In this document: positions 1-64,000 of the stretch, in pieces
How the letters are laid out: each line of letters opens with the position of its first letter
Numbering within the stretch: position 1 is the first letter of the stretch
From: Halomarina oriensis
Lineage (GTDB): Archaea > Halobacteriota > Halobacteria > Halobacteriales > Haloarculaceae
DNA: 64,000 bases
Assembly (NCBI RefSeq): GCF_009791395.1
Contig: NZ_WSZK01000030.1
Span: forward strand, 62,001-126,000
Direction of reading: 5' to 3'
Notes under the pieces: model-generated
Database searches by the model: none
What the model was told of the DNA's origin: nothing
What the model saw: only the letters and a program-made list of their open reading frames with translations
Made by a program: the position numbers and the translations under genes

Positions 1-147
1 CGTCCACGAGTGACCACACCGACCGCCTCCCGGAAGCGTGTGCGGCTACCGGCGCGACCGCTCGTCGGTGTGAGTGTGTGCGAACGACGGAGCGTGAACG
101 CGAGAGGGCCTCGTGGCCCGCTGGACGCTCGGAGAAGCGTCGGTCCC

Positions 148-1017
148 TCAGCCGCCGAGGAACTCCTGTCGGACCTCCTCGTCGTGGAGCAGGACGTCGC
201 CGTCGTCCTCGAAGCGGTTGGACCCGTTGACGAGGACGTACCCTCGGTCACAGCGCCGAAGCGCCTCCTTCGCGTTCTGCTCGACCATCAGGATGGCCGT
301 TCCGCTCTCGTTGATACCGTCGATGCGGTCGAACATCTCGTCGACGAGGTCCGGGGCCAGCCCCGCGGAGGGTTCGTCGAGCATCAGCAGTTTCGGGTCG
401 AGCATCAGCGCCCGACCCATGGCGAGCATCTGGCGCTGCCCGCCCGAGAGCGTGCCGGCTTTCTGTTCCTGACGCTCTTCGAGGATGGGGAACCGTTCGA
501 ACACCTCGGCGAGTTTGTCGTCGGGGAACTCGTCGAGGATGTACGCCCCCATCTCCAGGTTCTCGCGTACCGAGAGGCCCGCGAACACGTTCTCGTTCTG
601 GGGGACGTAGCCCAGGCCGTAGTGGATGATGTCCTCGGGGACCATCCCGGCGATGTCCGTCCCGTCGAACTCGATGGCCCCGCCCATGAACGACGTCAGG
701 CCGAAGACGGACTTCATGACGGTGGACTTGCCGGCCCCGTTCGGGCCGACGATGACGACGTACTCGCCGTCGGCGACGTCGAGGTCCACCTCGTCGAGCA
801 CCTGGAGGTCGCCGTAGCCGGCGTCGAGGTCACGGACCGCCAGCAGGCCCTCGGTGTCCGGACGTGTCGTCTCGGCGCTGGCGCTCCTCGTCTCTTCGGT
901 CGTCGCTGCGGCGTCGCGCTCTGCTTCGCGCTCCTCGGGGGCGTCACCGGGCGGTGACTCCCTCGCGGCACCCGACTCGACGTTCGACTCGCCCTCGGCG
1001 TCCGGGTCGGTGCTCAT
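148..1017 (-). CDS. livF: Branched-chain amino acid ABC transporter, ATP-binding subunit LivF
   Basis: This is a 289-aa ABC ATPase that would power a branched-chain amino acid (or urea/amide) importer at the inner face of the membrane. Walker A (GPNGAGKST) is at residues 91-99, the ABC signature (LSGGQRQ) at about 190-196 and Walker B (LLMLDEP) at about 210-216. The LivF-type phrase YVPQNENVF is also present. The first ~57 residues are an acidic low-complexity extension typical of haloarchaeal proteins. The start codon overlaps the stop of livG (ATGA), so it is the last gene of a translationally coupled livH-M-G-F operon. The substrate-binding protein is not in the window, so the substrate cannot be fixed. 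Confidence 0.93.
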   Translation of the reverse strand: MSTDPDAEGESNVESGAARESPPGDAPEEREAERDAAATTEETRSASAETTRPDTEGLLAVRDLDAGYGDLQVLDEVDLDVADGEYVVIVGPNGAGKSTVMKSVFGLTSFMGGAIEFDGTDIAGMVPEDIIHYGLGYVPQNENVFAGLSVRENLEMGAYILDEFPDDKLAEVFERFPILEERQEQKAGTLSGGQRQMLAMGRALMLDPKLLMLDEPSAGLAPDLVDEMFDRIDGINESGTAILMVEQNAKEALRRCDRGYVLVNGSNRFEDDGDVLLHDEEVRQEFLGG

Positions 1018-1964
1018 ATCGTCTCCCCCAGATACGCGTCGATGACGCGGTCGTCGTTTCTGATGTCGTCGGCCTCGCCCTCGGCGAGGACCGTCCCCTG
1101 GTGCATGACGATGATGTGTTCGCAGTTGTTCATGATGACGTCCATGTCGTGTTCGACGAGGAGGAACGTCAGGCCCTCCTCGCGCAGGTCGTGAACCCGC
1201 TTGAGCAGTTTCTTCTCCAGTGTCGGGTTGACACCGGCGAGCGGTTCGTCGAGCAGGACCATCTCCGGGTCGGTCATCAGCACGCGGGCCATCTCCAGCA
1301 GTTTCCGCTGGCCGCCGGAGAGCGACCCCGCGTACTCGCCCGCGAGGTGGTCGATCTCGAAGAACTCCAGGGTCTCCCAGGCGCGCTCTCTGAGGTCCTC
1401 CTCCTGTCTGGTGACGGCCCGACGGCCCTGTGGGACGACTCGTTCCCAGCGCTGTCGTTGGGAGTCGTCGAGGAAGCGTGGTGCTGGAATCCCCGGCACG
1501 ACAGAGTTGAACAGCGACTCACCGACCTGCCCGCGGGGCGCGAGCATCATGTTCTCCAGGACGGTCATGTCCTCCATCTCGCGGGCGATCTGGAACGTCC
1601 GCACGAGGCCCTTGTTGGCGACCTGTTCGGGTCGCAGGCCGGTGATGTCCTCGCCCTGGAAGAACACCTTCCCCGAGGTGGGGCGGTGGACGCCGGCGAT
1701 GCAGTTGAACGTCGTCGACTTGCCGGCCCCGTTCGGGCCGATGAGGCCGGTCAGCGACCCGGCTTCGACCTGGAAACTCGCGTCGGCGACGGCGGTGATA
1801 CCGCCGAACTCCTTCCGGAGGTTCTGGATGCGGAGCGGGACGCCCCGTGGTGTGGTCTTCGCGGCCTCCTCGACGGCGGAGTCGGCCGTTCCGGGTTCGG
1901 GGGCGTCGCCCGACTCGCCCGTCTCACCCGACGTCTCGACGGGTTGTTCTTCGGTGTCACTCAT
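1014..1964 (-). CDS. livG: Branched-chain amino acid ABC transporter, ATP-binding subunit LivG
   Basis: This is the second ABC ATPase of the liv importer, about 316 aa. Walker A (GPNGAGKST) is near residue 76-84, after an acidic ~40-residue extension. LSGGQRK and VLLDEPLAGVNP follow as signature and Walker B, and the LivG-specific long insert lies between Walker A and the signature. Two ATGs lie close together, at 1973 and 1964. I prefer 1964 (MSDTEEQ), which overlaps the livM stop by 8 bases, against 17 for the other. It pairs with LivF to form the nucleotide-binding dimer. Confidence 0.93.
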   Translation of the reverse strand: MSDTEEQPVETSGETGESGDAPEPGTADSAVEEAAKTTPRGVPLRIQNLRKEFGGITAVADASFQVEAGSLTGLIGPNGAGKSTTFNCIAGVHRPTSGKVFFQGEDITGLRPEQVANKGLVRTFQIAREMEDMTVLENMMLAPRGQVGESLFNSVVPGIPAPRFLDDSQRQRWERVVPQGRRAVTRQEEDLRERAWETLEFFEIDHLAGEYAGSLSGGQRKLLEMARVLMTDPEMVLLDEPLAGVNPTLEKKLLKRVHDLREEGLTFLLVEHDMDVIMNNCEHIIVMHQGTVLAEGEADDIRNDDRVIDAYLGETI

Positions 1965-3309
1965 CGTCGGCACCTCCCTGGGTCCGCCCGCCGTCGGTGG
2001 CGGCGGTCTGCCCTCGCGTCCGGTCGCGGCGCATCAGGTCGACGCTGGAGGCGACCTCCTTGCGGTGGCCCAGCAGGCCGTCCGGGCGGTTCTGCATCAG
2101 CCAGACGAGGAGGACGCCGATGATGATGAACCGCATGCTGTCGATGTTGGCGACGACGAAGCCCACCAGCGGGAGGGGGTCGGCCGAGAGCAGCGGCGTG
2201 AACGCGTCGATGACCGAGTTGGGTCGTGGCAACCGGAGGTTGAACGTCGCGACGATGTTCGAGATGTACGTCGGCAGGAGGAACAACAGCGCGGCGAACA
2301 CCGCGCCGCCGAGGACGCTCCCGGTGTTCGACCCCGACCCGCCGATGATGAGGGCGATGAAGATGTAGAACGTCAACACGGGCAGGAAGTTCGTCGTCGG
2401 GTTGACCGACCCGTTGCCGAGGCCCTGCCAGAGCGCGCCGGCCAGCCCCATGAGCGCACAGCCGAGCATGAATATCTTGATCTTGAACATCCGGGTGTCC
2501 TTCCCGAGCGACTCGGCGACGAGTTCGTCCTCGCGGATGGCCTTCAGCACGCGACCGAACGGCGAGTTGCCCGTCCGCCGCGAGAGCCAGTAGACGAGGC
2601 CGACGACGACGAGCAACAGGACGGTGTAGGTCATATCAACGACCAGGTTCGTCCGCATCACGCCGAACGACTCGAACACGCCGAAGACGGCTTCGCCGAC
2701 GGCGTTCGGTGCGGACGTGACGTCCGCGGGGTTCTCGTAGTACAGCGTCCGTGCGGGGTTCGCCGGGAAGTTCCGGGTCCCCTGCCCCGCGCCGGTGATG
2801 GGTGCCAGCGGGCGGGCGAGGGCGGTGGTGCGGATGATCTCGGACATCGCCACGGTGGCGATGGCGAGGTAGTCCGCCCGCAGTCTGAGTGCGGGGAACG
2901 CCGCGATGAGGCCGACGACGGCGGCGATGAGCATCGCGCCGATGATACCGATGGGCAGCGGGAGGCCGAGTCCGGCCGGCGTCGCGTCGGGCGACCCGCT
3001 GAGGAAGCCCACCGCGTACGCGCCGACGGCCATGAACCCCGCTACGCCGATGTTGAACAGGCCCGCGTAGCCCCACTGGAGGTTGAGCGCGAGGACGGCC
3101 AGCGCGTAGACGGCGACGAGGAACGTCATGCTCTGGACCGTCCCCAGCACGCCGGCGGTGTCGTAGCCGAGGTACATCCCGACCGCGGCGAACAGCGCCC
3201 AGAGCGCGACCATCGTGACGAGCAGGAGCGAGGCGTCGGTGGTGCCGCCGCCCTGACTGAACCGTGCGCGAAGCCCCGAGAAGCGCTCGCGTGGCGTCTC
3301 GTCGCTCAT
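1957..3309 (-). CDS. livM: Branched-chain amino acid ABC transporter permease LivM
   Basis: This is a 450-aa polytopic permease of the LivM family, the second membrane subunit of the importer. It has about eight to ten hydrophobic helices. LivM-like landmarks are GYAGLFNIGVAGFMAVGAYA, LRLRADYLAIATVAMSEIIR, the cytoplasmic EAA-like loop FGRVLKAIREDELVAESLGKD and the late GGSGSNTGSVLGG segment. The reading frame is open further upstream, but that part is the shadow of livH. The ATG at 3309 overlaps the livH stop (3306) in the usual ATGA fashion and starts a sensible soluble N-terminus (MSDETPRERF). The C-terminal ~40 residues are hydrophilic and species-variable. Confidence 0.92.
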   Translation of the reverse strand: MSDETPRERFSGLRARFSQGGGTTDASLLLVTMVALWALFAAVGMYLGYDTAGVLGTVQSMTFLVAVYALAVLALNLQWGYAGLFNIGVAGFMAVGAYAVGFLSGSPDATPAGLGLPLPIGIIGAMLIAAVVGLIAAFPALRLRADYLAIATVAMSEIIRTTALARPLAPITGAGQGTRNFPANPARTLYYENPADVTSAPNAVGEAVFGVFESFGVMRTNLVVDMTYTVLLLVVVGLVYWLSRRTGNSPFGRVLKAIREDELVAESLGKDTRMFKIKIFMLGCALMGLAGALWQGLGNGSVNPTTNFLPVLTFYIFIALIIGGSGSNTGSVLGGAVFAALLFLLPTYISNIVATFNLRLPRPNSVIDAFTPLLSADPLPLVGFVVANIDSMRFIIIGVLLVWLMQNRPDGLLGHRKEVASSVDLMRRDRTRGQTAATDGGRTQGGADDE

Positions 3310-4352
3310 GTCGTCTCCACCCCGCCGTAGATACCCTGCGGACGGATCAGCAGGATGACGATGAGCAGCGCGAACGTCACCGGGAGGGTCATGTCCGACC
3401 ACACCCCCGAGAGCCAGACGGCCGACGCCTGCTGGACGATGCCGATGATGATGCCGCCGAGGACGGCGCCGTAGACCGACCCGATGCCGCCGAGGATGAC
3501 CGCCGCGAAGATGAGCAGGAGGAGTCGCCAGCCGATGTTGTACGCGATGGTGCCCTGCGAGAGGACGAGCAGGAACCCGGCCGCGCCGGCGAGGCCGCCG
3601 CCGAGCACCCACGTCGACCGGATGACGCGTTCGGTCGGGATGCCGGTGACCCGAGCGAGGTCCTCGTTGTCGGCCATCGCACGCATCGACTTGCCGAGTT
3701 TCGTCCGCGTGAGCAGCAGGTGGACGCCGACCACCAGCACCGCCGCGGCGACGAGGATGATGAGCTGGTGGGCGTCGACGATGAACCGGCCGAGTCCGAG
3801 CGCCTCACCGACGAAGTACCGCTGCGTGCCGGCGGTGACACCGGGGCGCTGGGTTCCGTAGACGATGGCTAACAGGTAGCGGACGACGAACGCGACGCCG
3901 ATGCTGGCGATGAGCAGGGAGATGCCCTCCGCACTGCGCATCGGCTTGTAGACGACCCGGTCGAGGACGAGCGCCACGACCACCGTCGCAACCACGGCGA
4001 CCAGCAAGCCGACGACGACGGCGAACGGGGCCGAGGTGATACTGACGCCCACCTGCCCGGCCGCCGGTCGAAGCAAGAACAGGTTTCCGAGCGTGGCGAT
4101 GCCGCCCCCGGCGACGAGGTACGCCGTCGAGAACCCGGAGAACGCGCCGACGGTGACGTACTCCCCGTGTGCGAAGTTCGCAAAGTTGAGGATGCTGTAC
4201 GTCAGTGAGAGGCCGATACCGGCCAGACCGTAGATGAGTCCGATGACCAGCCCCGTCCAGAGATACGTCAGTAGCGTCGACGGGCCGAGCGAGCCGTCGA
4301 CGAGCCGTCTGAGCAGGTCCAGCAGTAACAGCACTGCGACCGCACCCGCCAC
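3306..4352 (-). CDS. livH: Branched-chain amino acid ABC transporter permease LivH (possible 5' frameshift)
   Basis: This is a LivH-type permease of 348 aa from a GTG at 4352. LivH hallmarks are GLIYGLAGIGLSLTYSILNF, FANFAHGEYVTVGAF, the EAA loop (SMRAMADNEDLARVTGIP) and a closing GGIGSVYGAVLGG...RPQGIYG. The GTG start is poor because it falls inside a hydrophobic helix. An ATG at 4413 opens another frame (MAVSDRISWGG). If the run of eight C at 4381-4388 were seven, that frame would join this one as MAVSDRISWGGRFFDNPAAF followed by VAGAVAVLLLL. I therefore think the true gene spans 3306-4413 and that the frame break is a sequencing error or a phase-variable tract. It is the first gene of the liv operon. 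Confidence 0.88.
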   Translation of the reverse strand: MAGAVAVLLLLDLLRRLVDGSLGPSTLLTYLWTGLVIGLIYGLAGIGLSLTYSILNFANFAHGEYVTVGAFSGFSTAYLVAGGGIATLGNLFLLRPAAGQVGVSITSAPFAVVVGLLVAVVATVVVALVLDRVVYKPMRSAEGISLLIASIGVAFVVRYLLAIVYGTQRPGVTAGTQRYFVGEALGLGRFIVDAHQLIILVAAAVLVVGVHLLLTRTKLGKSMRAMADNEDLARVTGIPTERVIRSTWVLGGGLAGAAGFLLVLSQGTIAYNIGWRLLLLIFAAVILGGIGSVYGAVLGGIIIGIVQQASAVWLSGVWSDMTLPVTFALLIVILLIRPQGIYGGVETT

Positions 4353-4472
4353 GAACGCCGCGGGGTTGTCGAAGAATCGTCCCCCCCCATGATATTCTGT
4401 CGCTTACTGCCATGAGTGTATTTCACGCACTGGTCGGCGGTCGATGGATAAATAACCAACCGTCCGTCCCGC

Positions 4473-4961
4473 TCAGAACCGTTCGCCGCCAATCACTTGT
4501 TCGACGATGCGGTCCGCGCGTTGCTCGGGGGACTCCCGTCGACGAAGCGCGCCGACGAGGTAGACGGCCGTCGCTCCCGTGGTGACGACGAGCGCACCGA
4601 GCGAGAGACAGGCGACTGCCCGAATCGAGAGGCCAGCACGGACCGGGTCGGTCGGCGTTCCGAACAGGACGGCACTACCGAACAGGACGGCACTACCGAA
4701 CAGGACGGCCCCGGCCAGCGCGGCGAGCGCCCCGAACGTGAACGCGGCGTGTTCTCGCTCGGGGACCGACCGGTGGACGAGGCGGTGGGCCGTCGCGCCA
4801 CAGCACCCGGCAGCGGCGACGAGCGCCCACGACGCGACGGTCGGGAGTCCACTGGCGAGTGCGCTCGCGGTCACGAACGAACAGGCGACGAGCAGGAACG
4901 CCACCACGGTCAGGTCGGGCGACACGATACGGAGGTGACGACTGGACACAGCGACGCTCAC
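4473..4961 (-). CDS. Small four-helix membrane protein, unknown function
   Basis: This is a protein of about 162 aa with four hydrophobic segments separated by short loops and a charged C-terminus (RRRESPEQRADRI). The start is uncertain. GTG at 4961 (VSVAVSSRHLR) and GTG at 4949 (VSSRHLR) are both in frame, and the open frame upstream of 4961 is the shadow of pgk. The third helix contains a near-perfect tandem repeat, VLFGSA-VLFGSA-VLFGT, encoded by an 18-bp DNA repeat. It is transcribed divergently from pgk and convergently with nothing recognisable. I do not recognise the family. Confidence 0.65.
   Translation of the reverse strand: MSVAVSSRHLRIVSPDLTVVAFLLVACSFVTASALASGLPTVASWALVAAAGCCGATAHRLVHRSVPEREHAAFTFGALAALAGAVLFGSAVLFGSAVLFGTPTDPVRAGLSIRAVACLSLGALVVTTGATAVYLVGALRRRESPEQRADRIVEQVIGGERF
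4660..4709. repeat. 18-bp tandem repeat, 2.8 copies, inside a membrane-protein gene
   Basis: Copies are at 4660-4677 and 4678-4695, with a partial third at 4696-4709. The unit is ccgaacaggacggcacta on the plus strand. It is in frame and encodes VLFGSA repeats in the minus-strand membrane protein, so copy-number changes would only lengthen or shorten a helix. Confidence 0.9.
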
Positions 4962-5030
4962 GGGTTCACGGGAATAAACGCTGGGATTAGGAGGGGAACA
5001 ACTTAGGTGGCGGCTGGTGGAGGGAGTCGC

Positions 5031-6215
5031 ATGGTCCGGACGCTCGACGACTTCGACGCCGCGAACGCGGCCGTCGGAGTTCGCGTCGACATCAACAGTC
5101 CCATCGCCGCCGACGGTTCGCTCGCCGACGACACCCGCCTTCGGGCACACGTCGACACGCTCGGCGAACTCGCCGCTCGGGACGCACGGGTCGTCGTTCT
5201 CGCCCACCAGGGTCGGCCCGGCGGCGACGACTTCACCACGCTGGCCGCCCACGCCGCCCGTCTGGACGACCTGCTCGATGCCCCGGTCGACTACCTCGAC
5301 GCGACGTTCGGAAGTACCGCACGCGACGCCGTCGACGCGCTCGAACCGGGCCGGGTCCTCGTCCTAGAGAACACGCGTTTCTACAGCGAGGAGGTGATGT
5401 CGTTCCCGCCCGAGGTGGCCGCCGAGACGCACCTCGTCGCGGGCCTCTCGCCCGCGCTCGACGCGTACGTGAACGACGCGTTCGCCGCCGCCCACCGCTC
5501 GCAGCCCTCGCTGGTCGGCTTCCCGGCGGTCGTGCCGGGCTACGCCGGCCGGGTGATGGAACGGGAACTCGACGCGCTCGGCGACATCGGGTCGACCCCG
5601 ACCCCGCGTGTGTACGTCCTCGGCGGGGCGAAGGTCGACGACTCCATCGACGTCGCGTCGAGCGTCCTCGACTCGGGGCTCGCGGACACCGTCCTCACCT
5701 GCGGCGTCGTCGGCAACACCTTCCTCCACGCGTCGGGCGTCGAGTTGGGTGCCGAGTCGACCAACGTCGTCAAGGACCGGGCCGGTGAGGCGCTCACCCG
5801 CGCCGAACGACTGCTCGAGGAGTACGGCGACCGAATCCGCGTCCCGGTCGACGTAGCGGTCGAACGCGACGGCGAACGCGTCGAGATACCGGTCGAGGAC
5901 CTGCCGACGACCGAACCGGCGATGGACGTCGGGAGCGAGACGGTCGGCGTCTACGGCGACCTGCTGGCCGACACCGGGACGGCCATCCTCAACGGGCCGG
6001 CGGGCGTCTTCGAGATGGACGTCTTCGCCGTGGGGACCAGGGAGCTCTACCGGGCCGCACAGGCCGCGGAGTACACCGTCGTCGGCGGTGGCGACACGGC
6101 CTCGGCGCTCCGACAGTTGGGGCTCTCCGGGTTCGACCACGTCAGCACCGGCGGTGGGGCCGCCCTGACGCTCCTCACCGGCGAGTCGCTCCCTGCCGTC
6201 GAGGCGCTGTCGTGA
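5031..6215 (+). CDS. pgk: Phosphoglycerate kinase
   Basis: This 394-aa enzyme interconverts 1,3-bisphosphoglycerate + ADP and 3-phosphoglycerate + ATP, in the cytosol. Family landmarks appear in order: VRVDINSPI (for RVDFNVP), HQGRPG, LENTRFYSEE, YVNDAFAAAHRSQPS, VLGGAKVDDS, LNGPAGVFE and VVGGGDTASAL, then HVSTGGGAAL at the C-terminus. The ATG at 5031 has a good Shine-Dalgarno (ggaggg) about 5-10 bases upstream. The in-frame GTG at 5007 would add only MAAGGGSR and is less likely. Its stop overlaps the start of the GNAT gene, so the two are coupled. Confidence 0.95.
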   Translation: MVRTLDDFDAANAAVGVRVDINSPIAADGSLADDTRLRAHVDTLGELAARDARVVVLAHQGRPGGDDFTTLAAHAARLDDLLDAPVDYLDATFGSTARDAVDALEPGRVLVLENTRFYSEEVMSFPPEVAAETHLVAGLSPALDAYVNDAFAAAHRSQPSLVGFPAVVPGYAGRVMERELDALGDIGSTPTPRVYVLGGAKVDDSIDVASSVLDSGLADTVLTCGVVGNTFLHASGVELGAESTNVVKDRAGEALTRAERLLEEYGDRIRVPVDVAVERDGERVEIPVEDLPTTEPAMDVGSETVGVYGDLLADTGTAILNGPAGVFEMDVFAVGTRELYRAAQAAEYTVVGGGDTASALRQLGLSGFDHVSTGGGAALTLLTGESLPAVEALS

Positions 6216-6694
6216 ACATCGAGCCACCCGGCATCGACGACGCCGACGCGCTCGCCGACGCGTGGGTGGCTCTCGCCGCGGACCAGCAGTCGTACGACTC
6301 GTTGCTCGTCCCCGAGGCGAACCGTGCGAGTGCGCGGGAGGCTATCTGTCGCTCCATCGTCACCGGTGGTGCGCTCGTCGCCCGTGTCGACGACGACCTC
6401 GCGGGGTTCGTCCAGTTCGGTCTGGAGTCCGGACTCTACGAGACCGCCGCGCCCAAAGGCGTCGTCGAGAACCTGTTCGTCGTCGCCAGCTACCGCGACG
6501 CGGGGGTCGGGTCGGCACTCCTCGAAGCCGCCGAGGACGCGCTCGTGGCGGACGGTGCCGGGGTAGTGGTCCTCGACGTGATGGCCGACAACGAGGGCGC
6601 TCGTCGGTTCTATCGACGACACGGCTACGACCCGCATCGAATCACCATGCTCAAGCGGGTCGAAAACGATTTACACGACGGGGAGGACCGCTAG
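6212..6694 (+). CDS. GNAT-family N-acetyltransferase
   Basis: This 160-aa protein starts with a GTG that overlaps the pgk stop (GTGA). The GNAT core is visible. Strand beta-4 is VVENLFVVASYRDAGVGSAL, containing the acetyl-CoA-binding Q/RxxGxG/A variant RDAGVG. It is followed by LLEAAEDALVADGAGVVVLDV and the late ADNEGARRFYRRHGYDP motif common to RimI-like enzymes. The acceptor substrate cannot be deduced. It is the last core gene before the tRNA-Thr and the island. Confidence 0.85.
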   Translation: MNIEPPGIDDADALADAWVALAADQQSYDSLLVPEANRASAREAICRSIVTGGALVARVDDDLAGFVQFGLESGLYETAAPKGVVENLFVVASYRDAGVGSALLEAAEDALVADGAGVVVLDVMADNEGARRFYRRHGYDPHRITMLKRVENDLHDGEDR

Positions 6695-6701
6695 CGTACG
6701 C

Positions 6702-6775
6702 GCCAAGGGAGCTTGGGCGGCTCAAGCACTCGATTTGTAATCGAGAATTCGTGGGTTCGAATCCCACCCTTGGCT
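6702..6775 (+). tRNA. tRNA-Thr (anticodon TGT)
   Basis: This is a complete 74-nt cloverleaf. The acceptor is GCCAAGG/CCTTGGC with discriminator T (as expected for archaeal tRNA-Thr). The D arm is GCTT...AAGC, the anticodon stem CTCGA/TCGAG with loop TTTGTAA, and the T arm GTGGG-TTCGAAT-CCCAC. No intron and no encoded CCA are present. Positions 8 and 14 are both G rather than the near-universal U8 and A14. Low-GC, non-core genes begin directly after the 3' end, which makes this the probable integration site of the island. Confidence 0.93.
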
Positions 6776-7167
6776 CTTAACAATAAGTTTACAATTGGAT
6801 GAACCAGCGGCAGCGCTGGTCTCATCCTGTGAACTCACGCGATTCAGGCAGAGCGTAGAATTGTTGGCTGGCGAGAATTCTTCAACCGCTCTCACTCTGA
6901 CCTGGGTGAGCAGGAATCGTCGTGGGTGCGCATCAATTGTCCTTGACGCGCGCGCGAACGTTCCCATATTCGAGTCGTCGATGAACGTGCGCCACCAGTG
7001 CGGGTATCGCTCTTCTGCTTGGCCGGCACAGGTCGGCAACCCGCGAGACGCGTGGCACCATGACCACAGAGGTGGTCGAGCGTGACGAATCACGGATGCC
7101 GTGACAGTGAGTGTTCCTCCACGTTCGCACTCGACAGACTGAGTGAGTACACTCCGAGGTGGTCGAG
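6776..7167. other. Gene-free stretch after tRNA-Thr
   Basis: These 392 bases lie between the tRNA and the first island gene. Open frames occur on both strands, but none has a start, length or residue pattern that looks coding. No integrase C-terminus (HxxR...Y) could be read in any frame. It could hold a decayed integrase end, but I see no positive evidence for that. Confidence 0.5.
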
Positions 7168-8802
7168 ATGCCGGCGCTGATTCAACCGGCACCGCACGAA
7201 TTCGCGGCGAACTATCTCATCACCGAGGACGGCCTCGCGCCGTTTTTCGCTGCGGACCGGCGAGTCAAGGAGGGCGACGGCAGTCAGGTCGCCTCGTTCG
7301 TCTCCGAGGGCGAACGATGGGTAGTGAAGCTCTACTATCAGGGGAGTGGCATCGTCCATCCCGGAGACCAACTACCCGGTGGGACCGACTGGCGACTCGG
7401 TGAGATGCGCGAGTTCCGGTTGACGATTGCCCGTCACTCAGACGAAGACCCGGTCGGCGAGCAGGATTTCAACGCGCACCTCGCGCCTCGATGGCAGGGG
7501 ATGGAAGTCAGACGAAGTGATGGTCGAGTCACTGAGTACTCTGTACCGCCGCAGGTAGAGGAAGGCGTCAACGTTCGCGTCCAGGGCTCCAACATCGAAT
7601 TCTCTCGCTACCTTCCGCTTCTCCAGCGCGCGGCAGATGCGGTTGGAATTCGTGGGCGGTACTTCGATGCCCCACACAAGCACAGCAACATTCAGGACGC
7701 TGAGCGGTACGTGCGTGTTCACTGGAAGGATAGCGGCCCAATTCACGCTCGTGACGGTCCGATTGCATCGATGGGCCACCTTCTGGAGAGCGACCGGGCA
7801 GGGTACCGGAAGATCGTACAGAACGACGATGATGAGCAGGGACGCAACGTCCCAGGGTACTACCACACGGTCACGCTCGGAACACGGCGGATTCGTGAGG
7901 CGTTTCCGACGCACCAACTCCCCAAAGAGGTCAAACACTACTACGCGCGCGAGGCCGCCACGAAGTCCGAGAAGGGCCCGCTTGCGCATCCGAAGCTCGG
8001 TGTCTCCTATCAGGTGAGCCGATGGGATGAGACGCTCGGCGCTACCCAGACAGATATTGAGCAACTGGAGACAGAGCTCGACCAGACGCTACTCTCTGTC
8101 TTGGCTGAGAGCGGACTCGATATCGCTCCCTCGCAGGATGATGGCCCGTACGTGCGCGATGCATACTTCGGGGCGACGCTCTCAGACAATGGTCCCGAGC
8201 CAGTCGCACTCGACCTGACTACAATCAAGTCCACTCAGGAGAGCGTCGTCATCAAATACCTCGCAGACGGGCTCACTGACGTCCAGTTTGAGACCCTTGA
8301 GACGCTAGTGACCGACGGAGGAATCGTATCGACCGGAGACATCGCCTCACAGAACGATCGGCATGTCGGGAGCGTCCGACGCGCACTTCGCGATCTTGAG
8401 GAACTCGTCGAGTGGAAGTACGGTCAGGTATCGCTCCGCTCGGACTACATCGCTGAACTCGTCCACCAGGCTGTCGAAGAAGCACGGGATGCGTTCCGGC
8501 GTGTCGTCGACACGAGCGCGACGGCGGTGGAGGCTGCGCAGAGGGGGTTAGACGAGACGATGAGTGTCTTCGTTGCGTGGGCTGCCCGCCACGATGTCGA
8601 CGTGAACGACGTACTGAACAGCCGCGAGGCACGGATGCGACTCCGCTTCGGTAGGGCGGACCGTGAAACCCGACGTGCCATTCGCGAGGGCTTCCGGATT
8701 TGGACGGACGCTAATCTGCCACCGGAGCGATACCGGATGGCTCGCGTTCAATTCGGCGATGGGAGCGTTTCGCAGGCGTGGCGATATCTCGACCCCGGCT
8801 GA
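7168..8802 (+). CDS. Haloarchaeal winged-helix (MarR-like) island protein
   Basis: This is a 544-aa soluble protein opening MPALIQPAPHEFAANYLITE. It resembles a haloarchaeal family (I believe DUF7845) often met on plasmids and islands, and I cannot give its function. Residues about 370-440 read as a winged helix (ETLVTDGGIVSTGDIASQND then VGSVRRALRDLEELVEW). A long helical C-terminal segment with many Ala/Glu/Arg follows (about 440-530). The ATG at 7168 is chosen over the GTG at 7159 because a GAGGTG ribosome-binding site lies 6-11 bases before it. It stands alone on the plus strand with a hairpin about 165 bases downstream. A regulator of island genes is possible. Confidence 0.8.
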   Translation: MPALIQPAPHEFAANYLITEDGLAPFFAADRRVKEGDGSQVASFVSEGERWVVKLYYQGSGIVHPGDQLPGGTDWRLGEMREFRLTIARHSDEDPVGEQDFNAHLAPRWQGMEVRRSDGRVTEYSVPPQVEEGVNVRVQGSNIEFSRYLPLLQRAADAVGIRGRYFDAPHKHSNIQDAERYVRVHWKDSGPIHARDGPIASMGHLLESDRAGYRKIVQNDDDEQGRNVPGYYHTVTLGTRRIREAFPTHQLPKEVKHYYAREAATKSEKGPLAHPKLGVSYQVSRWDETLGATQTDIEQLETELDQTLLSVLAESGLDIAPSQDDGPYVRDAYFGATLSDNGPEPVALDLTTIKSTQESVVIKYLADGLTDVQFETLETLVTDGGIVSTGDIASQNDRHVGSVRRALRDLEELVEWKYGQVSLRSDYIAELVHQAVEEARDAFRRVVDTSATAVEAAQRGLDETMSVFVAWAARHDVDVNDVLNSREARMRLRFGRADRETRRAIREGFRIWTDANLPPERYRMARVQFGDGSVSQAWRYLDPG

Positions 8803-8966
8803 CGGCGCTGGCCGCATGAGTGGCAACACTACCTTGTCTGCCGGTCACCGGCGATTTTGACCCGCTCTAAGGGCCGTCTCTCTTAGGAGTGGCGCCTTGG
8901 CCGACAGCTACAGAGATTCACCACAGCACACGGGCGAGACTTACCAAACAGGAGGCGTTGGGTTCC

Positions 8967-8988
8967 CCCTTAGGGGTGTGCCTAAGGG
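8967..8988. repeat. Perfect 8-bp inverted repeat (hairpin)
   Basis: The arms cccttagg and cctaaggg are separated by ggtgtg, between two convergent genes. The position fits a transcription terminator or regulatory hairpin. There is no long T run on either side. Confidence 0.6.
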
Positions 8989-9066
8989 CACCAACTCAAA
9001 ATACACCACTCCATCTCAATTCGGTTGAGTTGAGCCGTTGGATATGAGTGTTCCCTATTCACAACT

Positions 9067-10167
9067 CTACCAGTAAACGGCGACCGGTTTGATTACAACC
9101 ACAGGGTCGTTGGCTGTAAACGATTCTGCGTCAACGGAAACATCATCCGAGCTGCTCATGTCCTGCATACTCTCTTCGAAGGACTCACGGAGTTCGTCTA
9201 CATCGCTTTCATTCATCACATCGCCGGCTACTCGGAGCAATTCAGCGTAATTCCACTTCCCGTCCTGGTGTGTCTCGACAACGCGTCCTAACACGGTATA
9301 CTTCTTCTCCGAGAGGAAATCTCGGGGTCCGGTCTCCAAGTGCGCCTCAGACAGCAGCATACCACACTTCGGGTACGTCCCGTCGGAGTCCTCTGTTTCG
9401 TCTTCGTCAATATCCAGCATCAAGCAGATGTCATCACCGTAGATGACACTCAGTGCCTGTTGAAGGCTTTCTCCAATCGCTTCACTCCGCGATGGGCCAA
9501 TCTTGCTTCCAAACTGTTGGCCCAGCACCTGTTCAATCATGTTTTCTCCACCGAAGAGGTCCGCGCCAGCGTTAGGCCCCGAGAAGTCGAACTCATCCTG
9601 CATCCCTGGGCGGATTCCGGGCCGTGGTTCATCGTTACTCTCGGCTGGCTGAAGTTCCTCAAGCTGAGCAGAGATATCCTCGAGGTCATCAACGGCGATT
9701 AGCCGCTGAAGTGCCAAAATAAGCCGGTAGAGAGGATCAGTTCCGCCGCTTCCTGTAACCTCTACCACATCGCCGGGCTCTAAATCCTCGGTAATCGGCA
9801 GAATCATACCTTCGTTCACCAACTCTTCTCTGAGCTGCGTGTGGAGCCCTTGGTCGATGACGCGATCTGCGGTCTCGGTCATGCGCTGGCCGGTAATACT
9901 GCCGCCGAGTTCACCGTCAAAGCCGAGCTTCGCGAGAAACGCCGCGAATGGACTTGTGAGTTCTCCCTTCGCGCCGACGTTGGCTTCGCCTGTGTACTCT
10001 TTACCGTCCTGCTGCTGACGTGATTCGGGAACCCATCCGTGCATCGAGGCGTACCAAGAGTCGAGGCTTCCAGAATCGAGGTACACGTAGTCACGAACTT
10101 CAGGACCGTCTTCACCGGAACCGAACATATCCAGACTCTTGGGCGCATAGTAATGAACGACAGCCAA
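9067..10167 (-). CDS. DUF6414-like protein
   Basis: This is a 366-aa acidic protein. Its N-terminal phrase VRDYVYLDSGSLDSWYASMHG matches the (F/Y)xYLDxxxLxSxY pattern that I associate with DUF6414 proteins. The C-terminus ends with a hydrophobic strand (VVVIKPVAVYW), also typical of that family. The region around residues 60-80 is Gly/Ala rich (KLGFDGELGGSITGQ), and no catalytic motif is evident. It is convergent with the upstream winged-helix gene and divergent from the next unknown gene. The family is frequent near phage-defence and mobile genes, but its job is unknown. Confidence 0.78.
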   Translation of the reverse strand: MAVVHYYAPKSLDMFGSGEDGPEVRDYVYLDSGSLDSWYASMHGWVPESRQQQDGKEYTGEANVGAKGELTSPFAAFLAKLGFDGELGGSITGQRMTETADRVIDQGLHTQLREELVNEGMILPITEDLEPGDVVEVTGSGGTDPLYRLILALQRLIAVDDLEDISAQLEELQPAESNDEPRPGIRPGMQDEFDFSGPNAGADLFGGENMIEQVLGQQFGSKIGPSRSEAIGESLQQALSVIYGDDICLMLDIDEDETEDSDGTYPKCGMLLSEAHLETGPRDFLSEKKYTVLGRVVETHQDGKWNYAELLRVAGDVMNESDVDELRESFEESMQDMSSSDDVSVDAESFTANDPVVVIKPVAVYW

Positions 10168-10337
10168 CCAGAGTGAAAGTGAAAGGGGCTTCTCATGAAC
10201 TGAACCCGATACCCGTCGGTACCATCCGAATGTAGAAGCGGATTGGTGGTGTGCATCGTTCTAATAAGCGTTGAGAACTCGTTATTTTTGGCGGTACGTT
10301 TATGTTTTCCTATCTGTTCAAATGTCGTAATAATCGT

Positions 10338-11084
10338 ATGGTGGATTTATTCGGCACTTCTGTTCCAACCCCACTGCTTCAAGCAGGTTTCTCAGCGGTA
10401 ACCTTCGCGCTTGGAGTCGAATACAAGAAATGGAGAGACAATTCCACACAGGGAAAGCAGGACCGCGAAGATTGGTATAATGAAGCTCAGATCGCCATAG
10501 TTGAGGTGATGCACTTGGGACAGCGTCATACGTTGCGGTCCGATTTGGACTTTGGCTCAATCAGCGAGCGACTGAATGAGATTTCCGGGACGCTCTCAAA
10601 ACATGCTTCCAAATCTCCGGAGGGCGTAGATGCTGAATCGGCGAAGGAGGTTGCCGAACTTGCAAAGCTCTATTCTGTCGTTTCGGCATATGCGGAGGTG
10701 AGCGAGGAGAAACCGATGGCCGAGGTTCTGTCGGAAGTATTAGAGATGCTACAAAGACTCGGTCACGAAGATACCGATGTAGGTGAAGTGAAAGAGATGA
10801 TGGAGATGTTCGGAAGAATGGATAATCTCCCGAGTCCAGATACAGATGATGTCGTTGACGAAGTCGAGGCAAAATCATTGTTAGAGGATGTGCCAGATGA
10901 GATCTTGGATGAGGGGCCGGAAACGGTTGCTGACATCAAGGAGATGCCGTTAGAGGGTATGGTCAATCTCATTGAACCGACGGTCGCCGACAACATACTA
11001 CGCGAGTCGATGCGATCATACATGCAAATAGTATTGCTGGACGTCTCTGCGGCGATGTACAAGCGACTTGAGAAGCGTAGCTGA
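10338..11084 (+). CDS. Membrane-anchored helical protein, unknown
   Basis: This is about 248 aa from the ATG at 10338 (MVDLFGTSVPTPLLQAGFSA). A TTTATG box about 35-40 bases upstream could serve as promoter. One hydrophobic segment lies at residues 10-26, followed by a basic patch (EYKKWRD), then a long, mostly helical acidic region and a final amphipathic helix. I do not recognise a domain. Base composition is distinctly AT-rich, pointing to foreign origin. It is followed 130 bases later by another N-terminally anchored protein on the same strand, so the two may work together. Confidence 0.7.
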   Translation: MVDLFGTSVPTPLLQAGFSAVTFALGVEYKKWRDNSTQGKQDREDWYNEAQIAIVEVMHLGQRHTLRSDLDFGSISERLNEISGTLSKHASKSPEGVDAESAKEVAELAKLYSVVSAYAEVSEEKPMAEVLSEVLEMLQRLGHEDTDVGEVKEMMEMFGRMDNLPSPDTDDVVDEVEAKSLLEDVPDEILDEGPETVADIKEMPLEGMVNLIEPTVADNILRESMRSYMQIVLLDVSAAMYKRLEKRS

Positions 11085-11216
11085 ATTAAACACGAGAGTT
11101 ATGGGCCTTCTACTCACTCTCGAAATACATCTAAAATATCCTCTGACATTGGACTCTCCATTAATTTTGATTGCTAACGTTCATGTGAATGGCGTTTGCC
11201 CATACAGGACATATTG

Positions 11217-12656
11217 ATGATGGATGTACTGGGTTTCGTCGCTCTCTTTCCTCCGATTCCGAACGTCTTCAAGTGGGTCGGGGCGGTGCTTGCAGCTCTC
11301 GCGGCGGTTATCGCAGCATACAGATTCTTTCTCCAACGCCCAAATCTTCAGCTAGAGGTGGAAATGAGCTCTCGATTCCAGTACAGAATCGATGGAAGGG
11401 TGAACGCAAATCCAGTGTTTCATCTCGAGAATATTGGTCGGAAGTTCGCTGAAGACGTGTACATTGAGCTTTCCTTGGATTCTTGGAAGTTTGGAGAAGA
11501 TCACGGCGGGGTCAGTCTAGTGACCAACGTGTCGGTGATATCGGGGGGTTCAGAAAGCGACTCAGATGGGGAATCATCCGAACCGGAGGGTGGCGAAGAA
11601 TCTGGACCAGTAGATGAAGACGGAGGTCATTTTGGAGAGATTAGCTTCGAAGATTCTAATCTGGAGTTGAAGCATGACTACCTGCAGTACATTGGGACTT
11701 CAGGAGAGGTCAATCAGATCTTCATTAGTGATGCGATCTACAATGATGCTCGGTTCAGGTTGTTTAGCGGTCCACTGTACTTAGATGAGAATGAGAGCTA
11801 CCAGTTGAACTATGAGGTCAGTTGCCGGTCATACGGCCCAAAAGAGGGGACGATAACGTTCGATACTGGCTACGATTCGATCGAAGTTATTCACGACCGC
11901 CCGAGCCCTTGGTGGGAATTCCGGCAATGGTTCAGTGAGCTGCGTCCGGATTTCCTTGCTTTGACCGAGGTCTATATCGACTCTGGTTCAATTGAGTTCG
12001 AAAATCCGAATTTTTATCAAGTGCTTGCAGTACCCCGGACTTGGGTCCGGGTTTCAGGACATCTTGACGGCTACTATCAGGTGCATGCGAAGGCGACGCT
12101 GTACCTGGGTGAGAAACTGCCAGAAAATATCGTTGGGACCATGTATTTATCTGCCGATGGTCTGGAACCGGGGGATGTATGGACTCTGAAGTATTGTTCT
12201 GGAAATTTTGAACATACTATGGGGACCGTTGAGCATCAGACCTTCCGTAAACCTCCTTTCCGAGTTTCTCCACGAGTAGAACCCGTTGCTCATCCGCCGA
12301 TGCAGAAGTTCAACGTTGATTGGTCTGCTGAGTACAGGGATTTGAAAGTGGAGCTACCGCGTGGGGTATCGGTAGTTGATGATGAGATGGAGGTCCATTA
12401 TCGAAGGGCGGATGGTCCCGATGGTGTGCGTCTGACAGTTCATATTGAGAATATTGGGACACAGGGACAATCCATAGTGCCGATTGCTAAGTTCTATGAC
12501 GATGAGGGAAATGTGGTGGCGACAGATTCTTCTATTGAGGTGATTGAGCCAGAGAGCTCTATTTCAGTTAATCTGAAGCCTGCGTTTGAGTATGGTGAGT
12601 TCATAGATGAACATGTTGAGATCATGGATTACAAGGTGATGATACGAGCTCCGTAG
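11217..12656 (+). CDS. Membrane-anchored large unknown protein with beta-rich domains
   Basis: This protein of about 479 aa starts at one of two tandem ATGs (11217/11220). One transmembrane helix (WVGAVLAALAAVIAAYRFFL) lies at about residues 20-40, followed by a large extramembrane part. Two segments look like repeated immunoglobulin-like beta modules, each with a phrase of the type HLENIGRKFAEDV or VHIENIGTQGQSIV. An acidic low-complexity stretch (about 115-145) separates them. The ENIG phrase resembles archaeal CARDB-like beta domains. The gene is AT-rich. Function is unknown. Confidence 0.72.
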   Translation: MMDVLGFVALFPPIPNVFKWVGAVLAALAAVIAAYRFFLQRPNLQLEVEMSSRFQYRIDGRVNANPVFHLENIGRKFAEDVYIELSLDSWKFGEDHGGVSLVTNVSVISGGSESDSDGESSEPEGGEESGPVDEDGGHFGEISFEDSNLELKHDYLQYIGTSGEVNQIFISDAIYNDARFRLFSGPLYLDENESYQLNYEVSCRSYGPKEGTITFDTGYDSIEVIHDRPSPWWEFRQWFSELRPDFLALTEVYIDSGSIEFENPNFYQVLAVPRTWVRVSGHLDGYYQVHAKATLYLGEKLPENIVGTMYLSADGLEPGDVWTLKYCSGNFEHTMGTVEHQTFRKPPFRVSPRVEPVAHPPMQKFNVDWSAEYRDLKVELPRGVSVVDDEMEVHYRRADGPDGVRLTVHIENIGTQGQSIVPIAKFYDDEGNVVATDSSIEVIEPESSISVNLKPAFEYGEFIDEHVEIMDYKVMIRAP

Positions 12657-12967
12657 AAAGTACCTGGTGCAAGCGTACACCACAATCGTTTTACGAGCAA
12701 GTCTGAGGGACTGTTTAGCAATGAGTACGGCTGGCTTTCAAGTATTACAGAGTACTTGCACGGAGTTGCGTCGCGAGGATATCGCTTCTCCCGATATGCA
12801 CACGAGGGGTATCTTCTTGTGTGCACGAACCAAGGTGAGGTGTCCACGAATGGGTCGGACGGTCTGCCCGAATCACGGGTGACCCTGCCCTTTCCGCCGT
12901 TCTTTATATACTGCTCAGATTTGAGTGACACCGATAGAACTAGGATTTGGGGGTCGTGTGTACGAGC
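12657..12967. other. Gene-free stretch
   Basis: Open frames exist here (for example a plus frame running from 12756), but they lack starts with context and do not resemble known proteins. A short fragment in the plus frame (EYLHGVASRGYRFSRYAHEG) reads like protein, so a decayed gene is possible. I would not annotate it. Confidence 0.4.
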
Positions 12968-13228
12968 ATGCGCATTCGAACCGACGGTGACTACGCTCAT
13001 CGGATGGACGCGATCGAACAGGCTGCTCAGTTCTACAACCAGAACAAGACCGCGAGTGTCATCAACGCCTGCGAGGATATCCCGCGCCTCGCACGTGCTG
13101 TTGAGCAGTTGCTTCAGCGCGAGGATTTGACTACCGCACAGAAGCGAGAGATTGCCACACTGTTCAATCTTGGCGAGAGCTTCAGCGTCACATTCAGTGA
13201 GTCAATCGCAGTCCACGAGCGAGAGTAG
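12968..13228 (+). CDS. Small haloarchaeal protein, DUF7692-like
   Basis: This 86-aa all-helical protein starts MRIRTDGDYAHRMDAIEQAA and continues with NKTASVINACEDIPRLARA. It matches a small haloarchaeal family that I recall as DUF7692 and that often sits singly on islands and plasmids. The ATG at 12968 is chosen because homologs begin with MRIRT. The upstream open frame adds seven non-typical residues. The size and the segment around NKTxxVxxACED suggest a ribbon-helix-helix-like or antitoxin-like fold. This is inference only. Confidence 0.75.
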   Translation: MRIRTDGDYAHRMDAIEQAAQFYNQNKTASVINACEDIPRLARAVEQLLQREDLTTAQKREIATLFNLGESFSVTFSESIAVHERE

Positions 13229-13485
13229 ACCGACTTGTCGTTCTTTCCTCCGGTAAAATCGGTACAGTAGTGTGAGCCGTTCTGAAGAATTGAGGTAAAG
13301 TAATTCACCGAAGGGCGATCTCGTACTCCCCACCTGATGAACCTTCACGGGTCTATCTGCTATTCACGCGAGTGTCGAGTCCGAGATGCTCAACGATTCG
13401 CGAATGCTTTTGATCTTTCCGAACTCATCTTACGACAGTAAGACACCACTCAGAACTGCGAGCGCGACCCATGTTTGTACCTTAA

Positions 13486-13504
13486 CCCTCGCATATCGCG
13501 AGGG
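13486..13504. repeat. 7-bp perfect inverted repeat in a 346-bp gene-free stretch (13229-13574)
   Basis: The arms are ccctcgc and gcgaggg around atatc. The rest of 13229-13574 shows nothing coding. The 12-mer atgtttgtacct just before this hairpin recurs at about 13921 in the next intergenic region, perhaps a dispersed element of the island. Confidence 0.5.
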
Positions 13505-13574
13505 ATGATGATGCTTCTGCTTACTATCGATACCAGTCGTAACTGACAGGGAAGAGCAGCAGAAAAATCGAGCA

Positions 13575-13805
13575 ATGAGACGATTTGAGGTCGGCGATCG
13601 GGTTCGAGTCGATATCCCAGATGAGGGTGATCCGGATCATAAACGTCTTCATGGAAAATGCGGTACCATCGTCGAAATATTCGAAGACGACGCTGGTCTA
13701 GAAACAGGAGATCCACGTGACTCGCATCTGTTCAGCGTTGAGATTGATGAAGGCTCAATCGAACACCTACGATGGAGAGACCTTCGACCTGCCTCAGATC
13801 CATAG
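13575..13805 (+). CDS. Small SH3-like protein (DUF8139-like)
   Basis: This 76-aa acidic protein begins MRRFEVGDRVRVDIPDEGDP and continues with HGKCGTIVEIFEDD, a KOW/SH3-type beta-barrel pattern (GDRVRV...GKxGTIVEI) seen in small haloarchaeal proteins of one conserved family (probably DUF8139). It ends with the conserved HLRWRDLRPASD phrase. It is monocistronic. The stop at 13805 is followed by 300 bases without a gene. Such proteins may bind nucleic acid or a partner protein, but there is no functional evidence here. Confidence 0.8.
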   Translation: MRRFEVGDRVRVDIPDEGDPDHKRLHGKCGTIVEIFEDDAGLETGDPRDSHLFSVEIDEGSIEHLRWRDLRPASDP

Positions 13806-14106
13806 TTGTCTGCGTCCATCTATCCGTAGGATTCTTCCCCACGATTGAGTTCGATACAGTCAACGGGCGGAAGGTATAGTGGCGCAATTTAGGTTTGAGT
13901 GCCATTTCTATGCAGAAAATATGTTTGTACCTCGCCCTCCTCCCTAATGATGGACGGCAAAATCGTCACGTAGTGGGATGCGTGGCGTGTCCCAATAGAC
14001 TTAGTCGTCCGCCCTGGGAGGCTTGGGAGTTGCCATCTTCCATCGGTGGTAATCGAGTCCTCCCCTTTCGAAAAGGTGAGTTTGTAACGACGCTGGATTT
14101 CTTGAG
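13806..14106. other. Gene-free stretch downstream of the effector operon
   Basis: Between a plus-strand small gene and the end of the minus-strand operon, no coding frame is credible. It would contain the 3' ends and terminators of both transcripts. A ttcgaaa segment near 14067 is the only short symmetric sequence I noticed. Confidence 0.5.
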
Positions 14107-16062
14107 TTAGCTATAGTACGTTGGTACCAACTTCCGGTCTGGGATCGCCTGTAGACGTTCCATAGAGAGTTCATCAGACTCCGAGATATCCCAAACAATG
14201 TCGAAAAACTCGATAGCTGCGTCGACGAACTGGGTACGTTCTGTGTAGATTCCACACTCCGGATTCCAGTCGTAGCTGTTCCGCATGAAGTTTGCCGACC
14301 CGAGGAGTGCCGCTCCTTCTCCTGGCTGGCCGATTGTTTGTACCTTTCCGTGAATTCCGAACTCACCGAGCTTTCGGAAATCCATGTCTGGTTTGACCCG
14401 TTGTTGCTCTTTGAAGCGTGAGTAGGTTCGAACGGTGATACGATCACGATGCTCCTTGATTTCGCTCAAGAGGTTACGCTGGAGGCGTTGCCACTCCCAT
14501 TGTTCCTTCGTATGCCGCGTGAGTAAGCGCACCTCGAAGCCCTGTTCGAGGAGACGACGTATCTGAGATACGTACTCGTTGAATGTATTATCGTCGAATG
14601 GGGTCATAATCCGCAGTATCTTATGCTCGAGGTCCCGTTCTAAACCGAGACTGAACAATCGGTCGGTCATTGCTGTGTAAGAACGTAGCCCAGGTGGGCG
14701 GGTCCTATGCCAACGACGGAGTTGGGCTCGTTCACGACCAAGCCCGCGAGAATTCCCAACATAGGTGTCCATCTTCGCTTCCCCGAGGGCGTCCGGATCT
14801 ACAAGTGTATAGGTGAAGTACGCTGGAGCAACATCACCATCATCCAGAGATGCGTAGTCCTCTGCAACAATTTGATCTGAAGCAATCGCTTCGGGAGTCA
14901 GCGTGACTGAAGCGTTGGATAGCGCGTCAATACGATGTCGTACAGTAGAGCACCGCTCCACTAGGTGGGTTGTGTACTCCTCTCGGAGGTCATTTCCATC
15001 GACCGATGTCGGTACCGAAGCAAACTCGATCAATCCATTGTCACGTACTTCGCAGTCAACTCCCGTAATCGTTGAGAGTTCTTGATAAACATCATACGAT
15101 GTTATTGAGAGGCGGTCGCTGATGAACTGAACATCCAGTGCCGCAAATCCGGGATGAGCCGAAACCGTGGCAAGGACGTCGATGAAGAACTCTTTCCCTT
15201 CATCCACCGAGTTACTGTCTACCGGTTCAGGGGCGTCTACATGGGTGAGGGTTGATTTGTCTTTCGGAGTGAGAAGTGACCTGAGTCTCCGGTACTCGTG
15301 TTCGTATTCTTCTCGTTTCTTCTCAATCGCGTCAGTGAGTTCCTCTGAGTCGATTGTCACTGGGTGTGTGTTGGCGAGCGTTGCAACGACCTCTATCGCC
15401 TCGGCCTTCTCTGTCGGAGCGCTTCCGGTCATGCGCTCAACAACGCTATCGAGACAGTGTTGGTTGCCTATCTCCGCGATCTGGGTGAGAATCTGCTTGT
15501 AAGCTTCAGCGACTGCGAGGTCCCGTGGTATTTTGCTCTGGGCTACTAGCGCAGATTCTACTTGATCGTGGTGGAGTTCGACACTGTCTGGGTAGATTGT
15601 GACGAATCCCAGAGACCCGAGTAGCGGACCAAGTATCGATTCATCGGCGTCGGTGAGGAGACTGTCGAACTCTCGCCGTTTGAGTAATCCTTCGACTTCG
15701 GTACAGGAGCGAAGCACTGTCTCTGCCGTTCGGAGTCGACTCAGAGCAATCGCTCGTACGAGTGACTGGGGTTCCGTGGACACGAGGACCACCATACCGA
15801 GCAAGGTCGGTCTGCCGTCTTTCAGGAGATTGAATTCCTTCAGTATCCAGTCATGGATTTTAACGACGTCCTCGCTATCGCGTTCGTCATTCGTCCGTAG
15901 CATCTCGGCTCTGATGTGTGGCGAAAGTCGATGAGTGGCCGACTCACTCACAGATCTTGCTGCCAGAGTAGTGTAGACACTCTCCGGTGAGACGCCCCAG
16001 AGACGGTTGGGCGACTGCGTGTGCAAGCGTTCAGCAGTGGTTGACAAGTCTCCGTCAGTCAT
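14107..16062 (-). CDS. Phospholipase D-fold protein, DpdK/DrmC-like, end of effector operon
   Basis: This is a 651-aa protein with a single PLD-type half-site at its C-terminus. HGK is at residues 571-573 and GSANF at 588-592, with a preceding Rossmann-like segment (ILRIMTPFDDNTFNEYVSQI; GFEVRLLTRHT). The Asp of HxK(x4)D is replaced by Gly, and only one HxK motif exists, so activity would need a dimer or may be lost. The N-terminal ~400 residues are helical and unrecognised, with winged-helix-like stretches (FISDRLSITSYDVYQELSTI). It overlaps the upstream helicase gene by 8 bases, so it is co-translated. Single-PLD proteins occur in bacterial Dpd (DpdK) and DISARM (DrmC) systems. The assignment is by context. 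Confidence 0.85.
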   Translation of the reverse strand: MTDGDLSTTAERLHTQSPNRLWGVSPESVYTTLAARSVSESATHRLSPHIRAEMLRTNDERDSEDVVKIHDWILKEFNLLKDGRPTLLGMVVLVSTEPQSLVRAIALSRLRTAETVLRSCTEVEGLLKRREFDSLLTDADESILGPLLGSLGFVTIYPDSVELHHDQVESALVAQSKIPRDLAVAEAYKQILTQIAEIGNQHCLDSVVERMTGSAPTEKAEAIEVVATLANTHPVTIDSEELTDAIEKKREEYEHEYRRLRSLLTPKDKSTLTHVDAPEPVDSNSVDEGKEFFIDVLATVSAHPGFAALDVQFISDRLSITSYDVYQELSTITGVDCEVRDNGLIEFASVPTSVDGNDLREEYTTHLVERCSTVRHRIDALSNASVTLTPEAIASDQIVAEDYASLDDGDVAPAYFTYTLVDPDALGEAKMDTYVGNSRGLGRERAQLRRWHRTRPPGLRSYTAMTDRLFSLGLERDLEHKILRIMTPFDDNTFNEYVSQIRRLLEQGFEVRLLTRHTKEQWEWQRLQRNLLSEIKEHRDRITVRTYSRFKEQQRVKPDMDFRKLGEFGIHGKVQTIGQPGEGAALLGSANFMRNSYDWNPECGIYTERTQFVDAAIEFFDIVWDISESDELSMERLQAIPDRKLVPTYYS

Positions 16063-19000
16063 CGTTCCTCGGCTGAAGATGGAGGTCGTGGTTCAACAAT
16101 TCAAGTAGTTCCTCTTTGTCGAACGAATCAGGGTCATTCTGTTCAGCACACCCGTACTGGTAGATACAGAACGGACACCCATTCTCACAGTTACATTTTG
16201 ACTCACTGGACGAGAACGCATCCCGCATGATGCGAGTCGCACGCTCGAACTTCTCGCCGTCATCTTGGGTTAGGAGTACGGTGATTCCGCTTCCACCCTC
16301 ATCGAAGTCGTACACCAGCGTCCCTTCATCCTCGATTGACTCGGGAACCTGACGAACGCTAACCCCTCCTATGTACTGGAGTGCTACTCTGAGTCCATGT
16401 GCGAAGCCATGCTCAAGTTCCTCGCTATCGAATTGGACGCGGACGGCCTTGGTCGAAAATTTCGTTGCGGGTCGCACCGCGATGCTCTTCTCAACCGAGT
16501 GCTCGACGCTGTTAGTGCAGTATGTGGAATCACCAACGTCTGCAATGACGCCACCGCACCCTTCGACACCACACATCTCGAACACATTTGGTAACGGGTC
16601 TGAACCGCCGTTCCTGTAGGTGGCCCAGAACTGCTTAGTCGATGCAACGAGGGTGACATCGCCGTACTCGAACCGCCCATGGATGGTTCCTTCCGCGTCG
16701 ACGACGTCGTAAGACACCGCTGGATCGAACGAGTCGCCTGCGTCAGTCTCTACCGGGGCGTAGGTGCTCTGAATTTCTCCGTCTCCCCGATAGATACTCG
16801 ATGGTCTGAGTCGGTTCGCGTTGGGCGTTGGACTCAGCGGAAGGTCGTGCTGATAGGCAGTCACCCGCTCGGGTACCTTGGTTACAAGTCTCTTCAGCCG
16901 GGTACCACAGGATTCACAGGCGGCTACATCTGTGTCGAATTCGGACCCACAGGTCGTACAAATCGCGGCGTCTTCGAACTGCTCGCTGATACGTGCGGTT
17001 TCCAAGGGCTCCCAATAAACACGGGTGACGATATACGACCTACTGTTGTGTAGGTACGCTGCACCGGGATGCAGTTCTGAAAGGGCAATCCGCCGCGCGC
17101 GGGACCCATTGTTGATGTTCTCGAACTCTTTACCGATGAGCTGGTAGTCAACAGAGTCTCCGACGGATCGGAGGCCGAAGGCCGATGGACTCTCACTACT
17201 CAGATACTGACCGAGATTCATGGCCTCCAGTCGGTTGAGGTAGTCGTCCAGTTGGTCTGACCGACGGCGAACCTGCCGTTTACGCTCGCGAAGTTCTTGT
17301 TTCCGCTCCCGGTCTCTTGTCCGTCGCTCTTGGCGTCGAATGTCTGCAAGTTCCTCATCGATTTCTTCGAGGTCCCCGTCAATGTTGAGCCACTGGTCGT
17401 CGTAGAGATCGATAATTGCCTCCTCGAAGCTTTGGTGGTCTTCAGTACCCCACAGCGCTCCGTCGATGGCCTCGCTATGCAGACCTACTACCGACTCAAC
17501 GCTTCCGTTGCATTCGTCCATATGGCAATCTCCTTCGTAACCATCCGCGTGTTTCCGGCCACAGGCTGAACAGACGCCGAACGAGAGGAGGTCCTCTAAC
17601 CACTCGCGGATGTCGTTCTCGTTCTCCTCGACAAGCGTACGTAGTGCTTCGAGCGGAGCGTCGTCGCCATCAAATTGGACTTCTATGTTCGATGACGACA
17701 GCAGGCCGGTGAATCTGAGTATATCGTTTGGCCGTGGCTCTTTCCGAGGTTTCGGCTTATCTTGGCAAACGACAAAGTCGTCGAGACCACTAGGGTCCCG
17801 ACGCCATGGGACCCAGTGAGTCGTCGCAGCCCAGTCGATAATTGCCCACGTGAGCGATTGGTGGAGTACCTCTCGGTTCACTTCGTTGAGCGGGACTTGC
17901 TGTGGGTCTGAGGCGATGAGTTCCTCAGGGTGTTCGTGATAATAGTAGTCGATGGGGTTGCGCTGACTCACAGAGTGAATGAGTGAGTTCCCCGACGCTC
18001 GACCTGCCCGTCCGATCCGCTGGAGATACGAGTTTGCGTTCGGGGGCGTCCCATACAGCAAAAGAGTGTTGAGGTCGCCGATGTCGACGCCCAGTTCCAT
18101 CGCCGGTCCCGACGAGAGGAAGTGTGGATAGCGACCTTGGCGAAATTGGTACTCGAGCTTCCGCCGCTCTTCCCGATCCGTCTGTCCGTAGTACGCACGG
18201 GCAAGCAATAGCATTGGCTCCGAGGTTGTGACCTGCTGGGCAGTTAGTGAGAAATGCGAGTGCAAGAAGTCGGCCCGCTCTTCGGGAGTCGCGGTGAATG
18301 CTACGGTCCCTTCAGGGACGTCTTCTACGTCTGCTGCTAGCGAATTGACAAATTCTTGTCGCTTGGCGTCGTAACGTATCGGAGTATCGTCACTGACGAT
18401 TGCACACTCAATTGCTGACTCCTCTATCAAGACGTACCGACTTCCATCCTCTTCGACGCGTCGTAGCAGTCCTCGATCGATTAACCCTTCCAGATGCTTG
18501 TGACCGCCGTCGACTTCGTCAACGAGGTTTGGTTCATAGCGATGGTTCTGACCGACACTCTTGGCCAAGAGTTCGCGCTCTCCCGCGCTGAGGTCCTTGA
18601 TGTCTGCGCTCAGCCGGACATCGATTAGACCCTCATCGGAAAGTTGGGTACTGCGGTAGCGCGTGCTGTACTTTCCGGGAAGCACCCGAGAAAGCAATTC
18701 TTCAGTCAGATACTCGTCGATAGACTGGTCGTACCCTGTTAACCAGTCGAAGATTTTTGGGTCTTGATTTGTGTCGCCTTTCAGATCTTCCTGGTAGGAT
18801 TTGGCATCCTTCTTGCCCTCTTCGACAATCTCCTCAAGTGTAGCCCAACCGCTGTTGTCCGCCGTTGACCCTACGCTGGCGATGAACAACTGATCGAAGA
18901 AAAACGACTCTTCGGGTTCGCGGAAGTTCCGCTCCAGTTCCTTCATGTCGGACTGGCTATCGGCGAACGAGAGCATCTTCGACTCAGAAAATGTTGCCGG

Positions 19001-21511
19001 TTCGTCACGGTCAGCCAGCGAACGAAGCACATACCGTGACGTTGTTACGGCCGCATTGGCTGGGCCGCGTAACATTGAGTCGTACCGGCCGCTCTTTGAG
19101 TAAGTTTCACGACGATCTTCGTGATAACACGGGAGTCCCCCGGGGAAGTCACTCGCCCCGCGCAACCGCCCGTTGTCGTCAACCATTCGGAAGTTGCTGT
19201 AGCCCTTCGCCCGTCGAGCAATAGAGGGATCATCGCAGTCACAATTGCGTTCGCCGTCCGGCAGGAAAGTCTGTTCGCAGGATTGGCACTCGTCGACCAT
19301 TCGCACATCGAACAGTGCGGACCGGATGAACCGCCGCTTACCACACCCGCAGGTCGATGGGGGCCGACCGAAGTACACTTCGCCGCAGTTCGGATCGCCA
19401 CAGGTCCACCCGAGGAATCGCTTCGGTTGCAGGTCACCTTCGCAGTCTCCGGCGGTGCACGCCTGTCCTTCGTGGTCTTCGTAGTACTCCCCACACTCAG
19501 TACAGTACTGGACGTGCTCATCTGCTAGCGGCTCCAAAGCTGTAGAATCGCAGGAGTGACAGGTCGGACCCTGTGCGTCTTCGACGAATACTCTCCCGCT
19601 ACATTCGGGGTTAGTACAGACGTGGGCCTCCATGGCGTCGTCAAGTACCATCGAGGCCTCACAGGATGGGCACTCCTGCTGGCGGTCAATCTTCTGGCGC
19701 TCGCCACAGTCCTCACACTCGTAGAACGGACGCCAGTACACCCGTACCATCTCTGGAGTCTCGCCCTCTGGTGTCTCACACTGGCACTGCTTTCGTTGGA
19801 AGTACTCGAATCGGCCTTCCTCGGACGTGACTGTGTGGGGAACAAGTCGCTCACAGTTCGGGCAAAACCACGACTCAAGCGAATCCTCTCCGCACTGGTT
19901 GCATAGTGAAAGTTTTGTGACGAAGTGGTGCTCACACTCAGTACAGGCCGATTGGGGGGTGTCATAGACCGTCCCACAGTTGAGACACGAGTAGTAACCA
20001 TCGAGCGGCCAACTGAACAGATGGGCACGACGCTCCAGAATCCCAGACACGTCGCCGATGGTCATGAAGTTCGCTACTACTCGCTCTGCCTCGCAATCGG
20101 TGAGTCCCGCGGTTTCGACTAGTCGCTCTTTGAGATCGTCGGGACGAAGCGGCTTCTCGTGCAACGTGGCGTAGATACCGCGGACGAATGCTAACGGGCC
20201 ACCGTCGTCTTCCACGAGATGTTCGTAGAGTGCATCATTGACGACCTCGTCCTTGACCCCAGGATTCACCTCGGCAGCCTCTATAACTTGGCTAGCAGCA
20301 TCTGTCTCTCCACTATACAACTCGTCTTTAGTCAGCTCATCCGCAGCAAATGCCGGTGGAATCGTTTCTGGGAAGGGAGCGCTGAGTGTACGTTCCTTTT
20401 CCTCGACAACCGTTAGAGTGGGGTCAACGAACGGGTTGATTCGCTGAAAGACAGTAAGTTTGTTCTCGACGGTTGCACTCGCCCCGACAATCGTGAGGTC
20501 ATCGTCGGCTTCACTCTTGTACCCATTGAGCTCCTGCCGCTCGCGGATGTATCGGCGCATCAATATGGAGGTAAACGACCCGAACAACTCGGAGTACTCG
20601 TGGATTTCGTCGAAGACGAAGTACTTCGGTTCGGCGACGAACCGCTGCTGTTCCTCGGGTTCGTTGATGTTGAACAGGCGATAGTTGATTGTATCTGGGT
20701 TGGTCAGAAGGATGTCCGCAGGCCCCTCCGTGATAGCATCCCGAGTAACCTTGATGAATTCGAACGTGAGGTCTTCCTCGTGGTCTGCCAGCGGTTCGAC
20801 AATGAACGAGTCGTCATCACGACGTCGAACAGTGAGCGACGAACCGCACTCGCCGCAGGGACAGTCGAAGTACTGGAAGGTCGTCTGGAGGTATGACAAC
20901 TCGTCAGGGTCGCGCCGCTTGGTGTCGCCGTCGTAGATACCGACAGTAATCGTCTCGTCGGGCGAACGCCCACGATTGAGCGTGAAGAGGTAGTCAATCA
21001 GGCGCTTGAGTTGGTCTTGAGCGAGCGCCTTGGTCGGGTAGGTAAGGACACACTTGACGCTATCTGGTGGGTGCTCTGGGTGCTGGCCGTTTTTTGCTTC
21101 ACAGATAAACTGCAGAATCGGGATGAGCCACCCCTCGGTCTTTCCTCGGCCAGTCGCTGCTGTCAAAAGGGTGTGATCGTCCTTGAGTACGGCTTCGATG
21201 GCGTCTTCCTGAAACTCGAAGAGCGATCGGAACCCCGCCTCTGAGAACGTTCTGACAACGTCCTCGTGGAGACTGTTGTTGGCGGCAAAGGTCTCCCAAG
21301 GCGTGTCGCTCATTCGGGCTAGGTCGAGTACCTGAAGGTACGGGCCCTTGGTCCGGATGAATTCCGGTAGGTCTTCAGAAAGTGACTCGCCGTGCCCGCC
21401 ATGATATCGGGAGATGAGTTCCTTGACGGCCCGTTGGGAGGGTGAACTGGCGTAGTGTTCGGCGTACGATTCTCGCATGGTGTCCGCGAGTTTGAGTGGG
21501 TCGAATTCCAT
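16055..21511 (-). CDS. Giant DEIH-box helicase with zinc knuckles and MZB/DUF1998-type C-terminus (copy 1)
   Basis: This 1818-aa superfamily-2 helicase resembles the COG1205 (YprA/Hrq1) group. The Q motif is near residue 100 and Walker A (TAATGRGKTE) at about 117-126. Motif Ia is PTKALAQDQL, then NPDTINYRL. Walker B is VFDEIH, motif III is ASATVEN, and motif VI is QRIGRAGRASG. A long middle region carries at least ten CxxC pairs (zinc ribbons). The C-terminus has the cluster CNCENGCPFC...GC typical of MZB/DUF1998 helicase partners. It aligns throughout with the next gene (shared GPYLQ.LD, TAATGRGKTE, SVSQRNPIDYYY), so it is a tandem paralog. Its likely role is translocation on DNA for restriction. 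Confidence 0.93.
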   Translation of the reverse strand: MEFDPLKLADTMRESYAEHYASSPSQRAVKELISRYHGGHGESLSEDLPEFIRTKGPYLQVLDLARMSDTPWETFAANNSLHEDVVRTFSEAGFRSLFEFQEDAIEAVLKDDHTLLTAATGRGKTEGWLIPILQFICEAKNGQHPEHPPDSVKCVLTYPTKALAQDQLKRLIDYLFTLNRGRSPDETITVGIYDGDTKRRDPDELSYLQTTFQYFDCPCGECGSSLTVRRRDDDSFIVEPLADHEEDLTFEFIKVTRDAITEGPADILLTNPDTINYRLFNINEPEEQQRFVAEPKYFVFDEIHEYSELFGSFTSILMRRYIRERQELNGYKSEADDDLTIVGASATVENKLTVFQRINPFVDPTLTVVEEKERTLSAPFPETIPPAFAADELTKDELYSGETDAASQVIEAAEVNPGVKDEVVNDALYEHLVEDDGGPLAFVRGIYATLHEKPLRPDDLKERLVETAGLTDCEAERVVANFMTIGDVSGILERRAHLFSWPLDGYYSCLNCGTVYDTPQSACTECEHHFVTKLSLCNQCGEDSLESWFCPNCERLVPHTVTSEEGRFEYFQRKQCQCETPEGETPEMVRVYWRPFYECEDCGERQKIDRQQECPSCEASMVLDDAMEAHVCTNPECSGRVFVEDAQGPTCHSCDSTALEPLADEHVQYCTECGEYYEDHEGQACTAGDCEGDLQPKRFLGWTCGDPNCGEVYFGRPPSTCGCGKRRFIRSALFDVRMVDECQSCEQTFLPDGERNCDCDDPSIARRAKGYSNFRMVDDNGRLRGASDFPGGLPCYHEDRRETYSKSGRYDSMLRGPANAAVTTSRYVLRSLADRDEPATFSESKMLSFADSQSDMKELERNFREPEESFFFDQLFIASVGSTADNSGWATLEEIVEEGKKDAKSYQEDLKGDTNQDPKIFDWLTGYDQSIDEYLTEELLSRVLPGKYSTRYRSTQLSDEGLIDVRLSADIKDLSAGERELLAKSVGQNHRYEPNLVDEVDGGHKHLEGLIDRGLLRRVEEDGSRYVLIEESAIECAIVSDDTPIRYDAKRQEFVNSLAADVEDVPEGTVAFTATPEERADFLHSHFSLTAQQVTTSEPMLLLARAYYGQTDREERRKLEYQFRQGRYPHFLSSGPAMELGVDIGDLNTLLLYGTPPNANSYLQRIGRAGRASGNSLIHSVSQRNPIDYYYHEHPEELIASDPQQVPLNEVNREVLHQSLTWAIIDWAATTHWVPWRRDPSGLDDFVVCQDKPKPRKEPRPNDILRFTGLLSSSNIEVQFDGDDAPLEALRTLVEENENDIREWLEDLLSFGVCSACGRKHADGYEGDCHMDECNGSVESVVGLHSEAIDGALWGTEDHQSFEEAIIDLYDDQWLNIDGDLEEIDEELADIRRQERRTRDRERKQELRERKRQVRRRSDQLDDYLNRLEAMNLGQYLSSESPSAFGLRSVGDSVDYQLIGKEFENINNGSRARRIALSELHPGAAYLHNSRSYIVTRVYWEPLETARISEQFEDAAICTTCGSEFDTDVAACESCGTRLKRLVTKVPERVTAYQHDLPLSPTPNANRLRPSSIYRGDGEIQSTYAPVETDAGDSFDPAVSYDVVDAEGTIHGRFEYGDVTLVASTKQFWATYRNGGSDPLPNVFEMCGVEGCGGVIADVGDSTYCTNSVEHSVEKSIAVRPATKFSTKAVRVQFDSEELEHGFAHGLRVALQYIGGVSVRQVPESIEDEGTLVYDFDEGGSGITVLLTQDDGEKFERATRIMRDAFSSSESKCNCENGCPFCIYQYGCAEQNDPDSFDKEELLELLNHDLHLQPRNDD

Positions 21512-21532
21512 CGGTGGTAATTTGGGATGTGG

Positions 21533-24500
21533 TTATTCGTCGAGCTGCTCGTCTACGCTCTCATTCTCAATCGGTTGAATCGAAAGGCCCCGGCCTTCCA
21601 GTATCGGTCGGAGTCCATCACGGTCAAAGGAACGCTGGTCGTTCCGGACGTCACAACCGTACTGGTAGAGACACGAGGGGCACCCGTTTTCGCAATCACA
21701 GTCGAACTGCTCTCGCATCAGATTGACGCCGCGGTCGAAGGCTCGGAACTCTCCACCAGATTGCTCGAAGAGAAGTCGGGCGACATCGGCTCCGCCTTCC
21801 TGCGATTCGAAGATGTCGACTTGATCTTCACCGACGTGTTCGGCGAGTTCGCGGATGGTGACACCTCCGAGGTACTGTAGTGCGACGCGCAGTCCGTGGG
21901 CTAACGTGTGCGAGAGGTCGTGGTCGTCCAGATTAATCCGAACCCCCTGTGTATCGTAGCGGTAGCCGAGTCGGACGAACTCTGAGTCCGCCCCTCGGCC
22001 ATCCGGGAAGTGATCAGGGTCAGCGCTACACCGTCGCTCGTCGTCGCCGTCTTTGTAGATTACCCCGGGACAGTTCTCCTCGCCACAGACCTCAAACAGC
22101 GTTTCCCGTGGGTCGACTTCGCCGGACTTGTACTTTGTCCGGTAGCCATCCGTACTGAGGAGCACCGAGTAGTCGCCGTACTCCAGCGTTCCGAGGCAAT
22201 CGCCTTCGTCGGTTTGGAGTTCGAACGTCCGGTTCGCTTCGAAGTTAAGAATCGCTGTCTCACGTTCGGCGTAGGTATTCTGGACCTCCAGATTCGGTTC
22301 GTCATGCAGATATCGAGCCTCATCACCGTCCGAGGTTAGCTGGAGGTTGTCGTAATAGGCGTCGACCGAATTGAGTACGGCTAGTCGTCGTCGTTTCAGC
22401 GGGACGTTCGCCTCGCAATCACACTCGGCGGTGTTGAGGCCAAAGGTGGAGTGACACGCCGGGCAGACTAGTTCTTCTGCCAAGTGATTCTCTTCATCTA
22501 CCGTTCCGTTCACCGCCTCTCGGAGGTCCGACCCCGACTTCTCATCGAAGCGGACTCGCGCGACGGTGTAGGTTTCTCTCCCGTCAAGGTACGCTGCACC
22601 TGGGTGTAACTCAGAGAGTGCCATCCGCATCGCTCGGCCACTTCCTTGATCACCGATTGCCCGCCGGTCATACCCTTCGTCAACCAGCGTGAAGCCAACC
22701 GTAGTCGCGACACTACGCATCGAGAAGTCGTACTTCGACTCTCTGGACTCCCTGAGAAAGTCGAAGTAACTCGACCGACCTAATTCTGAGAGGTAGTCAT
22801 CAAGTACGTCAGTTCGGTCCATGAGCCCCCGGCGCTCGCTCATTATTCGACCCCGATCATCAGGGCCAGCACGCTGCATTTCACGTCGGAGTTTCCTATT
22901 GCGACGGCGTAGGGTCGCAAGTTCGTCTTCTAAGGACTGCTCGTACTCGCGGAAGTGGGTGATGTACCGGTCCTCAAAGCGAATGAGTGCCTCCTCAACG
23001 AGGTGACCGAATCGGTCACAAGCGTATACGACTCTTCCGTCACAGTCGCTACGTTCGCAGTCCGTCCGATCGTCGGTGGCCGCATACCGGCGCTCACAAT
23101 CCTCACAATACTGGTAATCAAGCAGGGCGGTGAGGTGATCCTCAACTTCTGATTGGTGATCGTCGACGGCCTCGCCCAACACCGCCAGTTTCGAGTCGTC
23201 ATTTCCAAGCGAGAGTGTGTCCGCTGTTATGGACATGACGTGAGTGAGTTTGCTAGCGTCCTCGCGGTCGTCTAGGTCACGCATACTGCGCCGATGGTAC
23301 GTGTCGCCCCCATCGATTGATTTGGCCCGGCCGTAGTGGCTAACATCCCAAGGTATCGAGAAGTGCGCTGCTACGTAGTCGAAGATAGCCCAAGACAACG
23401 AGACACGCAGTACTTCCTCATTGTGCTCGTTCAACGGCACCGGCGTCGGGTCAGTGTCGATGAGTTTCTCGGGATGATCGTAGTAGTAGTAGTCGATGGG
23501 ATTGCGCTGACTCACTGAGTGAACCATCGACGAATGTGAACTACGACCTGCCCGCCCAACCCGCTGGAGGTAGGCATTCATGTTCGGGGGCGTCCCGTAC
23601 AGCAAGAGTGCATCAAGCGCTCCGATGTCGACGCCGAGTTCCATCGTGGGACCTGACGAAAGGTGGTGCGGATAGTTCTCTTCGCGGAAGAGGAACTCCA
23701 GTTCCCGGCGCTTGCGTTTGTCGGTCGTACCCAAGTACTCTTCTGAAATCAAAATCCGGGTCCCAGAGTACTCAATTCGGTGAGCACGCTGAGTGAACCG
23801 GGGATGAGTCGAAGAAGCACGTTCCGAGAGTGAGGCACCCGACGGAACCGTCTCCGAACTGTCTAAACCGAACTGGCGCTGGAGCGTCGTGTAGTACCGT
23901 TCGCTGTCGGGATCGAATCCAATCCCATCGTCATCCCCGGCAACCGTGACCGAGAGCGCCGAGGGGGCAAAAGAGACGTATGTCTCGGAGTGGCCGTACC
24001 CAAGGATTTCCCGATCGACCAGTTCCGCGACCACTGCCTCCGCTGAACGGTCAGCGCTTGGATCGTTGAACTTCTCAACGCGATAGTCGTTCCCCTCGAC
24101 AATGAGGTCACGAACGATCGTTCGTTCGTCAGACGAGAGTGCGTCTAAGCCGGGCGCAAACCGCACATCGAGGAGCCCAACCGCCGACAGCGGGTCATCG
24201 CGCTCACCGAGACGCTGGCTGTAAACATGTGGGAGTGCCCGCCGGGTGAGTCGGTCTCGGAGAGAATCGTCGTCGTCCCACCGCCGCCGTGGCTGGTTTT
24301 TCAGTCGCGACTTGAGGTCAAACTCGACGTTCTGAGCTACACGGGGCGGTTCGAGCGTTTCGTTGAGATTCTCGATGGCATCGTTTGCGTACTTGAGAAC
24401 ACTATCGAAGGGAGCCCACGTTGTCTCGTCATCACTGGCCGTGGCACCACCGACCAGCAACTGGTCTAAGAGCGTCTCAACCTCCGGTTCTGAGAAGTCT

Positions 24501-27064
24501 CGGCTGAGTTCCTTCATGTCACGGTGGGAGTCCGCAAATGACAGGAGTTTGGCCGCCTGCTGCCCTTCGTCATCGGCGACTGCACGCAACAAGTACTGCG
24601 ATGTTGTCGCTGCGAGGTTGTTCGGACTCCGCATTAGTTCATCAAACCGCCGACCGATTTCGTATCGTGCGTATCGATGTGGACACGGTACTGCTATCGA
24701 CTGGTCGCTCATCGTGTGAATCCGACCCTGCGTGTCGAGGGTCTTGTATGCCTGATGGGAACCAATCCGGGGATGGACCTCCGGGTCATCGCAGTCGCAC
24801 CCTTCCGAACCCAGAAAGGCGGTGTCACACGCTTGGCAGTGCTGGTCTCGCTGGACTTCGAATAATCCCCGTTTCACAAACGACGTGCTACCGCAGTCAC
24901 AACGCTCGGGGGTTCCATCGAAATGAATACGGCCACATCCATCATTCGAACAGACCCATGGGACGTACTTGGTCGAGGTGAGTGCCGACCCACAGTCGCC
25001 GCAATTGTTCGGGACCTCGTCGGATTGCTCGTAGATTGTCCCACAATCGGGACAGTCGAATCGTCCGTCACTGGCAACAATCTCGAAGTCAGCCCCGGCA
25101 CAAGACTGGCACGTACGCTCGACTTGATGAGTGGATTCGCATGCTGGGTTAATACAAGAGAACGTATCGGAATCCGTTCTGACGGTTCGTGCCGTACAAT
25201 CGTCGCACTCGTGAGTAGTCGTTCGCTCTGTCGTCTGGCCACAGTCACGACATCGGAGGTAGGGCTGGAAAGTCGTCCGAACCATCTCAACCTCTTCTTC
25301 ACGAGCCGTCTCACAGCGCTTGCAGATATGCACCTCGTCCTGGCTGACGGACCCGTGTTCAGTAGGAGTGTAGGGTTCTAATTGGTCACACTCCGGACAG
25401 TACCACGCAATGAGGTGCTCGTCGCTACAATGCCGGCAGTAGGTTGCTCTGGTGATGAACTCGAACCCACACTCTCGACAGTCGTCTTGAGGAGACCGGT
25501 ATACAGCATCACAGGCGGGACACGTGTAGAATCCGTCGATTGGCCAAGAGAACACGTGACTCCGATTCTCCAAGATTCCTGAAAACTCCCCGAGAGTTCG
25601 CACGTTAGCGACCAACGTCTCAGCCTCGTCTTTGCCGAGGCTCAGGGCACTCGCGACCTTGTCGTGAAGTTGCTGCCGAGTCAAAGGGTCGTCGTATAAC
25701 AACTGGTGTACATACTGGACCACCTGAACACCGGGATCATCTCGCTCCTCCGTGAGGTGGTCAAAGAGGGCGTCGGCCACGAGCGCTTCTCGCCGGTCGC
25801 GATTGTATTGCGATGCGTTCTCCAAGGTGTAGTTGAACGACCCAACTCCAGGAATAGTGTCGTCAGGGTCTGCCGTGGCTTGGAGAATTCTATCGGTCGA
25901 TAGTGTCTCTCTGACTAACTGCTCTGGCACAGTAGAGGGCGTCACGTCGTCGAGTTCTCGTGGCGATTCACTCACCTGCGTGACGTCAATCGCGCCGCTC
26001 ACCTTCTGGAAGAGTTCGACATCATTCTCGACGGTCGCGCTACTCGCGATGAGTTGTAGATTGTTCGTCCCACGGGCTTTGCGCAACTTCTGCACCCGCT
26101 TCATCAACATCGAGGTGTAACTCCCGAACAGACCGTCATAGGTGTGGACTTCGTCAAACACGAGGAATTCGGGCTCATATATGAACCGCTCATGCTCGTC
26201 CTCCGCGTTAGTGTTGATGAGTCGGTAGTTGATTGTGTCCGGGTTCGTGAGCAGGATGTCGACCCCATTCTCGAGAATATCGTACTTTGTCAATCGGAGG
26301 AAGTCGAGTGGAACGTCGTTTGGAGTATCGTCCTCACAGTCGGCTTTTTCTGGAATCAGCTTGAATCGCGAACCCATGTTCCGAATCCGGACCCCACCAC
26401 CGCAGTCCTGACATTTCGACAATTCGTCATTGTATCCTGGACACTCGAAGTGCCGGAAGGTGGCATTGAGGTACCCTTCTGACCCAGACTCACTGACGTT
26501 ACGTGGGGTATCCCCGTCGTAGATTCCGACAGTAATCCGGTGTTTGGATTTCAGGTGCTTATTAATGAGGTAGAGATACTGTAGCAGTCGCTTGAGTTGG
26601 TCCTGAGCCAGCGCTTTTGTCGGGTAGATAAGCGTGGCTTTGACGCTGGTATCCTCCTCATCGTCACCACGACGTTTTGTCTCCAGAATTCGATTGAGGA
26701 TTGGTATGAGCCATGCCTCGGTTTTCCCCCGCCCCGTTGCGGCAGTAATGACGGTATCGTCGCCTTCGAGGATGGCTTCGATGCTTCGCTCCTGAAAGTC
26801 GTAGAGGCGCTCAAAGCCGATTTGTGAGAATGCACGCCGGATATGAGGTTCCAACTGCGACGACTGCGCGAATGTTTCCCATGACCGGTTGCTCCAGTTC
26901 GGGATATCGAGTGCTTGGAGGTACGGGCCACGCATACCGGAAATACCGTCCTCACCGTCGGCAAGCCTACTCTCGACGCTCCGTGCAGCACGTCCACCTC
27001 GACCGATGAAGTAATCGCGGTAGGCAGTCCGCATCTCTTCCGCACGGTTGACTGGATCGTCCAT
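21533..27064 (-). CDS. Giant DEVH-box helicase with zinc knuckles and MZB/DUF1998-type C-terminus (copy 2)
   Basis: This is an 1843-aa paralog of the following gene with the same architecture. Walker A (TAATGRGKTE) is at about 107-116. PTKALAQDQL, NPDTINYRL, VFDEVH and SSATVEND follow, then motif VI QRVGRAGRSS and NPIDYYYYDHPEKLI. A Cys-rich centre with numerous CxxC pairs precedes the terminal CDCENGCPSC...GC cluster. It starts 2 bases after the coiled-coil gene and ends 21 bases before copy 1. Bacterial Dpd islands carry one such large zinc-binding helicase (DpdJ is my best match), so duplication is a distinguishing trait here. The two copies have diverged strongly, so they probably form a heteromer or have separate tasks. 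Confidence 0.93.
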   Translation of the reverse strand: MDDPVNRAEEMRTAYRDYFIGRGGRAARSVESRLADGEDGISGMRGPYLQALDIPNWSNRSWETFAQSSQLEPHIRRAFSQIGFERLYDFQERSIEAILEGDDTVITAATGRGKTEAWLIPILNRILETKRRGDDEEDTSVKATLIYPTKALAQDQLKRLLQYLYLINKHLKSKHRITVGIYDGDTPRNVSESGSEGYLNATFRHFECPGYNDELSKCQDCGGGVRIRNMGSRFKLIPEKADCEDDTPNDVPLDFLRLTKYDILENGVDILLTNPDTINYRLINTNAEDEHERFIYEPEFLVFDEVHTYDGLFGSYTSMLMKRVQKLRKARGTNNLQLIASSATVENDVELFQKVSGAIDVTQVSESPRELDDVTPSTVPEQLVRETLSTDRILQATADPDDTIPGVGSFNYTLENASQYNRDRREALVADALFDHLTEERDDPGVQVVQYVHQLLYDDPLTRQQLHDKVASALSLGKDEAETLVANVRTLGEFSGILENRSHVFSWPIDGFYTCPACDAVYRSPQDDCRECGFEFITRATYCRHCSDEHLIAWYCPECDQLEPYTPTEHGSVSQDEVHICKRCETAREEEVEMVRTTFQPYLRCRDCGQTTERTTTHECDDCTARTVRTDSDTFSCINPACESTHQVERTCQSCAGADFEIVASDGRFDCPDCGTIYEQSDEVPNNCGDCGSALTSTKYVPWVCSNDGCGRIHFDGTPERCDCGSTSFVKRGLFEVQRDQHCQACDTAFLGSEGCDCDDPEVHPRIGSHQAYKTLDTQGRIHTMSDQSIAVPCPHRYARYEIGRRFDELMRSPNNLAATTSQYLLRAVADDEGQQAAKLLSFADSHRDMKELSRDFSEPEVETLLDQLLVGGATASDDETTWAPFDSVLKYANDAIENLNETLEPPRVAQNVEFDLKSRLKNQPRRRWDDDDSLRDRLTRRALPHVYSQRLGERDDPLSAVGLLDVRFAPGLDALSSDERTIVRDLIVEGNDYRVEKFNDPSADRSAEAVVAELVDREILGYGHSETYVSFAPSALSVTVAGDDDGIGFDPDSERYYTTLQRQFGLDSSETVPSGASLSERASSTHPRFTQRAHRIEYSGTRILISEEYLGTTDKRKRRELEFLFREENYPHHLSSGPTMELGVDIGALDALLLYGTPPNMNAYLQRVGRAGRSSHSSMVHSVSQRNPIDYYYYDHPEKLIDTDPTPVPLNEHNEEVLRVSLSWAIFDYVAAHFSIPWDVSHYGRAKSIDGGDTYHRRSMRDLDDREDASKLTHVMSITADTLSLGNDDSKLAVLGEAVDDHQSEVEDHLTALLDYQYCEDCERRYAATDDRTDCERSDCDGRVVYACDRFGHLVEEALIRFEDRYITHFREYEQSLEDELATLRRRNRKLRREMQRAGPDDRGRIMSERRGLMDRTDVLDDYLSELGRSSYFDFLRESRESKYDFSMRSVATTVGFTLVDEGYDRRAIGDQGSGRAMRMALSELHPGAAYLDGRETYTVARVRFDEKSGSDLREAVNGTVDEENHLAEELVCPACHSTFGLNTAECDCEANVPLKRRRLAVLNSVDAYYDNLQLTSDGDEARYLHDEPNLEVQNTYAERETAILNFEANRTFELQTDEGDCLGTLEYGDYSVLLSTDGYRTKYKSGEVDPRETLFEVCGEENCPGVIYKDGDDERRCSADPDHFPDGRGADSEFVRLGYRYDTQGVRINLDDHDLSHTLAHGLRVALQYLGGVTIRELAEHVGEDQVDIFESQEGGADVARLLFEQSGGEFRAFDRGVNLMREQFDCDCENGCPSCLYQYGCDVRNDQRSFDRDGLRPILEGRGLSIQPIENESVDEQLDE

Positions 27065-27066
27065 GG

Positions 27067-27921
27067 TTAGAGGCTGAGTTTGACTGCCGATTCCAGTTCG
27101 CTGACGCTCTTCATCTCCTTCAACGAGTTGAGCGAGGCGTCAGCCAGCGTGAGTTGCTCTGACTTACTGAGCTTCCGAATCTCGTCGACAGTAGAGTCTG
27201 AGAGGTTGTGCTCCTCTTGGAATGCGTCGAAGCTCTGTAACGATTGGTGCTTCTCCCAGTTACTGGTAGCTCGCCCCCACTGGCGGACGAAATTCGTTGC
27301 ACTGTCGCTCGAATCCATCATCTCACGCCTGAGCAACCGTCGGATTTGGTTTAGCGCCCGGTTGAAATCCTTACTTTGGCTACCGAGGATGGACTGGAGT
27401 TCTTCGGCGGCACGAACTTTCTCCTCCCACTCCGTCCTCCCCTTCCAGTTTTGACCACCGTTTTTGATTAGTTTCTTGATTTGGTTGGTCGCCTGCTTGA
27501 GTTGGCGTTTCGCTGCCTCAATTTGAGATATTTGAGTTTCAACCTCCTCGGTCAGTTCCACAGTCACTCGACTGCCGCTATCCGTGCTCACCTCGTTGAG
27601 GTTGATTTCCTCCTGGCCTATGTCGCCGGTTTGGACGTTCGCCAGAAGTTCTTCTTGCGTCACGCTTGCGGCCTTCTTTGCCAGTTGAACTGCATCGATG
27701 GTCGCTGTCGGTGCCGACCCACCGAGAGCATCTTCGAGAACTGTTTTGTAGTATCTCAGTTCACCAAGGCTACCTACAAGTTCGTCAAGTTCGCCGTTCA
27801 GTTCGTGGATGTTGTGTTCCGCGACCGAGACGTGATACTGGGTGTTCTGTGCTTGCTTGTGTTCCTTTGCTTTCCCTTCCAGCGCCTCAACGGTTGCCGG
27901 TAGCGATAGTGAACTAGACAT
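27067..27921 (-). CDS. Coiled-coil protein of the effector operon (DpdI position)
   Basis: This is a 284-aa almost entirely helical protein. Coiled-coil-like heptads run through residues about 1-60 and 120-165 (VETQISQIEAAKRQLKQATN), with Lys/Gln-rich linkers. There are no catalytic motifs. It lies 1 base after the ATPase gene and 2 bases before helicase copy 2, so it must be co-expressed. It would suit a scaffold that holds the ATPase and helicases together. Calling it DpdI-like rests only on position between a DpdH-like ATPase and the helicases. Confidence 0.82.
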   Translation of the reverse strand: MSSSLSLPATVEALEGKAKEHKQAQNTQYHVSVAEHNIHELNGELDELVGSLGELRYYKTVLEDALGGSAPTATIDAVQLAKKAASVTQEELLANVQTGDIGQEEINLNEVSTDSGSRVTVELTEEVETQISQIEAAKRQLKQATNQIKKLIKNGGQNWKGRTEWEEKVRAAEELQSILGSQSKDFNRALNQIRRLLRREMMDSSDSATNFVRQWGRATSNWEKHQSLQSFDAFQEEHNLSDSTVDEIRKLSKSEQLTLADASLNSLKEMKSVSELESAVKLSL

Positions 27922-27922
27922 G

Positions 27923-29527
27923 TTATAGTTCCTCCGTCATCGAGTGAATTTTCTGACGTTTTTGCTCGTAGTTGCTGTACTCGTCGAGTTGTTTGATACG
28001 GTGCTCGAGGTCAACTCCTGTGGCGTGTTCCTCGGCTTGTAAATCGCTAATCAGGCCGTCGAGGGCCTCATATACCTCCCAGGCTGCTTGTTCGTGACGG
28101 CTTCGTGCGAAGTCATGTAGCCGAGCAACCAGTGACACTCCTGTCGCATCGTCCATATTCTGGAACTGTTGGAGGTCATCTCGGAACGAAGACAGACCGA
28201 GATCTTTTGGGGAGGTGTCGTCCCCCCCGTTAATGCCGAGCAACTCGCGTGCCCGTTCGTAGGACTTCTTGTCGCTCACGTTCATCACGCCGCGACAGGC
28301 CTCTAACGTGTTAAACCAGTCTGCTAAATCCGAAGCCGTGTGGCTGCTGTCGTACCAGCGCTCGACCGGTTCGAGGGTTTCACTGATGTGTCCGGCGTCG
28401 TCGTCGACGGTGAGTCGCTGTAGTTCGGTCGCATAATCCGAGATACGGTCGAACAGAGTAGCGATTGTGGTGTTCGCCTGCTTTCGAGTAGTCCCGATTT
28501 TATACGCATCAGCGAGGTCGCCCGTGTCGATCATCATCGCGGCATCGATGTACTCTTCCAAGTCCTCTGCCATCATCTCGCGGGATTCTGATAGACGTTC
28601 GAAGTCTACGACATTCGATTTCAGGAGGAAGAAACCCTCCACGAGGTCGCCTATATCTCCTGAGGATAGCGTCAGATTTTCGAATGCTTCTCCGAACGCG
28701 CTGTCCGAGTCGAAATGATCGGCGAGGGCTCTCCCGTAGGCCTGATTACTATCGTACTCTTCGAAGACGACTTCCGTAGGGAGATTCCCGTCCTCAACTT
28801 CGTATCCGCGAGCGGCGTTCACTAGGAAAATTTGGGCCAGGACGAGGGTTTCTTCGATGGTGAGTTCCTCAGGGAGGCATGCCTCAATCTCCTCACGCAT
28901 TTTCTGTTTGAACTGAGCAACGTTAGTATCCGCCCACGCTCGGAGTTGATCGAAGTCTGTCGTTTCGGGGTCGAACACATCGAATAGACCGTACATCAGC
29001 ATCGAGGTGTACAGGTCGTTGTGTTTCACTCCCCACTCAAGTTCGACGTCGATGCTGGCCTGGCGTTGTTGGTCCCCCTGGATGGATACTGGAATGGTGT
29101 CACCGCTTGCGTAGTAGATGCTGCCAACCGACCGGGTTGAGGCGTTTGGATTTCCGAGTTGGGTGGGTTCGTGCCAACGCTCAAGTGCGGTGACCGCTCC
29201 TCTGTGAAGTGTGTCTGAACTGGGGTACTCTTCGCCGCTTGTCACCCAATCCTGAAACTCTTGGTACTTATGTTGACGCTCACGTTTCTCTTCGGAGAGT
29301 TCGGGGTCTTCGAGGACCTCTACTTCTTCTTCGACATCGGGTTCGTCGTCTCCTTCGCCTTCCTCATCTCCGTCACTCTCCTCTGTTCCATCAGCTGCCT
29401 CTTCTTCGTCGGGATCTTCAGTCTCGAGAGTTCGTTTGGGGGTCGGCGGGTTCTTGATTTTGCTCAGAACAGCGCTTCCTTTGCCTTTTTTTGAACACGA
29501 CGAAGCCGCCTTTGACGGTGACTTCAT
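27923..29527 (-). CDS. C-terminal part of split DpdH-like protein (helical, acidic linker)
   Basis: This frame encodes about 534 aa if read from an ATG at 29527. It begins inside the 3' end of the ATPase gene and has no sensible start of its own. Removing one base from the A7 tract (T7 at 29486-29492 on the plus strand) fuses the upstream frame ...GGFVVFKK directly to GKGSAVLSKIKNPPTPKRTL here. After a very acidic linker (Glu/Asp-rich, about 45 residues) comes a long helical domain. I read it as the second half of one protein of about 1033 aa. The alternatives are +1 frameshifting or two overlapping genes. Confidence 0.75.
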   Translation of the reverse strand: MKSPSKAASSCSKKGKGSAVLSKIKNPPTPKRTLETEDPDEEEAADGTEESDGDEEGEGDDEPDVEEEVEVLEDPELSEEKRERQHKYQEFQDWVTSGEEYPSSDTLHRGAVTALERWHEPTQLGNPNASTRSVGSIYYASGDTIPVSIQGDQQRQASIDVELEWGVKHNDLYTSMLMYGLFDVFDPETTDFDQLRAWADTNVAQFKQKMREEIEACLPEELTIEETLVLAQIFLVNAARGYEVEDGNLPTEVVFEEYDSNQAYGRALADHFDSDSAFGEAFENLTLSSGDIGDLVEGFFLLKSNVVDFERLSESREMMAEDLEEYIDAAMMIDTGDLADAYKIGTTRKQANTTIATLFDRISDYATELQRLTVDDDAGHISETLEPVERWYDSSHTASDLADWFNTLEACRGVMNVSDKKSYERARELLGINGGDDTSPKDLGLSSFRDDLQQFQNMDDATGVSLVARLHDFARSRHEQAAWEVYEALDGLISDLQAEEHATGVDLEHRIKQLDEYSNYEQKRQKIHSMTEEL

Positions 29528-31025
29528 TGTCGTCAGGGATGTCGATACCATACGTCTCGAAAACACCAACCCTAACGCCAATTCCACCTTCAACGGGGAC
29601 GCCGTACCACCGACTGACATCTCGATAAATCTGGTCGTACTTCATGTCGACCTCGAAGGTCGGCGTATCGACGAACGCGTTCGATTTCATCGCCTCGAAT
29701 GGAGGTCGAGTCGATTTGAGGCAGTGTTTCACCACTCGGAGGAGAAGCAATCGTGGCGTCTTTCGACTGCTCCCTTCGTCGTTCAACTGCCGGTAGGCGA
29801 CCTGAACGAATCGTTCGTTGAATGGGTACAGGCCATCGAACGCCTCCTCTACATCCTCTGGAACACCTTCTTCCCCCGAATTCCGCTTGATAGCATTCAG
29901 GTATGACCGGGCGAGCGCGATTGAGGCGTCGTCGTCAAGGAAGTACGCTTCTCCATCCTCATCGGTCATCGTGAGGAACCCCTCCGAACGACCTTTCATG
30001 TAGGTCGCCGCATCGCTCCGTGCGAATGCGTCGTCAATGTTGTCCTGCTCCCAGCCAATCGTCCACCCCAGGACGATATCGTAGCAACTACTACTGAGCT
30101 CGAAGATGTGGTCCAGTAGCTGTTCCTTCAAAACGCTAAACGTCGTGAGATCCTCGCAGATGAGCACCGGACGAATTCCTTGTTCCTGATACAACTCTGA
30201 ATACTCCTGAAGTTGCTCTTTGAAGTCCCCAACGAGGTTTCGTGAGAGATACTCGTGAGCCTCATTCTTGAGGACCGGGAAAAGTATGTCCCTGTCATCT
30301 GTGAGTTTGTCACTGAAGCTCAACTGGAGTCGAAGGCGGCGGTAGTCACTGCGCGTTAGCAGGTTGAAATCGGGATTTTCGTCTCGTGAGTCAAGGGCTT
30401 CTTGATATCCTTGAATATTCTTGGCGAAAATGTCTCGTAGATCACCGCTGTCGGCTCTTGCCTCGGTCAATTCTTGAACCTCAGCGTCAGTGAAGTGATC
30501 GGTCGACCAAATCCCACGCAGATACTCGACGATAGCACTTGCAGCATCATCGGGATTGAGATCGTCGATATTCCCGACGTCGGGATTGACATCCAAGGGT
30601 TCAGTCAGGACATCGACAATCTGGCCCATCCGTGTCTGGCTTCTGGAAACGTGTAGTGCGACGTAGTCCTCAATGCCGTCGTCGTTTTCGCCGTAGCCGT
30701 TGATCTGGTGCTTTGTCCACTCGCATAACTGGCTCTTGCCCGACCCGGGTTCACCTCTCAGGATGAAGATCCGGTTCGGATCGGTCAGATTGGAGGCAGT
30801 AATGGATTCCAGTACCTGCTCTTGGGTGACGAAGCCACCAGAGACGCCGAGTGGCGTCAACGTGTCCGCATAAATCCGGTCGATGTCGACGTGCGTCTCC
30901 CTGAACTGGTCGGGTGTCTTCTTCTTCGTGTGAGCTTCTGAGGTGATGAAGTGGTCGACTTGGTCGTCATCCCAGTAGCGGGGCATGTCGCCAAGTTCCG
31001 TTGGTGTAGAGGTTTGCTGACTCAT
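29418..31025 (-). CDS. P-loop ATPase, N-terminal part of split DpdH-like protein
   Basis: This is 535 aa from the ATG at 31025, which overlaps the stop of the preceding gene (ATGA). Walker A (GEPGSGKS) is at residues 91-98, and a Walker-B-like strand (PVLICEDLTTF) lies about 190 residues later. The rest is helical. The frame ends in an unnatural basic tail (KKRQRKRCSEQ...) right after an A7 run, and the natural continuation lies in the downstream frame. Joined, the ~1033-aa product matches the size and type of the large ATPase DpdH of bacterial Dpd islands. It is probably an energy-coupling or signalling subunit of the restriction complex. Confidence 0.86.
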   Translation of the reverse strand: MSQQTSTPTELGDMPRYWDDDQVDHFITSEAHTKKKTPDQFRETHVDIDRIYADTLTPLGVSGGFVTQEQVLESITASNLTDPNRIFILRGEPGSGKSQLCEWTKHQINGYGENDDGIEDYVALHVSRSQTRMGQIVDVLTEPLDVNPDVGNIDDLNPDDAASAIVEYLRGIWSTDHFTDAEVQELTEARADSGDLRDIFAKNIQGYQEALDSRDENPDFNLLTRSDYRRLRLQLSFSDKLTDDRDILFPVLKNEAHEYLSRNLVGDFKEQLQEYSELYQEQGIRPVLICEDLTTFSVLKEQLLDHIFELSSSCYDIVLGWTIGWEQDNIDDAFARSDAATYMKGRSEGFLTMTDEDGEAYFLDDDASIALARSYLNAIKRNSGEEGVPEDVEEAFDGLYPFNERFVQVAYRQLNDEGSSRKTPRLLLLRVVKHCLKSTRPPFEAMKSNAFVDTPTFEVDMKYDQIYRDVSRWYGVPVEGGIGVRVGVFETYGIDIPDDNEVTVKGGFVVFKKRQRKRCSEQNQEPADPQTNSRD

Positions 31026-31948
31026 TGGTGGATGAGGAACTGATTTAGCGGGTACTGGTACGCCGTTTCGTCCGGACACGAGTGAATCGAGACGTGGGTC
31101 ACGCTTCGTCGGTTCCCACGGCGGTCTTCACCGAGGTTCGGGGGCGGCAGTTTCACTTCATTTTTCGCGTCACCCGGAGCGGACAACGATAGAACCCCGC
31201 CGTCCTCCATGTTACGTAGTACGTCAGCTATTGCGGGGTGTACCCGCAGTGCGCCGGACCGTTTCAGATAGACTGTGAATAGATTCTCGTGAATCCAGTC
31301 AAGAATGTGCCTGAACTCTCCATCTTCGATTGAACCAGTATCATACCCGACTTCCGCGTCCGAATTTGCTGGTGCCAAGCTGAACGCGCAGTACATCAGT
31401 GCTCGACAGGGACTCATGACGATTCCGTCATCTGTCTCAGAGATGAGGCCCAAGCCCTCACACAGCGTTACCCACATGTCGATTTTCTCGTTGGTCCAAC
31501 TGAAGTCGTAGTCCGTCTCACGCTTTAAGATGGTCCGAACGTCGTCACGGTCAGCACTGACGACCCTACGCTCCTCGCTCATCAGAGCATGATGGAGGTC
31601 AGTAAAGTGTTGCTGGCGACCTTTCTGCTGGTTACAGTGGTACAGCAGGCGAGCCTCAAAAGGAAGTCCCTCGAAATGGTCTTCATTGATTTTCTGGACT
31701 GTATCTCTGATATCGCCGCTAGGGCTTTCAGCTAGGTCAACGGCGTTGAGGAATCGTATCGTCTCCTCGATGTGTTCCGTCTTGATTCCGTCGCTGGTTG
31801 GGCGGCCAAACTTGCTCGTGATTTCAGAGACGCTGGTTGGCCCCTGAAGTGAGCCGTAAATATGTTTGAGTTCTGGTGCCCGAACCGAGATAAACCCGGT
31901 GAGTAACTTGTCCGGCTTGTTGCTTGCCGATGTGTATGTGCTGCTCAT
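31022..31948 (-). CDS. Winged-helix-type protein of the effector operon (DpdG position)
   Basis: This 308-aa protein starts at the ATG at 31948, which overlaps the preceding gene's stop. The N-terminal region (SVRAPELKHIYGSLQGPTS) and a later PTSVSEITSKFGRPTSDGIK resemble winged-helix modules. A second helical bundle follows, and the C-terminus is beta-rich, ending THVSIHS...PLNQFLIHQ. It has no catalytic motif. Directly upstream of the large ATPase, it occupies the place that DpdG holds relative to DpdH in bacteria. That correspondence is inferred from order and size only. Confidence 0.82.
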   Translation of the reverse strand: MSSTYTSASNKPDKLLTGFISVRAPELKHIYGSLQGPTSVSEITSKFGRPTSDGIKTEHIEETIRFLNAVDLAESPSGDIRDTVQKINEDHFEGLPFEARLLYHCNQQKGRQQHFTDLHHALMSEERRVVSADRDDVRTILKRETDYDFSWTNEKIDMWVTLCEGLGLISETDDGIVMSPCRALMYCAFSLAPANSDAEVGYDTGSIEDGEFRHILDWIHENLFTVYLKRSGALRVHPAIADVLRNMEDGGVLSLSAPGDAKNEVKLPPPNLGEDRRGNRRSVTHVSIHSCPDETAYQYPLNQFLIHQ

Positions 31949-32811
31949 ATGTCCCCCTGATGGCGGTAGCGGTAGTTGTCGAGCCGTGGTTCTTCGAATT
32001 CGATCAACTCGAGCATGTCGAGCATACGATTGGCGACCTGCTGGGTTGGACCACGTTCGGTCCATGACCGAAGCGCTTCTCTGATTCGCTCTGAGTAATC
32101 CTCGAGTACGTTATCGACGTCCTCACGAATGAGGTAGTAGAGCGGCTCCCATGCCGGACTGTCGGCCGGAATCTTGGTGTAGTCGAACAACTTTGGGATA
32201 GACCCGGCATCCAGACCTGCTGCCTTGTGATGAGCAGATACATTGTGGAAATACAGGTTCTGCGTCGTTGACAACGAGAGGTCTGTCTCGAAGTTGTACT
32301 GTAGATACTGCTTCAGCAGTGCTTTGTGGTCGACAACCGTGCACTCGAACTCGTCGACGAACGATTTCCCCGGCTTTTTCGTGTGCCTTGGCATCATAGG
32401 GGTATTCGTGTCCGTGACGAGTACGTAGGGTACCCCCTCTGGCCGAATTCGAAGTAATTGGCGGACGATGTCCTGATCGTCATAGGTCCGATTTTCATCT
32501 TGGAGTTCACCGGTCAGCATCTCTTGGCTGACGTAGTGAACAAGTGGAAACGCAACGTCTCCGACACCATTCTCTCGTAGAGACTCATTCGCGGTCATCT
32601 CGTACTCGACGAGTCGCAATCCGTTATCGTAGATTCCGGGATGTGCGACTGCTTCGAGGCCGAACTTTGTCAGCAACGGGAGTGACCTGAGTTGTGCGCG
32701 GGCCTGTGTTCCTGACTTGGCGAGTTGTGGATCTTGAACTACGAGGAACGAATCTCGCGTTCCGATGAACTCTGCTAATGTCGGTCGGTGAGTATCGGGG
32801 GGGTCTGTCAT
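31945..32811 (-). CDS. First gene of the effector operon, unknown
   Basis: This is 288 aa from the ATG at 32811 (MTDPPDTHRPTLAEF). The longer upstream frame is unlikely. The N-terminal half looks alpha/beta (SFLVVQDPQLAKSGTQARAQ; RIRPEGVPYVLVTDTNTPMM), with a conserved-looking Asp-Thr-Asn in VTDTNT. The C-terminal half is helical. I do not recognise the family, and a nuclease or signalling role cannot be argued from motifs. It leads the 18.7-kb operon ending at 14107, all of whose genes overlap or are separated by at most 21 bases, and it is transcribed divergently from the CARF regulator. Confidence 0.82.
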   Translation of the reverse strand: MTDPPDTHRPTLAEFIGTRDSFLVVQDPQLAKSGTQARAQLRSLPLLTKFGLEAVAHPGIYDNGLRLVEYEMTANESLRENGVGDVAFPLVHYVSQEMLTGELQDENRTYDDQDIVRQLLRIRPEGVPYVLVTDTNTPMMPRHTKKPGKSFVDEFECTVVDHKALLKQYLQYNFETDLSLSTTQNLYFHNVSAHHKAAGLDAGSIPKLFDYTKIPADSPAWEPLYYLIREDVDNVLEDYSERIREALRSWTERGPTQQVANRMLDMLELIEFEEPRLDNYRYRHQGDI

Positions 32812-33254
32812 CGTTTGTGGCTTGGGAGTTTGCGTGGCGCCGGGGTGGGATGGACGCCCAGTCGAACACATCTGAATCCATAGCAGTAGCTACGGGCCGA
32901 ATCGACCATTTCTGGCCACCTCGAGTGGGATGCTGTCGTATACCGCTCATGTTGCACGTTGCTTAAACCTATCGTGTAGGCGACATTATCGTGGTCGGAG
33001 ATATGGCTCTTCGCCCTGACAGAGTCACCCACCAGAGTCAAGTGTGCGAACGATTGGCAGTTTCATTGGCACGATTATATATCTATCGTGAGTGAAACAA
33101 CTCCGGCTTGTTTGCATTAATTCGATACAATTCGAGACGTGATTGTTCATAATCGGATTGTCTGAGTGAATGCAAGCCCGATTGTATGCCAAAACCGTGC
33201 TGTCTGTTGCACTATTTCGGAACAGTAAGGGTCCTCGAACTGTGTGAAATGGGT
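32812..33254. promoter_or_regulatory. Divergent control region between effector operon and CARF regulator
   Basis: This 443-bp AT-rich intergenic region lies between divergent genes. A tatata-containing segment (about 33076-33084) could be a TATA box. An imperfect inverted repeat, ggcttg(ttt)gcatt at 33105-33118 and aatgcaagcc at 33169-33178, brackets a run with two copies of the hexamer attcga/ttcgag. This arrangement suits binding by the neighbouring HTH regulator. No coding frame in it looks real. Confidence 0.5.
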
Positions 33255-33908
33255 ATGCGCACCTATCTCGCACCGCTTGGTTTCGACAGTCGGCGTGTAG
33301 TGCGCCCTGTTCTAAGTGAAGGACTTGAACCTAGTGACTGCGTCTTGTTGCTTCAACCCGCTACTGGGTCTAAGCGCGGAGACGACGCGCATGACGAAGT
33401 GAAAGATGTTCTTACACAGGTGGTTGAAAATCTTGATTTGAATGTAGAGACATTACCGTACTCGGATTTTGTGGAGACAACCTTGAACTGTGTCGACCTC
33501 ATTCAGGAGTCCGAAGGCGAAACCATTGTCATCCTCGGCGGGGGTGCTCGAGAGATCCTCCTGCCACTCACCGTTGCGACATTCACCAGTGTTGATAGCA
33601 TAGACACAATCCTTCAAGTGGGGGATATCGACAGTAGCGTTCGACGGATTCCCCAATTGAATCTCCGAGGGAACGTCTCGGATGCCGAAACCGAACTACT
33701 GAGCAACCTTGACCAATTACCGACATCACTTTCGATCAGCCAGATTGCAAACGAGTTGGACAAGTCGAAGAGCACAATCACTCGCCACGTCAATAGTTTG
33801 GAATCGGAGGGTTTCGTCTCGGCCAAGAAAGAAGGGAGATCGAAGCATGTCTCGATAACCGATAGCGGGCGTGTGTTCCTGAAGACACGACGAGTATCGA
33901 AATTTTGA
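33255..33908 (+). CDS. CARF-HTH transcriptional regulator, Csa3-like
   Basis: This is 217 aa with a Csa3 layout. The N-terminal CARF domain opens with TYLAPLGFDSRRVVRPVLSE, the Csa3 pattern of a strand ending PLGFD. GETIVILGGGAREILLPL follows, the glycine-rich ligand loop of CARF proteins, near residues 95-115. A winged helix (LSISQIANELDKSKSTITRH...VNSLESEGFV) lies at about 150-215. CARF domains sense cyclic oligoadenylates or related ligands. Csa3 normally controls CRISPR-cas genes, but no cas gene or array is present here. It sits between the TGT operon and the effector operon, facing away from the latter. The ATG at 33255 gives the canonical N-terminus, and the ATG at 33249 is also possible. 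Confidence 0.88.
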   Translation: MRTYLAPLGFDSRRVVRPVLSEGLEPSDCVLLLQPATGSKRGDDAHDEVKDVLTQVVENLDLNVETLPYSDFVETTLNCVDLIQESEGETIVILGGGAREILLPLTVATFTSVDSIDTILQVGDIDSSVRRIPQLNLRGNVSDAETELLSNLDQLPTSLSISQIANELDKSKSTITRHVNSLESEGFVSAKKEGRSKHVSITDSGRVFLKTRRVSKF

Positions 33909-34020
33909 GCTGTTTTATCTCTATATTTCCATGGACAAAATATTATCTGAGGTTCACATTGAGGGTCGACTTGTGACTCCGCACTGCTCACCAGAATACG
34001 AAAACTAACCCAATAGATGT

Positions 34021-34344
34021 CTAACGATTGCCACCGCCGTTGAACTCTGGTTCACCCGAAATTCGTCCGATAGCACCGTTAAGCGAGTAGACGAGTGCCT
34101 CCGCAAATTCGAACGCTGGCTCGCGAGTCAAACCTGAAACAGGACGAGTGACAAATTCTTCACCATCGGAGTTTACTCCGGTGATTGCCATAACCGTGTA
34201 GTCGGCATCACCCATTGTACCGTCAAGTCGAATGAAAATCGACGAATCGGAATCGTATACCCACTCAACGAGGTAGTCGTCGTGTATCTGCTCAGTCCAC
34301 CCTGGAGGGTAGTAGTCTATCAAGTCGGTTTCACTCTCAGGCAT
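34021..34344 (-). CDS. Small acidic protein, unknown
   Basis: This is 107 aa, starting MPESETDLIDYYPPGWTEQI, mostly beta-strand with a short helix near residue 75-90 (FEFAEALVYSLNGAI). It has no motif that I can name. It is convergent with the CARF regulator and lies 121 bases downstream of the AAA ATPase gene, separated by an AT-rich spacer with its own TATA-like segment (gcatataatag at 34371-34381). It may be transcribed alone. Its compactness suggests a small accessory or antitoxin-like protein, without proof. Confidence 0.7.
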   Translation of the reverse strand: MPESETDLIDYYPPGWTEQIHDDYLVEWVYDSDSSIFIRLDGTMGDADYTVMAITGVNSDGEEFVTRPVSGLTREPAFEFAEALVYSLNGAIGRISGEPEFNGGGNR

Positions 34345-34465
34345 CGTGTATCACCGGGTTGTCCGTAATCGCATATAATAGTAGGTCTAATACGATACTA
34401 TGACACAAAATGATAGCCACGGGTCACCTCTGTTGGACGTCTATTTAGGCATTCTTGAGGGCATA

Positions 34466-35623
34466 TTATAAACTCCTCTGAACGATTTCTGTTGTGATTT
34501 CTGCTTCATCGGCCTCTGTTGCCGAGTCTAGCACCCGACTACAGACGGCGAGAATTTGCCGAATGTTCCCCTGTGCTCGTTGTAAGATGACCTCAAGACT
34601 TTCTTCGGTGAACGGGTGTATCGTGTTCCCAGTTGGTTGGTCAATGCGTTCACGGGCCAAATAATCTGCAATCAAGTCCGTGAGATGCTCTGCAGTCAAC
34701 GGTCGAAGGGCGACCTCCTGACCGATACGCTCGCTGAACGCATGGTACTCACTCATCACGTCCTGCCACACCTCTGGAGCGCATCCAAAGAGCATACACA
34801 GTCCATCAGCATTCTGATCCATCAGATGACGGATACTGTTGAGTGTTGTCTGCTCGTCTTTCGGGGAGAGGCGTGCGATACTTTCGAACTCATCCACGAA
34901 GACGAACACCGCGGTATAGCCGAGTTCGAGTAGCGTATTCTTGAGCGCCGTGAACGCGCGGACGCCCATCGTATCGTCGTCAAGTGCGCTGTGAATCTCC
35001 ATCTCCTTGCGCTGCTCGTAGCGAATGCCCTCTGCAGTGAGCCATTGCCACGCGTATAGGTTGGTGTCTTCGTAGACCAAATGGACGAGTGCACGGGCGA
35101 AGTCTGCGAACTTGGTCACGTCACTGAGCCGCCGAATTGCTTCCGGGATAATTTCGGACAGCAACACGTCTCCGCCGTCAATGAGGGCTTTCATTGCGGT
35201 CGCATCCTCTGGGTATGAATTCGTTTCGTCACGTGCGACGTCTGCGAGAAATTCGTAGGCAATTGTCTGCAGGCGCTCGAATCCAAGGTCGTAGACGAAC
35301 TCGTGATAGATATCGACGAACCCTTCGCCGGGCTGGGCGACGTAGCCTACGATCACATCGTCACGTTCGCGTAGCAACGACCGAGTGTACTTCAGGGTGT
35401 GCGACTTCCCGTTTCCGTACTTTCCAGTCACGACGAGGTGCTTGGATTTCCCCGTCGCGAGCACCGACGAAACGGTCGAACTGATAACCCGTGATACGTG
35501 CTGTTGGCCACAGTAGAGTTCAGGATCTTCGGCTGGGACCGGACTATATGGGAATGGATTACCGGCTAGGTCGTACCGGGAGTAATCGCGCTGCTCATCG
35601 CTGATGGTGAAGGTGTTCGTCAT
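34466..35623 (-). CDS. ORC/Cdc6-like AAA+ ATPase of the TGT operon
   Basis: This is a 385-aa AAA+ protein. Residues about 15-45 contain LAGNPFPYSPVPAEDPELYCGQ-like features of ORC/STAND-type ATPases. Walker A (GKYGNGKS) is at 67-74, Walker B (VFVFVDEFES) near 238, a sensor-1-like region is GLCMLFGCAPE, and a C-terminal lid ends with NIRQILAVCSRVLDSA. It overlaps the winged-helix gene upstream by 4 bases, so both are coupled to the small TGT gene. Similar DNA-binding ATPases act in BREX and related defence systems, but no BREX partner is present. Loading the transglycosylases onto DNA is a plausible job. Confidence 0.85.
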   Translation of the reverse strand: MTNTFTISDEQRDYSRYDLAGNPFPYSPVPAEDPELYCGQQHVSRVISSTVSSVLATGKSKHLVVTGKYGNGKSHTLKYTRSLLRERDDVIVGYVAQPGEGFVDIYHEFVYDLGFERLQTIAYEFLADVARDETNSYPEDATAMKALIDGGDVLLSEIIPEAIRRLSDVTKFADFARALVHLVYEDTNLYAWQWLTAEGIRYEQRKEMEIHSALDDDTMGVRAFTALKNTLLELGYTAVFVFVDEFESIARLSPKDEQTTLNSIRHLMDQNADGLCMLFGCAPEVWQDVMSEYHAFSERIGQEVALRPLTAEHLTDLIADYLARERIDQPTGNTIHPFTEESLEVILQRAQGNIRQILAVCSRVLDSATEADEAEITTEIVQRSL

Positions 35624-36516
35624 TGTGCTGGATTGTAACTGAGTTCGCGGTCGTGGACTGCGAGGTAGTAATACCGTTTGTCGTACAGTTCAACGCCGGC
35701 AAGGACCTGCTCGGTGGACTGTGAGGTCGAAACGAGGTCGTTGTTGTCAGCGCGGGTGATCTGTTTGATACCGAGAGCAGCGTCTTTCGCGGCTGTGTCG
35801 ATTGGAGCCCCTGAGAGTTCGAGTCGGCCAACGTTCTGCTGAGCGACAGCGACGACGGCGTCGTCGAATGCCATGCGGGGACACCCGACCCGTTCGCACA
35901 GATGTTCACGAAGTTTCGGAATCGCGAGATACCGTTGCCGCAGTGCGACGCCGGCCGTCTCCTCCAAGTCGTCGAACACTGCGAGCAGAAGGTAGACGAA
36001 GTTTCCCGGTACTTCTGCTTGAGTCACGGGATAGTACGTCCCAGTGAATGCGTTTCGCTGGATTCGCCCCAGTCGTTCCCCCCAGTCACCGAGCACCTCG
36101 ATACTCGTCTGGTTGTATGTGCGGCCGGTGTGTGCTTCTCGGTCGGCAAGTTCGTCTAGGACGGTTGCTTGGTCTGCCGGTGCGACCGAATCTAGTGCCG
36201 TCAAGAACGCACCGTAGTGGGGGCTTCGCGCTTCGAGGATGTCACTGACTCTTAACCAGTCCTCCGCTCGGATACCTTTCAGAAACTCGTGGCCAACACG
36301 GGTCGTCATGAACCACGACTCTTCATCGTCAGCAGGAGTATGCTCGGCGATGAGACCGATTCGAAGAGCCTCAAGGATGGTTGTCCGGGCCCGTCGACGA
36401 CTGACGCCTGTTGCCTCTTTGAATTCATCTGTCGTTCGACTCGTTCCTTCACACAGGTGAGTCGCCTCGGTCAGACGAGCGAGCGTCACCGGACGAACCG
36501 TTGGACGCTCGCTCAT
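35620..36516 (-). CDS. Winged-helix protein coupled to the AAA ATPase, unknown
   Basis: This is 298 aa. The N-terminus (about residues 10-60) reads as a winged helix (LARLTEATHLCEGTSRTTDE; SRRRARTTILEALRIGLIAE). The rest is helical with a beta-rich C-terminus (ELYDKRYYYLAVHDRELSYN). Its start overlaps the stop of the small TGT gene and its stop overlaps the start of the AAA ATPase gene (both 4 bases), so the three are produced as a unit. It may be a DNA-recognition subunit for the transglycosylase or the ATPase. Confidence 0.82.
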   Translation of the reverse strand: MSERPTVRPVTLARLTEATHLCEGTSRTTDEFKEATGVSRRRARTTILEALRIGLIAEHTPADDEESWFMTTRVGHEFLKGIRAEDWLRVSDILEARSPHYGAFLTALDSVAPADQATVLDELADREAHTGRTYNQTSIEVLGDWGERLGRIQRNAFTGTYYPVTQAEVPGNFVYLLLAVFDDLEETAGVALRQRYLAIPKLREHLCERVGCPRMAFDDAVVAVAQQNVGRLELSGAPIDTAAKDAALGIKQITRADNNDLVSTSQSTEQVLAGVELYDKRYYYLAVHDRELSYNPAQ

Positions 36517-37547
36517 GCAAGCCTCCGAACTTGCTGTTTCGCCATATTGTACGCGCGTTTCGTGACCTCGTTGCCCTCGAATCGTAGATCAAGATACGTT
36601 TCGACGTCGCGACCCGACTCTGCAATATACTGGAACCGGCGGAGTTCGGTCGCCAGTGCCCAGAGGTTGTGCCGCGTGAGTGCTGTCCGGTCCTCTCGGA
36701 TATCGTCGAGACTCCGCTGCCCGCAAATCGGACAGGGACAAGGGAGTCGCTCGAGGTTCTCAATGTCGCGTAACTCTTCGCGACCAAATCCTGGTATGAG
36801 GTAGTTTCGATGGCTGGCACCACGGATGAACGAAGACGAGTCGAAGCTATCGACGCCGAGATACAACAATAGGGAGAGGTATGCACATCCGCCTAGACCG
36901 TAGACGTGGAGCGGTTTTTCGGTCGCCGTGCGGGCGGCCAGAATTAGTTTTGTTACCTTTCGATAGTCCGTACGAATCGGCACCATGCTGCCGAGGGCGT
37001 AGCCATCAAACGTCCCTCGTCGCTCTAAGTAGCGGATACTGTTCCGAATCGTCTCTGGATCATACCCGTGGATGCTTGCGAAAAGAAGCGCATCGTCGTC
37101 GTGTCGATCGCTCGCCTCCAACGCATATTGGATACTCTGTTCGATCCGACGCTGGTTCTCTGCTGCTCTTTTTTCTCTCGATAGAGGAAGATCAACGGTC
37201 CCGTAGACATCTGCTTCCAACTGCCTTTGAGTATCTAGCGTCCGTTCTGGTGTCGTATCGACTTCTTTAGAGGCGAAGTCAAATCCTCCACTGTCTGCGA
37301 AGACGATGGTGTCGTCTGGAACTCCCATCTCTTCTCGGAGTGACCGGCCGCCGGTCAATCGCTCCCACATCGGGGTTCGGTTTCGTATCGATCGCGTGTT
37401 TATCATCGCAACTGGGAAGTCTGGAATCGATTCGACATACTCTGGGGTGTTGTCACTCGACCGTTTGCCAATATTCCGAACGGGGAAGAGGACTGGTGTG
37501 TCGAGTGTCCCGTGGGGAAGATCGAGTGTTCGTCGTCTATACAGCAT
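36513..37547 (-). CDS. dpdA: TGT-family DNA guanine transglycosylase, DpdA-like (minimal)
   Basis: This 344-aa protein has the fold of tRNA-guanine transglycosylases. FADSGGF at 83-89 carries the base-pocket Asp, SIHG at 158-161 replaces VQGG, and DGYALGS at 181-187 replaces DGYAIGG. SFDSSS at 234-239 carries the probable nucleophile Asp236, and a zinc site is at C270, C272, C275 and H293. No tRNA-binding PUA domain is attached. TGT paralogs in this setting (DpdA, earlier TgtA5) put preQ0 into DNA. The ATG at 37547 gives MLYRRRTLDL, while an upstream GTG at 37577 would add ten residues. It lies about 97 bases downstream of the larger paralog and overlaps the winged-helix gene. The alternative is an RNA-modifying TGT. 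Confidence 0.82.
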   Translation of the reverse strand: MLYRRRTLDLPHGTLDTPVLFPVRNIGKRSSDNTPEYVESIPDFPVAMINTRSIRNRTPMWERLTGGRSLREEMGVPDDTIVFADSGGFDFASKEVDTTPERTLDTQRQLEADVYGTVDLPLSREKRAAENQRRIEQSIQYALEASDRHDDDALLFASIHGYDPETIRNSIRYLERRGTFDGYALGSMVPIRTDYRKVTKLILAARTATEKPLHVYGLGGCAYLSLLLYLGVDSFDSSSFIRGASHRNYLIPGFGREELRDIENLERLPCPCPICGQRSLDDIREDRTALTRHNLWALATELRRFQYIAESGRDVETYLDLRFEGNEVTKRAYNMAKQQVRRLA

Positions 37548-37644
37548 ACCACCCGCTCCGATTATCTGCCATATCACATAGATAATTGGTCAGTAGACGG
37601 CTCTCTCAAAAAACAAATAACGAAATCGCCGATATCCAGCGAAT

Positions 37645-40614
37645 CTACTCATTGTTGACGCCGTTGAGCCGTTTCTGAGTCGGTTCCTCATCTAATCGCC
37701 GACAGAGTTCTTCGATCAAATCGGGAGTCAGCACGTCTACTTCACCGATGCGCCGTGAGAAATTCTTCATATACAACCCTTTCAGGCCGACGACAATCGT
37801 ACCGTGCTCTTTCGCGTCGTCAGTCCGAGCCGGAACCGAAACGATGTTTTCGAACTGCCCATCGACAAGTTCGCGGTTGAATACAACGCCGATACGGTCT
37901 GCGGGAACCTGCTGAACCATCTCGTCGATATCGATACTCGTGTAGTAGTCCTTCCCGAGAGTGAAAAAGACTACATCGTAGTCGGACTCTGCAAGTAATT
38001 GCTCGACATCGGACTGGATGTTGAGTTGCTCCGAACGAAAGCGTATCTCGCTGACGTTCATCGAACTGAACGTCACCTCGTATGGTGGAAGTCGGTCGTC
38101 GGAGGAGACGAGTCCAAACCCGGCACTGATGAAGTGGCGATCGACTGTGTGCCCCTCGTTTTTGAGTCGCCTGACGGCCTCGGTGACGTACTTTTGCTGA
38201 CGGCCTGTGTAGAGATCGCCCGCTGCGATCTCTGGCGCGTATGGGTGTCCCAACAGATGCTCACGCGACTGGTGGAGTGTCTCGTCTGCATCGAAGACCC
38301 GGGCGTCGTTGGGTATCTCCTTTGACCCGGAACACTGGTCGATGACGAGGATGTTCAGTCCGTCCTCGGTCGCAAGTTCTGGCGCATGCGGGAGGAAATC
38401 ATCACCGGCGACGTAGTTTCTGCCACAGGTCGACAACGCCTCCACTCGGAGTTTCGCTGCGTCATCAAACGTGTGGAGAGTGCAGGAACTCCCTTCCACA
38501 GCATCGACGATGGCATCATCGAGATTCGCTTCTAGAGTGTGGACGAAGAGGTGCTGGTACCGTGTTGTCTGTCGCCCCAAGCCGTCTGCTGTCGAGTCGA
38601 GGTCGAACGAGTTGCCACTCGGCGTTTCATCCCACCACTCGTGGACTCCCTCTTCAGTGAGCACACCGACTTCAGCGACTGGTAGATCATGGACCTGTTC
38701 CCAGAACGCTGAGTGCTCGCTCCGAAGGTATTCTTCGACAGTTTCGTACTGGTCAAGTCGATCTGTCCCCTGAGTCGCGATGAGTATCTTCGGGAGACTC
38801 TCCGCGAACTCATTGTAGAACTGATGAGTATTGTGGAACCCACGCCGCCGGTTCCGATCGTTTCCACGGAAGATGCAGACCTCGACACCATGCTCGTCGC
38901 AAATCGGACAGTCACACTGCTCCCATGGGCGAGCCTTGAGCGTACGTTGGTACTCCTCTAACAGGTCGTCATCCCCGATGTACCTCGCGTACTCACTGAT
39001 GATGGTCCATATCTGGTCGTAGGAATCTTCCTGCTCGTCGAGCATCGATGCGATTCGAGGGACCGACTCGAACTGCTCTTCAGCGACTGTCAAGAGTTCG
39101 TCATACTCTTCAATTGGGACTGAGCTTTCTGGGTCGTCCTTTCGGAGAAGTTTGACGAGTTTGTTACGGAGTTCGCCACTGAAGTACGCCTGCAACGCCC
39201 GAGCTTGCTCGAACGCAACAGTGGTCTCGTCTGCATCGTTACCATCTCTGAATGCAGTCTCAACGTCTTGAAGAAGCGATTCGTCGAACTGGCTGGCATG
39301 GCGGTGCTCTTGTAGATACTCTCGCGTTGCGGGAAGGACCGTTTCCGCCTCATTCTCCCACTCATCGAGCGCGTCGATGATTGACTCCTCCTCGGCATAC
39401 GCACGGAGTGCAACGAGCGCTTCTCGCCCACGAACCGTCTTTTTGACAGCGGTCGCAAGGTCGTCTCGACTTGAAGGATACCGAACGCGAATCGCGTCGT
39501 AACGTTCCTCAGCAGTCAGGCGGTAGTTCCGTCCACCCGTCCAGGCAGACCGGAGCATGCTCGCACTGTCGAAACTCGCCATTCCAGAACGGCCAATCGT
39601 CTCGAACGCGTCTGTCTTCGCGAACCCGAACACGTGAGGGTCGACACGAGTGGCGTGCTCACGCTCGAACTGGGTGATCGTTCGTCCGACCGCCTTGACG
39701 ATCTTCCGTACATTGTGGATCGGACTTCCTGCGACGCCACCGATTCCCAAGTAGTCATAACCGGTGTCGAGAACCTGCTCGGCGGCTTCGACGTACGACC
39801 ATGGGGTCCATCCCTGGATGGCAACCATTAGACGGAACGGGTAGTCCCCCTCCTCGTAGAGGTCGTACATCTCCGCGGCGTTGCGGAGGGTGAGGTCGTA
39901 TCGGAACTGCTTGTCGTCCGATCGATACACTGCTCGCGAGTCGGTCTCTAATCTCGAGAGGACAGAGTCGACATCGCCCGCGAAGGTTTCGGCGGTGAAC
40001 AGGTCGATCGCCTCATCGGACTCGGTACAGATCGTTGGTTCGTACTCCATAACGTAGGGGGGCCACTCAGAGGGCCACTCATCGATCATCAAATCGACGA
40101 CGTCAGTCAACTGTTCTGGGAGGTCCTTCTTGGAGAATCCATCCCCGAACGCTCGACTGTCTAGATAGAGGCGTCCCTTGTCCTTTCCAGACCCGAGGAC
40201 GAGATGGTCGATGGTGACGCCGATATCGACCCCGAGCGTCTCGTAAAACTCCAACATCTCTTGGTTGCCGTACGGCGGGAATGGAAGCGACTTGTAGCCC
40301 CACGCCCCACAGTCACTAATCGTTGGCATCCACTCGGGGATCGAGAGTGCCGGTTCATCAACGGAGGAATCAGACGGTTCGCCGTTTCCGTGGACACCAT
40401 ATTCTTTGAGTCGACGAGCCTTGCGGTCCGTCTCCTCAACCTGTTCACGCGAGATGAGCACCCCATCAATCGGTGTTTGCTCCTCTGGATCCTCGAAAAC
40501 ATCCCAGATATAATCCAGCGTCCGCTCCTCGCGGTCGAGTTCAGAGAGTTCGTCAAACTCGAAATCATATCCCGCATCAACCGCGTCGTCCCACTCAGGA
40601 ACGTAGAACCTCAC
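37645..40614 (-). CDS. TGT-family transglycosylase fused to a DUF6884-like domain, DpdA-like
   Basis: This is a 989-aa protein. Residues about 95-370 form a divergent TGT barrel: ISDCGAW at 99-105 (for SDSGGF), VAIQGW at 264-269, YLGIGGVAGS at 288-297 and ASFDSAS at 346-352 with likely nucleophile Asp349. A helical region follows, then a zinc site C567, C569, C572 and H594. A further alpha/beta domain, about 755-890, contains LNILVIDQCSGSKEIPN and HFISAGFGLVSSDDRLPPYE. This pattern (CSGSK...SAGFGLV) is typical of DUF6884-like proteins linked to 7-deazaguanine enzymes. It is the first large gene of operon A. Possible roles are base insertion into DNA or further processing of the inserted base. 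Confidence 0.85.
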   Translation of the reverse strand: MRFYVPEWDDAVDAGYDFEFDELSELDREERTLDYIWDVFEDPEEQTPIDGVLISREQVEETDRKARRLKEYGVHGNGEPSDSSVDEPALSIPEWMPTISDCGAWGYKSLPFPPYGNQEMLEFYETLGVDIGVTIDHLVLGSGKDKGRLYLDSRAFGDGFSKKDLPEQLTDVVDLMIDEWPSEWPPYVMEYEPTICTESDEAIDLFTAETFAGDVDSVLSRLETDSRAVYRSDDKQFRYDLTLRNAAEMYDLYEEGDYPFRLMVAIQGWTPWSYVEAAEQVLDTGYDYLGIGGVAGSPIHNVRKIVKAVGRTITQFEREHATRVDPHVFGFAKTDAFETIGRSGMASFDSASMLRSAWTGGRNYRLTAEERYDAIRVRYPSSRDDLATAVKKTVRGREALVALRAYAEEESIIDALDEWENEAETVLPATREYLQEHRHASQFDESLLQDVETAFRDGNDADETTVAFEQARALQAYFSGELRNKLVKLLRKDDPESSVPIEEYDELLTVAEEQFESVPRIASMLDEQEDSYDQIWTIISEYARYIGDDDLLEEYQRTLKARPWEQCDCPICDEHGVEVCIFRGNDRNRRRGFHNTHQFYNEFAESLPKILIATQGTDRLDQYETVEEYLRSEHSAFWEQVHDLPVAEVGVLTEEGVHEWWDETPSGNSFDLDSTADGLGRQTTRYQHLFVHTLEANLDDAIVDAVEGSSCTLHTFDDAAKLRVEALSTCGRNYVAGDDFLPHAPELATEDGLNILVIDQCSGSKEIPNDARVFDADETLHQSREHLLGHPYAPEIAAGDLYTGRQQKYVTEAVRRLKNEGHTVDRHFISAGFGLVSSDDRLPPYEVTFSSMNVSEIRFRSEQLNIQSDVEQLLAESDYDVVFFTLGKDYYTSIDIDEMVQQVPADRIGVVFNRELVDGQFENIVSVPARTDDAKEHGTIVVGLKGLYMKNFSRRIGEVDVLTPDLIEELCRRLDEEPTQKRLNGVNNE

Positions 40615-40623
40615 GAATTAGGG

Positions 40624-40809
40624 TCACCGGATGCACTTTACGTACTCCCACATATGAATCTCCCTGTCTGGCGCGACAGTGTTCTCTCTATCTTGAAAGT
40701 ATTCTCGCAGTCTGGTCGGTAACGCACCCAGGGGCGACCTAGATATGATTGGTCGGTAGTGACGCTTGCGCTGTTTCGGCTCTGCGTAGAGAACATCCCG
40801 AATTGCCAT
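40624..40809 (-). CDS. Possible small protein upstream of the large TGT gene
   Basis: This is an open frame of 61 aa from the ATG at 40809 (MAIRDVLYAEPKQRKRHY), ending 9 bases before the start of the 989-aa gene, as operon members do. The segment SPLGALPTRLREYFQDRE reads like real protein, and the product is basic, unlike most neighbours. It could instead be leader sequence of the TGT operon. I know of no homolog. Confidence 0.35.
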   Translation of the reverse strand: MAIRDVLYAEPKQRKRHYRPIISRSPLGALPTRLREYFQDRENTVAPDREIHMWEYVKCIR

Positions 40810-40862
40810 GGTTCCATGATTCGGTCCATAGCATTCATCCCCGATGGCGGACCAGTACTGGT

Positions 40863-41138
40863 ATGAGTGACACAAGCCAGGATAGACGGCTTGAGCGCGT
40901 AGAACATATTCTGGGTAGTGGTTCTGGAGTGCTTGGCTTCGCTATTGATGGGCAAAATCAGTACGAGACGTGGGTAGGCGTCGAAGACGCAGAGTGGACC
41001 GTATACGGTGTCAAGTCTGTCGAAAACGCCGAAGAGGACCGGTTCGTAATGTACCCCGAGGAAGACTACTTCATCTGTGAGATTACGAGCGAGAAGTCCG
41101 GTGGCGAGGATAAATCGGTCCAGTGCTGGAGCGAGTAA
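40863..41138 (+). CDS. Small acidic protein, unknown
   Basis: This is 91 aa from the ATG at 40863 (MSDTSQDRRLERVEHILGSG), with a Glu-rich C-terminus ending KSVQCWSE. A predicted beta-rich centre (WTVYGVKSVENAEEDRFVMY) follows a short helix. The longer upstream frame is not protein-like. It is divergent from the TGT operon and last before the decayed island border. No motif or family is recognised. Confidence 0.6.
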   Translation: MSDTSQDRRLERVEHILGSGSGVLGFAIDGQNQYETWVGVEDAEWTVYGVKSVENAEEDRFVMYPEEDYFICEITSEKSGGEDKSVQCWSE

Positions 41139-41209
41139 CTCAGATAGAGCCCTCTCTGAATAATTCTCTAGTCAACTAAGCATCAGCAGTGCACGCTTCT
41201 ATTCCCCGA

Positions 41210-41553
41210 CTACAACTCGGTTGTTAGTATTCGATTCAGTGCAGCTACGGCAGCGAGTTGATAGAGACGAGGGGTTGTTGAAACAATCTTCCGCTGCTCG
41301 TCGTACAAAATAACCTCTACAGCAGCGAGCTGGGGTAGATGTGTTTGAATTAGGCTGTTGTATGATGACTCGTACCCAGCAGCCGGCACATTTCGTGGGG
41401 CAGTTGCGGTTTCGATCCCACGGACGATTCTTGCAAGATGCCGAACAGAGATGGGTTCGTCTTGCTGAAAAAAGAGAGATAACGTATCGAAATTATCCTA
41501 CGCTGATTGCTCAGTATTCTATGCACGTTAACTTGGCTTGAAATATCGTTCAC
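41210..41553 (-). pseudogene. Frameshifted DUF7344-like winged-helix gene
   Basis: From the GTG at 41553 the frame reads MNDISSQVNVHRILSNQRRI...RYLSFF. It then loses sense at a run of six A (41468-41473 on the plus strand). One extra base there restores QQDEPISVRHLARIVRGIET and, further on, QTHLPQLAAVEVILYDEQRK with a natural stop at 41210. The composite of about 114 aa matches haloarchaeal DUF7344 winged-helix proteins (LSNxRRR...LARxVxGxE...HLPxLxxxxVxxYD). It lies at the right edge of the island. The break may be real decay or a sequencing error. Confidence 0.7.
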
Positions 41554-41865
41554 GGATTCAATAGTGAGAGGCAGTTACAGTGTAGAGTCCTCCGATCTGA
41601 CCCCGGCCGGAACACTGCAAGTGAGCCTCTGCCCCTTGAGGCGCCGAAACACGCTACGGGCGGTCGCTCCTCTCGGAGCGCCGTTGTTCGCTGGCCGAGT
41701 TGCCGCAATACGGGGACCCGCTGGTCGTGCTGGTTTTCGTAAGCCACGCACGCTTGGAGCATCTCCGTGTCCCGAATCGTCACAATCCCGGTCGTGATGA
41801 GCGCCGGCTTGATGGGTCCGAGTCGCTATTCGGGGGTCAGCCCACTCGACTCGCTCGCGGACCGC
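41554..41865. other. Compositional junction, no intact gene
   Basis: Here AT-rich island sequence gives way to GC-rich chromosomal sequence (near 41580). A minus-strand open frame (41783 to 41550) beginning MTIRDTEMLQACVAYENQHD looks like the start of a protein but soon turns into a compositionally odd Arg-rich tail, so it is probably a truncated gene. No direct repeat of the tRNA 3' end longer than 7 bases was found. Confidence 0.5.
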
Positions 41866-42444
41866 TCAGTCATCGGCCGTCATCTCACTGTCGTCGTGCT
41901 GGGGGACACCCTCGTGTTCGCTGTTCTCACGCGCGTCCTCGGGTCCGAGTTGCTCGACGAGTAGCGGGTCAACAGCGTCGAGAACTCGGCCGAGGGCCTC
42001 GCGATGACGAATCCCCTGGCCATGCTCGTCGTACAGATAGACCGACGGCCCACGATACGCGCCGAGGGTCCGGTAGGCGTGGCGGGCCATCGCGTCGCCC
42101 ATCAACTCCTCGTCAGAACACGCGGCCAGCGCCTCGCGGACACGCCCTAGCGTCCGGTGGAACTCCCGTTCGGTCGCCTCCCACCCACTTTCGAGTAACT
42201 GTTGCCCAGCAGCTGAGTAAACCCGAGCGACCGTCGGTCGGTCGCCCCACCGTCCTGGCCCAGCCACCCGCGACGACGACTTGTCGAACGTCACGTAGTA
42301 GTCGAATACTGGCGCCTGCGACAGATCACCGCCGGTCAGTCCGTCGAAGACGCTCTTCGCTCCGCTCAGTGCCGACTGCCGGAGGGGACTGAGATAGCCG
42401 ACTCCTCGGCGACGAAGACGGTGGTCATCGAACCCGACGTACAC
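41866..42444 (-). CDS. Hypothetical protein, probably 5'-truncated
   Basis: This is a 192-aa acidic frame. From about residue 18 (YLSPLRQSALSGAKSVFDGL) it is protein-like and helical, ending in a Glu/Asp/His-rich tail (ENSEHEGVPQHDDSEMTADD). The first ~15 residues (DDHRLRRRG) are atypical and overlap a plus-strand gene remnant, so the original N-terminus is probably lost at a rearrangement near 42395-42445. The family is not recognised, and plasmid-type haloarchaeal hypothetical proteins look similar. Confidence 0.55.
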   Translation of the reverse strand: MYVGFDDHRLRRRGVGYLSPLRQSALSGAKSVFDGLTGGDLSQAPVFDYYVTFDKSSSRVAGPGRWGDRPTVARVYSAAGQQLLESGWEATEREFHRTLGRVREALAACSDEELMGDAMARHAYRTLGAYRGPSVYLYDEHGQGIRHREALGRVLDAVDPLLVEQLGPEDARENSEHEGVPQHDDSEMTADD

Positions 42445-42635
42445 GCCGCAGTGAAGGTGTTCTCGGCGCTCTACGACAAGCCAATACAGGAAATCATCAA
42501 CGAGGCCGTCCGGGCCAGTACGACGTCGACAAACTGGCGAACATCGACGAGGCCGTCCTCGGTGCGGGCGACGAGAGTCCCTCCGACGCTGCCCTCGCCG
42601 AAGCTGTCAAGGCCACGTCCTCGGACGGCGTGTAG
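42421..42635 (+). pseudogene. Decayed small DNA-binding/antitoxin-like gene
   Basis: The first frame reads VVIEPDVHAAVKVFSALYDK then PIQEIINEAVRA, a ribbon-helix-helix-like pattern (strand, helix, turn, helix). Sense then moves to another frame as QYDVDKLANIDEAVLGAGDE with a plausible acidic end and a stop at 42635. There is no start codon and the 5' end runs into the opposite-strand truncated ORF, so both were cut at the same point. Confidence 0.5.
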
Positions 42636-42755
42636 TCGGCGAGTGGTCCCGAAGCTTCTTTTTTCACTGCCCAGGGCAAAGGCCCGGCGGCCGTGGCCGC
42701 CCGGACCGTGGAGGTGGGTGGGGGTGGTGGCTCAAAAAAGAGCGCGACCGGCCGA

Positions 42756-42959
42756 CTACGCCACCGTCGACTCCTCGGTGGCGGGTTCGATGGCCAGCGA
42801 GTGGTCGGTCACCGCTCTGTGCGTGTCCGCGAGTCGTTCGGCGAGCCGCTCGGAGGAGGCTGCGCCGCGAAACTCACACTCGATACAAGCGAGGTGCCAG
42901 TCGTTCGTGGGCTCTTCCACACGTCTCACTTCGTCCGCCCACGGGTACGGTGACTGCAT
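42756..42959 (-). CDS. Small CxxC/HxH haloarchaeal protein
   Basis: This is 67 aa. It contains WHLACIECEFRG followed by LADTHRAVTDH, so one CxxC and two His residues spaced like a small zinc-finger module. The N-terminus MQSPYPWADEVRRVEEPTND is typical of short haloarchaeal zinc-finger proteins that lack assigned functions. GC content is like that of the core genome. It is monocistronic. Confidence 0.65.
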   Translation of the reverse strand: MQSPYPWADEVRRVEEPTNDWHLACIECEFRGAASSERLAERLADTHRAVTDHSLAIEPATEESTVA

Positions 42960-43043
42960 GACTCCGCAGGTGGCTTATACTGGAGTGATCCGAGTGGACG
43001 CCGATAGCCGGCCGAGAGCGGGGGTACCGTCGGGGTGACACAC

Positions 43044-43069
43044 GGTGTCACTCGAACTGAAGTGACACC
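43044..43069. repeat. Perfect 9-bp inverted repeat in gene-poor stretch 42960-43309
   Basis: The arms ggtgtcact and agtgacacc are separated by 8 bases. A third half-site, gtgacac, sits just upstream at 43035-43041. A gtttaag element follows at 43071. This looks like a regulator-binding site or terminator hairpin. The rest of 42960-43309 contains a weak 60-codon open frame (43100-43282) that I do not accept as a gene. Confidence 0.6.
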
Positions 43070-43271
43070 CGTTTAAGGGGCAGGTCTCCCTACGAATCGA
43101 TGCCTCTCGGCGTCCAACTCGGTTCCACATTCACCGAATGGCTTCACTTGGCCACCTCGATGGGCTTCACCCGTCACCGTTGGGCCGGGGTCGCCGAGGG
43201 GGTTTTTGCAGGGGACGACACCGGCGAGCGGTCGCGGTGTCCTCCGACCACGACACAGCGTGACAGTGACC

Positions 43272-43283
43272 AATCTCTATAGG
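43272..43283 (+). promoter_or_regulatory. Candidate TATA box for the winged-helix gene at 43310
   Basis: The sequence tctctatagg lies about 27-35 bases before the ATG at 43310, the distance expected for a leaderless haloarchaeal transcript. Confidence 0.4.
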
Positions 43284-43309
43284 GGTCGGTGTTGTGGGTA
43301 GCGTAGAGC

Positions 43310-43624
43310 ATGGAGGCGGTGTTGTGGTACGTTCTGACAGGGACACGTGGCGGTCCGAACCGCGCACGCATACTTCGGGCCCTCGACGAGCGACCGCGCA
43401 ACGCCAACAAACTCGCGAACGACCTCGACCTCGACTACAAGACGGTTCGCCACCACCTCGACGTACTGCTCGACAACGGGATAGCGAGCACCAGCGGCGA
43501 CGAGTATGGGGCCATTTATCTACCGTCAGAACGCGTTCGACAGCAATGGGAACTGGTCGAGCGAGTCTTGATGGCCGTAGAGGACGACTCGACCGACCCC
43601 GATTCCAGTCCGGAGACGGAGTGA
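43310..43624 (+). CDS. Winged-helix (ArsR-like) transcriptional regulator
   Basis: This is a 104-aa DNA-binding protein. RILRALDERPRNANKLANDL and DLDYKTVRHHLDVLLDNGIA form the HTH and wing of the haloarchaeal ArsR-like group, followed by a recognition wing (SGDEYGAIYLPSERV) and an acidic tail. The ATG at 43310 with a TATA element upstream suggests a leaderless mRNA. The small membrane protein 72 bases downstream on the same strand is probably co-transcribed, a pairing often seen in haloarchaea. The target is unknown. Confidence 0.85.
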   Translation: MEAVLWYVLTGTRGGPNRARILRALDERPRNANKLANDLDLDYKTVRHHLDVLLDNGIASTSGDEYGAIYLPSERVRQQWELVERVLMAVEDDSTDPDSSPETE

Positions 43625-43696
43625 CCGACGAATGAGAGTGGACATGGGCCGAATTTGGGAAAGTGACTATCGCAACGGGAGGAGTATGAGTGAACC

Positions 43697-44008
43697 ATGA
43701 GCGGTATGGTCGACCTGTTTCGCGTGCTCTTCGGCGTGAATCTCCTGTTGTTAGCCGGTCTACTCGCAATCTGGCTACGAAACTATCTGGAGTTCCGCTC
43801 GAAGCACACACTGGGGCTGGTGCTGTTCTCCGCGTTCCTCCTCGCCGAGAACGCACTCGGACTCTACATGTTCTTCCTCGACGACACGCTCACCGCGTGG
43901 ATCCTCGACCCCGAGTTCGTCCCACCCATCGCCCAGATGGCGATGCTGGCCCTCCGTGTCCTGGAGACGGGCGGCATCGCGTTCCTCCTCTGGGTCACGC
44001 TGGACTGA
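43697..44008 (+). CDS. Small membrane protein following an ArsR-like regulator
   Basis: This is 103 aa with three hydrophobic helices (LFGVNLLLLAGLLAIWL; LGLVLFSAFLLAENALGLYM; MLALRVLETGGIAFLLWVTL). It begins MSGMVDLFRVLF. Proteins of this layout commonly follow winged-helix regulators in haloarchaea and may serve as sensors or partners. Just downstream (44009-44032) an imperfect inverted repeat, actattctc...gagatagt, could terminate the transcript. Confidence 0.78.
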   Translation: MSGMVDLFRVLFGVNLLLLAGLLAIWLRNYLEFRSKHTLGLVLFSAFLLAENALGLYMFFLDDTLTAWILDPEFVPPIAQMAMLALRVLETGGIAFLLWVTLD

Positions 44009-44147
44009 CGAACTATTCTCAATAGAGATAGTCTCTACTTCGGTACTTTCTTTACGAAATAACACTATTCGGCTACACAGGGGCGCCCTGTCCACTTCTC
44101 GGCCCAATTTGGGTCTCAATTCGGCAAATGCTATTCAAGTGGATAGT

Positions 44148-44156
44148 AGTGTATAC
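44148..44156 (+). promoter_or_regulatory. Candidate TATA box for the ferritin-like gene
   Basis: The sequence agtgtatac lies 24-32 bases upstream of the ATG at 44180. A short gcgc-ttcg-gcgc hairpin follows it, inside what would be the initiation region. Confidence 0.35.
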
Positions 44157-44179
44157 AGACGCGCTTCGGCGCTACCACT

Positions 44180-44893
44180 ATGACCGACGATACGAACCCA
44201 ATCGCTCGCGTGTACAACGGCGCAAACGACATGCTGACCGACCGACGGAGCTTCATGAACGGTGCAGCGAAGCTCGGTCTCGGCGGTGCCCTGCTCTCGT
44301 ACGTCGGGAGCGACAACGTGATGGCTCAAGAAGAGGACGGGATGGACGAGGTCACGGACATCGACATCCTGAACTACGCGCTGACGCTCGAACACCTCGA
44401 GGCGAACTACTACACCGAGGCGCTGGAGATCTACAGCGAGGACGACTTCGAGGGCTTCGGCAGTCCGGGGATGGAGACGTTCAGCGGCGGTCGCCCGCGC
44501 TACGGCACCTACCAGCAGTACGAGAAGATCCGTGACCACGAGGTGGCTCACGTCGAGACGCTCTCCTCGGTCATCGAGGACCTCGGTGGGACGCCCGTCG
44601 AGGCCGCCGAGTACGAGTTCCCGTACTCGTCGATCCAGGAGTTCGTCGAACTGTCGGCGACCATCGAGGACGTCGGTGTCTCCGCGTACGCCGGTGCCGC
44701 GCCGCTCATCGAGAACGACGACCTGTTGGCGGCCGCACTGTCGATTCACAGCGTCGAGGCACGGCACGCCACCTACATCCGCCTCCAGCGGGAGCGGTCC
44801 ATCCCGTTCCAGGCTGAGGACGGTGCGTTCGACCCGGCCCGAACGATGGACGAAGTCATCGCCATCGCCAGTCAGTTCATCGTCAGCGACTGA
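44180..44893 (+). CDS. Tat-exported ferritin-like domain protein
   Basis: This is 237 aa. A twin-arginine signal (DRRSFMNGAAKLG then a hydrophobic LGGALLSYV) at about residues 20-45 predicts export. The mature part is a four-helix ferritin-like bundle with carboxylate/His motifs: YALTLEHLEANYYTEALEIY, IRDHEVAHVETLSSVIEDLG and ALSIHSVEARHATYIRLQRE. These fit a di-metal site and the Ferritin_2 / desiccation-related protein family. Metal storage, peroxidase or stress protection outside the membrane are all possible. It overlaps the 3' end of the convergent small membrane gene by 11 bases. Confidence 0.88.
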   Translation: MTDDTNPIARVYNGANDMLTDRRSFMNGAAKLGLGGALLSYVGSDNVMAQEEDGMDEVTDIDILNYALTLEHLEANYYTEALEIYSEDDFEGFGSPGMETFSGGRPRYGTYQQYEKIRDHEVAHVETLSSVIEDLGGTPVEAAEYEFPYSSIQEFVELSATIEDVGVSAYAGAAPLIENDDLLAAALSIHSVEARHATYIRLQRERSIPFQAEDGAFDPARTMDEVIAIASQFIVSD

Positions 44894-45089
44894 CGCCGGC
44901 TTCGTATCCCACGTTCGGCGTTTCCGTTTCTAACCGTTCACAGCCACGAGCGACGACGAGCAGACCGAACGCCGCCAGCCAGAGGACCAGCGCGGACCCG
45001 ACGGGCCACTGGACGAGCACGAGTCCCACGAGACCGACCACTTCGAGGAGCACCGCGAGGGCGACCAGTGTACTGACGAGCGCGTTCAT
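44883..45089 (-). CDS. Small two-helix membrane protein
   Basis: This is 68 aa from the ATG at 45089 (MNALVSTLVALAVLLEVVGL) with two transmembrane helices and a short charged tail (CERLETETPN). Small proteins of this kind are common and uncharacterised in haloarchaea. It is convergent with the ferritin-like gene, overlapping its end. Confidence 0.6.
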   Translation of the reverse strand: MNALVSTLVALAVLLEVVGLVGLVLVQWPVGSALVLWLAAFGLLVVARGCERLETETPNVGYEAGVSR

Positions 45090-45413
45090 TACCTCGCGAA
45101 ACACCGACGACAGCAATAGTTACCGACAGGCGTACCGGTCGGTAGGGCGTGTGCTACCGGAGTTATCGGCGAAGTAACGGACCGCACAGCACTCACGGAC
45201 GCGATGGGCGCGGTGGGGGCGCGCCCTGGTCCGTTCACAGGTGGGTTCCCGGCGTGTGCCGGGTGGCTCCCGACACGTCCCGTTCTCGCGGAAGCCAACC
45301 AACTGTTCGACGGCGACCGATTTAGCTGTACCGTCCGTCGGTTTCTATGAGTTCACCGAAGCTGGAACGGTCCAGCGGTACTGGTCGTATCACTTGCCTG
45401 TGCGACCGGTCGC

Positions 45414-46598
45414 TCAGCGGTCGCGGTCGACCGACTCACCGGGCGTCGTGAACGCGCCCGCAGAGAGGACGAGACCGGGCGCGAGCGAGGAGTTGATGCC
45501 CGTCTTGACGTCGTCACCCGCGACGACACCGTACTTTCGGCGACCCGTCGAGACGCGTTCGCCCTTGACGGTCTGTCTCACGTCGCCGCCGTCGTGGCGG
45601 AGGTTCGCCACCTGCGTCCCCGCCCCGAGGTTGACGTTCGGTCCGAGGAGACTGTCGCCGACGTACGAGAGGTGCGGGACGTTCGTGTCGTGCATCAGGA
45701 CGCTGTTCTTCAGTTCGACGCCGTGGCCGACGTGGCAGCCCTCGTCGACGAGCGTCGCCCCGCGGACGTATGCGTTCGGCCCGATGTCGGCCCCCGAGCG
45801 AATCAGCGCCGGCCCCTCGACGGTGACGCCGGGTTCGACGACGGCACCCTCCTCGACGACGACGTTCCCACGTAGGTCCGCGTCGCCGCGGACTTCACCC
45901 GCGATGCGTCGCTCCATCTCGCCGAGTTTCCACTCGTTGGCCTCCAGTAGCTCCCACGGCCGCCCGACGCCCAGCCAGCGGTCGACCTCGACGGCACGCA
46001 CGTCGTGTTCCTCGACGACCCGCGCGACGACGTCGGTAATCTCGTGTTCGCCACGTTCCGACATCGGAACCTCCAGCCAGTCGCGTGCCTCGGCGGGGAA
46101 GTGGTACGCGCCGGCGTTGACGAGGTCGCTCGCCGGGCTCTCGGGTTTCTCGACGATATCGACGACGTTCCCGGTGCCGTCGAGCGTCAGGACGCCGTAG
46201 TTCGACGGTTCGTCGGCACGGTACGCGGCGATGGCGGCGTCGCCGACGAACAGGTCCTCGATGGCGGCCCGGTCGTAGAGGTCGTCGCCGTTGAGGACGA
46301 CGAAGTCGCCGTCGAGATGCTCGCGCGCCTGCAAGACGGCGTGTGCCGTCCCTAGCTGTTCGTCCTGTGTCGCGTACGAGACGGGGACGCCGGCGTACTC
46401 CTCACCGAAGAACGTTCGGACCGCGTCGCCCTCGTAGCCGACGACGAACACGAGTTCGTCCGCCCCGGCCTCCGCGGCCATGTCGGCGGTGTGAGCGACG
46501 AGCGGTCGGTCGGCGACCGGCAACATCGGTTTCGGCGTCGAGTGCGTCAACGGTCGCATCCGGGTGCCCTCGCCGGCGGCGAGGATGACGGCTTGCAT
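45414..46598 (-). CDS. glmU: Bifunctional sugar-1-phosphate nucleotidylyltransferase/acetyltransferase (GlmU-like)
   Basis: This is 394 aa from the ATG at 46598. The N-terminal nucleotidyltransferase domain has MQAVILAAGEGTRMRPLT, KPMLPVADRPLVAH, an LNGDDLYD metal-binding Asp and VEKPESPASDLVNAGAY. The C-terminal left-handed beta helix (about residues 240-390) carries hexapeptide repeats (GAVVEPGVTVEGPALIRSGA) and the GlmU-like stretch KNSVLMHDTN. It probably makes UDP-GlcNAc or a related nucleotide sugar for cell-surface glycans. The longer upstream frame lacks any conserved sequence. It is monocistronic. Confidence 0.88.
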   Translation of the reverse strand: MQAVILAAGEGTRMRPLTHSTPKPMLPVADRPLVAHTADMAAEAGADELVFVVGYEGDAVRTFFGEEYAGVPVSYATQDEQLGTAHAVLQAREHLDGDFVVLNGDDLYDRAAIEDLFVGDAAIAAYRADEPSNYGVLTLDGTGNVVDIVEKPESPASDLVNAGAYHFPAEARDWLEVPMSERGEHEITDVVARVVEEHDVRAVEVDRWLGVGRPWELLEANEWKLGEMERRIAGEVRGDADLRGNVVVEEGAVVEPGVTVEGPALIRSGADIGPNAYVRGATLVDEGCHVGHGVELKNSVLMHDTNVPHLSYVGDSLLGPNVNLGAGTQVANLRHDGGDVRQTVKGERVSTGRRKYGVVAGDDVKTGINSSLAPGLVLSAGAFTTPGESVDRDR

Positions 46599-46990
46599 AC
46601 TCGCTCCGTCCACGGCGACTCGGATATGCCTACCGCCTACCGCTTGGGATTGGCTCTCATACCGACTGTTATCGGCCGTTCGACGGACCACGGACCCCAC
46701 CGGCGACCCGTCGACACCGCTTCGTCGCCGGAGCTATCGACGTGTGGTCGCGTCCTGTGAGAACGTGGGAGGAAGGGGCGGGAGTCGAACCACGCGAAGC
46801 CCTATTGTGGAGTCGGCCGACACTTCCGAGAGCGTCAACCGCTGATTACCACGACCGACCTTCCTCGTTCCTTCGATACTCAGGTGTCCGTCATATATCC
46901 GTTGGTGGACGACCGCTCGAACACGCCGGACTCGGCGGCGAACTCCTTCGCTGTCGAACTCCGAGGAGAACGGGACGGGCCGACGGTCGC
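46599..46990. other. Gene-free stretch between glmU-like gene and sdhA
   Basis: No coding frame is convincing. On the minus strand, 46770-46795 reads like the T-loop and 3' end of a tRNA (ggttcgactcccgcc), but the rest of a cloverleaf is missing. It should hold the sdh operon terminator. Confidence 0.5.
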
Positions 46991-48832
46991 TCAGTAACTG
47001 CGGATCTTCGGTTCGTACGTCTTGTTCTCGCCTTCGAGGATGACGTCGGTGAAGTACAGTTCCGGACGGCCGTCGTTCCAGGCGACCATCGTGTGTTTGA
47101 GCCAGTCCTCGTCGCGGCGCTCTTGGAACTCCGCACGCCAGTGGGCACCACGGAACTCCTCGCGGGCGAGTGCGCCGAGCGTCAGCGCCTCCGCGAGGTC
47201 GATGAGGTTGCGGGTCTCGATGGTGTGGATGAGGTCCGTGTTGAACGTCCGGGACGGGTCGCTGACGGCGACGTCCTGGTAGCGCTCGCGGCACTCGCGG
47301 ATGTCACGGAGCGCCTGCTTCAGACCCGCCTCCTCGCGGAAGACGTTGACGTTCTGGGTCATCGTCTGCTGGAGGTCGGCCCGAATCTCGGCGTGGTTCG
47401 TCCCGTCGCGCTCCATCAGGTTCTCGACGCGCACACGCTCTTGCTCGACGGCGCGATTCACGACTTCGCCCGCCGGTGCGTCGAGCAATGCCCCGCCGTC
47501 CGCGACGACGTCCTCGTTGGACGCGCCGACCGCACCGGGCGTGACCGGCGTGTCGACGACACCGTCTTCGGTCTTCGCCGAGGGACCGGTCTTGATCTGG
47601 GACTCGCCCTTCTCGCGGTGGGCGGCGTGTCGCCCGGCACGTGCGCCGAAGACGATGAGTTCCGGCAGCGCGTTCCCGCCGAGGCGGTTCGCGCCGTGGA
47701 CGCTCACACAGGCACACTCGCCGGCGGCGTACAGCCCCGAGATGCACGTCTCGCCGTTCTCGTCGGTCTCGATGCCGCCCATCGCGTAGTGCTGACCGGG
47801 TTTGACCGGCATCGGCTCTTCGAGCGGGTTGACGCCCTCGAAGTCCTCCGAGAGGTGGATGATGTTCTCCAGCCGGTCGGTGATGCGCTCCTCGCCGAGG
47901 TGGCGCATGTCGAGGAGGACGTAGTCGTCCTCGAACCCGCGACCCGCGTTTATCTCGTCCAGTTCGGCACGGGCGACGACGTCACGGCTGGCGAGTTCGC
48001 CGACGTTGTTCGCGTAGCCGTGCTCGAACATGAAGCGCTCGCCGTCCTTGTTGTAGAGGATGCCACCCTCGCCACGGACCCCCTCCGTGATGAGCACGCC
48101 CGTCGAGGGGAGCGTCGTCGGGTGGAACTGGATGAACTCCATGTCCTCCAGCGGGACGCCGGCACGGTAGGCCATCGCCGGCCCGTCGCCGGTGTTGGCG
48201 ACGGCGTTGGTGGTGTGGTCGAACACCTGTCCCGGACCGCCCGTCGTGAGGATGACGCCGTTGTTGGCCACGAACCCGTTGAGGTCGCCCGTCTTGATGT
48301 CGTAGGCGACGACGCCACGGCAGCGCCGGTCCTCGGGGTCCTCGTGGTCGGTGACGGCGAGGCGCATCACGTAGTGTTCGTCGTACACCCGGATGCCTCG
48401 TTTGACGACCTGTTCGTACATCGTGTGGAGCAGGTGGTGGCCCGTCTCCGCGCCCGCGTACGTGGTCCGTGGGAACGAGAGCCCGCCGAACGGTCGCTGA
48501 GAGACGCGCCCGTCGTCGTCACGGGAGAACGCCATCCCCCAGTGTTCGAGCTGCATCGTCTCCTGTGGGGAGTCCTGACAGAGCGTCTCGATAGCCGGGG
48601 CGTCGCCGAGGTAGTCCGACCCCTTCATCGTGTCGTACGCGTGGTCCTCCCACGAGTCGCCGTCGCGGAGGGCCGCGTTGATGCCACCCTCGGCCGCGCC
48701 CGTGTGACTGCGAACCGGGTGGAGTTTCGAGACGAGCGCCACGTCCGCGCCCGCCTCCTGTGCTGCAATCGCCGCTCGGAGGCCGGCGCCGCCCGCGCCG
48801 ACCACGATGACGTCGTGTTCGTGAATCGCCAT
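46991..48832 (-). CDS. sdhA: Succinate dehydrogenase flavoprotein subunit
   Basis: This is a 613-aa FAD subunit oxidising succinate to fumarate. It has a Rossmann fingerprint (VVGAGGAGLRAAIAAQEAG), the FAD-linking SHTGAAEGG motif (His attachment site), the substrate-site FHPTTLPSTGVLITEGVRG, a DHTTNAVANTGDG stretch and the HGANRLGGNAL motif. It is the last gene of sdhCDBA, 79 bases after sdhB. The C-terminus (TYEPKIRSY) matches haloarchaeal SdhA. Confidence 0.97.
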   Translation of the reverse strand: MAIHEHDVIVVGAGGAGLRAAIAAQEAGADVALVSKLHPVRSHTGAAEGGINAALRDGDSWEDHAYDTMKGSDYLGDAPAIETLCQDSPQETMQLEHWGMAFSRDDDGRVSQRPFGGLSFPRTTYAGAETGHHLLHTMYEQVVKRGIRVYDEHYVMRLAVTDHEDPEDRRCRGVVAYDIKTGDLNGFVANNGVILTTGGPGQVFDHTTNAVANTGDGPAMAYRAGVPLEDMEFIQFHPTTLPSTGVLITEGVRGEGGILYNKDGERFMFEHGYANNVGELASRDVVARAELDEINAGRGFEDDYVLLDMRHLGEERITDRLENIIHLSEDFEGVNPLEEPMPVKPGQHYAMGGIETDENGETCISGLYAAGECACVSVHGANRLGGNALPELIVFGARAGRHAAHREKGESQIKTGPSAKTEDGVVDTPVTPGAVGASNEDVVADGGALLDAPAGEVVNRAVEQERVRVENLMERDGTNHAEIRADLQQTMTQNVNVFREEAGLKQALRDIRECRERYQDVAVSDPSRTFNTDLIHTIETRNLIDLAEALTLGALAREEFRGAHWRAEFQERRDEDWLKHTMVAWNDGRPELYFTDVILEGENKTYEPKIRSY

Positions 48833-48911
48833 GTTGTGTAGTGTGTTGAGATTGGTGTCGCCCCGGTGGCGACGGGTCGTTCGCTCGCCGTTCGCTACTA
48901 GTTCGCTAGGG

Positions 48912-49799
48912 TTACCAGAACTTGAGGTTGTTCTTCACGGCCTCGCGTTTCAGCTCCTGGATGTGGTCCGTGAGGGGGATGTCCTTCGGGCAGACCTCCG
49001 TACACGAGAACTGCGTCTGACACCGCCAGACGCCGTTCTCCTGTTCCAGAATCTCCAGGCGCTCCTGTTTCATCGCCTCGCCCTCGCGTTCGTCCATGGC
49101 GAAGCGGTAGGCCTTGTTGATGGCCGCCGGGCCGAGATACTCGTTCTGGCCCGCGGCGATGTTACACGAGGACATGCACGCGCCACACCAGATGCAGCGC
49201 GTGGACATCTTGATCTTCTCGCGGTTCTCGCGGGTCTGACGCTGCTCTTCGAGGCCGTCGGGGACGTCGTCGTCGTTGAAGTACGGCTCGACGGCGTCCA
49301 TCTGGTCGTAGAAGTGCTGCATGTCCACGACGAGGTCCTTGACGACCTCCTGGTGGGGCAGCGGTTCGATACGGACCGGGTTCTGGAGGTCCGAGAGCTG
49401 GGTCTTGCAGCCGAGGCGCTGGCGACCGTTGACGAACAGCGCGTCCGACCCACAGATGGCCTGCCGACAGGAGTGTCGGAAGGTGAGCGAGGAGTCGTAG
49501 TGGTCGCGCGCCCACATCAGGGCGTCGAGCACCGTCATCCCCTTGCGGTACGGGACGACGAACTCGTCGAACCGGGGGTCTTTCTTCCCCTCGACCTCGG
49601 GGTCGTAGCGGAACACCTTCAGCGTCCGCGTGTCCTCGTCGTCGAGCGAGGACTCGGCCTCCTCGCGCTGGCGCTCTTCGGAGTCGGCACGCTCGCGCTT
49701 CTCCTGCATCCGCCGTTGCTGGTTGGCGGGCACGGACTCGCCCTGTTCTTCGGCCTGTTCGTCCTCCGTCTGCTCTCCTTCTTGAATCTGTGTGCTCAT
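48912..49799 (-). CDS. sdhB: Succinate dehydrogenase iron-sulfur subunit
   Basis: This is 295 aa from the ATG at 49799. The acidic N-terminal extension (~65 residues, Glu/Gln rich) is haloarchaeal. The [2Fe-2S] site is CRQAICGSD...GC, with Asp in place of the third Cys as in E. coli SdhB. CIWCGACMSSC and CTEVCPKDIP supply the [4Fe-4S] and [3Fe-4S] clusters. It links SdhA to the membrane anchor. The upstream open frame is the shadow of sdhC/sdhD. Confidence 0.96.
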   Translation of the reverse strand: MSTQIQEGEQTEDEQAEEQGESVPANQQRRMQEKRERADSEERQREEAESSLDDEDTRTLKVFRYDPEVEGKKDPRFDEFVVPYRKGMTVLDALMWARDHYDSSLTFRHSCRQAICGSDALFVNGRQRLGCKTQLSDLQNPVRIEPLPHQEVVKDLVVDMQHFYDQMDAVEPYFNDDDVPDGLEEQRQTRENREKIKMSTRCIWCGACMSSCNIAAGQNEYLGPAAINKAYRFAMDEREGEAMKQERLEILEQENGVWRCQTQFSCTEVCPKDIPLTDHIQELKREAVKNNLKFW

Positions 49800-49801
49800 G
49801 G

Positions 49802-50173
49802 TTAGAAGAGGCCGCCGTTGGTCATCGCAAACGCCACGCGGACGCCCTGGACGACGAGTGCGACGCTCGCCGCGACGAGGGCCCACTTGACGACGCTCCG
49901 TTGTGTCCCTTCGAGGCCCTGGTTGATGAGGGCGTTGTAGACGCCGTTGACGCCGTGGAACGTCGCCGTGACGAGGAACGCTATCATCGTCAGGAAGTAG
50001 CCCAACTGCTGCATCCGCATCGTCGTCCCGTTGAACGTCACGTCCGCGGCGTGGTTGACGAAGTGGAGCAGCATGAAGTGGAACGCCAACACGCCGATGA
50101 GGAACACCGCCGTCAGGCGCTGGAGGAGCCAGCGCGTCCCCTTGCGGTCGAACGAGGAGTAGTGTTCCGCCAT
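49802..50173 (-). CDS. sdhD: Succinate dehydrogenase membrane anchor subunit SdhD
   Basis: This is a 123-aa membrane protein with three helices. WLLQRLTAVFLIGVLAFHFM and LHFVNHAADV include His residues suitable for heme b binding. The start at 50173 overlaps the end of sdhC by one base, and it ends 2 bases before sdhB. It anchors the catalytic dimer and helps form the quinone site. Confidence 0.92.
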   Translation of the reverse strand: MAEHYSSFDRKGTRWLLQRLTAVFLIGVLAFHFMLLHFVNHAADVTFNGTTMRMQQLGYFLTMIAFLVTATFHGVNGVYNALINQGLEGTQRSVVKWALVAASVALVVQGVRVAFAMTNGGLF

Positions 50174-50577
50174 CAGATGGCCCCCGCGAGGAACGTCGGC
50201 ACCGACGCGATGACGATGGCACCGGTCAGCACGAGCGACGCGTAGAAGCTCTTGTCCTGTGCGGTCAGTCCGACCCCGAGGTCCACGAACAGGAGCCGAA
50301 TCCCGTTGAGGATGTGGAAGACGGCGACGGCGAGCAGGCCGACTTCGAGGAACCGGACGACGAGGAGCTCTTCGAGCCCCTGCAACGTCCCGGTGTAGAT
50401 GCTCGGGTCGCCCCCGGCGGCGGGGATGGCGGTGCTGAGCACCGCGATGTGTGTGAACAGGTAGCCGATGAGGACCCACCCGGTGAACTTGTGGAACACC
50501 CACGCCCACATGCCGGCGGAGAAATCGCGCCACCGACCGAAGTCCTCGACGAGCCCCCTGTCGTACGACTGGCTCAT
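50173..50577 (-). CDS. sdhC: Succinate dehydrogenase cytochrome b subunit SdhC
   Basis: This is a 134-aa first gene of the operon. [20 protein letters not shown] (the HRxTG-type SdhC motif as HKFTG) and [11 protein letters not shown] are followed by a third segment with [13 protein letters not shown], the His-x-x-x-G-x-R heme region of SdhC. Three transmembrane helices. It partners SdhD in binding heme b and menaquinone. Confidence 0.93.
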
Positions 50578-50601
50578 ATAACTGAAGCCTCGCGGGCGGC
50601 G

Positions 50602-50610
50602 AGTATAGTA
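50602..50610 (-). promoter_or_regulatory. Candidate TATA box of the sdhCDBA operon
   Basis: On the minus strand tactatac lies about 25-33 bases before the sdhC ATG, consistent with a leaderless transcript. Confidence 0.4.
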
Positions 50611-50707
50611 GTTACTAACTCACGGTGGTCGCTCACAGGAGTTCCGGCCGCTCGTGTCGTCAGAAGCGCAGTTTCGGTGTCGTCGCTCGCCCCACAGAAC
50701 CGGCCGT

Positions 50708-51733
50708 TCAGGTCCGCTCGTGGGCGACCCGGCCCTGTTCGTGTTCGAGCGCCAACAGGGTCCGCTCGCCGAGTTTCACGAGGTGGACCAGCGGGTTGCC
50801 CGGATAGACCAGCGGGTTCTCCAGCACGCCGACGAGCAGACCGGTGAACGGCGCGTCGACGGTGACGCTCTCGGCTCTGAACGGGTCGGCGATGGTGCAG
50901 ATGGCGTCGCCCTCGTAGACCAGCGCCCCGCGCTCGTAGTGCATGTCGACGAGACCACCGACGTCCGAGCGGAGCCAGGTCTTCTCGTCGGAGTCGTCGA
51001 TGACGGTCCGCCAGCCGGGCCAGTGGACCATCTCCTCCTCTCGCATACCGAACTCCGCCATCACGCTCTTGACCCCTTCGAGCGCCCGGTCGATGAGGCC
51101 GCGCTGGAAGCGGTGGGCCTCGCCCATCTCGATGGTGATGGTCGGCGTCTCGGCTTCGGTCGCCTCCCGGCGGAGCGTCCCGTCCGGTCCCTGACTGGCG
51201 AGGATGACGTTCGACGCGAACGCGTTGGCGAGACGCTCGACGTTCGCGTCCGCCATCTCCGCGCGGACGTGGAGCATGTTGGTTCGGCCCCGCGTCGAGG
51301 TGTGGAAGTCCAGTCCGAGGTCACACGGCTCGATGAAGTTGCGGAAGATGCGGTAGGCCATCCGCTTCGCCCCGGTCGAGGACTCACGCCCGGGGAACGA
51401 GCGGTTCAGGTCGCGGTCGTAGATGGGGAGGTAGCGCTCCTGTGCGATGAACGCCGGGACGTTGAGGACGGGGAGACAGACCAGCGTCCCCCGCAGGTTC
51501 GAGTGGTCCCACGAGTGGGCGACCTGTCGGACCACCTCGACGCCGTTGAGTTCGTCGCCGTGGGCCGCCGCGCTGAGGAACATCGTCGGACCGTCACGCT
51601 CGCCGTTGATGATGGTGACGGGGATACGGACCGGGTCACCGAGATACGTCTCGCTGACGCTGTAGCGGAGGTTCTGGACCTCTCCAGGAGCTACGGTCCC
51701 GCCGTTGTACGTGAACGGCTCGGACTCTGTCAT
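50708..51733 (-). CDS. Succinylglutamate desuccinylase/aspartoacylase-family deacylase
   Basis: This is a 341-aa zinc carboxypeptidase-fold protein. SAAAHGDELNGVEVVR provides the His and Glu zinc ligands, YDRDLNRSFPG the substrate-binding Asn-Arg, and LGLDFHTSTRGR the third zinc ligand His. TITIEMGEAHRFQ includes the catalytic Glu. A C-terminal beta domain (VYEGDAICTIADPFRAESVT) completes the AstE/AspA fold. It is divergent from the RimK-protease fusion, a pairing I have seen as typical for haloarchaea. It could trim N-acyl or glutamyl groups. The precise substrate is unknown. Confidence 0.88.
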   Translation of the reverse strand: MTESEPFTYNGGTVAPGEVQNLRYSVSETYLGDPVRIPVTIINGERDGPTMFLSAAAHGDELNGVEVVRQVAHSWDHSNLRGTLVCLPVLNVPAFIAQERYLPIYDRDLNRSFPGRESSTGAKRMAYRIFRNFIEPCDLGLDFHTSTRGRTNMLHVRAEMADANVERLANAFASNVILASQGPDGTLRREATEAETPTITIEMGEAHRFQRGLIDRALEGVKSVMAEFGMREEEMVHWPGWRTVIDDSDEKTWLRSDVGGLVDMHYERGALVYEGDAICTIADPFRAESVTVDAPFTGLLVGVLENPLVYPGNPLVHLVKLGERTLLALEHEQGRVAHERT

Positions 51734-51842
51734 ACGTCCTCACCACCGCGGCCGACCTTAAGCCCGCCGTCACGCGGACGAACGACGACGTGGGTCGCTC
51801 GCTATCGGCACGCCTTTTAGCGACGGCCTGGTTCACGTCGGT

Positions 51843-53198
51843 ATGACCGACAACGACGAGCAAGTTTCCGTCGGTGTTCTTTCGCTGCACAACAGCAAGG
51901 AGACGAAAGCCATCCTCAACGCCGTCGAGGACCTGGGCCACGACCCGGAGTGGTTGCGCCAGGAGAACACGGCGGTCAACATCGAGCACGGCGAGGTCGT
52001 CATCGAACCGGAGGTCGACATCATCGCCAACCGCCTCCTGCTCTCGAACACCGAGGAGCCGGCCGAGGGGCTGGGGCTGGCGACGACGTTCAACCGACTC
52101 CGCCCGATGCTCAACCAGCCGGGAGCGGTGCTCACCGCCATCCACAAGTTCGCCACCGCGGTCACGCTCGCCGACTGGAACATCAACGTCCCGGACGCGC
52201 TGCTCGCGCTGTCGAACGACCGCCTCAACGCCGGCCGCGAACGCTTCGGCACGGAGGGCGTCTACAAGACCGCCATCGGCACGCACGGCGGCGGGACCTG
52301 GAAGGTCGACCTCACCGAACCCGTCAACCCGAAGGTCGGCAACCGGCAGGCGTTCCTCCAGGACTTCATCGAGCGTGACTCCGAACTCCACCGTGACCTG
52401 CGGGTCTACACCGTCGGCGAGAAGGTCATCGGCGCGATGCACCGCTTCGCTCCGGAGGGCGACTGGCGCACGAACGTCGCTCTCGGCGGCGACGTCCAGG
52501 ACATGACCGACGAGATGCCCGAGGAGGCCAAGGAGACGGCGCTCTACGCCGCCGAGGTCATCGGACTGGACTACGCCGGCGTCGACCTCATCGAGGGCGA
52601 GGACGGCTGGTACGTCCTCGAAGTCAACCCGACTGCGGGCTTCAAGGGCCTCTACAAAGCGACCGGCCGCTCGCCCGCGCCGTACATCGCCCAGATGGCC
52701 ATCGAACGCGCCGGTGGCGAAGTCGACGAGGAGCGTGTCGACGCGCTGGCGAACTCCCTCGACGACTCGACGCCGTCGTGCAAACCCCGGATGCCCGCGA
52801 CCCACCGCGAGGACACGCCGCTCATCGGCTACATCGAGGAGGTGGTCGCCTCGGGGACCAGCGGGTCGGTCACCGCACTGGCGAAGTCGGACACGGGCGC
52901 GACCCGGACGAGCATCGACACCTCACTCGCCGCCGAAATCGGGGCCGGCCCCATCAAGAGCATGACTCGCGTCAAGTCGGGGAGCGTCAAGGGCGGGAAG
53001 GCTCGGCCCGTCGTCGACCTCGTCATCGGCATCGGTGGCCGACAGCACACCGTCACGGCGAGCGTCGAGGACCGCTCACACATGGACTACCCGCTCTTGC
53101 TCGGACGGGACATCCTCCAGCACTACCAGGTCGACGTGCGCAAACGCGCGGACAGTGACTCGCCGGCGAAAGACGACGACGAGATGCTCGAAGAGTAG
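51843..53198 (+). CDS. RimK-family ATP-grasp ligase fused to a RimK-associated protease domain
   Basis: This is 451 aa. Residues about 1-290 form a RimK-type ATP-grasp ligase (KTAIGTHGGGTWKV lid, VLEVNPTAGFKGL metal-binding loop). Residues about 310-445 are a retropepsin-like domain of the RimK-linked protease family (PF05618), with ALAKSDTGATRTSIDTSLAA around the DTGA active-site motif, and GGRQHTVTASVEDRSHMDYP then LLLGRDILQ. It would add glutamate to a protein C-terminus or to a cofactor and also process it. A cttttag element 23-29 bases before the ATG suggests a leaderless promoter. An 82-bp duplication follows the stop. Confidence 0.88.
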   Translation: MTDNDEQVSVGVLSLHNSKETKAILNAVEDLGHDPEWLRQENTAVNIEHGEVVIEPEVDIIANRLLLSNTEEPAEGLGLATTFNRLRPMLNQPGAVLTAIHKFATAVTLADWNINVPDALLALSNDRLNAGRERFGTEGVYKTAIGTHGGGTWKVDLTEPVNPKVGNRQAFLQDFIERDSELHRDLRVYTVGEKVIGAMHRFAPEGDWRTNVALGGDVQDMTDEMPEEAKETALYAAEVIGLDYAGVDLIEGEDGWYVLEVNPTAGFKGLYKATGRSPAPYIAQMAIERAGGEVDEERVDALANSLDDSTPSCKPRMPATHREDTPLIGYIEEVVASGTSGSVTALAKSDTGATRTSIDTSLAAEIGAGPIKSMTRVKSGSVKGGKARPVVDLVIGIGGRQHTVTASVEDRSHMDYPLLLGRDILQHYQVDVRKRADSDSPAKDDDEMLEE

Positions 53199-53225
53199 GG
53201 AGATTCGGAGCGAGCGCAGCGAGCG

Positions 53226-53389
53226 AGAATCTCCGAGAACCCGAGCGGCGAACACAGTGAGCCGCGAGGAGTAGGGAGAGTCGGAGGTCCCGCGAACGGA
53301 GCGAGCGAGAATCTCCGAGAACCCGAGCGGCGAACACAGTGAGCCGCGAGGAGTAGGGAGAGTCGGAGGTCCCGCGAACGGAGCGAGCG
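53226..53389. repeat. Two identical 82-bp direct repeats
   Basis: Units at 53226-53307 and 53308-53389 appear identical. Each contains gagtagggaga, which mimics the end of the rimK-like gene (gagtagggaga at the stop codon). A diverged partial copy precedes unit 1. The units include nested gcgagcgag motifs common in haloarchaeal intergenic DNA. The 53199-53488 interval contains no gene. Confidence 0.9.
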
Positions 53390-53488
53390 GGAGCACGGAC
53401 GACTCACTGCGTTCGTCGCCCGGAGCGAGTGCAGCGAGCGAGAACCCCCGGAACGCGAGCGCTGCAGTGGGACTTTTCCGCCGACGGC

Positions 53489-54142
53489 TCAGGACAGGGG
53501 TGCGCTGTCGTCGTCCTCGTACCAGCGCCAGAGCAGCACCGTCGCGTACGAACGGTAGGGTGTCCACGCCGCGCCGACGTCCCGCATCTCGGCGCGCGAC
53601 TCCGCGTCGTAGAGGTCCTCGATGGCCCGTCGGACCGCGAGGTCACCGAGCGGGAGGACGTCCTCCCGTCCCAGTGCGAACAGGAGGTACATCCGTGCCG
53701 TCCACGCGCCGACGCCGCGAATCTCCGTCAGGAGGTCGACGACCGCTTCGTCGTCGTGGTCCGCGAGACCGTCGCGCGAGTAGTCGCGTTCGTCGAACGC
53801 GTCGGCGATGTGGTGGAGGTACTCCACCTTGCCCGCCGAGAGCCCCGCCTCGCGCATCGCCTCGTCGTCCGCGGCGCGTATCGAGTCGGGCGTCACCTCG
53901 CCGTCGAGGACGTCCCAGAGACGCTCGCGGACGGCGTTCGCGGACGCGGTGGAGACCGACTGGTTGACGACGCTCACGACGATGCGCTCGAACTCGTCGT
54001 CGTAGACGGCCGCTTCGAGGTCTACGGGGCCGTATCGGTCCCACAGTTCGGCCATCACCGGGTCGCTCCGTAGTACCGACTCGGGGGTCCGTTCGGTCGT
54101 CTCCTCGTCGGACTCGCCGGTCGTCACGCCGTCGTCTGTCAT
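53489..54142 (-). CDS. DNA-3-methyladenine glycosylase II-like (HhH-GPD) protein
   Basis: This is a 217-aa base-excision repair glycosylase. It has the helix-hairpin-helix LTEIRGVGAWTARMYLLFAL followed by the catalytic Asp in LPLGDLAVRRAIEDLYD. The N-terminal region is FERIVVSVVNQSVSTASANAV. No FeS cluster Cys are present, as in AlkA-type proteins. It overlaps the downstream end of the cysE gene by 4 bases, so they may be co-transcribed. The likely role is removal of alkylated purines. Confidence 0.9.
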   Translation of the reverse strand: MTDDGVTTGESDEETTERTPESVLRSDPVMAELWDRYGPVDLEAAVYDDEFERIVVSVVNQSVSTASANAVRERLWDVLDGEVTPDSIRAADDEAMREAGLSAGKVEYLHHIADAFDERDYSRDGLADHDDEAVVDLLTEIRGVGAWTARMYLLFALGREDVLPLGDLAVRRAIEDLYDAESRAEMRDVGAAWTPYRSYATVLLWRWYEDDDSAPLS

Positions 54143-54729
54143 CGGTCCTCGTTGGGTTCCGAGGCAGGTGGGTGCTGTGGTACCGTCCCGTCGTCGCCGG
54201 TGTCGCTCGACTCGTCGCTCTCCGAGACCGGTCGGGCGGGGTTCCCGACCACGGTCACGCCGGGCGGGACGTCCCGGACGACCACCGCACCAGCGCCGAC
54301 GGTCGCCCCCTCACCGACGGTGATGTCACCGACGAGCGTCGCGTTCGCTCCCACCGTCACCCCGTCTTCGAGCGTCGGGTGGCGTTCGACCGGTTCGGGG
54401 TCGTCTCCGCCGAGCGTGACACCGTGATACATCTGGACGTCGTCGCCGATTTCGGCCGTCTCACCGACGACGACGCCCATCCCGTGGTCGACGAACACGC
54501 GGCGGCCGACGGTCGCACCGGGGTGAATCTCGACGCCGGTCAGTACGCGAACGAGGTGCGAGACGACGCGCGCGGCCAGCGGGTGGTCGGCATCGAGCAG
54601 TCGGCGGGCGATTCGATACCCCCAGACGGCGTGGAGACCGGGGTAGGTGAGCAGGACTTCGAGGCGGCTCTGCGCGGCCGGGTCGGTGTCGAGTGCGGTG
54701 TGGACGTCTTCGCGGATTCTATCGAGCAT
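54139..54729 (-). CDS. cysE: Serine O-acetyltransferase
   Basis: This is a 196-aa acetyltransferase making O-acetylserine for cysteine synthesis. An N-terminal helical segment (MLDRIREDVHTALDTDPAAQ) precedes a left-handed beta helix with CysE motifs: HPLAARVVSHLVRVLTGVEI, HPGATVGRRVFVDHGMGVVV (active-site His), MYHGVTLGG and HPTLEDGVTVGANATLVGDI. The C-terminal acidic tail is haloarchaeal. It lies upstream of the glycosylase gene, with a 4-base overlap. Confidence 0.93.
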   Translation of the reverse strand: MLDRIREDVHTALDTDPAAQSRLEVLLTYPGLHAVWGYRIARRLLDADHPLAARVVSHLVRVLTGVEIHPGATVGRRVFVDHGMGVVVGETAEIGDDVQMYHGVTLGGDDPEPVERHPTLEDGVTVGANATLVGDITVGEGATVGAGAVVVRDVPPGVTVVGNPARPVSESDESSDTGDDGTVPQHPPASEPNEDR

Positions 54730-54901
54730 CGTGGGTGGTGACTGTCGTGGGGTAGTCGAGTGGCGGGCGAACGGGCGAGGAGAGAGTCAACAGCGACAAC
54801 ACGGGCGCACGAGCGAGTGGTGAGCGGGCGACCGACGGCGACCGGTGCTGTCGCACATACCCGACGTTTCGGCGGTGCGGGCAAAAGGCTGGCGAGAACG
54901 G

Positions 54902-55318
54902 TCACCGGTCGGTCTCCGAGTCCTCTCTCCCGTTCTCGTTCGTCGCTCGCCAGGACGGTGGGATGGAGGCCGTCCAGTCGACGAGCGTGAACACCCACAG
55001 GAGACCGCCCTGCTCGGCGCTCCGACCGAACACGACGAACGTCGCCTCGCCGGCGGCCTTGCACCACAGCGGGTAGGCGAGCAGGTAGACGACGCCCAGC
55101 GCCGTCGGGACGTTCGTGGTCGGAACACCGACGGCCCAGTACGACACTGAACTCGCGTTCGCCACCACCGCGTTGGCCCAGACGAGGGCGACGACGAGCA
55201 CCGACAGGAGTGCGAACGCGTTTCGACGCTCCCGACGGAGCGACCGGCGGTGGACGAACGCGGCCACCGCCCCCGAGACGACCAGGAGTGGGACGTCCCA
55301 GACGCTGACGAGGGTCAC
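54902..55318 (-). CDS. Small multi-pass membrane protein, unknown
   Basis: This is 138 aa from a GTG at 55318 that overlaps the stop of the upstream epimerase gene (GTGA), hence co-translated with it. It has four hydrophobic segments, for example VPLLVVSGAVAAFVHRR and VLVVALVWANAVVA, plus a Trp-rich loop (WVFTLVDWTASIPPSW). No family that I recognise. The coupling suggests a role near the epimerase's pathway. Confidence 0.72.
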   Translation of the reverse strand: MTLVSVWDVPLLVVSGAVAAFVHRRSLRRERRNAFALLSVLVVALVWANAVVANASSVSYWAVGVPTTNVPTALGVVYLLAYPLWCKAAGEATFVVFGRSAEQGGLLWVFTLVDWTASIPPSWRATNENGREDSETDR

Positions 55319-56424
55319 AGGAGCCCCCGTTCCTTGCACCACGTGATGTAGTCCCAGAGGCCGTGTCGCGGGTCCTCGTAGACGAACTCGAACCCCTCCT
55401 CACGGAGCTTCCGGTTCGTGAACCAGAAGTCGTTCGTCAGGTACCGCGCCATCGACGCCGGGAACTTCGGCGTTCGCCCCTGCTCGCGGGCGCGTCGCTC
55501 CAGCGACGAGGCGAGACCCACCAGCCACCCCGCGACGGTCCGATAGACCGGCCACGGGAGCGGCACGCGTCGTCGCGGGAGTCCCAGCGACTCGGCGACG
55601 AACTCGACGAGTTCGTCCTGTCGAATCGGGTCACTGGTGACGTGGTAGGTCTCGCCGACGGTCCGCTCGCGGTGCTCGTGGACGAAGACGGCCGCCCGGA
55701 CGAGGTCCTCGACGTGGACACACGGGAACCGGAACTGTCGCTCGCGGGGGTAGATGGGGAAGACCAGTCCGGTCCCGACCTTCCGGTAGAGCAACAGCAG
55801 GTGGTAGATGCCGTACTGGTGGCGCGGTCCGTATATCGGGGCGGGACGGAGGACCGTCAGCGGCAGGTCCGTCTGTGCTCGGAGTTCGAACAGGGCCTCC
55901 TCCTGTCGTCGTTTCGACCGGCCGTACCGGTTGTGTGGGTCGTACGGTACGTCCTCCGTTGCGGGGGTGTCCCTGGTGACGTCGGTTCCGCCACAGACGC
56001 CGAGGGTGCTCCAGTGGACGAACTGGCCGACGTCGTTCGCGGCGGCCAGCGCACCGACGTTCCGCCCGCCCTCGACGTTCACGGCGTCGAGCGTCTCCCG
56101 CTCGGCGAAGTAGTCGAACAGGGACGCCGTGTGGAACACGACGTCGTAGGACTCCTCGAACAGCGGTTCCAGCGACGACCGGTCGGTCAGGTCCGCCGGG
56201 ACGAACCGTGCCCCGCTCTCTTCGAGGAAGTCCCCGTAGTAGCGATGCTGCGGTCGAGCGGTGCTCTCCTCGAGCGTCCCGTCGGCGTAGTACGAGCGTC
56301 GCTGTGCCCGTTCGAGGTCGGTGGCGACGACGTCCCAGCTCTCGCAGCGCTCGTCCAGTCGCTCGACGAGGTGACTCCCGACGAACCCACAGGCTCCCGT
56401 GACGAGTGCTCGCTTGTGACCCAC
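55315..56424 (-). CDS. NAD-dependent epimerase/dehydratase (extended SDR)
   Basis: This is 369 aa from the GTG at 56424 (VGHKRALVTGACGFVGSHLV). The nucleotide-binding TGACGFVGSH is at the N-terminus. YGRSKRRQEEAL carries the catalytic Tyr and Lys, and FVHWSTLGVCGG the Ser/Thr. It resembles 3-beta-HSD-like and sterol/isoprenoid-type SDRs (ARDxY variants), with VLRPAPIYGPRHQYGIYHLL. A ~45-residue C-terminus (RYLTNDFWFTNRKLREEGFE) is typical of that subgroup. The longer upstream frame is not conserved. The substrate is unknown. Confidence 0.88.
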   Translation of the reverse strand: MGHKRALVTGACGFVGSHLVERLDERCESWDVVATDLERAQRRSYYADGTLEESTARPQHRYYGDFLEESGARFVPADLTDRSSLEPLFEESYDVVFHTASLFDYFAERETLDAVNVEGGRNVGALAAANDVGQFVHWSTLGVCGGTDVTRDTPATEDVPYDPHNRYGRSKRRQEEALFELRAQTDLPLTVLRPAPIYGPRHQYGIYHLLLLYRKVGTGLVFPIYPRERQFRFPCVHVEDLVRAAVFVHEHRERTVGETYHVTSDPIRQDELVEFVAESLGLPRRRVPLPWPVYRTVAGWLVGLASSLERRAREQGRTPKFPASMARYLTNDFWFTNRKLREEGFEFVYEDPRHGLWDYITWCKERGLL

Positions 56425-56505
56425 GACCGTTCGTGGCGGTGTATGACAAGCGACCGTAAAAATCACCGTGTCGAGACCACCCCCGGCACGGCGGAAGCCC
56501 GCGGG

Positions 56506-57423
56506 TCAGAGCGGGAGCCCCGTCTCCAGGTGGTGTGCGATGGCGTACCCGCTCAGGAAGAGCACGCCGCCGACGTTCGTCAGCAGGTGGTCACCCTGTC
56601 GGATGTAGAAGACGCCGACGACCATCCCGGCGACGAGGACGCCGAGTCCGAGGACGACGCCGAGTAGACGCACGGTCGAGAGGGAGTCGGCCGTCGTCGT
56701 GTCCGAGGTTCCGTCCCGAGTCGCCGAGGCCCCCGGCCCGTGTGCGCTCTGGTCGACCCAGTTGCCGGCGACCGACCGGTGGGCGACGAGATACCCCCAC
56801 CACCCGGCGAACGCCGCGGCGAATATCAGCGCCCCCTGTCGTCCCGGCGACCAGACGACGGCGTCCTCGATACAGCGCGTACCGCAGGCCCAGATGAACC
56901 CCGACGAGAGCGACGCCGAGGTGAGGAGCATCCCGGCACCGAACCCGGCCCACTGCAGTCGGGAGATGTCCTCCTCGGTGGCCGGGGAGCGACCGACCCC
57001 CCTGACCGAGTCCAGCAGCGGTTCGAAGAACGACCCTCCCAACCCGTCGCGGTTGACCCCGACGTGGGCGACGATGTAGCCGCCGATACTGCTCACTCCC
57101 GCGACCGCTGCACGCGTGAGACTCGGGTCGAGGACGGTCAGGGAGAACTGCGTGACCCCCCAGGCGATACCGACGACACCGCCGACGACGAGGCCCCCTC
57201 GAACGACCACCTCGACGGCCCTCCGGTCGCCGCTCGGACGGGTGGGGACGCCCGAGTCGGCCCCTCGCTGTGACAGTGCGTAGCCGAGCACGAAGAGGGC
57301 GAACCCGAGCGTCACCCACCCCACGCTCCCGTCGAACGCCATCAGTCCGACGACGGCCGAGCCGGTTGCGATGACCACGCTGCCGGCGACGACGGCACCG
57401 AACTGCCGGGCGACCTGTGTCAT
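56506..57423 (-). CDS. Multi-pass membrane protein, unknown
   Basis: This is 305 aa with about eight transmembrane helices. The two halves look related. GYALSQRGADSGV at about residues 46-60 resembles GYIVAHVGVNRDG and GYLVAHRSVAGN, and GYAIAHHLETGLPL closes the protein. The recurring phrase G-Y-x-[VLI]-[AS]-[HQ]-x points to an internal four-fold repeat. Function is unknown. It lies between an SDR gene and another membrane protein gene on the same strand. Confidence 0.72.
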   Translation of the reverse strand: MTQVARQFGAVVAGSVVIATGSAVVGLMAFDGSVGWVTLGFALFVLGYALSQRGADSGVPTRPSGDRRAVEVVVRGGLVVGGVVGIAWGVTQFSLTVLDPSLTRAAVAGVSSIGGYIVAHVGVNRDGLGGSFFEPLLDSVRGVGRSPATEEDISRLQWAGFGAGMLLTSASLSSGFIWACGTRCIEDAVVWSPGRQGALIFAAAFAGWWGYLVAHRSVAGNWVDQSAHGPGASATRDGTSDTTTADSLSTVRLLGVVLGLGVLVAGMVVGVFYIRQGDHLLTNVGGVLFLSGYAIAHHLETGLPL

Positions 57424-57495
57424 TGGTCGTCGTTCACCGTCGGTGACGTAAACCGTTGGGTCGTCTCGGCCCCCGCTCGGTCGCTCGACGCCCCG

Positions 57496-59007
57496 TCATA
57501 TGCTGAGGACGATGGAGGTCCCGAGTCCGAGAGCCGAGAGTCCGATGGACACGATGTCGATGGCCACGACGGAGAAGAGAACCTGTTCGCCGATGGGCCA
57601 CTCCGGGGCTTCCTCGTACGCCGCGATGACCTCCAGGTTGTCCCGCGGGTCGTCGTTCCCCTCGATCTCTCGTCGGATGCACTCGCGTTTCTCCCGCACC
57701 ATCTTCTTGTGGATGGTCCAGAACGACAGGTAGAGCCACAGCGCCAGGACGACGACGTAGACGAACACCGGGAGCCAGTAGCTGAGCATCCACAGCAACT
57801 CGTTCTCGGTGACGAGCGGGTCCCGCAACCCCTGAACGAGCAGTCGATACGACAGGTACGCGAGCGCCAGGACGAGTATCGTGTTGACTCGCGTTGCGAA
57901 CGTCCCGAAGTCCTCGAACCCGCCCGCCGAGTCGAGAGAGTCGGGCCTGTACGAGAGCGGAATCACCTCCAGGGGCAGGTCGTCGTCTCCGCCGACCGGC
58001 GTCGGCCGTTCGCGCGTCGGGTCGCCCATCGAATCGTCGAACAGTCGCCGCAGGAACCGAATCAGGAGGACGAACTGGACCGCTAGGACGGTTATCAGGA
58101 GGTTCCCGAGGAACACGACGACGTACGTGACCGGCGACCCGGTGTTGAACGGGCCGTTCCCCTGGGCGTAGAGGAAGAGGAACTGCGCGACGAACAGCAC
58201 CGCGATGAGGACGACCTTCGGGGACGTCGTGGCCGCCTTCAGGTCGTCCAGACTGGCCCGATACGCTCCGGCGTACTCCTCGGAGAGGTGCCCGTTCGTC
58301 GGGAGCGTCTCCAGGAGGGTGTACGTCCGCAACATCCCGTCGTAGATGAGCGGCCCACCCAGATACAGCAACAGGACGTACGCGGAGGCGTAGAGCACGT
58401 TCGACGGTGACTCCGTGTGTGTGCCACTGACGACGAGATACACCGAGTACGCGGTTGCGAGGACCAGCAGGAGAGCACCGGAGTAGTAGACGACGAACTG
58501 TGCGACGGGCGGCCCCTCCGGTCGGTCGTCGACGAGTCTCGAGAACGTCCAGAGGATGACCAACCAGAGGAGACCGAATCCGACGAGCACCAGTTCGTTC
58601 GCCGCGAGGCCGTCGACGTCCCTGTCGAAGACCGGCAGTTCGGACAGCGGGGCGAGTCCCACCTCGAAGAACTCCGGCAACGCGGCGAGCACCACCGCGA
58701 GGCCGAGGACCACCAGCGGCGAGTAGCGATACGCTGTGGCGGCGAGGTCCGACCAGGTCTCCAGTACGGGAACCCGGTTCAACACCGGTAGCCCCTCCCC
58801 ATCGAACTCGAAGAACAGCTCCCTGTGGTCCCGCTCGTTCCGCTCGTCCGACTCACCTCCCAGAGCCGCCGGAAGCGGACAGAACTGGTGGAGGTACGTC
58901 GGGTTCGAGTCGGTACCTCGATGCCACCCCGACCCGCTTCGCTCCCGAGAGCGGGGGGTGGACGAGGCGACGACCCCTCCGTCGGACCGCTCGTCTTCGT
59001 CCATCAC
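57496..59007 (-). CDS. Large multi-pass membrane protein, unknown
   Basis: This is 503 aa with about nine helices. After an acidic/Ser-Arg N-terminus (to about residue 80), helices alternate with long cytosolic loops. There is a prominent linker (DDSMGDPTRERPTPVGGDDD) in the middle and a basic stretch (HKKMVREKRECIRREIEGND) near the C-terminus. I see no transporter signature or enzyme motif. GC and codon use are like the core. Confidence 0.7.
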   Translation of the reverse strand: MMDEDERSDGGVVASSTPRSRERSGSGWHRGTDSNPTYLHQFCPLPAALGGESDERNERDHRELFFEFDGEGLPVLNRVPVLETWSDLAATAYRYSPLVVLGLAVVLAALPEFFEVGLAPLSELPVFDRDVDGLAANELVLVGFGLLWLVILWTFSRLVDDRPEGPPVAQFVVYYSGALLLVLATAYSVYLVVSGTHTESPSNVLYASAYVLLLYLGGPLIYDGMLRTYTLLETLPTNGHLSEEYAGAYRASLDDLKAATTSPKVVLIAVLFVAQFLFLYAQGNGPFNTGSPVTYVVVFLGNLLITVLAVQFVLLIRFLRRLFDDSMGDPTRERPTPVGGDDDLPLEVIPLSYRPDSLDSAGGFEDFGTFATRVNTILVLALAYLSYRLLVQGLRDPLVTENELLWMLSYWLPVFVYVVVLALWLYLSFWTIHKKMVREKRECIRREIEGNDDPRDNLEVIAAYEEAPEWPIGEQVLFSVVAIDIVSIGLSALGLGTSIVLSI

Positions 59008-59118
59008 CGGACAGTGTGATACGATAGCATATATAACAACGCGTCGTCGCCACTGCCGGTTCGGGCGGTCGATGGCGCTCTAGCCACGAGCGACCGGCCC
59101 GTCCGTCGTCGCTCGGAC

Positions 59119-60375
59119 TCAGCCGTCGACGACGTCGTGGATGCTCAGGTGGGTGACCGGCACCCCCGTCGGCCCACCGTCGGCCCGAGACAGTGCGCTC
59201 GTCAGCGCGTCGAGGTACTCGTCGACCCTCACGTCGTCGTCACCGTCGGCGTGGGTCGGTCCCGCGACCGAACGATACCGCTCCGGGAGCGACTCGCTGG
59301 GGGTGGGGCCGTCGTCGAGGACGTGCATCCAGACGGCGACGGTGGCCACCAGATACGCCCGCGCCGTCTCGGCCGGGTCGTCGACGGACGGTATCGTCTC
59401 CAGATACTGGACCGCCGGGAACGCGTCGACGTCGACGTGCCGGTCGACCCACTCCCGAACCGCCGCCTCGTCGGCATCGGCCGTCAGGTCGTCGGCCGCT
59501 CGCGTGCAGATGGACCGTTCGGCGGCGGCGATGTCGTGGAAGACGTTACCGACGACGACGGCGTCCGCGCCGGCCGCCAGCATCGCCCGTGCGTTCTCCC
59601 GCGAGTCGAGACCACCTCCGTACCAGAGCCGTGACCACGTCGTCGCGTCCCGGATCGCGTCGAGCGTCGCCGCGGCCTCCTCGCCGCCGAACGTCCCGGA
59701 GTATTCGAGGTAGAGAATCTCGCTTTCGAGGTGTCGCTCCGCGGCCATCGCCCGCTGGCGGGCCTCCTCGACGGTGAGGCAGTCCGAGGCGGTGACGTTG
59801 GCCTCCCGCGCCGCCGCGCTGTCGGGGTTCTGGATGATGTAGGCCTCGAACACCGCCTCGTGGAGCAGCCACGACGTCAGGAAGTCGGCGAGTCGGTCCG
59901 AGACGGCGTCGGGTGTCCAGCGGGGGAGCACGCCGTCGAGCGTCTCGGGAGCCAGCGACTCACGGATGTACTCGATCCCCTCGCCGAGCGTGCCGACGAG
60001 CGCGTTCGAGTCGCCGTTGAGCACCTCGGGGACGGCGAGGAACGTCGCGCTCTCGATGGTGGTCGAACTCACGTGCTGTGCGCCGCTGGGTTCGTGAATC
60101 GTCGGCTTCGGTGTCCACTCCAAGAGGTGGAACGTCTCCTCCGTCGTCCGCTGGTCGACGCTCCGTGACCCGCCGACCGAGAGGACGTCCGTGTGCTGGA
60201 GGTAGAGCGGATACAACACGGGGAGCAGCTTCTCCGGTTCCGGGTCGACCTTGGTCACGTGTGACCACTCGCTCGGAACGGGGTTCGAGTCGACTCTGAA
60301 CAGGTGACGGCCGGCGATTCCGACCGCACCCCCCACGGTCCGGGCCACCCCCAGAACGGAGCTGTCACGCGTCAT
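59119..60375 (-). CDS. Geranylgeranylglyceryl phosphate synthase (PcrB/GGGPS)-like protein
   Basis: This is 418 aa from the ATG at 60375. The TIM-barrel pattern of GGGPS/PcrB enzymes is readable as VTKVDPEPEKLLPVLYPLYL, HTDVLSVGGSRSVDQRT, then ILYLEYSGTFGGEEAAATLD, LWYGGGLDSRENARAMLAAG and ADAVVVGNVFHD. It would transfer a C20 or longer prenyl group to sn-glycerol-1-phosphate, or use another acceptor. The barrel is interrupted by ~100 extra residues, and the C-terminus (110 aa, helical) is not part of the family. It is longer than the usual ~230-260 aa, so it could be a diverged paralog. It is divergent from the next gene. Confidence 0.8.
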   Translation of the reverse strand: MTRDSSVLGVARTVGGAVGIAGRHLFRVDSNPVPSEWSHVTKVDPEPEKLLPVLYPLYLQHTDVLSVGGSRSVDQRTTEETFHLLEWTPKPTIHEPSGAQHVSSTTIESATFLAVPEVLNGDSNALVGTLGEGIEYIRESLAPETLDGVLPRWTPDAVSDRLADFLTSWLLHEAVFEAYIIQNPDSAAAREANVTASDCLTVEEARQRAMAAERHLESEILYLEYSGTFGGEEAAATLDAIRDATTWSRLWYGGGLDSRENARAMLAAGADAVVVGNVFHDIAAAERSICTRAADDLTADADEAAVREWVDRHVDVDAFPAVQYLETIPSVDDPAETARAYLVATVAVWMHVLDDGPTPSESLPERYRSVAGPTHADGDDDVRVDEYLDALTSALSRADGGPTGVPVTHLSIHDVVDG

Positions 60376-60636
60376 TGGTGCGATAAGCGCGAGTGTCACA
60401 CATAACAGCCCCGAAACCGACCACGCCCCCACCGACGGAGGGTGAGCGAGAGTCTGGCGCTTCCGTGTCGTCCGAGTACACCGACGCTCGTCGGCCGGGG
60501 CGACACTCACCACTCCGGAGATAGGAGCGTTGATTAGGGGCCTGACCCACCGGCCAGTATGACCAGCATCGGAACCGACCCGACTGCCCCACACCCGCTC
60601 CGGGCGGTCACTGCGAGCGCTCGGTGATTCCGTAGC

Positions 60637-61878
60637 ATGACTACGCACGTCGACTCCCCACCCCGGTCGGCCGTGGCTCGCGTCGCCAGCGTCGCCGCGG
60701 ACAGCGACCTCCTCCCCCTCTCTCTCCGGTCGGTACTGGGCTACTACGCGGAGACCGGCGTCTTCGACTACGACTCGCTCACGCTCAAGCGCTACGTGGA
60801 CCGGACCGTCGAGGAACTCCTCACCGCGGCGTACCGGGCGGTCGAACGGTCCATCGCGGACGTCGTCGACGAACCTCCTTCGGCCATCGAGTTCGCCTAC
60901 GATACGAAGCTGACACTGCCCGCGGAACTCACGCTCGGCCGGGTCTACCAGCGAGCGGTCGACGAGACGCCGGCGGCGTTCAACCCGGTGACGCTCTCCG
61001 TCAGGACGCCGCTCGTCGAGTACGTTCGCTCTCCCTTCGACGACGAGTACGAGCGGAGACGGCTCCGCATGTACCGAGAGCAGTACGCCGCCGTCCTCGA
61101 CGAGGTCGAACGGGCCGAGGCGATGACCGAACTGGTCGTCGAGGCGTTACTCGACGGCGACATGCGCGACGCCATCAACGACGACGAGTACGACGACTTC
61201 GAGGTCGAAGGACCGACGGGCGACCTCTCGACGCCCGAAATCGCCGTCGTCGCCCAGGAGACACTGGCGGCACGCGTCGAGGCACAGTTCGAGACGTTCC
61301 CCGACGAGGTCAGGGCGGCCTACGAGCGGGCGGTCACCGTCTCCGAACGCCACCAGGACGACGACCCCCGGTTCCGCGAGATCGCCGAGCGGGCCGCGAC
61401 GGACGCCGACGCGGCCGCGACCGATATCCGCGAGGAGTACAAACACGCCCCGTTCGACGACGACGGGCCGCTGTTCGCCCCCGAACACGGCGACCTCCCG
61501 TACTTCACGACCCAGTACGGTCGCGTCGGCGTCATCTACGCGGGGATGATCGAGATGTACCGGGCGGTCGGTATCGACATCGACGCCGGCTTCGAGGAGT
61601 CCATCATCCTCGCCATCGTCGGCGCACAGATATGGCTCGACGACGTCGACGACTTCCCCGAGGACCTGGCGGACCGACAGCTGACCCCCGCCACCGCGGA
61701 GTACTGGCTCGCCGACTCCGACGGCGAAGCCTACGACCGAATCGTCGACATCGCGGTCCGTTACCTCGACGCGGCGAAGGCCGCCGCGACGGCCTCAGAC
61801 TCGACGCTCACCGGTATCGCCGTCGAGTACATCCTGCGCTCGGGTGCCCCCGAGAGCCTGCCCGGAAGCCGCGAGTGA
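60637..61878 (+). CDS. Helical protein with prenyl-synthase-like Asp-rich motif
   Basis: This is 413 aa, almost entirely helical and acidic. Near the C-terminus SIILAIVGAQIWLDDVDDFP resembles the Asp-rich region of isoprenoid synthases, with a preceding GVIYAGMIEMYRAVGID. An upstream partner motif is not clear (candidate DDEYDDFEVE at residue about 180). It is transcribed divergently from the GGGPS-like gene across 261 bases, which makes a shared isoprenoid-lipid role attractive. The alternative is an unrelated helical protein. I do not know the family. Confidence 0.68.
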   Translation: MTTHVDSPPRSAVARVASVAADSDLLPLSLRSVLGYYAETGVFDYDSLTLKRYVDRTVEELLTAAYRAVERSIADVVDEPPSAIEFAYDTKLTLPAELTLGRVYQRAVDETPAAFNPVTLSVRTPLVEYVRSPFDDEYERRRLRMYREQYAAVLDEVERAEAMTELVVEALLDGDMRDAINDDEYDDFEVEGPTGDLSTPEIAVVAQETLAARVEAQFETFPDEVRAAYERAVTVSERHQDDDPRFREIAERAATDADAAATDIREEYKHAPFDDDGPLFAPEHGDLPYFTTQYGRVGVIYAGMIEMYRAVGIDIDAGFEESIILAIVGAQIWLDDVDDFPEDLADRQLTPATAEYWLADSDGEAYDRIVDIAVRYLDAAKAAATASDSTLTGIAVEYILRSGAPESLPGSRE

Positions 61879-61947
61879 CCCGAACGCCGTTCCGACGGAA
61901 GACACGTATTCGACCACCGAAGCGTTCGTGGGACCGAAACGCGTGGC

Positions 61948-63102
61948 TTAGAAGCCTTTCCCCAGCAGTTCGCGGGCGATGATGTTCTTCTGGATTTCGG
62001 TGGTGCCCTCGTAGATCTGCGTGATCTTCGCGTCGCGGTAGAGGCGTTCGGCGTCGAAGTCGTTGACGTAGCCCGCCCCACCGTGAATCTGGACGCACTC
62101 GTTGGCGGCGTCGACGGCGACGCGGGAGGCGTACTCCTTGGCCATCGAGGCGAGCGTCGTCAACTGGTCGTCGGAGTTGTCGACCGACCACGCGCTCTTG
62201 TAGGTGAGCTGACGGGCGGCCTCGGTGCGGGTGTGGATGTCCGCGAGCTTGTGCTGGATGGCCTGGAAGTCGCCGATGGGCTTGCCGAACTGCTCGCGCT
62301 CCTTGGCGTACTCCAGCGCACGGTCACACGCGCCCTTGGCGATGCCGACGCCCTGCGCGGCGACCATCGTCCGGGTGACGTCGAAAAACTGCATGAGCTG
62401 GAGGAACCCCATGCCGCGCGTGCCGACGAGGTTCTCCTCGGGGACACGCAGGTCGTCGAAGATGAGTTCCGCGGTGTCGCTGGCGCGGATGCCGAGTTTC
62501 CCCGTGATCTTCTCGGCGGTGAAGCCGTCGCGGTCGGACTCGACGACGATCTGAGAGAAGCCGTTGTAGCGGCCCTCTGCTTCGGGGTCGGTCTTACACA
62601 TGACGACGAAGAAATCCCCCACGGAGCCGTTGGTGATCCACATCTTGTTGCCGTTGAGGACCCACTCGTCGCCGTCTTTCTCGGCGGTCGTGGAGACCGA
62701 CGAGACGTCGGAACCGGTGTCGGGTTCGGAGATAGCCGCGCCCATGATGGCCTCGCCCATCGCCACGGGTTCGAGGTACTGCTCTTTCTGTTCTTCCGTC
62801 CCGAACTCCATGATGGCGTCCGACCCGAACGTCGTCGCCGTAATCGAGAGGGCGATACCGGGGTCGACGGCGAACATCTCCTCGACGATGAGGGCGGTTT
62901 CGAGGGCGTTGTAGCCCGCACCACCGTACTCCATCGGGATGTTCGCGCCGGTCAGACCCATCTCGGCGGCCGTCTCCAGCACCTCGTGGGGGAACTTCTC
63001 CTCGACGTCGTACTCCTGGGCGACGGGCGCGATCTCGTTCTCCGCGAAGCGGCGGACCTCCTCTTTGATCTGTTTCTGCTCGTCGCTGAGTTGATAGTCC
63101 AT
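61948..63102 (-). CDS. Acyl-CoA dehydrogenase
   Basis: This is a 384-aa FAD enzyme from the ATG at 63102 (MDYQLSDEQKQIKEEVRRFA). It has the N-terminal helical domain with IPMEYGGAGYNALETALIVE, the FAD-contact WVLNGNKMWITNGSVGDFFV, EPDTGSDVSSVSTTAEKDG and a catalytic Glu in IYEGTTEIQKNIIARELLG. It introduces the alpha-beta double bond in fatty acyl-CoA during beta-oxidation or a related pathway. It is divergent from a 3-hydroxyacyl-CoA dehydrogenase, so the two belong to the same pathway. Confidence 0.95.
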   Translation of the reverse strand: MDYQLSDEQKQIKEEVRRFAENEIAPVAQEYDVEEKFPHEVLETAAEMGLTGANIPMEYGGAGYNALETALIVEEMFAVDPGIALSITATTFGSDAIMEFGTEEQKEQYLEPVAMGEAIMGAAISEPDTGSDVSSVSTTAEKDGDEWVLNGNKMWITNGSVGDFFVVMCKTDPEAEGRYNGFSQIVVESDRDGFTAEKITGKLGIRASDTAELIFDDLRVPEENLVGTRGMGFLQLMQFFDVTRTMVAAQGVGIAKGACDRALEYAKEREQFGKPIGDFQAIQHKLADIHTRTEAARQLTYKSAWSVDNSDDQLTTLASMAKEYASRVAVDAANECVQIHGGAGYVNDFDAERLYRDAKITQIYEGTTEIQKNIIARELLGKGF

Positions 63103-63222
63103 GACATTCGTCCTCGCAGAGGGGCACACATAACCGTTTCCCGACGATTTCCAACGGGTAAGGAGTTTCTGCGGGGTGGATGGGAAACGTTGAACAGGGC
63201 ACCGGCAGAGTCACGACTGTCT

Positions 63223-64000
63223 ATGGACTCCGACGACATCCAGACCATCGCCGTGCTCGGCGCTGGCAACATGGGCCACGGTATCGCCGAGGTGGCGGCC
63301 ATGGCCGGCTACGACGTCAACCTTCGTGACATCAACGAGGAGTTCGTCCAGAACGGCTACGACCAAATCGAGTGGTCGCTGGGCAAACTCGCCGAGAACG
63401 ACCAGTTGAGCGAGGACGAGGCCGACGCCGCCCTCGACCGCATCACGCCGCTCGTCGAGATGAGCGAGGCCGTCTCGGACGTCGACGTCGTCATCGAGGT
63501 CGTCCCCGAGAAGATGGACATCAAGAAGGACGTCTTCGACGAGGTAGAGGCCCACGCCCCCGACGAGGCCATCATCGCGTCGAACACCTCCTCGCTGTCC
63601 ATCACGGACCTCTCGGAGGCCACCGAGCGTCCCGAGCAGTTCTGTGGGATGCACTTCTTCAACCCGCCCGTGCGCATGCAGCTGGTCGAGGTCATCTCCG
63701 GTGCACACTCGGCCGACGAGACGTTGGAAGCCATCGAGGGCCTCGCCGAGGCGTTCGGCAAGACGCCCGTCCGCGTTCGCAAGGACACGCCTGGGTTCAT
63801 CGTGAACCGTATCCTCGTCCCCCTGATGAACGAGGCGTGCTGGGTCGTCTCCGAGGAGGACGCCACGATGGCCGAGGTCGACTCGACGGTCAAGTACGAC
63901 ATCGGCCTGCCGATGGGCGCGTTCGAACTGGGCGACCAGGTCGGCAACGACGTCACCTACCACGTCCTCGAGTACATGCACGAGGTGCTCGGTGAGGCGT
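63223..64000 (+). CDS. 3-hydroxyacyl-CoA dehydrogenase (partial, runs off the window)
   Basis: The first 259 residues are visible, from the ATG at 63223. They show an NAD-binding LGAGNMGHGIAEVAAMAGYD, a DVDVVIEVVPEKMDIKKDVF segment, IIASNTSSLSITDLSEATER, the catalytic-site GMHFFNPPVRMQLVEVI (His) and KDTPGFIVNRILVPLMNEA (Asn). It oxidises 3-hydroxyacyl-CoA to 3-ketoacyl-CoA. The gene continues beyond 64000, so a C-terminal enoyl-CoA hydratase fusion cannot be excluded. Confidence 0.95.
   Translation, partial: MDSDDIQTIAVLGAGNMGHGIAEVAAMAGYDVNLRDINEEFVQNGYDQIEWSLGKLAENDQLSEDEADAALDRITPLVEMSEAVSDVDVVIEVVPEKMDIKKDVFDEVEAHAPDEAIIASNTSSLSITDLSEATERPEQFCGMHFFNPPVRMQLVEVISGAHSADETLEAIEGLAEAFGKTPVRVRKDTPGFIVNRILVPLMNEACWVVSEEDATMAEVDSTVKYDIGLPMGAFELGDQVGNDVTYHVLEYMHEVLGEA

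What the first reader, a model, noticed from the sequence alone, without database searches (positions are those of the whole stretch)
36513..40614. Two TGT paralogs side by side, one fused to a DUF6884-like domain
Both proteins keep a candidate nucleophile Asp (D236 of the small one, D349 of the large one) and a CxCxxC...H zinc site, so neither looks dead, but their base pockets differ (ADSGGF against SDCGAW). Two active enzymes could modify different sequence contexts, or one could insert and the other exchange or process the base. The ~230-aa C-terminal domain of the large one (CSGSK...SAGFGLV) could be a further base-modifying or amidohydrolase-like step that replaces DpdC.
Basis: partly seen in the sequence, partly recalled or inferred. 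Interest (0 to 1): 0.72.

Follow-up and report, generated by a model that had tools for sequence, protein, structure and literature searches.

The report
Archaeal DNA-marking island with two transglycosylases
A salt-loving archaeon carries a self/non-self DNA-marking island that always pairs a DpdA-DpdC base-swapping enzyme with a second, different base-swapping enzyme; the island type was described in 2025, but the fusion and the obligatory second enzyme appear to be new details worth testing.

Summary
Window 36.5-40.6 kb (haloarchaeon, low-GC island) encodes two TGT-fold proteins, each with an intact active site. The large one is DpdA, and its C-terminal domain is not a replacement for DpdC but DpdC (DUF6884) itself, fused: in about 21 other haloarchaeal genomes the same protein is split into DpdA and an adjacent DpdC gene, and in Bacillota and cyanobacteria DpdC sits at the N-terminus. 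The small one is not a close paralog: it forms its own clade outside DpdA, nearest to archaeosine TGTs, in a 4-nt-overlapping unit with a 298-aa conserved protein and a BrxD-like ATPase. Large and small co-occur in 55 of 391 Halobacteria genomes with one discordant genome each way (p=6e-65), even where they lie apart. The surroundings (two YprA/DruE-like helicases, DpdH-like protein, PLD protein) match BRIGADE, a Dpd-like defence class reported only in haloarchaea (2025 preprint). Unrelated second TGTs also stand beside DpdA in Paenibacillus, cyanobacteria and Chloroflexi, almost never with DpdB, though this exclusion is not significant after phylogenetic correction. Best reading: DpdA-C inserts preQ0 and converts it to ADG; the second TGT unit is a required second inserter or targeting partner, possibly in DpdB's place.

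The parts
38380..40614 (-). DpdA (DNA-guanine transglycosylase) part of the large protein, aa 1-745; catalytic D101, D136, D349; Zn ligands C567/C569/C572/H594
   Evidence: NCBIfam DpdA over cut-off; PDB 7ui4; residues invariant in 40-41 of 41 orthologs; inside the DpdA clade
37648..38379 (-). [quoted passage not shown] invariant C16 and K20 of the domain (CSGSK), PYEVTF motif
   Evidence: PADLOC DpdC; Pfam DUF6884 29.3 bits, just under cut-off 30; split gene in about 21 relatives; N-terminal fusion in bacteria; AlphaFold model pLDDT 88, best PDB fold YaaA/DUF328
36513..37547 (-). second TGT ('small'), start at the conserved Met11 of the longest ORF (ORF to 37577); D95, D129, D246 and C280/C282/C285/H303 in ORF numbering
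   Evidence: Pfam TGT; invariant in 36/36 orthologs; own clade outside DpdA; model TM 0.83 to ArcTGT 1j2b
35620..36516 (-). 298-aa conserved partner, probably winged-helix (inference), overlapping small by 4 nt
   Evidence: no family hit; conserved next to small TGT in all complete loci, also where DpdA is elsewhere
34466..35623 (-). BrxC/BrxD-like AAA ATPase, overlapping the 298-aa gene by 4 nt
   Evidence: Pfam BrxC_BrxD 54 bits over 22; conserved third gene of the unit
33186..33908 (+). Csa3/CARF-type regulator conserved beside the system
   Evidence: Pfam Csa3_N, PADLOC CARF3; present in several related loci
31945..32871 (-). 308-aa protein of the restriction half
   Evidence: syntenic in L057, L065, L068, L072
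31022..32065 (-). 347-aa protein of the restriction half; weakly matches the protein after the second TGT in Paenibacillus
27923..31079 (-). DpdH-like ATPase, frameshifted into 553 + 565 aa at a run of seven A
   Evidence: NCBIfam/PADLOC DpdH weak; single 1014-1047 aa ORF in L065 and L068
27067..27921 (-). 284-aa helical protein of the restriction half
   Evidence: syntenic in relatives
21533..27064 (-). YprA-type helicase 1 (1843 aa; DruE/DpdJ-like)
16055..21511 (-). YprA-type helicase 2 (1818 aa; DruE/DpdJ-like), 38% identical to helicase 1
14107..16062 (-). PLD-family predicted nuclease (651 aa)
   Evidence: Pfam PLDc_2, PADLOC DrmC

Best explanation
This is the DNA-marking half of a haloarchaeal Dpd-like restriction-modification island of the BRIGADE class. 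Shown from sequence: the large protein is a DpdA-DpdC fusion and the small one is a second TGT with an intact active site, always present with it. Inferred: host-made preQ0 is swapped for guanine in DNA by the DpdA part, and the fused DpdC part hydrates the nitrile to give ADG in the DNA. The second TGT works with its coupled 298-aa partner and BrxD-like ATPase as an ATP-driven, site-directing second guanine exchanger, for example for the other strand or another motif, in the slot that DpdB fills in classical Dpd islands. The marked DNA is then spared by the helicase/PLD half.
For: DpdA and DpdC assignments; fused, split and N-terminal architectures. 55 of 391 genomes carry both TGTs, one discordant genome each way, p=6e-65. 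Catalytic residues invariant in both. Small TGT, 298-aa protein and AAA stay together even when DpdA is inverted, kilobases away or on another contig; their genes overlap by 4 nt. No DpdB above cut-off in 391 genomes. Second TGTs of other clades occur beside DpdA in Bacillota, cyanobacteria and Chloroflexi: 23 with TGT only, 25 with DpdB only, 1 with both. The helicase occurs in 37 genomes, all of which carry the module. Own QueC, hence probably preQ0; related plasmid with queC/folE/queE/queD beside the module.
Against: No measurement of a modified base exists for any member that I could find. The exclusion of DpdB by the second TGT is not significant on independent phylogenetic pairs, because few are informative, and 31 DpdA loci have neither. 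The BrxD-like ATPase and 298-aa protein are absent from the bacterial two-TGT loci. Two haloarchaeal loci hold a weak DGQHR protein. The cyanobacterial-type second TGTs lack zinc ligands, so second TGTs need not all act alike. The window's DpdH-like gene is frameshifted, so its restriction half may be inactive here.
Confidence: 0.55

Rival explanations
1. Small and large form one heteromeric transglycosylase, like QTRT1/QTRT2: only one active site does the chemistry and the other subunit orients the DNA.
For: Near-perfect co-occurrence; TGTs work as dimers and the eukaryotic enzyme is a heterodimer (own knowledge).
Against: Both keep every catalytic and zinc residue in all orthologs, unlike QTRT2, which lost catalytic residues (own knowledge). 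The small TGT is coupled to the 298-aa protein and AAA rather than to DpdA. They belong to different clades.
Confidence: 0.22
2. The small TGT unit belongs to restriction: it senses unmodified guanines with its TGT fold and ATPase and passes the DNA to the helicases.
For: BrxD-like ATPases belong to defence complexes; coupling with an ATPase.
Against: The unit is also kept in module genomes without the YprA-type helicase, 19 of 56; the full active site is conserved.
Confidence: 0.1
3. The small TGT is a tRNA-modifying enzyme that happens to lie in the island.
For: Its best NCBIfam model is TgtA, 136 bits but far under the cut-off of 350.
Against: The 344-aa protein has no room for the C-terminal and PUA domains of arcTGT; the genome has its own TgtA and ArcS; it occurs only with DpdA.
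Confidence: 0.06
4. One reading: one TGT inserts a base and the other exchanges or processes it, with the C-terminal domain a new step that replaces DpdC.
For: Two active sites and an extra domain are present.
Against: The extra domain is DpdC itself; exchange out of 7-deazaguanine is considered irreversible (own knowledge).
Confidence: 0.05

Closest known systems
BRIGADE systems (Bell et al. 2025 preprint, PMC12458937)
   Same: Halophilic archaea only; Dpd-like 7-deazaguanine genes; two YprA-like helicases; PLD or PD-(D/E)xK nuclease.
   Different: The passages of the main text that I read do not mention two TGTs, the DpdA-DpdC fusion or the TGT/298-aa/BrxD-like unit; its supplement could not be read. 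The two helicases here are 38% identical, whereas Type II is described as having two nearly identical ones.
Bacterial Dpd islands (dpdA-dpdK; PMC11888242, PMC12839542)
   Same: DpdA, DpdC (DUF6884), DpdH-like ATPase, DpdJ-like helicase, PLD protein.
   Different: No DpdB; DpdC fused to DpdA; second TGT; two YprA helicases; BrxD-like ATPase.
Two-TGT DpdA loci of Paenibacillus, cyanobacteria and Chloroflexi (found here; L082, L083, L085, L093-L104, L144)
   Same: DpdA together with a second, non-DpdA TGT, no DpdB; mostly with DpdC fused.
   Different: Second TGT from other clades; DpdC at the N-terminus; no BrxD-like ATPase or 298-aa partner.
BREX-Related Capture systems (PMC12839542)
   Same: TGT together with a BREX-like ATPase in a defence locus.
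   Different: Centred on PglZ, HerA/FtsK and GNAT; not seen in this island.
Archaeosine TGT (TgtA)
   Same: Closest characterised relative of the small TGT by sequence and fold.
   Different: The small TGT lacks the tRNA-binding C-terminal domains and scores far below the TgtA cut-off.

Membership tests
DpdA (large protein, N-terminal part) | NCBIfam NF041059 score above the cut-off | tested here: met
   276.4 bits over 200
DpdA (large protein, N-terminal part) | TGT catalytic Asp pair and CxCxxC...H zinc site | tested here: met
   invariant in 40-41 of 41 orthologs, aligned with 7ui4
DpdA (large protein, N-terminal part) | Inserts preQ0 into DNA | not testable with these tools
   needs LC-MS of DNA
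DpdC (C-terminal domain) | Homology to DpdC/DUF6884 | tested here: met
   PADLOC DpdC E 3e-8; DUF6884 29.3 bits against cut-off 30, narrowly below; split gene in relatives
DpdC (C-terminal domain) | Hydrolyses dPreQ0 to dADG | not testable with these tools
   needs an assay
DpdA (small TGT) | NCBIfam NF041059 score above the cut-off | tested here: not met
   38 bits against 200; outside the DpdA clade
TgtA, archaeosine tRNA TGT (small TGT) | TIGR00432 score above the cut-off and C-terminal tRNA-binding domains | tested here: not met
   136 against 350 bits; catalytic domain only (344 aa)
BRIGADE | Occurs in halophilic archaea | tested here: met
   module and helicase found across class Halobacteria
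BRIGADE | Two YprA-like helicases, at least one ARMADA-like | tested here: met
   two helicases with DruE and DpdJ as best defence models; placement in the ARMADA-like branch itself was not tested by a tree
BRIGADE | Type II: two nearly identical YprA helicases | tested here: inconclusive
   both closest to DruE, but only 38% identical to each other
BRIGADE | Dpd-like 7-deazaguanine genes and a PLD or PD-(D/E)xK nuclease | tested here: met
Bacterial Dpd island | DpdB present | tested here: not met
   none in the own genome; none above cut-off in 391 Halobacteria genomes

The most novel reading that the evidence does not exclude
Dpd-type DNA marking has a second, DpdB-less form in which an additional TGT, recruited several times independently from unrelated TGT clades, is an obligatory partner of DpdA-DpdC, so that two transglycosylases mark one genome, for example one per strand or per motif.
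Probability: 0.35. Interest if true: 0.75.

Novelty: new variant of a known kind. Interest (0 to 1): 0.58.

Why it matters
How DpdA finds its sites in double-stranded DNA and why DpdB is needed is, as far as the readable papers show, unresolved. Natural systems in which a second TGT with its own ATPase and partner protein stands where DpdB is missing, and in which DpdC is physically fused to DpdA, give a simple way in: delete or inactivate each active site in a genetically tractable haloarchaeon and map the marks.

Tried and rejected
Small TGT as a recent duplicate of the large one: rejected by the tree. Small TGT as a viral DpdA: no phage record covers more than 74% of it and none exceeds 27% identity; nothing in the viral contigs. 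The ATPase/298-aa pair as the universal DpdB substitute: absent from bacterial two-TGT loci. Strict DpdB/second-TGT exclusion as a proven rule: p=1.8e-4 on raw counts but not on independent pairs. Attachment-site repeat for the tRNA-Thr end of the island: none found. Original Dpd papers (PMC10164549, PMC4801273) are not held. No paper on two-TGT systems found.

Full report
1. Setting. The window lies in a haloarchaeal genome (G000, contig 24). Between a tRNA-Thr (6702-6776) and about 42 kb the GC content falls from 65-69% to 49-57%, as in an acquired island. From 40.6 kb down to 14.1 kb nearly all genes lie on the - strand.

2. The two proteins. Large (37645-40614): curated DpdA model 276 bits over 200; the only PDB hit is 7ui4, a DNA-guanine transglycosylase. 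Small (36513-37577): Pfam TGT 109 bits, best curated model TgtA but well below its cut-off, best PDB hit archaeosine TGT 1iq8. An AlphaFold model (pLDDT 78, built on distant homologs only) matches ArcTGT 1j2b at TM 0.83. Active-site Asp residues and zinc ligands are invariant across orthologs in both, so neither looks dead. In a 58-sequence tree the large one sits inside the DpdA clade (SH-aLRT 99). The small one forms its own clade (100) outside it, near archaeal TGTs; deep branches are long and their order is uncertain.

3. The C-terminal domain is DpdC. It matches PADLOC DpdC models and DUF6884 just below the Pfam cut-off; published work assigns DUF6884 to DpdC (PMC11888242). In about 21 other haloarchaeal genomes the protein is split into a roughly 735-aa DpdA and an adjacent roughly 250-aa DpdC. 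In Paenibacillus and cyanobacteria the same domain is fused at the N-terminus of DpdA. A predicted model of the domain (pLDDT 88) has YaaA (DUF328) as its only significant PDB match, with modest TM 0.42; another paper names DpdC as DUF328 (PMC12839542). Invariant Cys and Lys of CxGxK suggest covalent nitrile chemistry (inference).

4. The pair is obligatory. In 391 Halobacteria genomes the large protein occurs in 56 and the small in 56, both together in 55 (p=6e-65; one of the 56, G131, has only a weak, 566-aa DpdA). The exceptions are a contig end (G165) and a remnant with an in-frame stop (G034). In 42 genomes they are adjacent in tandem, in 3 more in tandem 2-6 kb apart. In ten they are inverted, displaced or on different contigs, and in those re-read the small TGT stays joined to the 298-aa protein and the BrxD-like ATPase. 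In the window these three genes overlap by 4 nt each, whereas about 97 nt separate the large gene from the conserved start of the small one. So there are two linked units: DpdA(-DpdC), and TGT2/298-aa/AAA.

5. The system. The island also has two large helicases with DruE and DpdJ as best defence models, a DpdH-like ATPase and a PLD protein. The first helicase is found in 37 of 391 genomes, every one of which has the module. This matches BRIGADE, described in a 2025 preprint as Dpd-like systems exclusive to halophilic archaea with two YprA helicases and a PLD or PD-(D/E)xK nuclease (PMC12458937). The subtype is uncertain. About a third of module genomes lack this helicase; one named plasmid has the module beside preQ0 genes and a PD-(D/E)xK protein. 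The system as such is therefore already described; the parts of its main text that I read do not mention the second TGT or the fusion, and its supplement could not be read.

6. Second TGTs elsewhere. A genome-collection scan with an alignment of DpdA gave 80 loci. HMM classification found a second, non-DpdA TGT near DpdA in Paenibacillaceae, Bacillus, cyanobacteria, Chloroflexi, an acidobacterium and Anaeromyxobacter, in at least two further TGT clades; one Paenibacillus has a Bacillota-type DpdA with a cyanobacterial-type second TGT (L102). Counts over 80 loci with usable context (this set plus plasmid records): second TGT only 23, DpdB only 25, both 1, neither 31. Haloarchaea have no DpdB above cut-off. 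After phylogenetic pairing the exclusion is not significant, so 'the second TGT replaces DpdB' is a hypothesis, not a result.

7. Mechanism. Shown: homology, intact active sites, obligatory pairing, unit structure. Inferred: preQ0 insertion and conversion to ADG by DpdA-C, preQ0 from the host pathway (QueC present), and a second exchange or targeting role for TGT2 with its ATPase. Nothing here measures a modified base.

8. Verdict. The new content is the obligatory, recurrent two-TGT arrangement.

Noticed in passing
window 27923-31079: The DpdH-like gene is split by a frameshift at a run of seven A (near 29.46 kb); relatives L065 and L068 have one 1014-1047 aa ORF. Either the gene is broken here or it is an assembly error.
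   Followed up: partly
window 33186-33908: A Csa3/CARF-type regulator on the opposite strand is conserved beside the system in several genomes, hinting at nucleotide-signal control of a Dpd-like island.
   Followed up: partly
window 6702-42000: Low-GC island starting at a tRNA-Thr; no flanking direct repeat of the tRNA end was found.
   Followed up: partly
L086 (Halorientalis litorea plasmid) 2537-19140: The same marking module lies beside preQ0 genes (queC, folE, queE, queD) and a different restriction half with a PD-(D/E)XK protein, so marking modules and effectors are exchanged.
   Followed up: no
L082, L083, L084, L104, L108: Cyanobacterial-type second TGTs keep the catalytic Asp residues but, where aligned (L082-L084), lack the zinc-site cysteines; in Nostoc MS1 (L084) one occurs without DpdA nearby.
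   Followed up: partly
L102 16994-18037: Paenibacillus tyrfis pairs a Bacillota-type DpdC-DpdA with a cyanobacterial-type second TGT, suggesting swapping in a conserved slot.
   Followed up: partly
L175 3956-8655 and L176 4133-6735: A Haladaptatus plasmid carries two further TGT/ArcS-like proteins, and a Natrinema plasmid a TGT followed directly by an ATPase: other TGT loci of unknown role.
   Followed up: no
L072 5375-6841 and L037 13536-14951: Weak DGQHR (DpdB/DndB-type) proteins lie near the module in two genomes of one genus.
   Followed up: partly
L127 12042-13064: A cyanobacterium has DpdC-DpdA, DpdB and a divergent short DpdA-like protein together, the only locus with both kinds of partner.
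   Followed up: no
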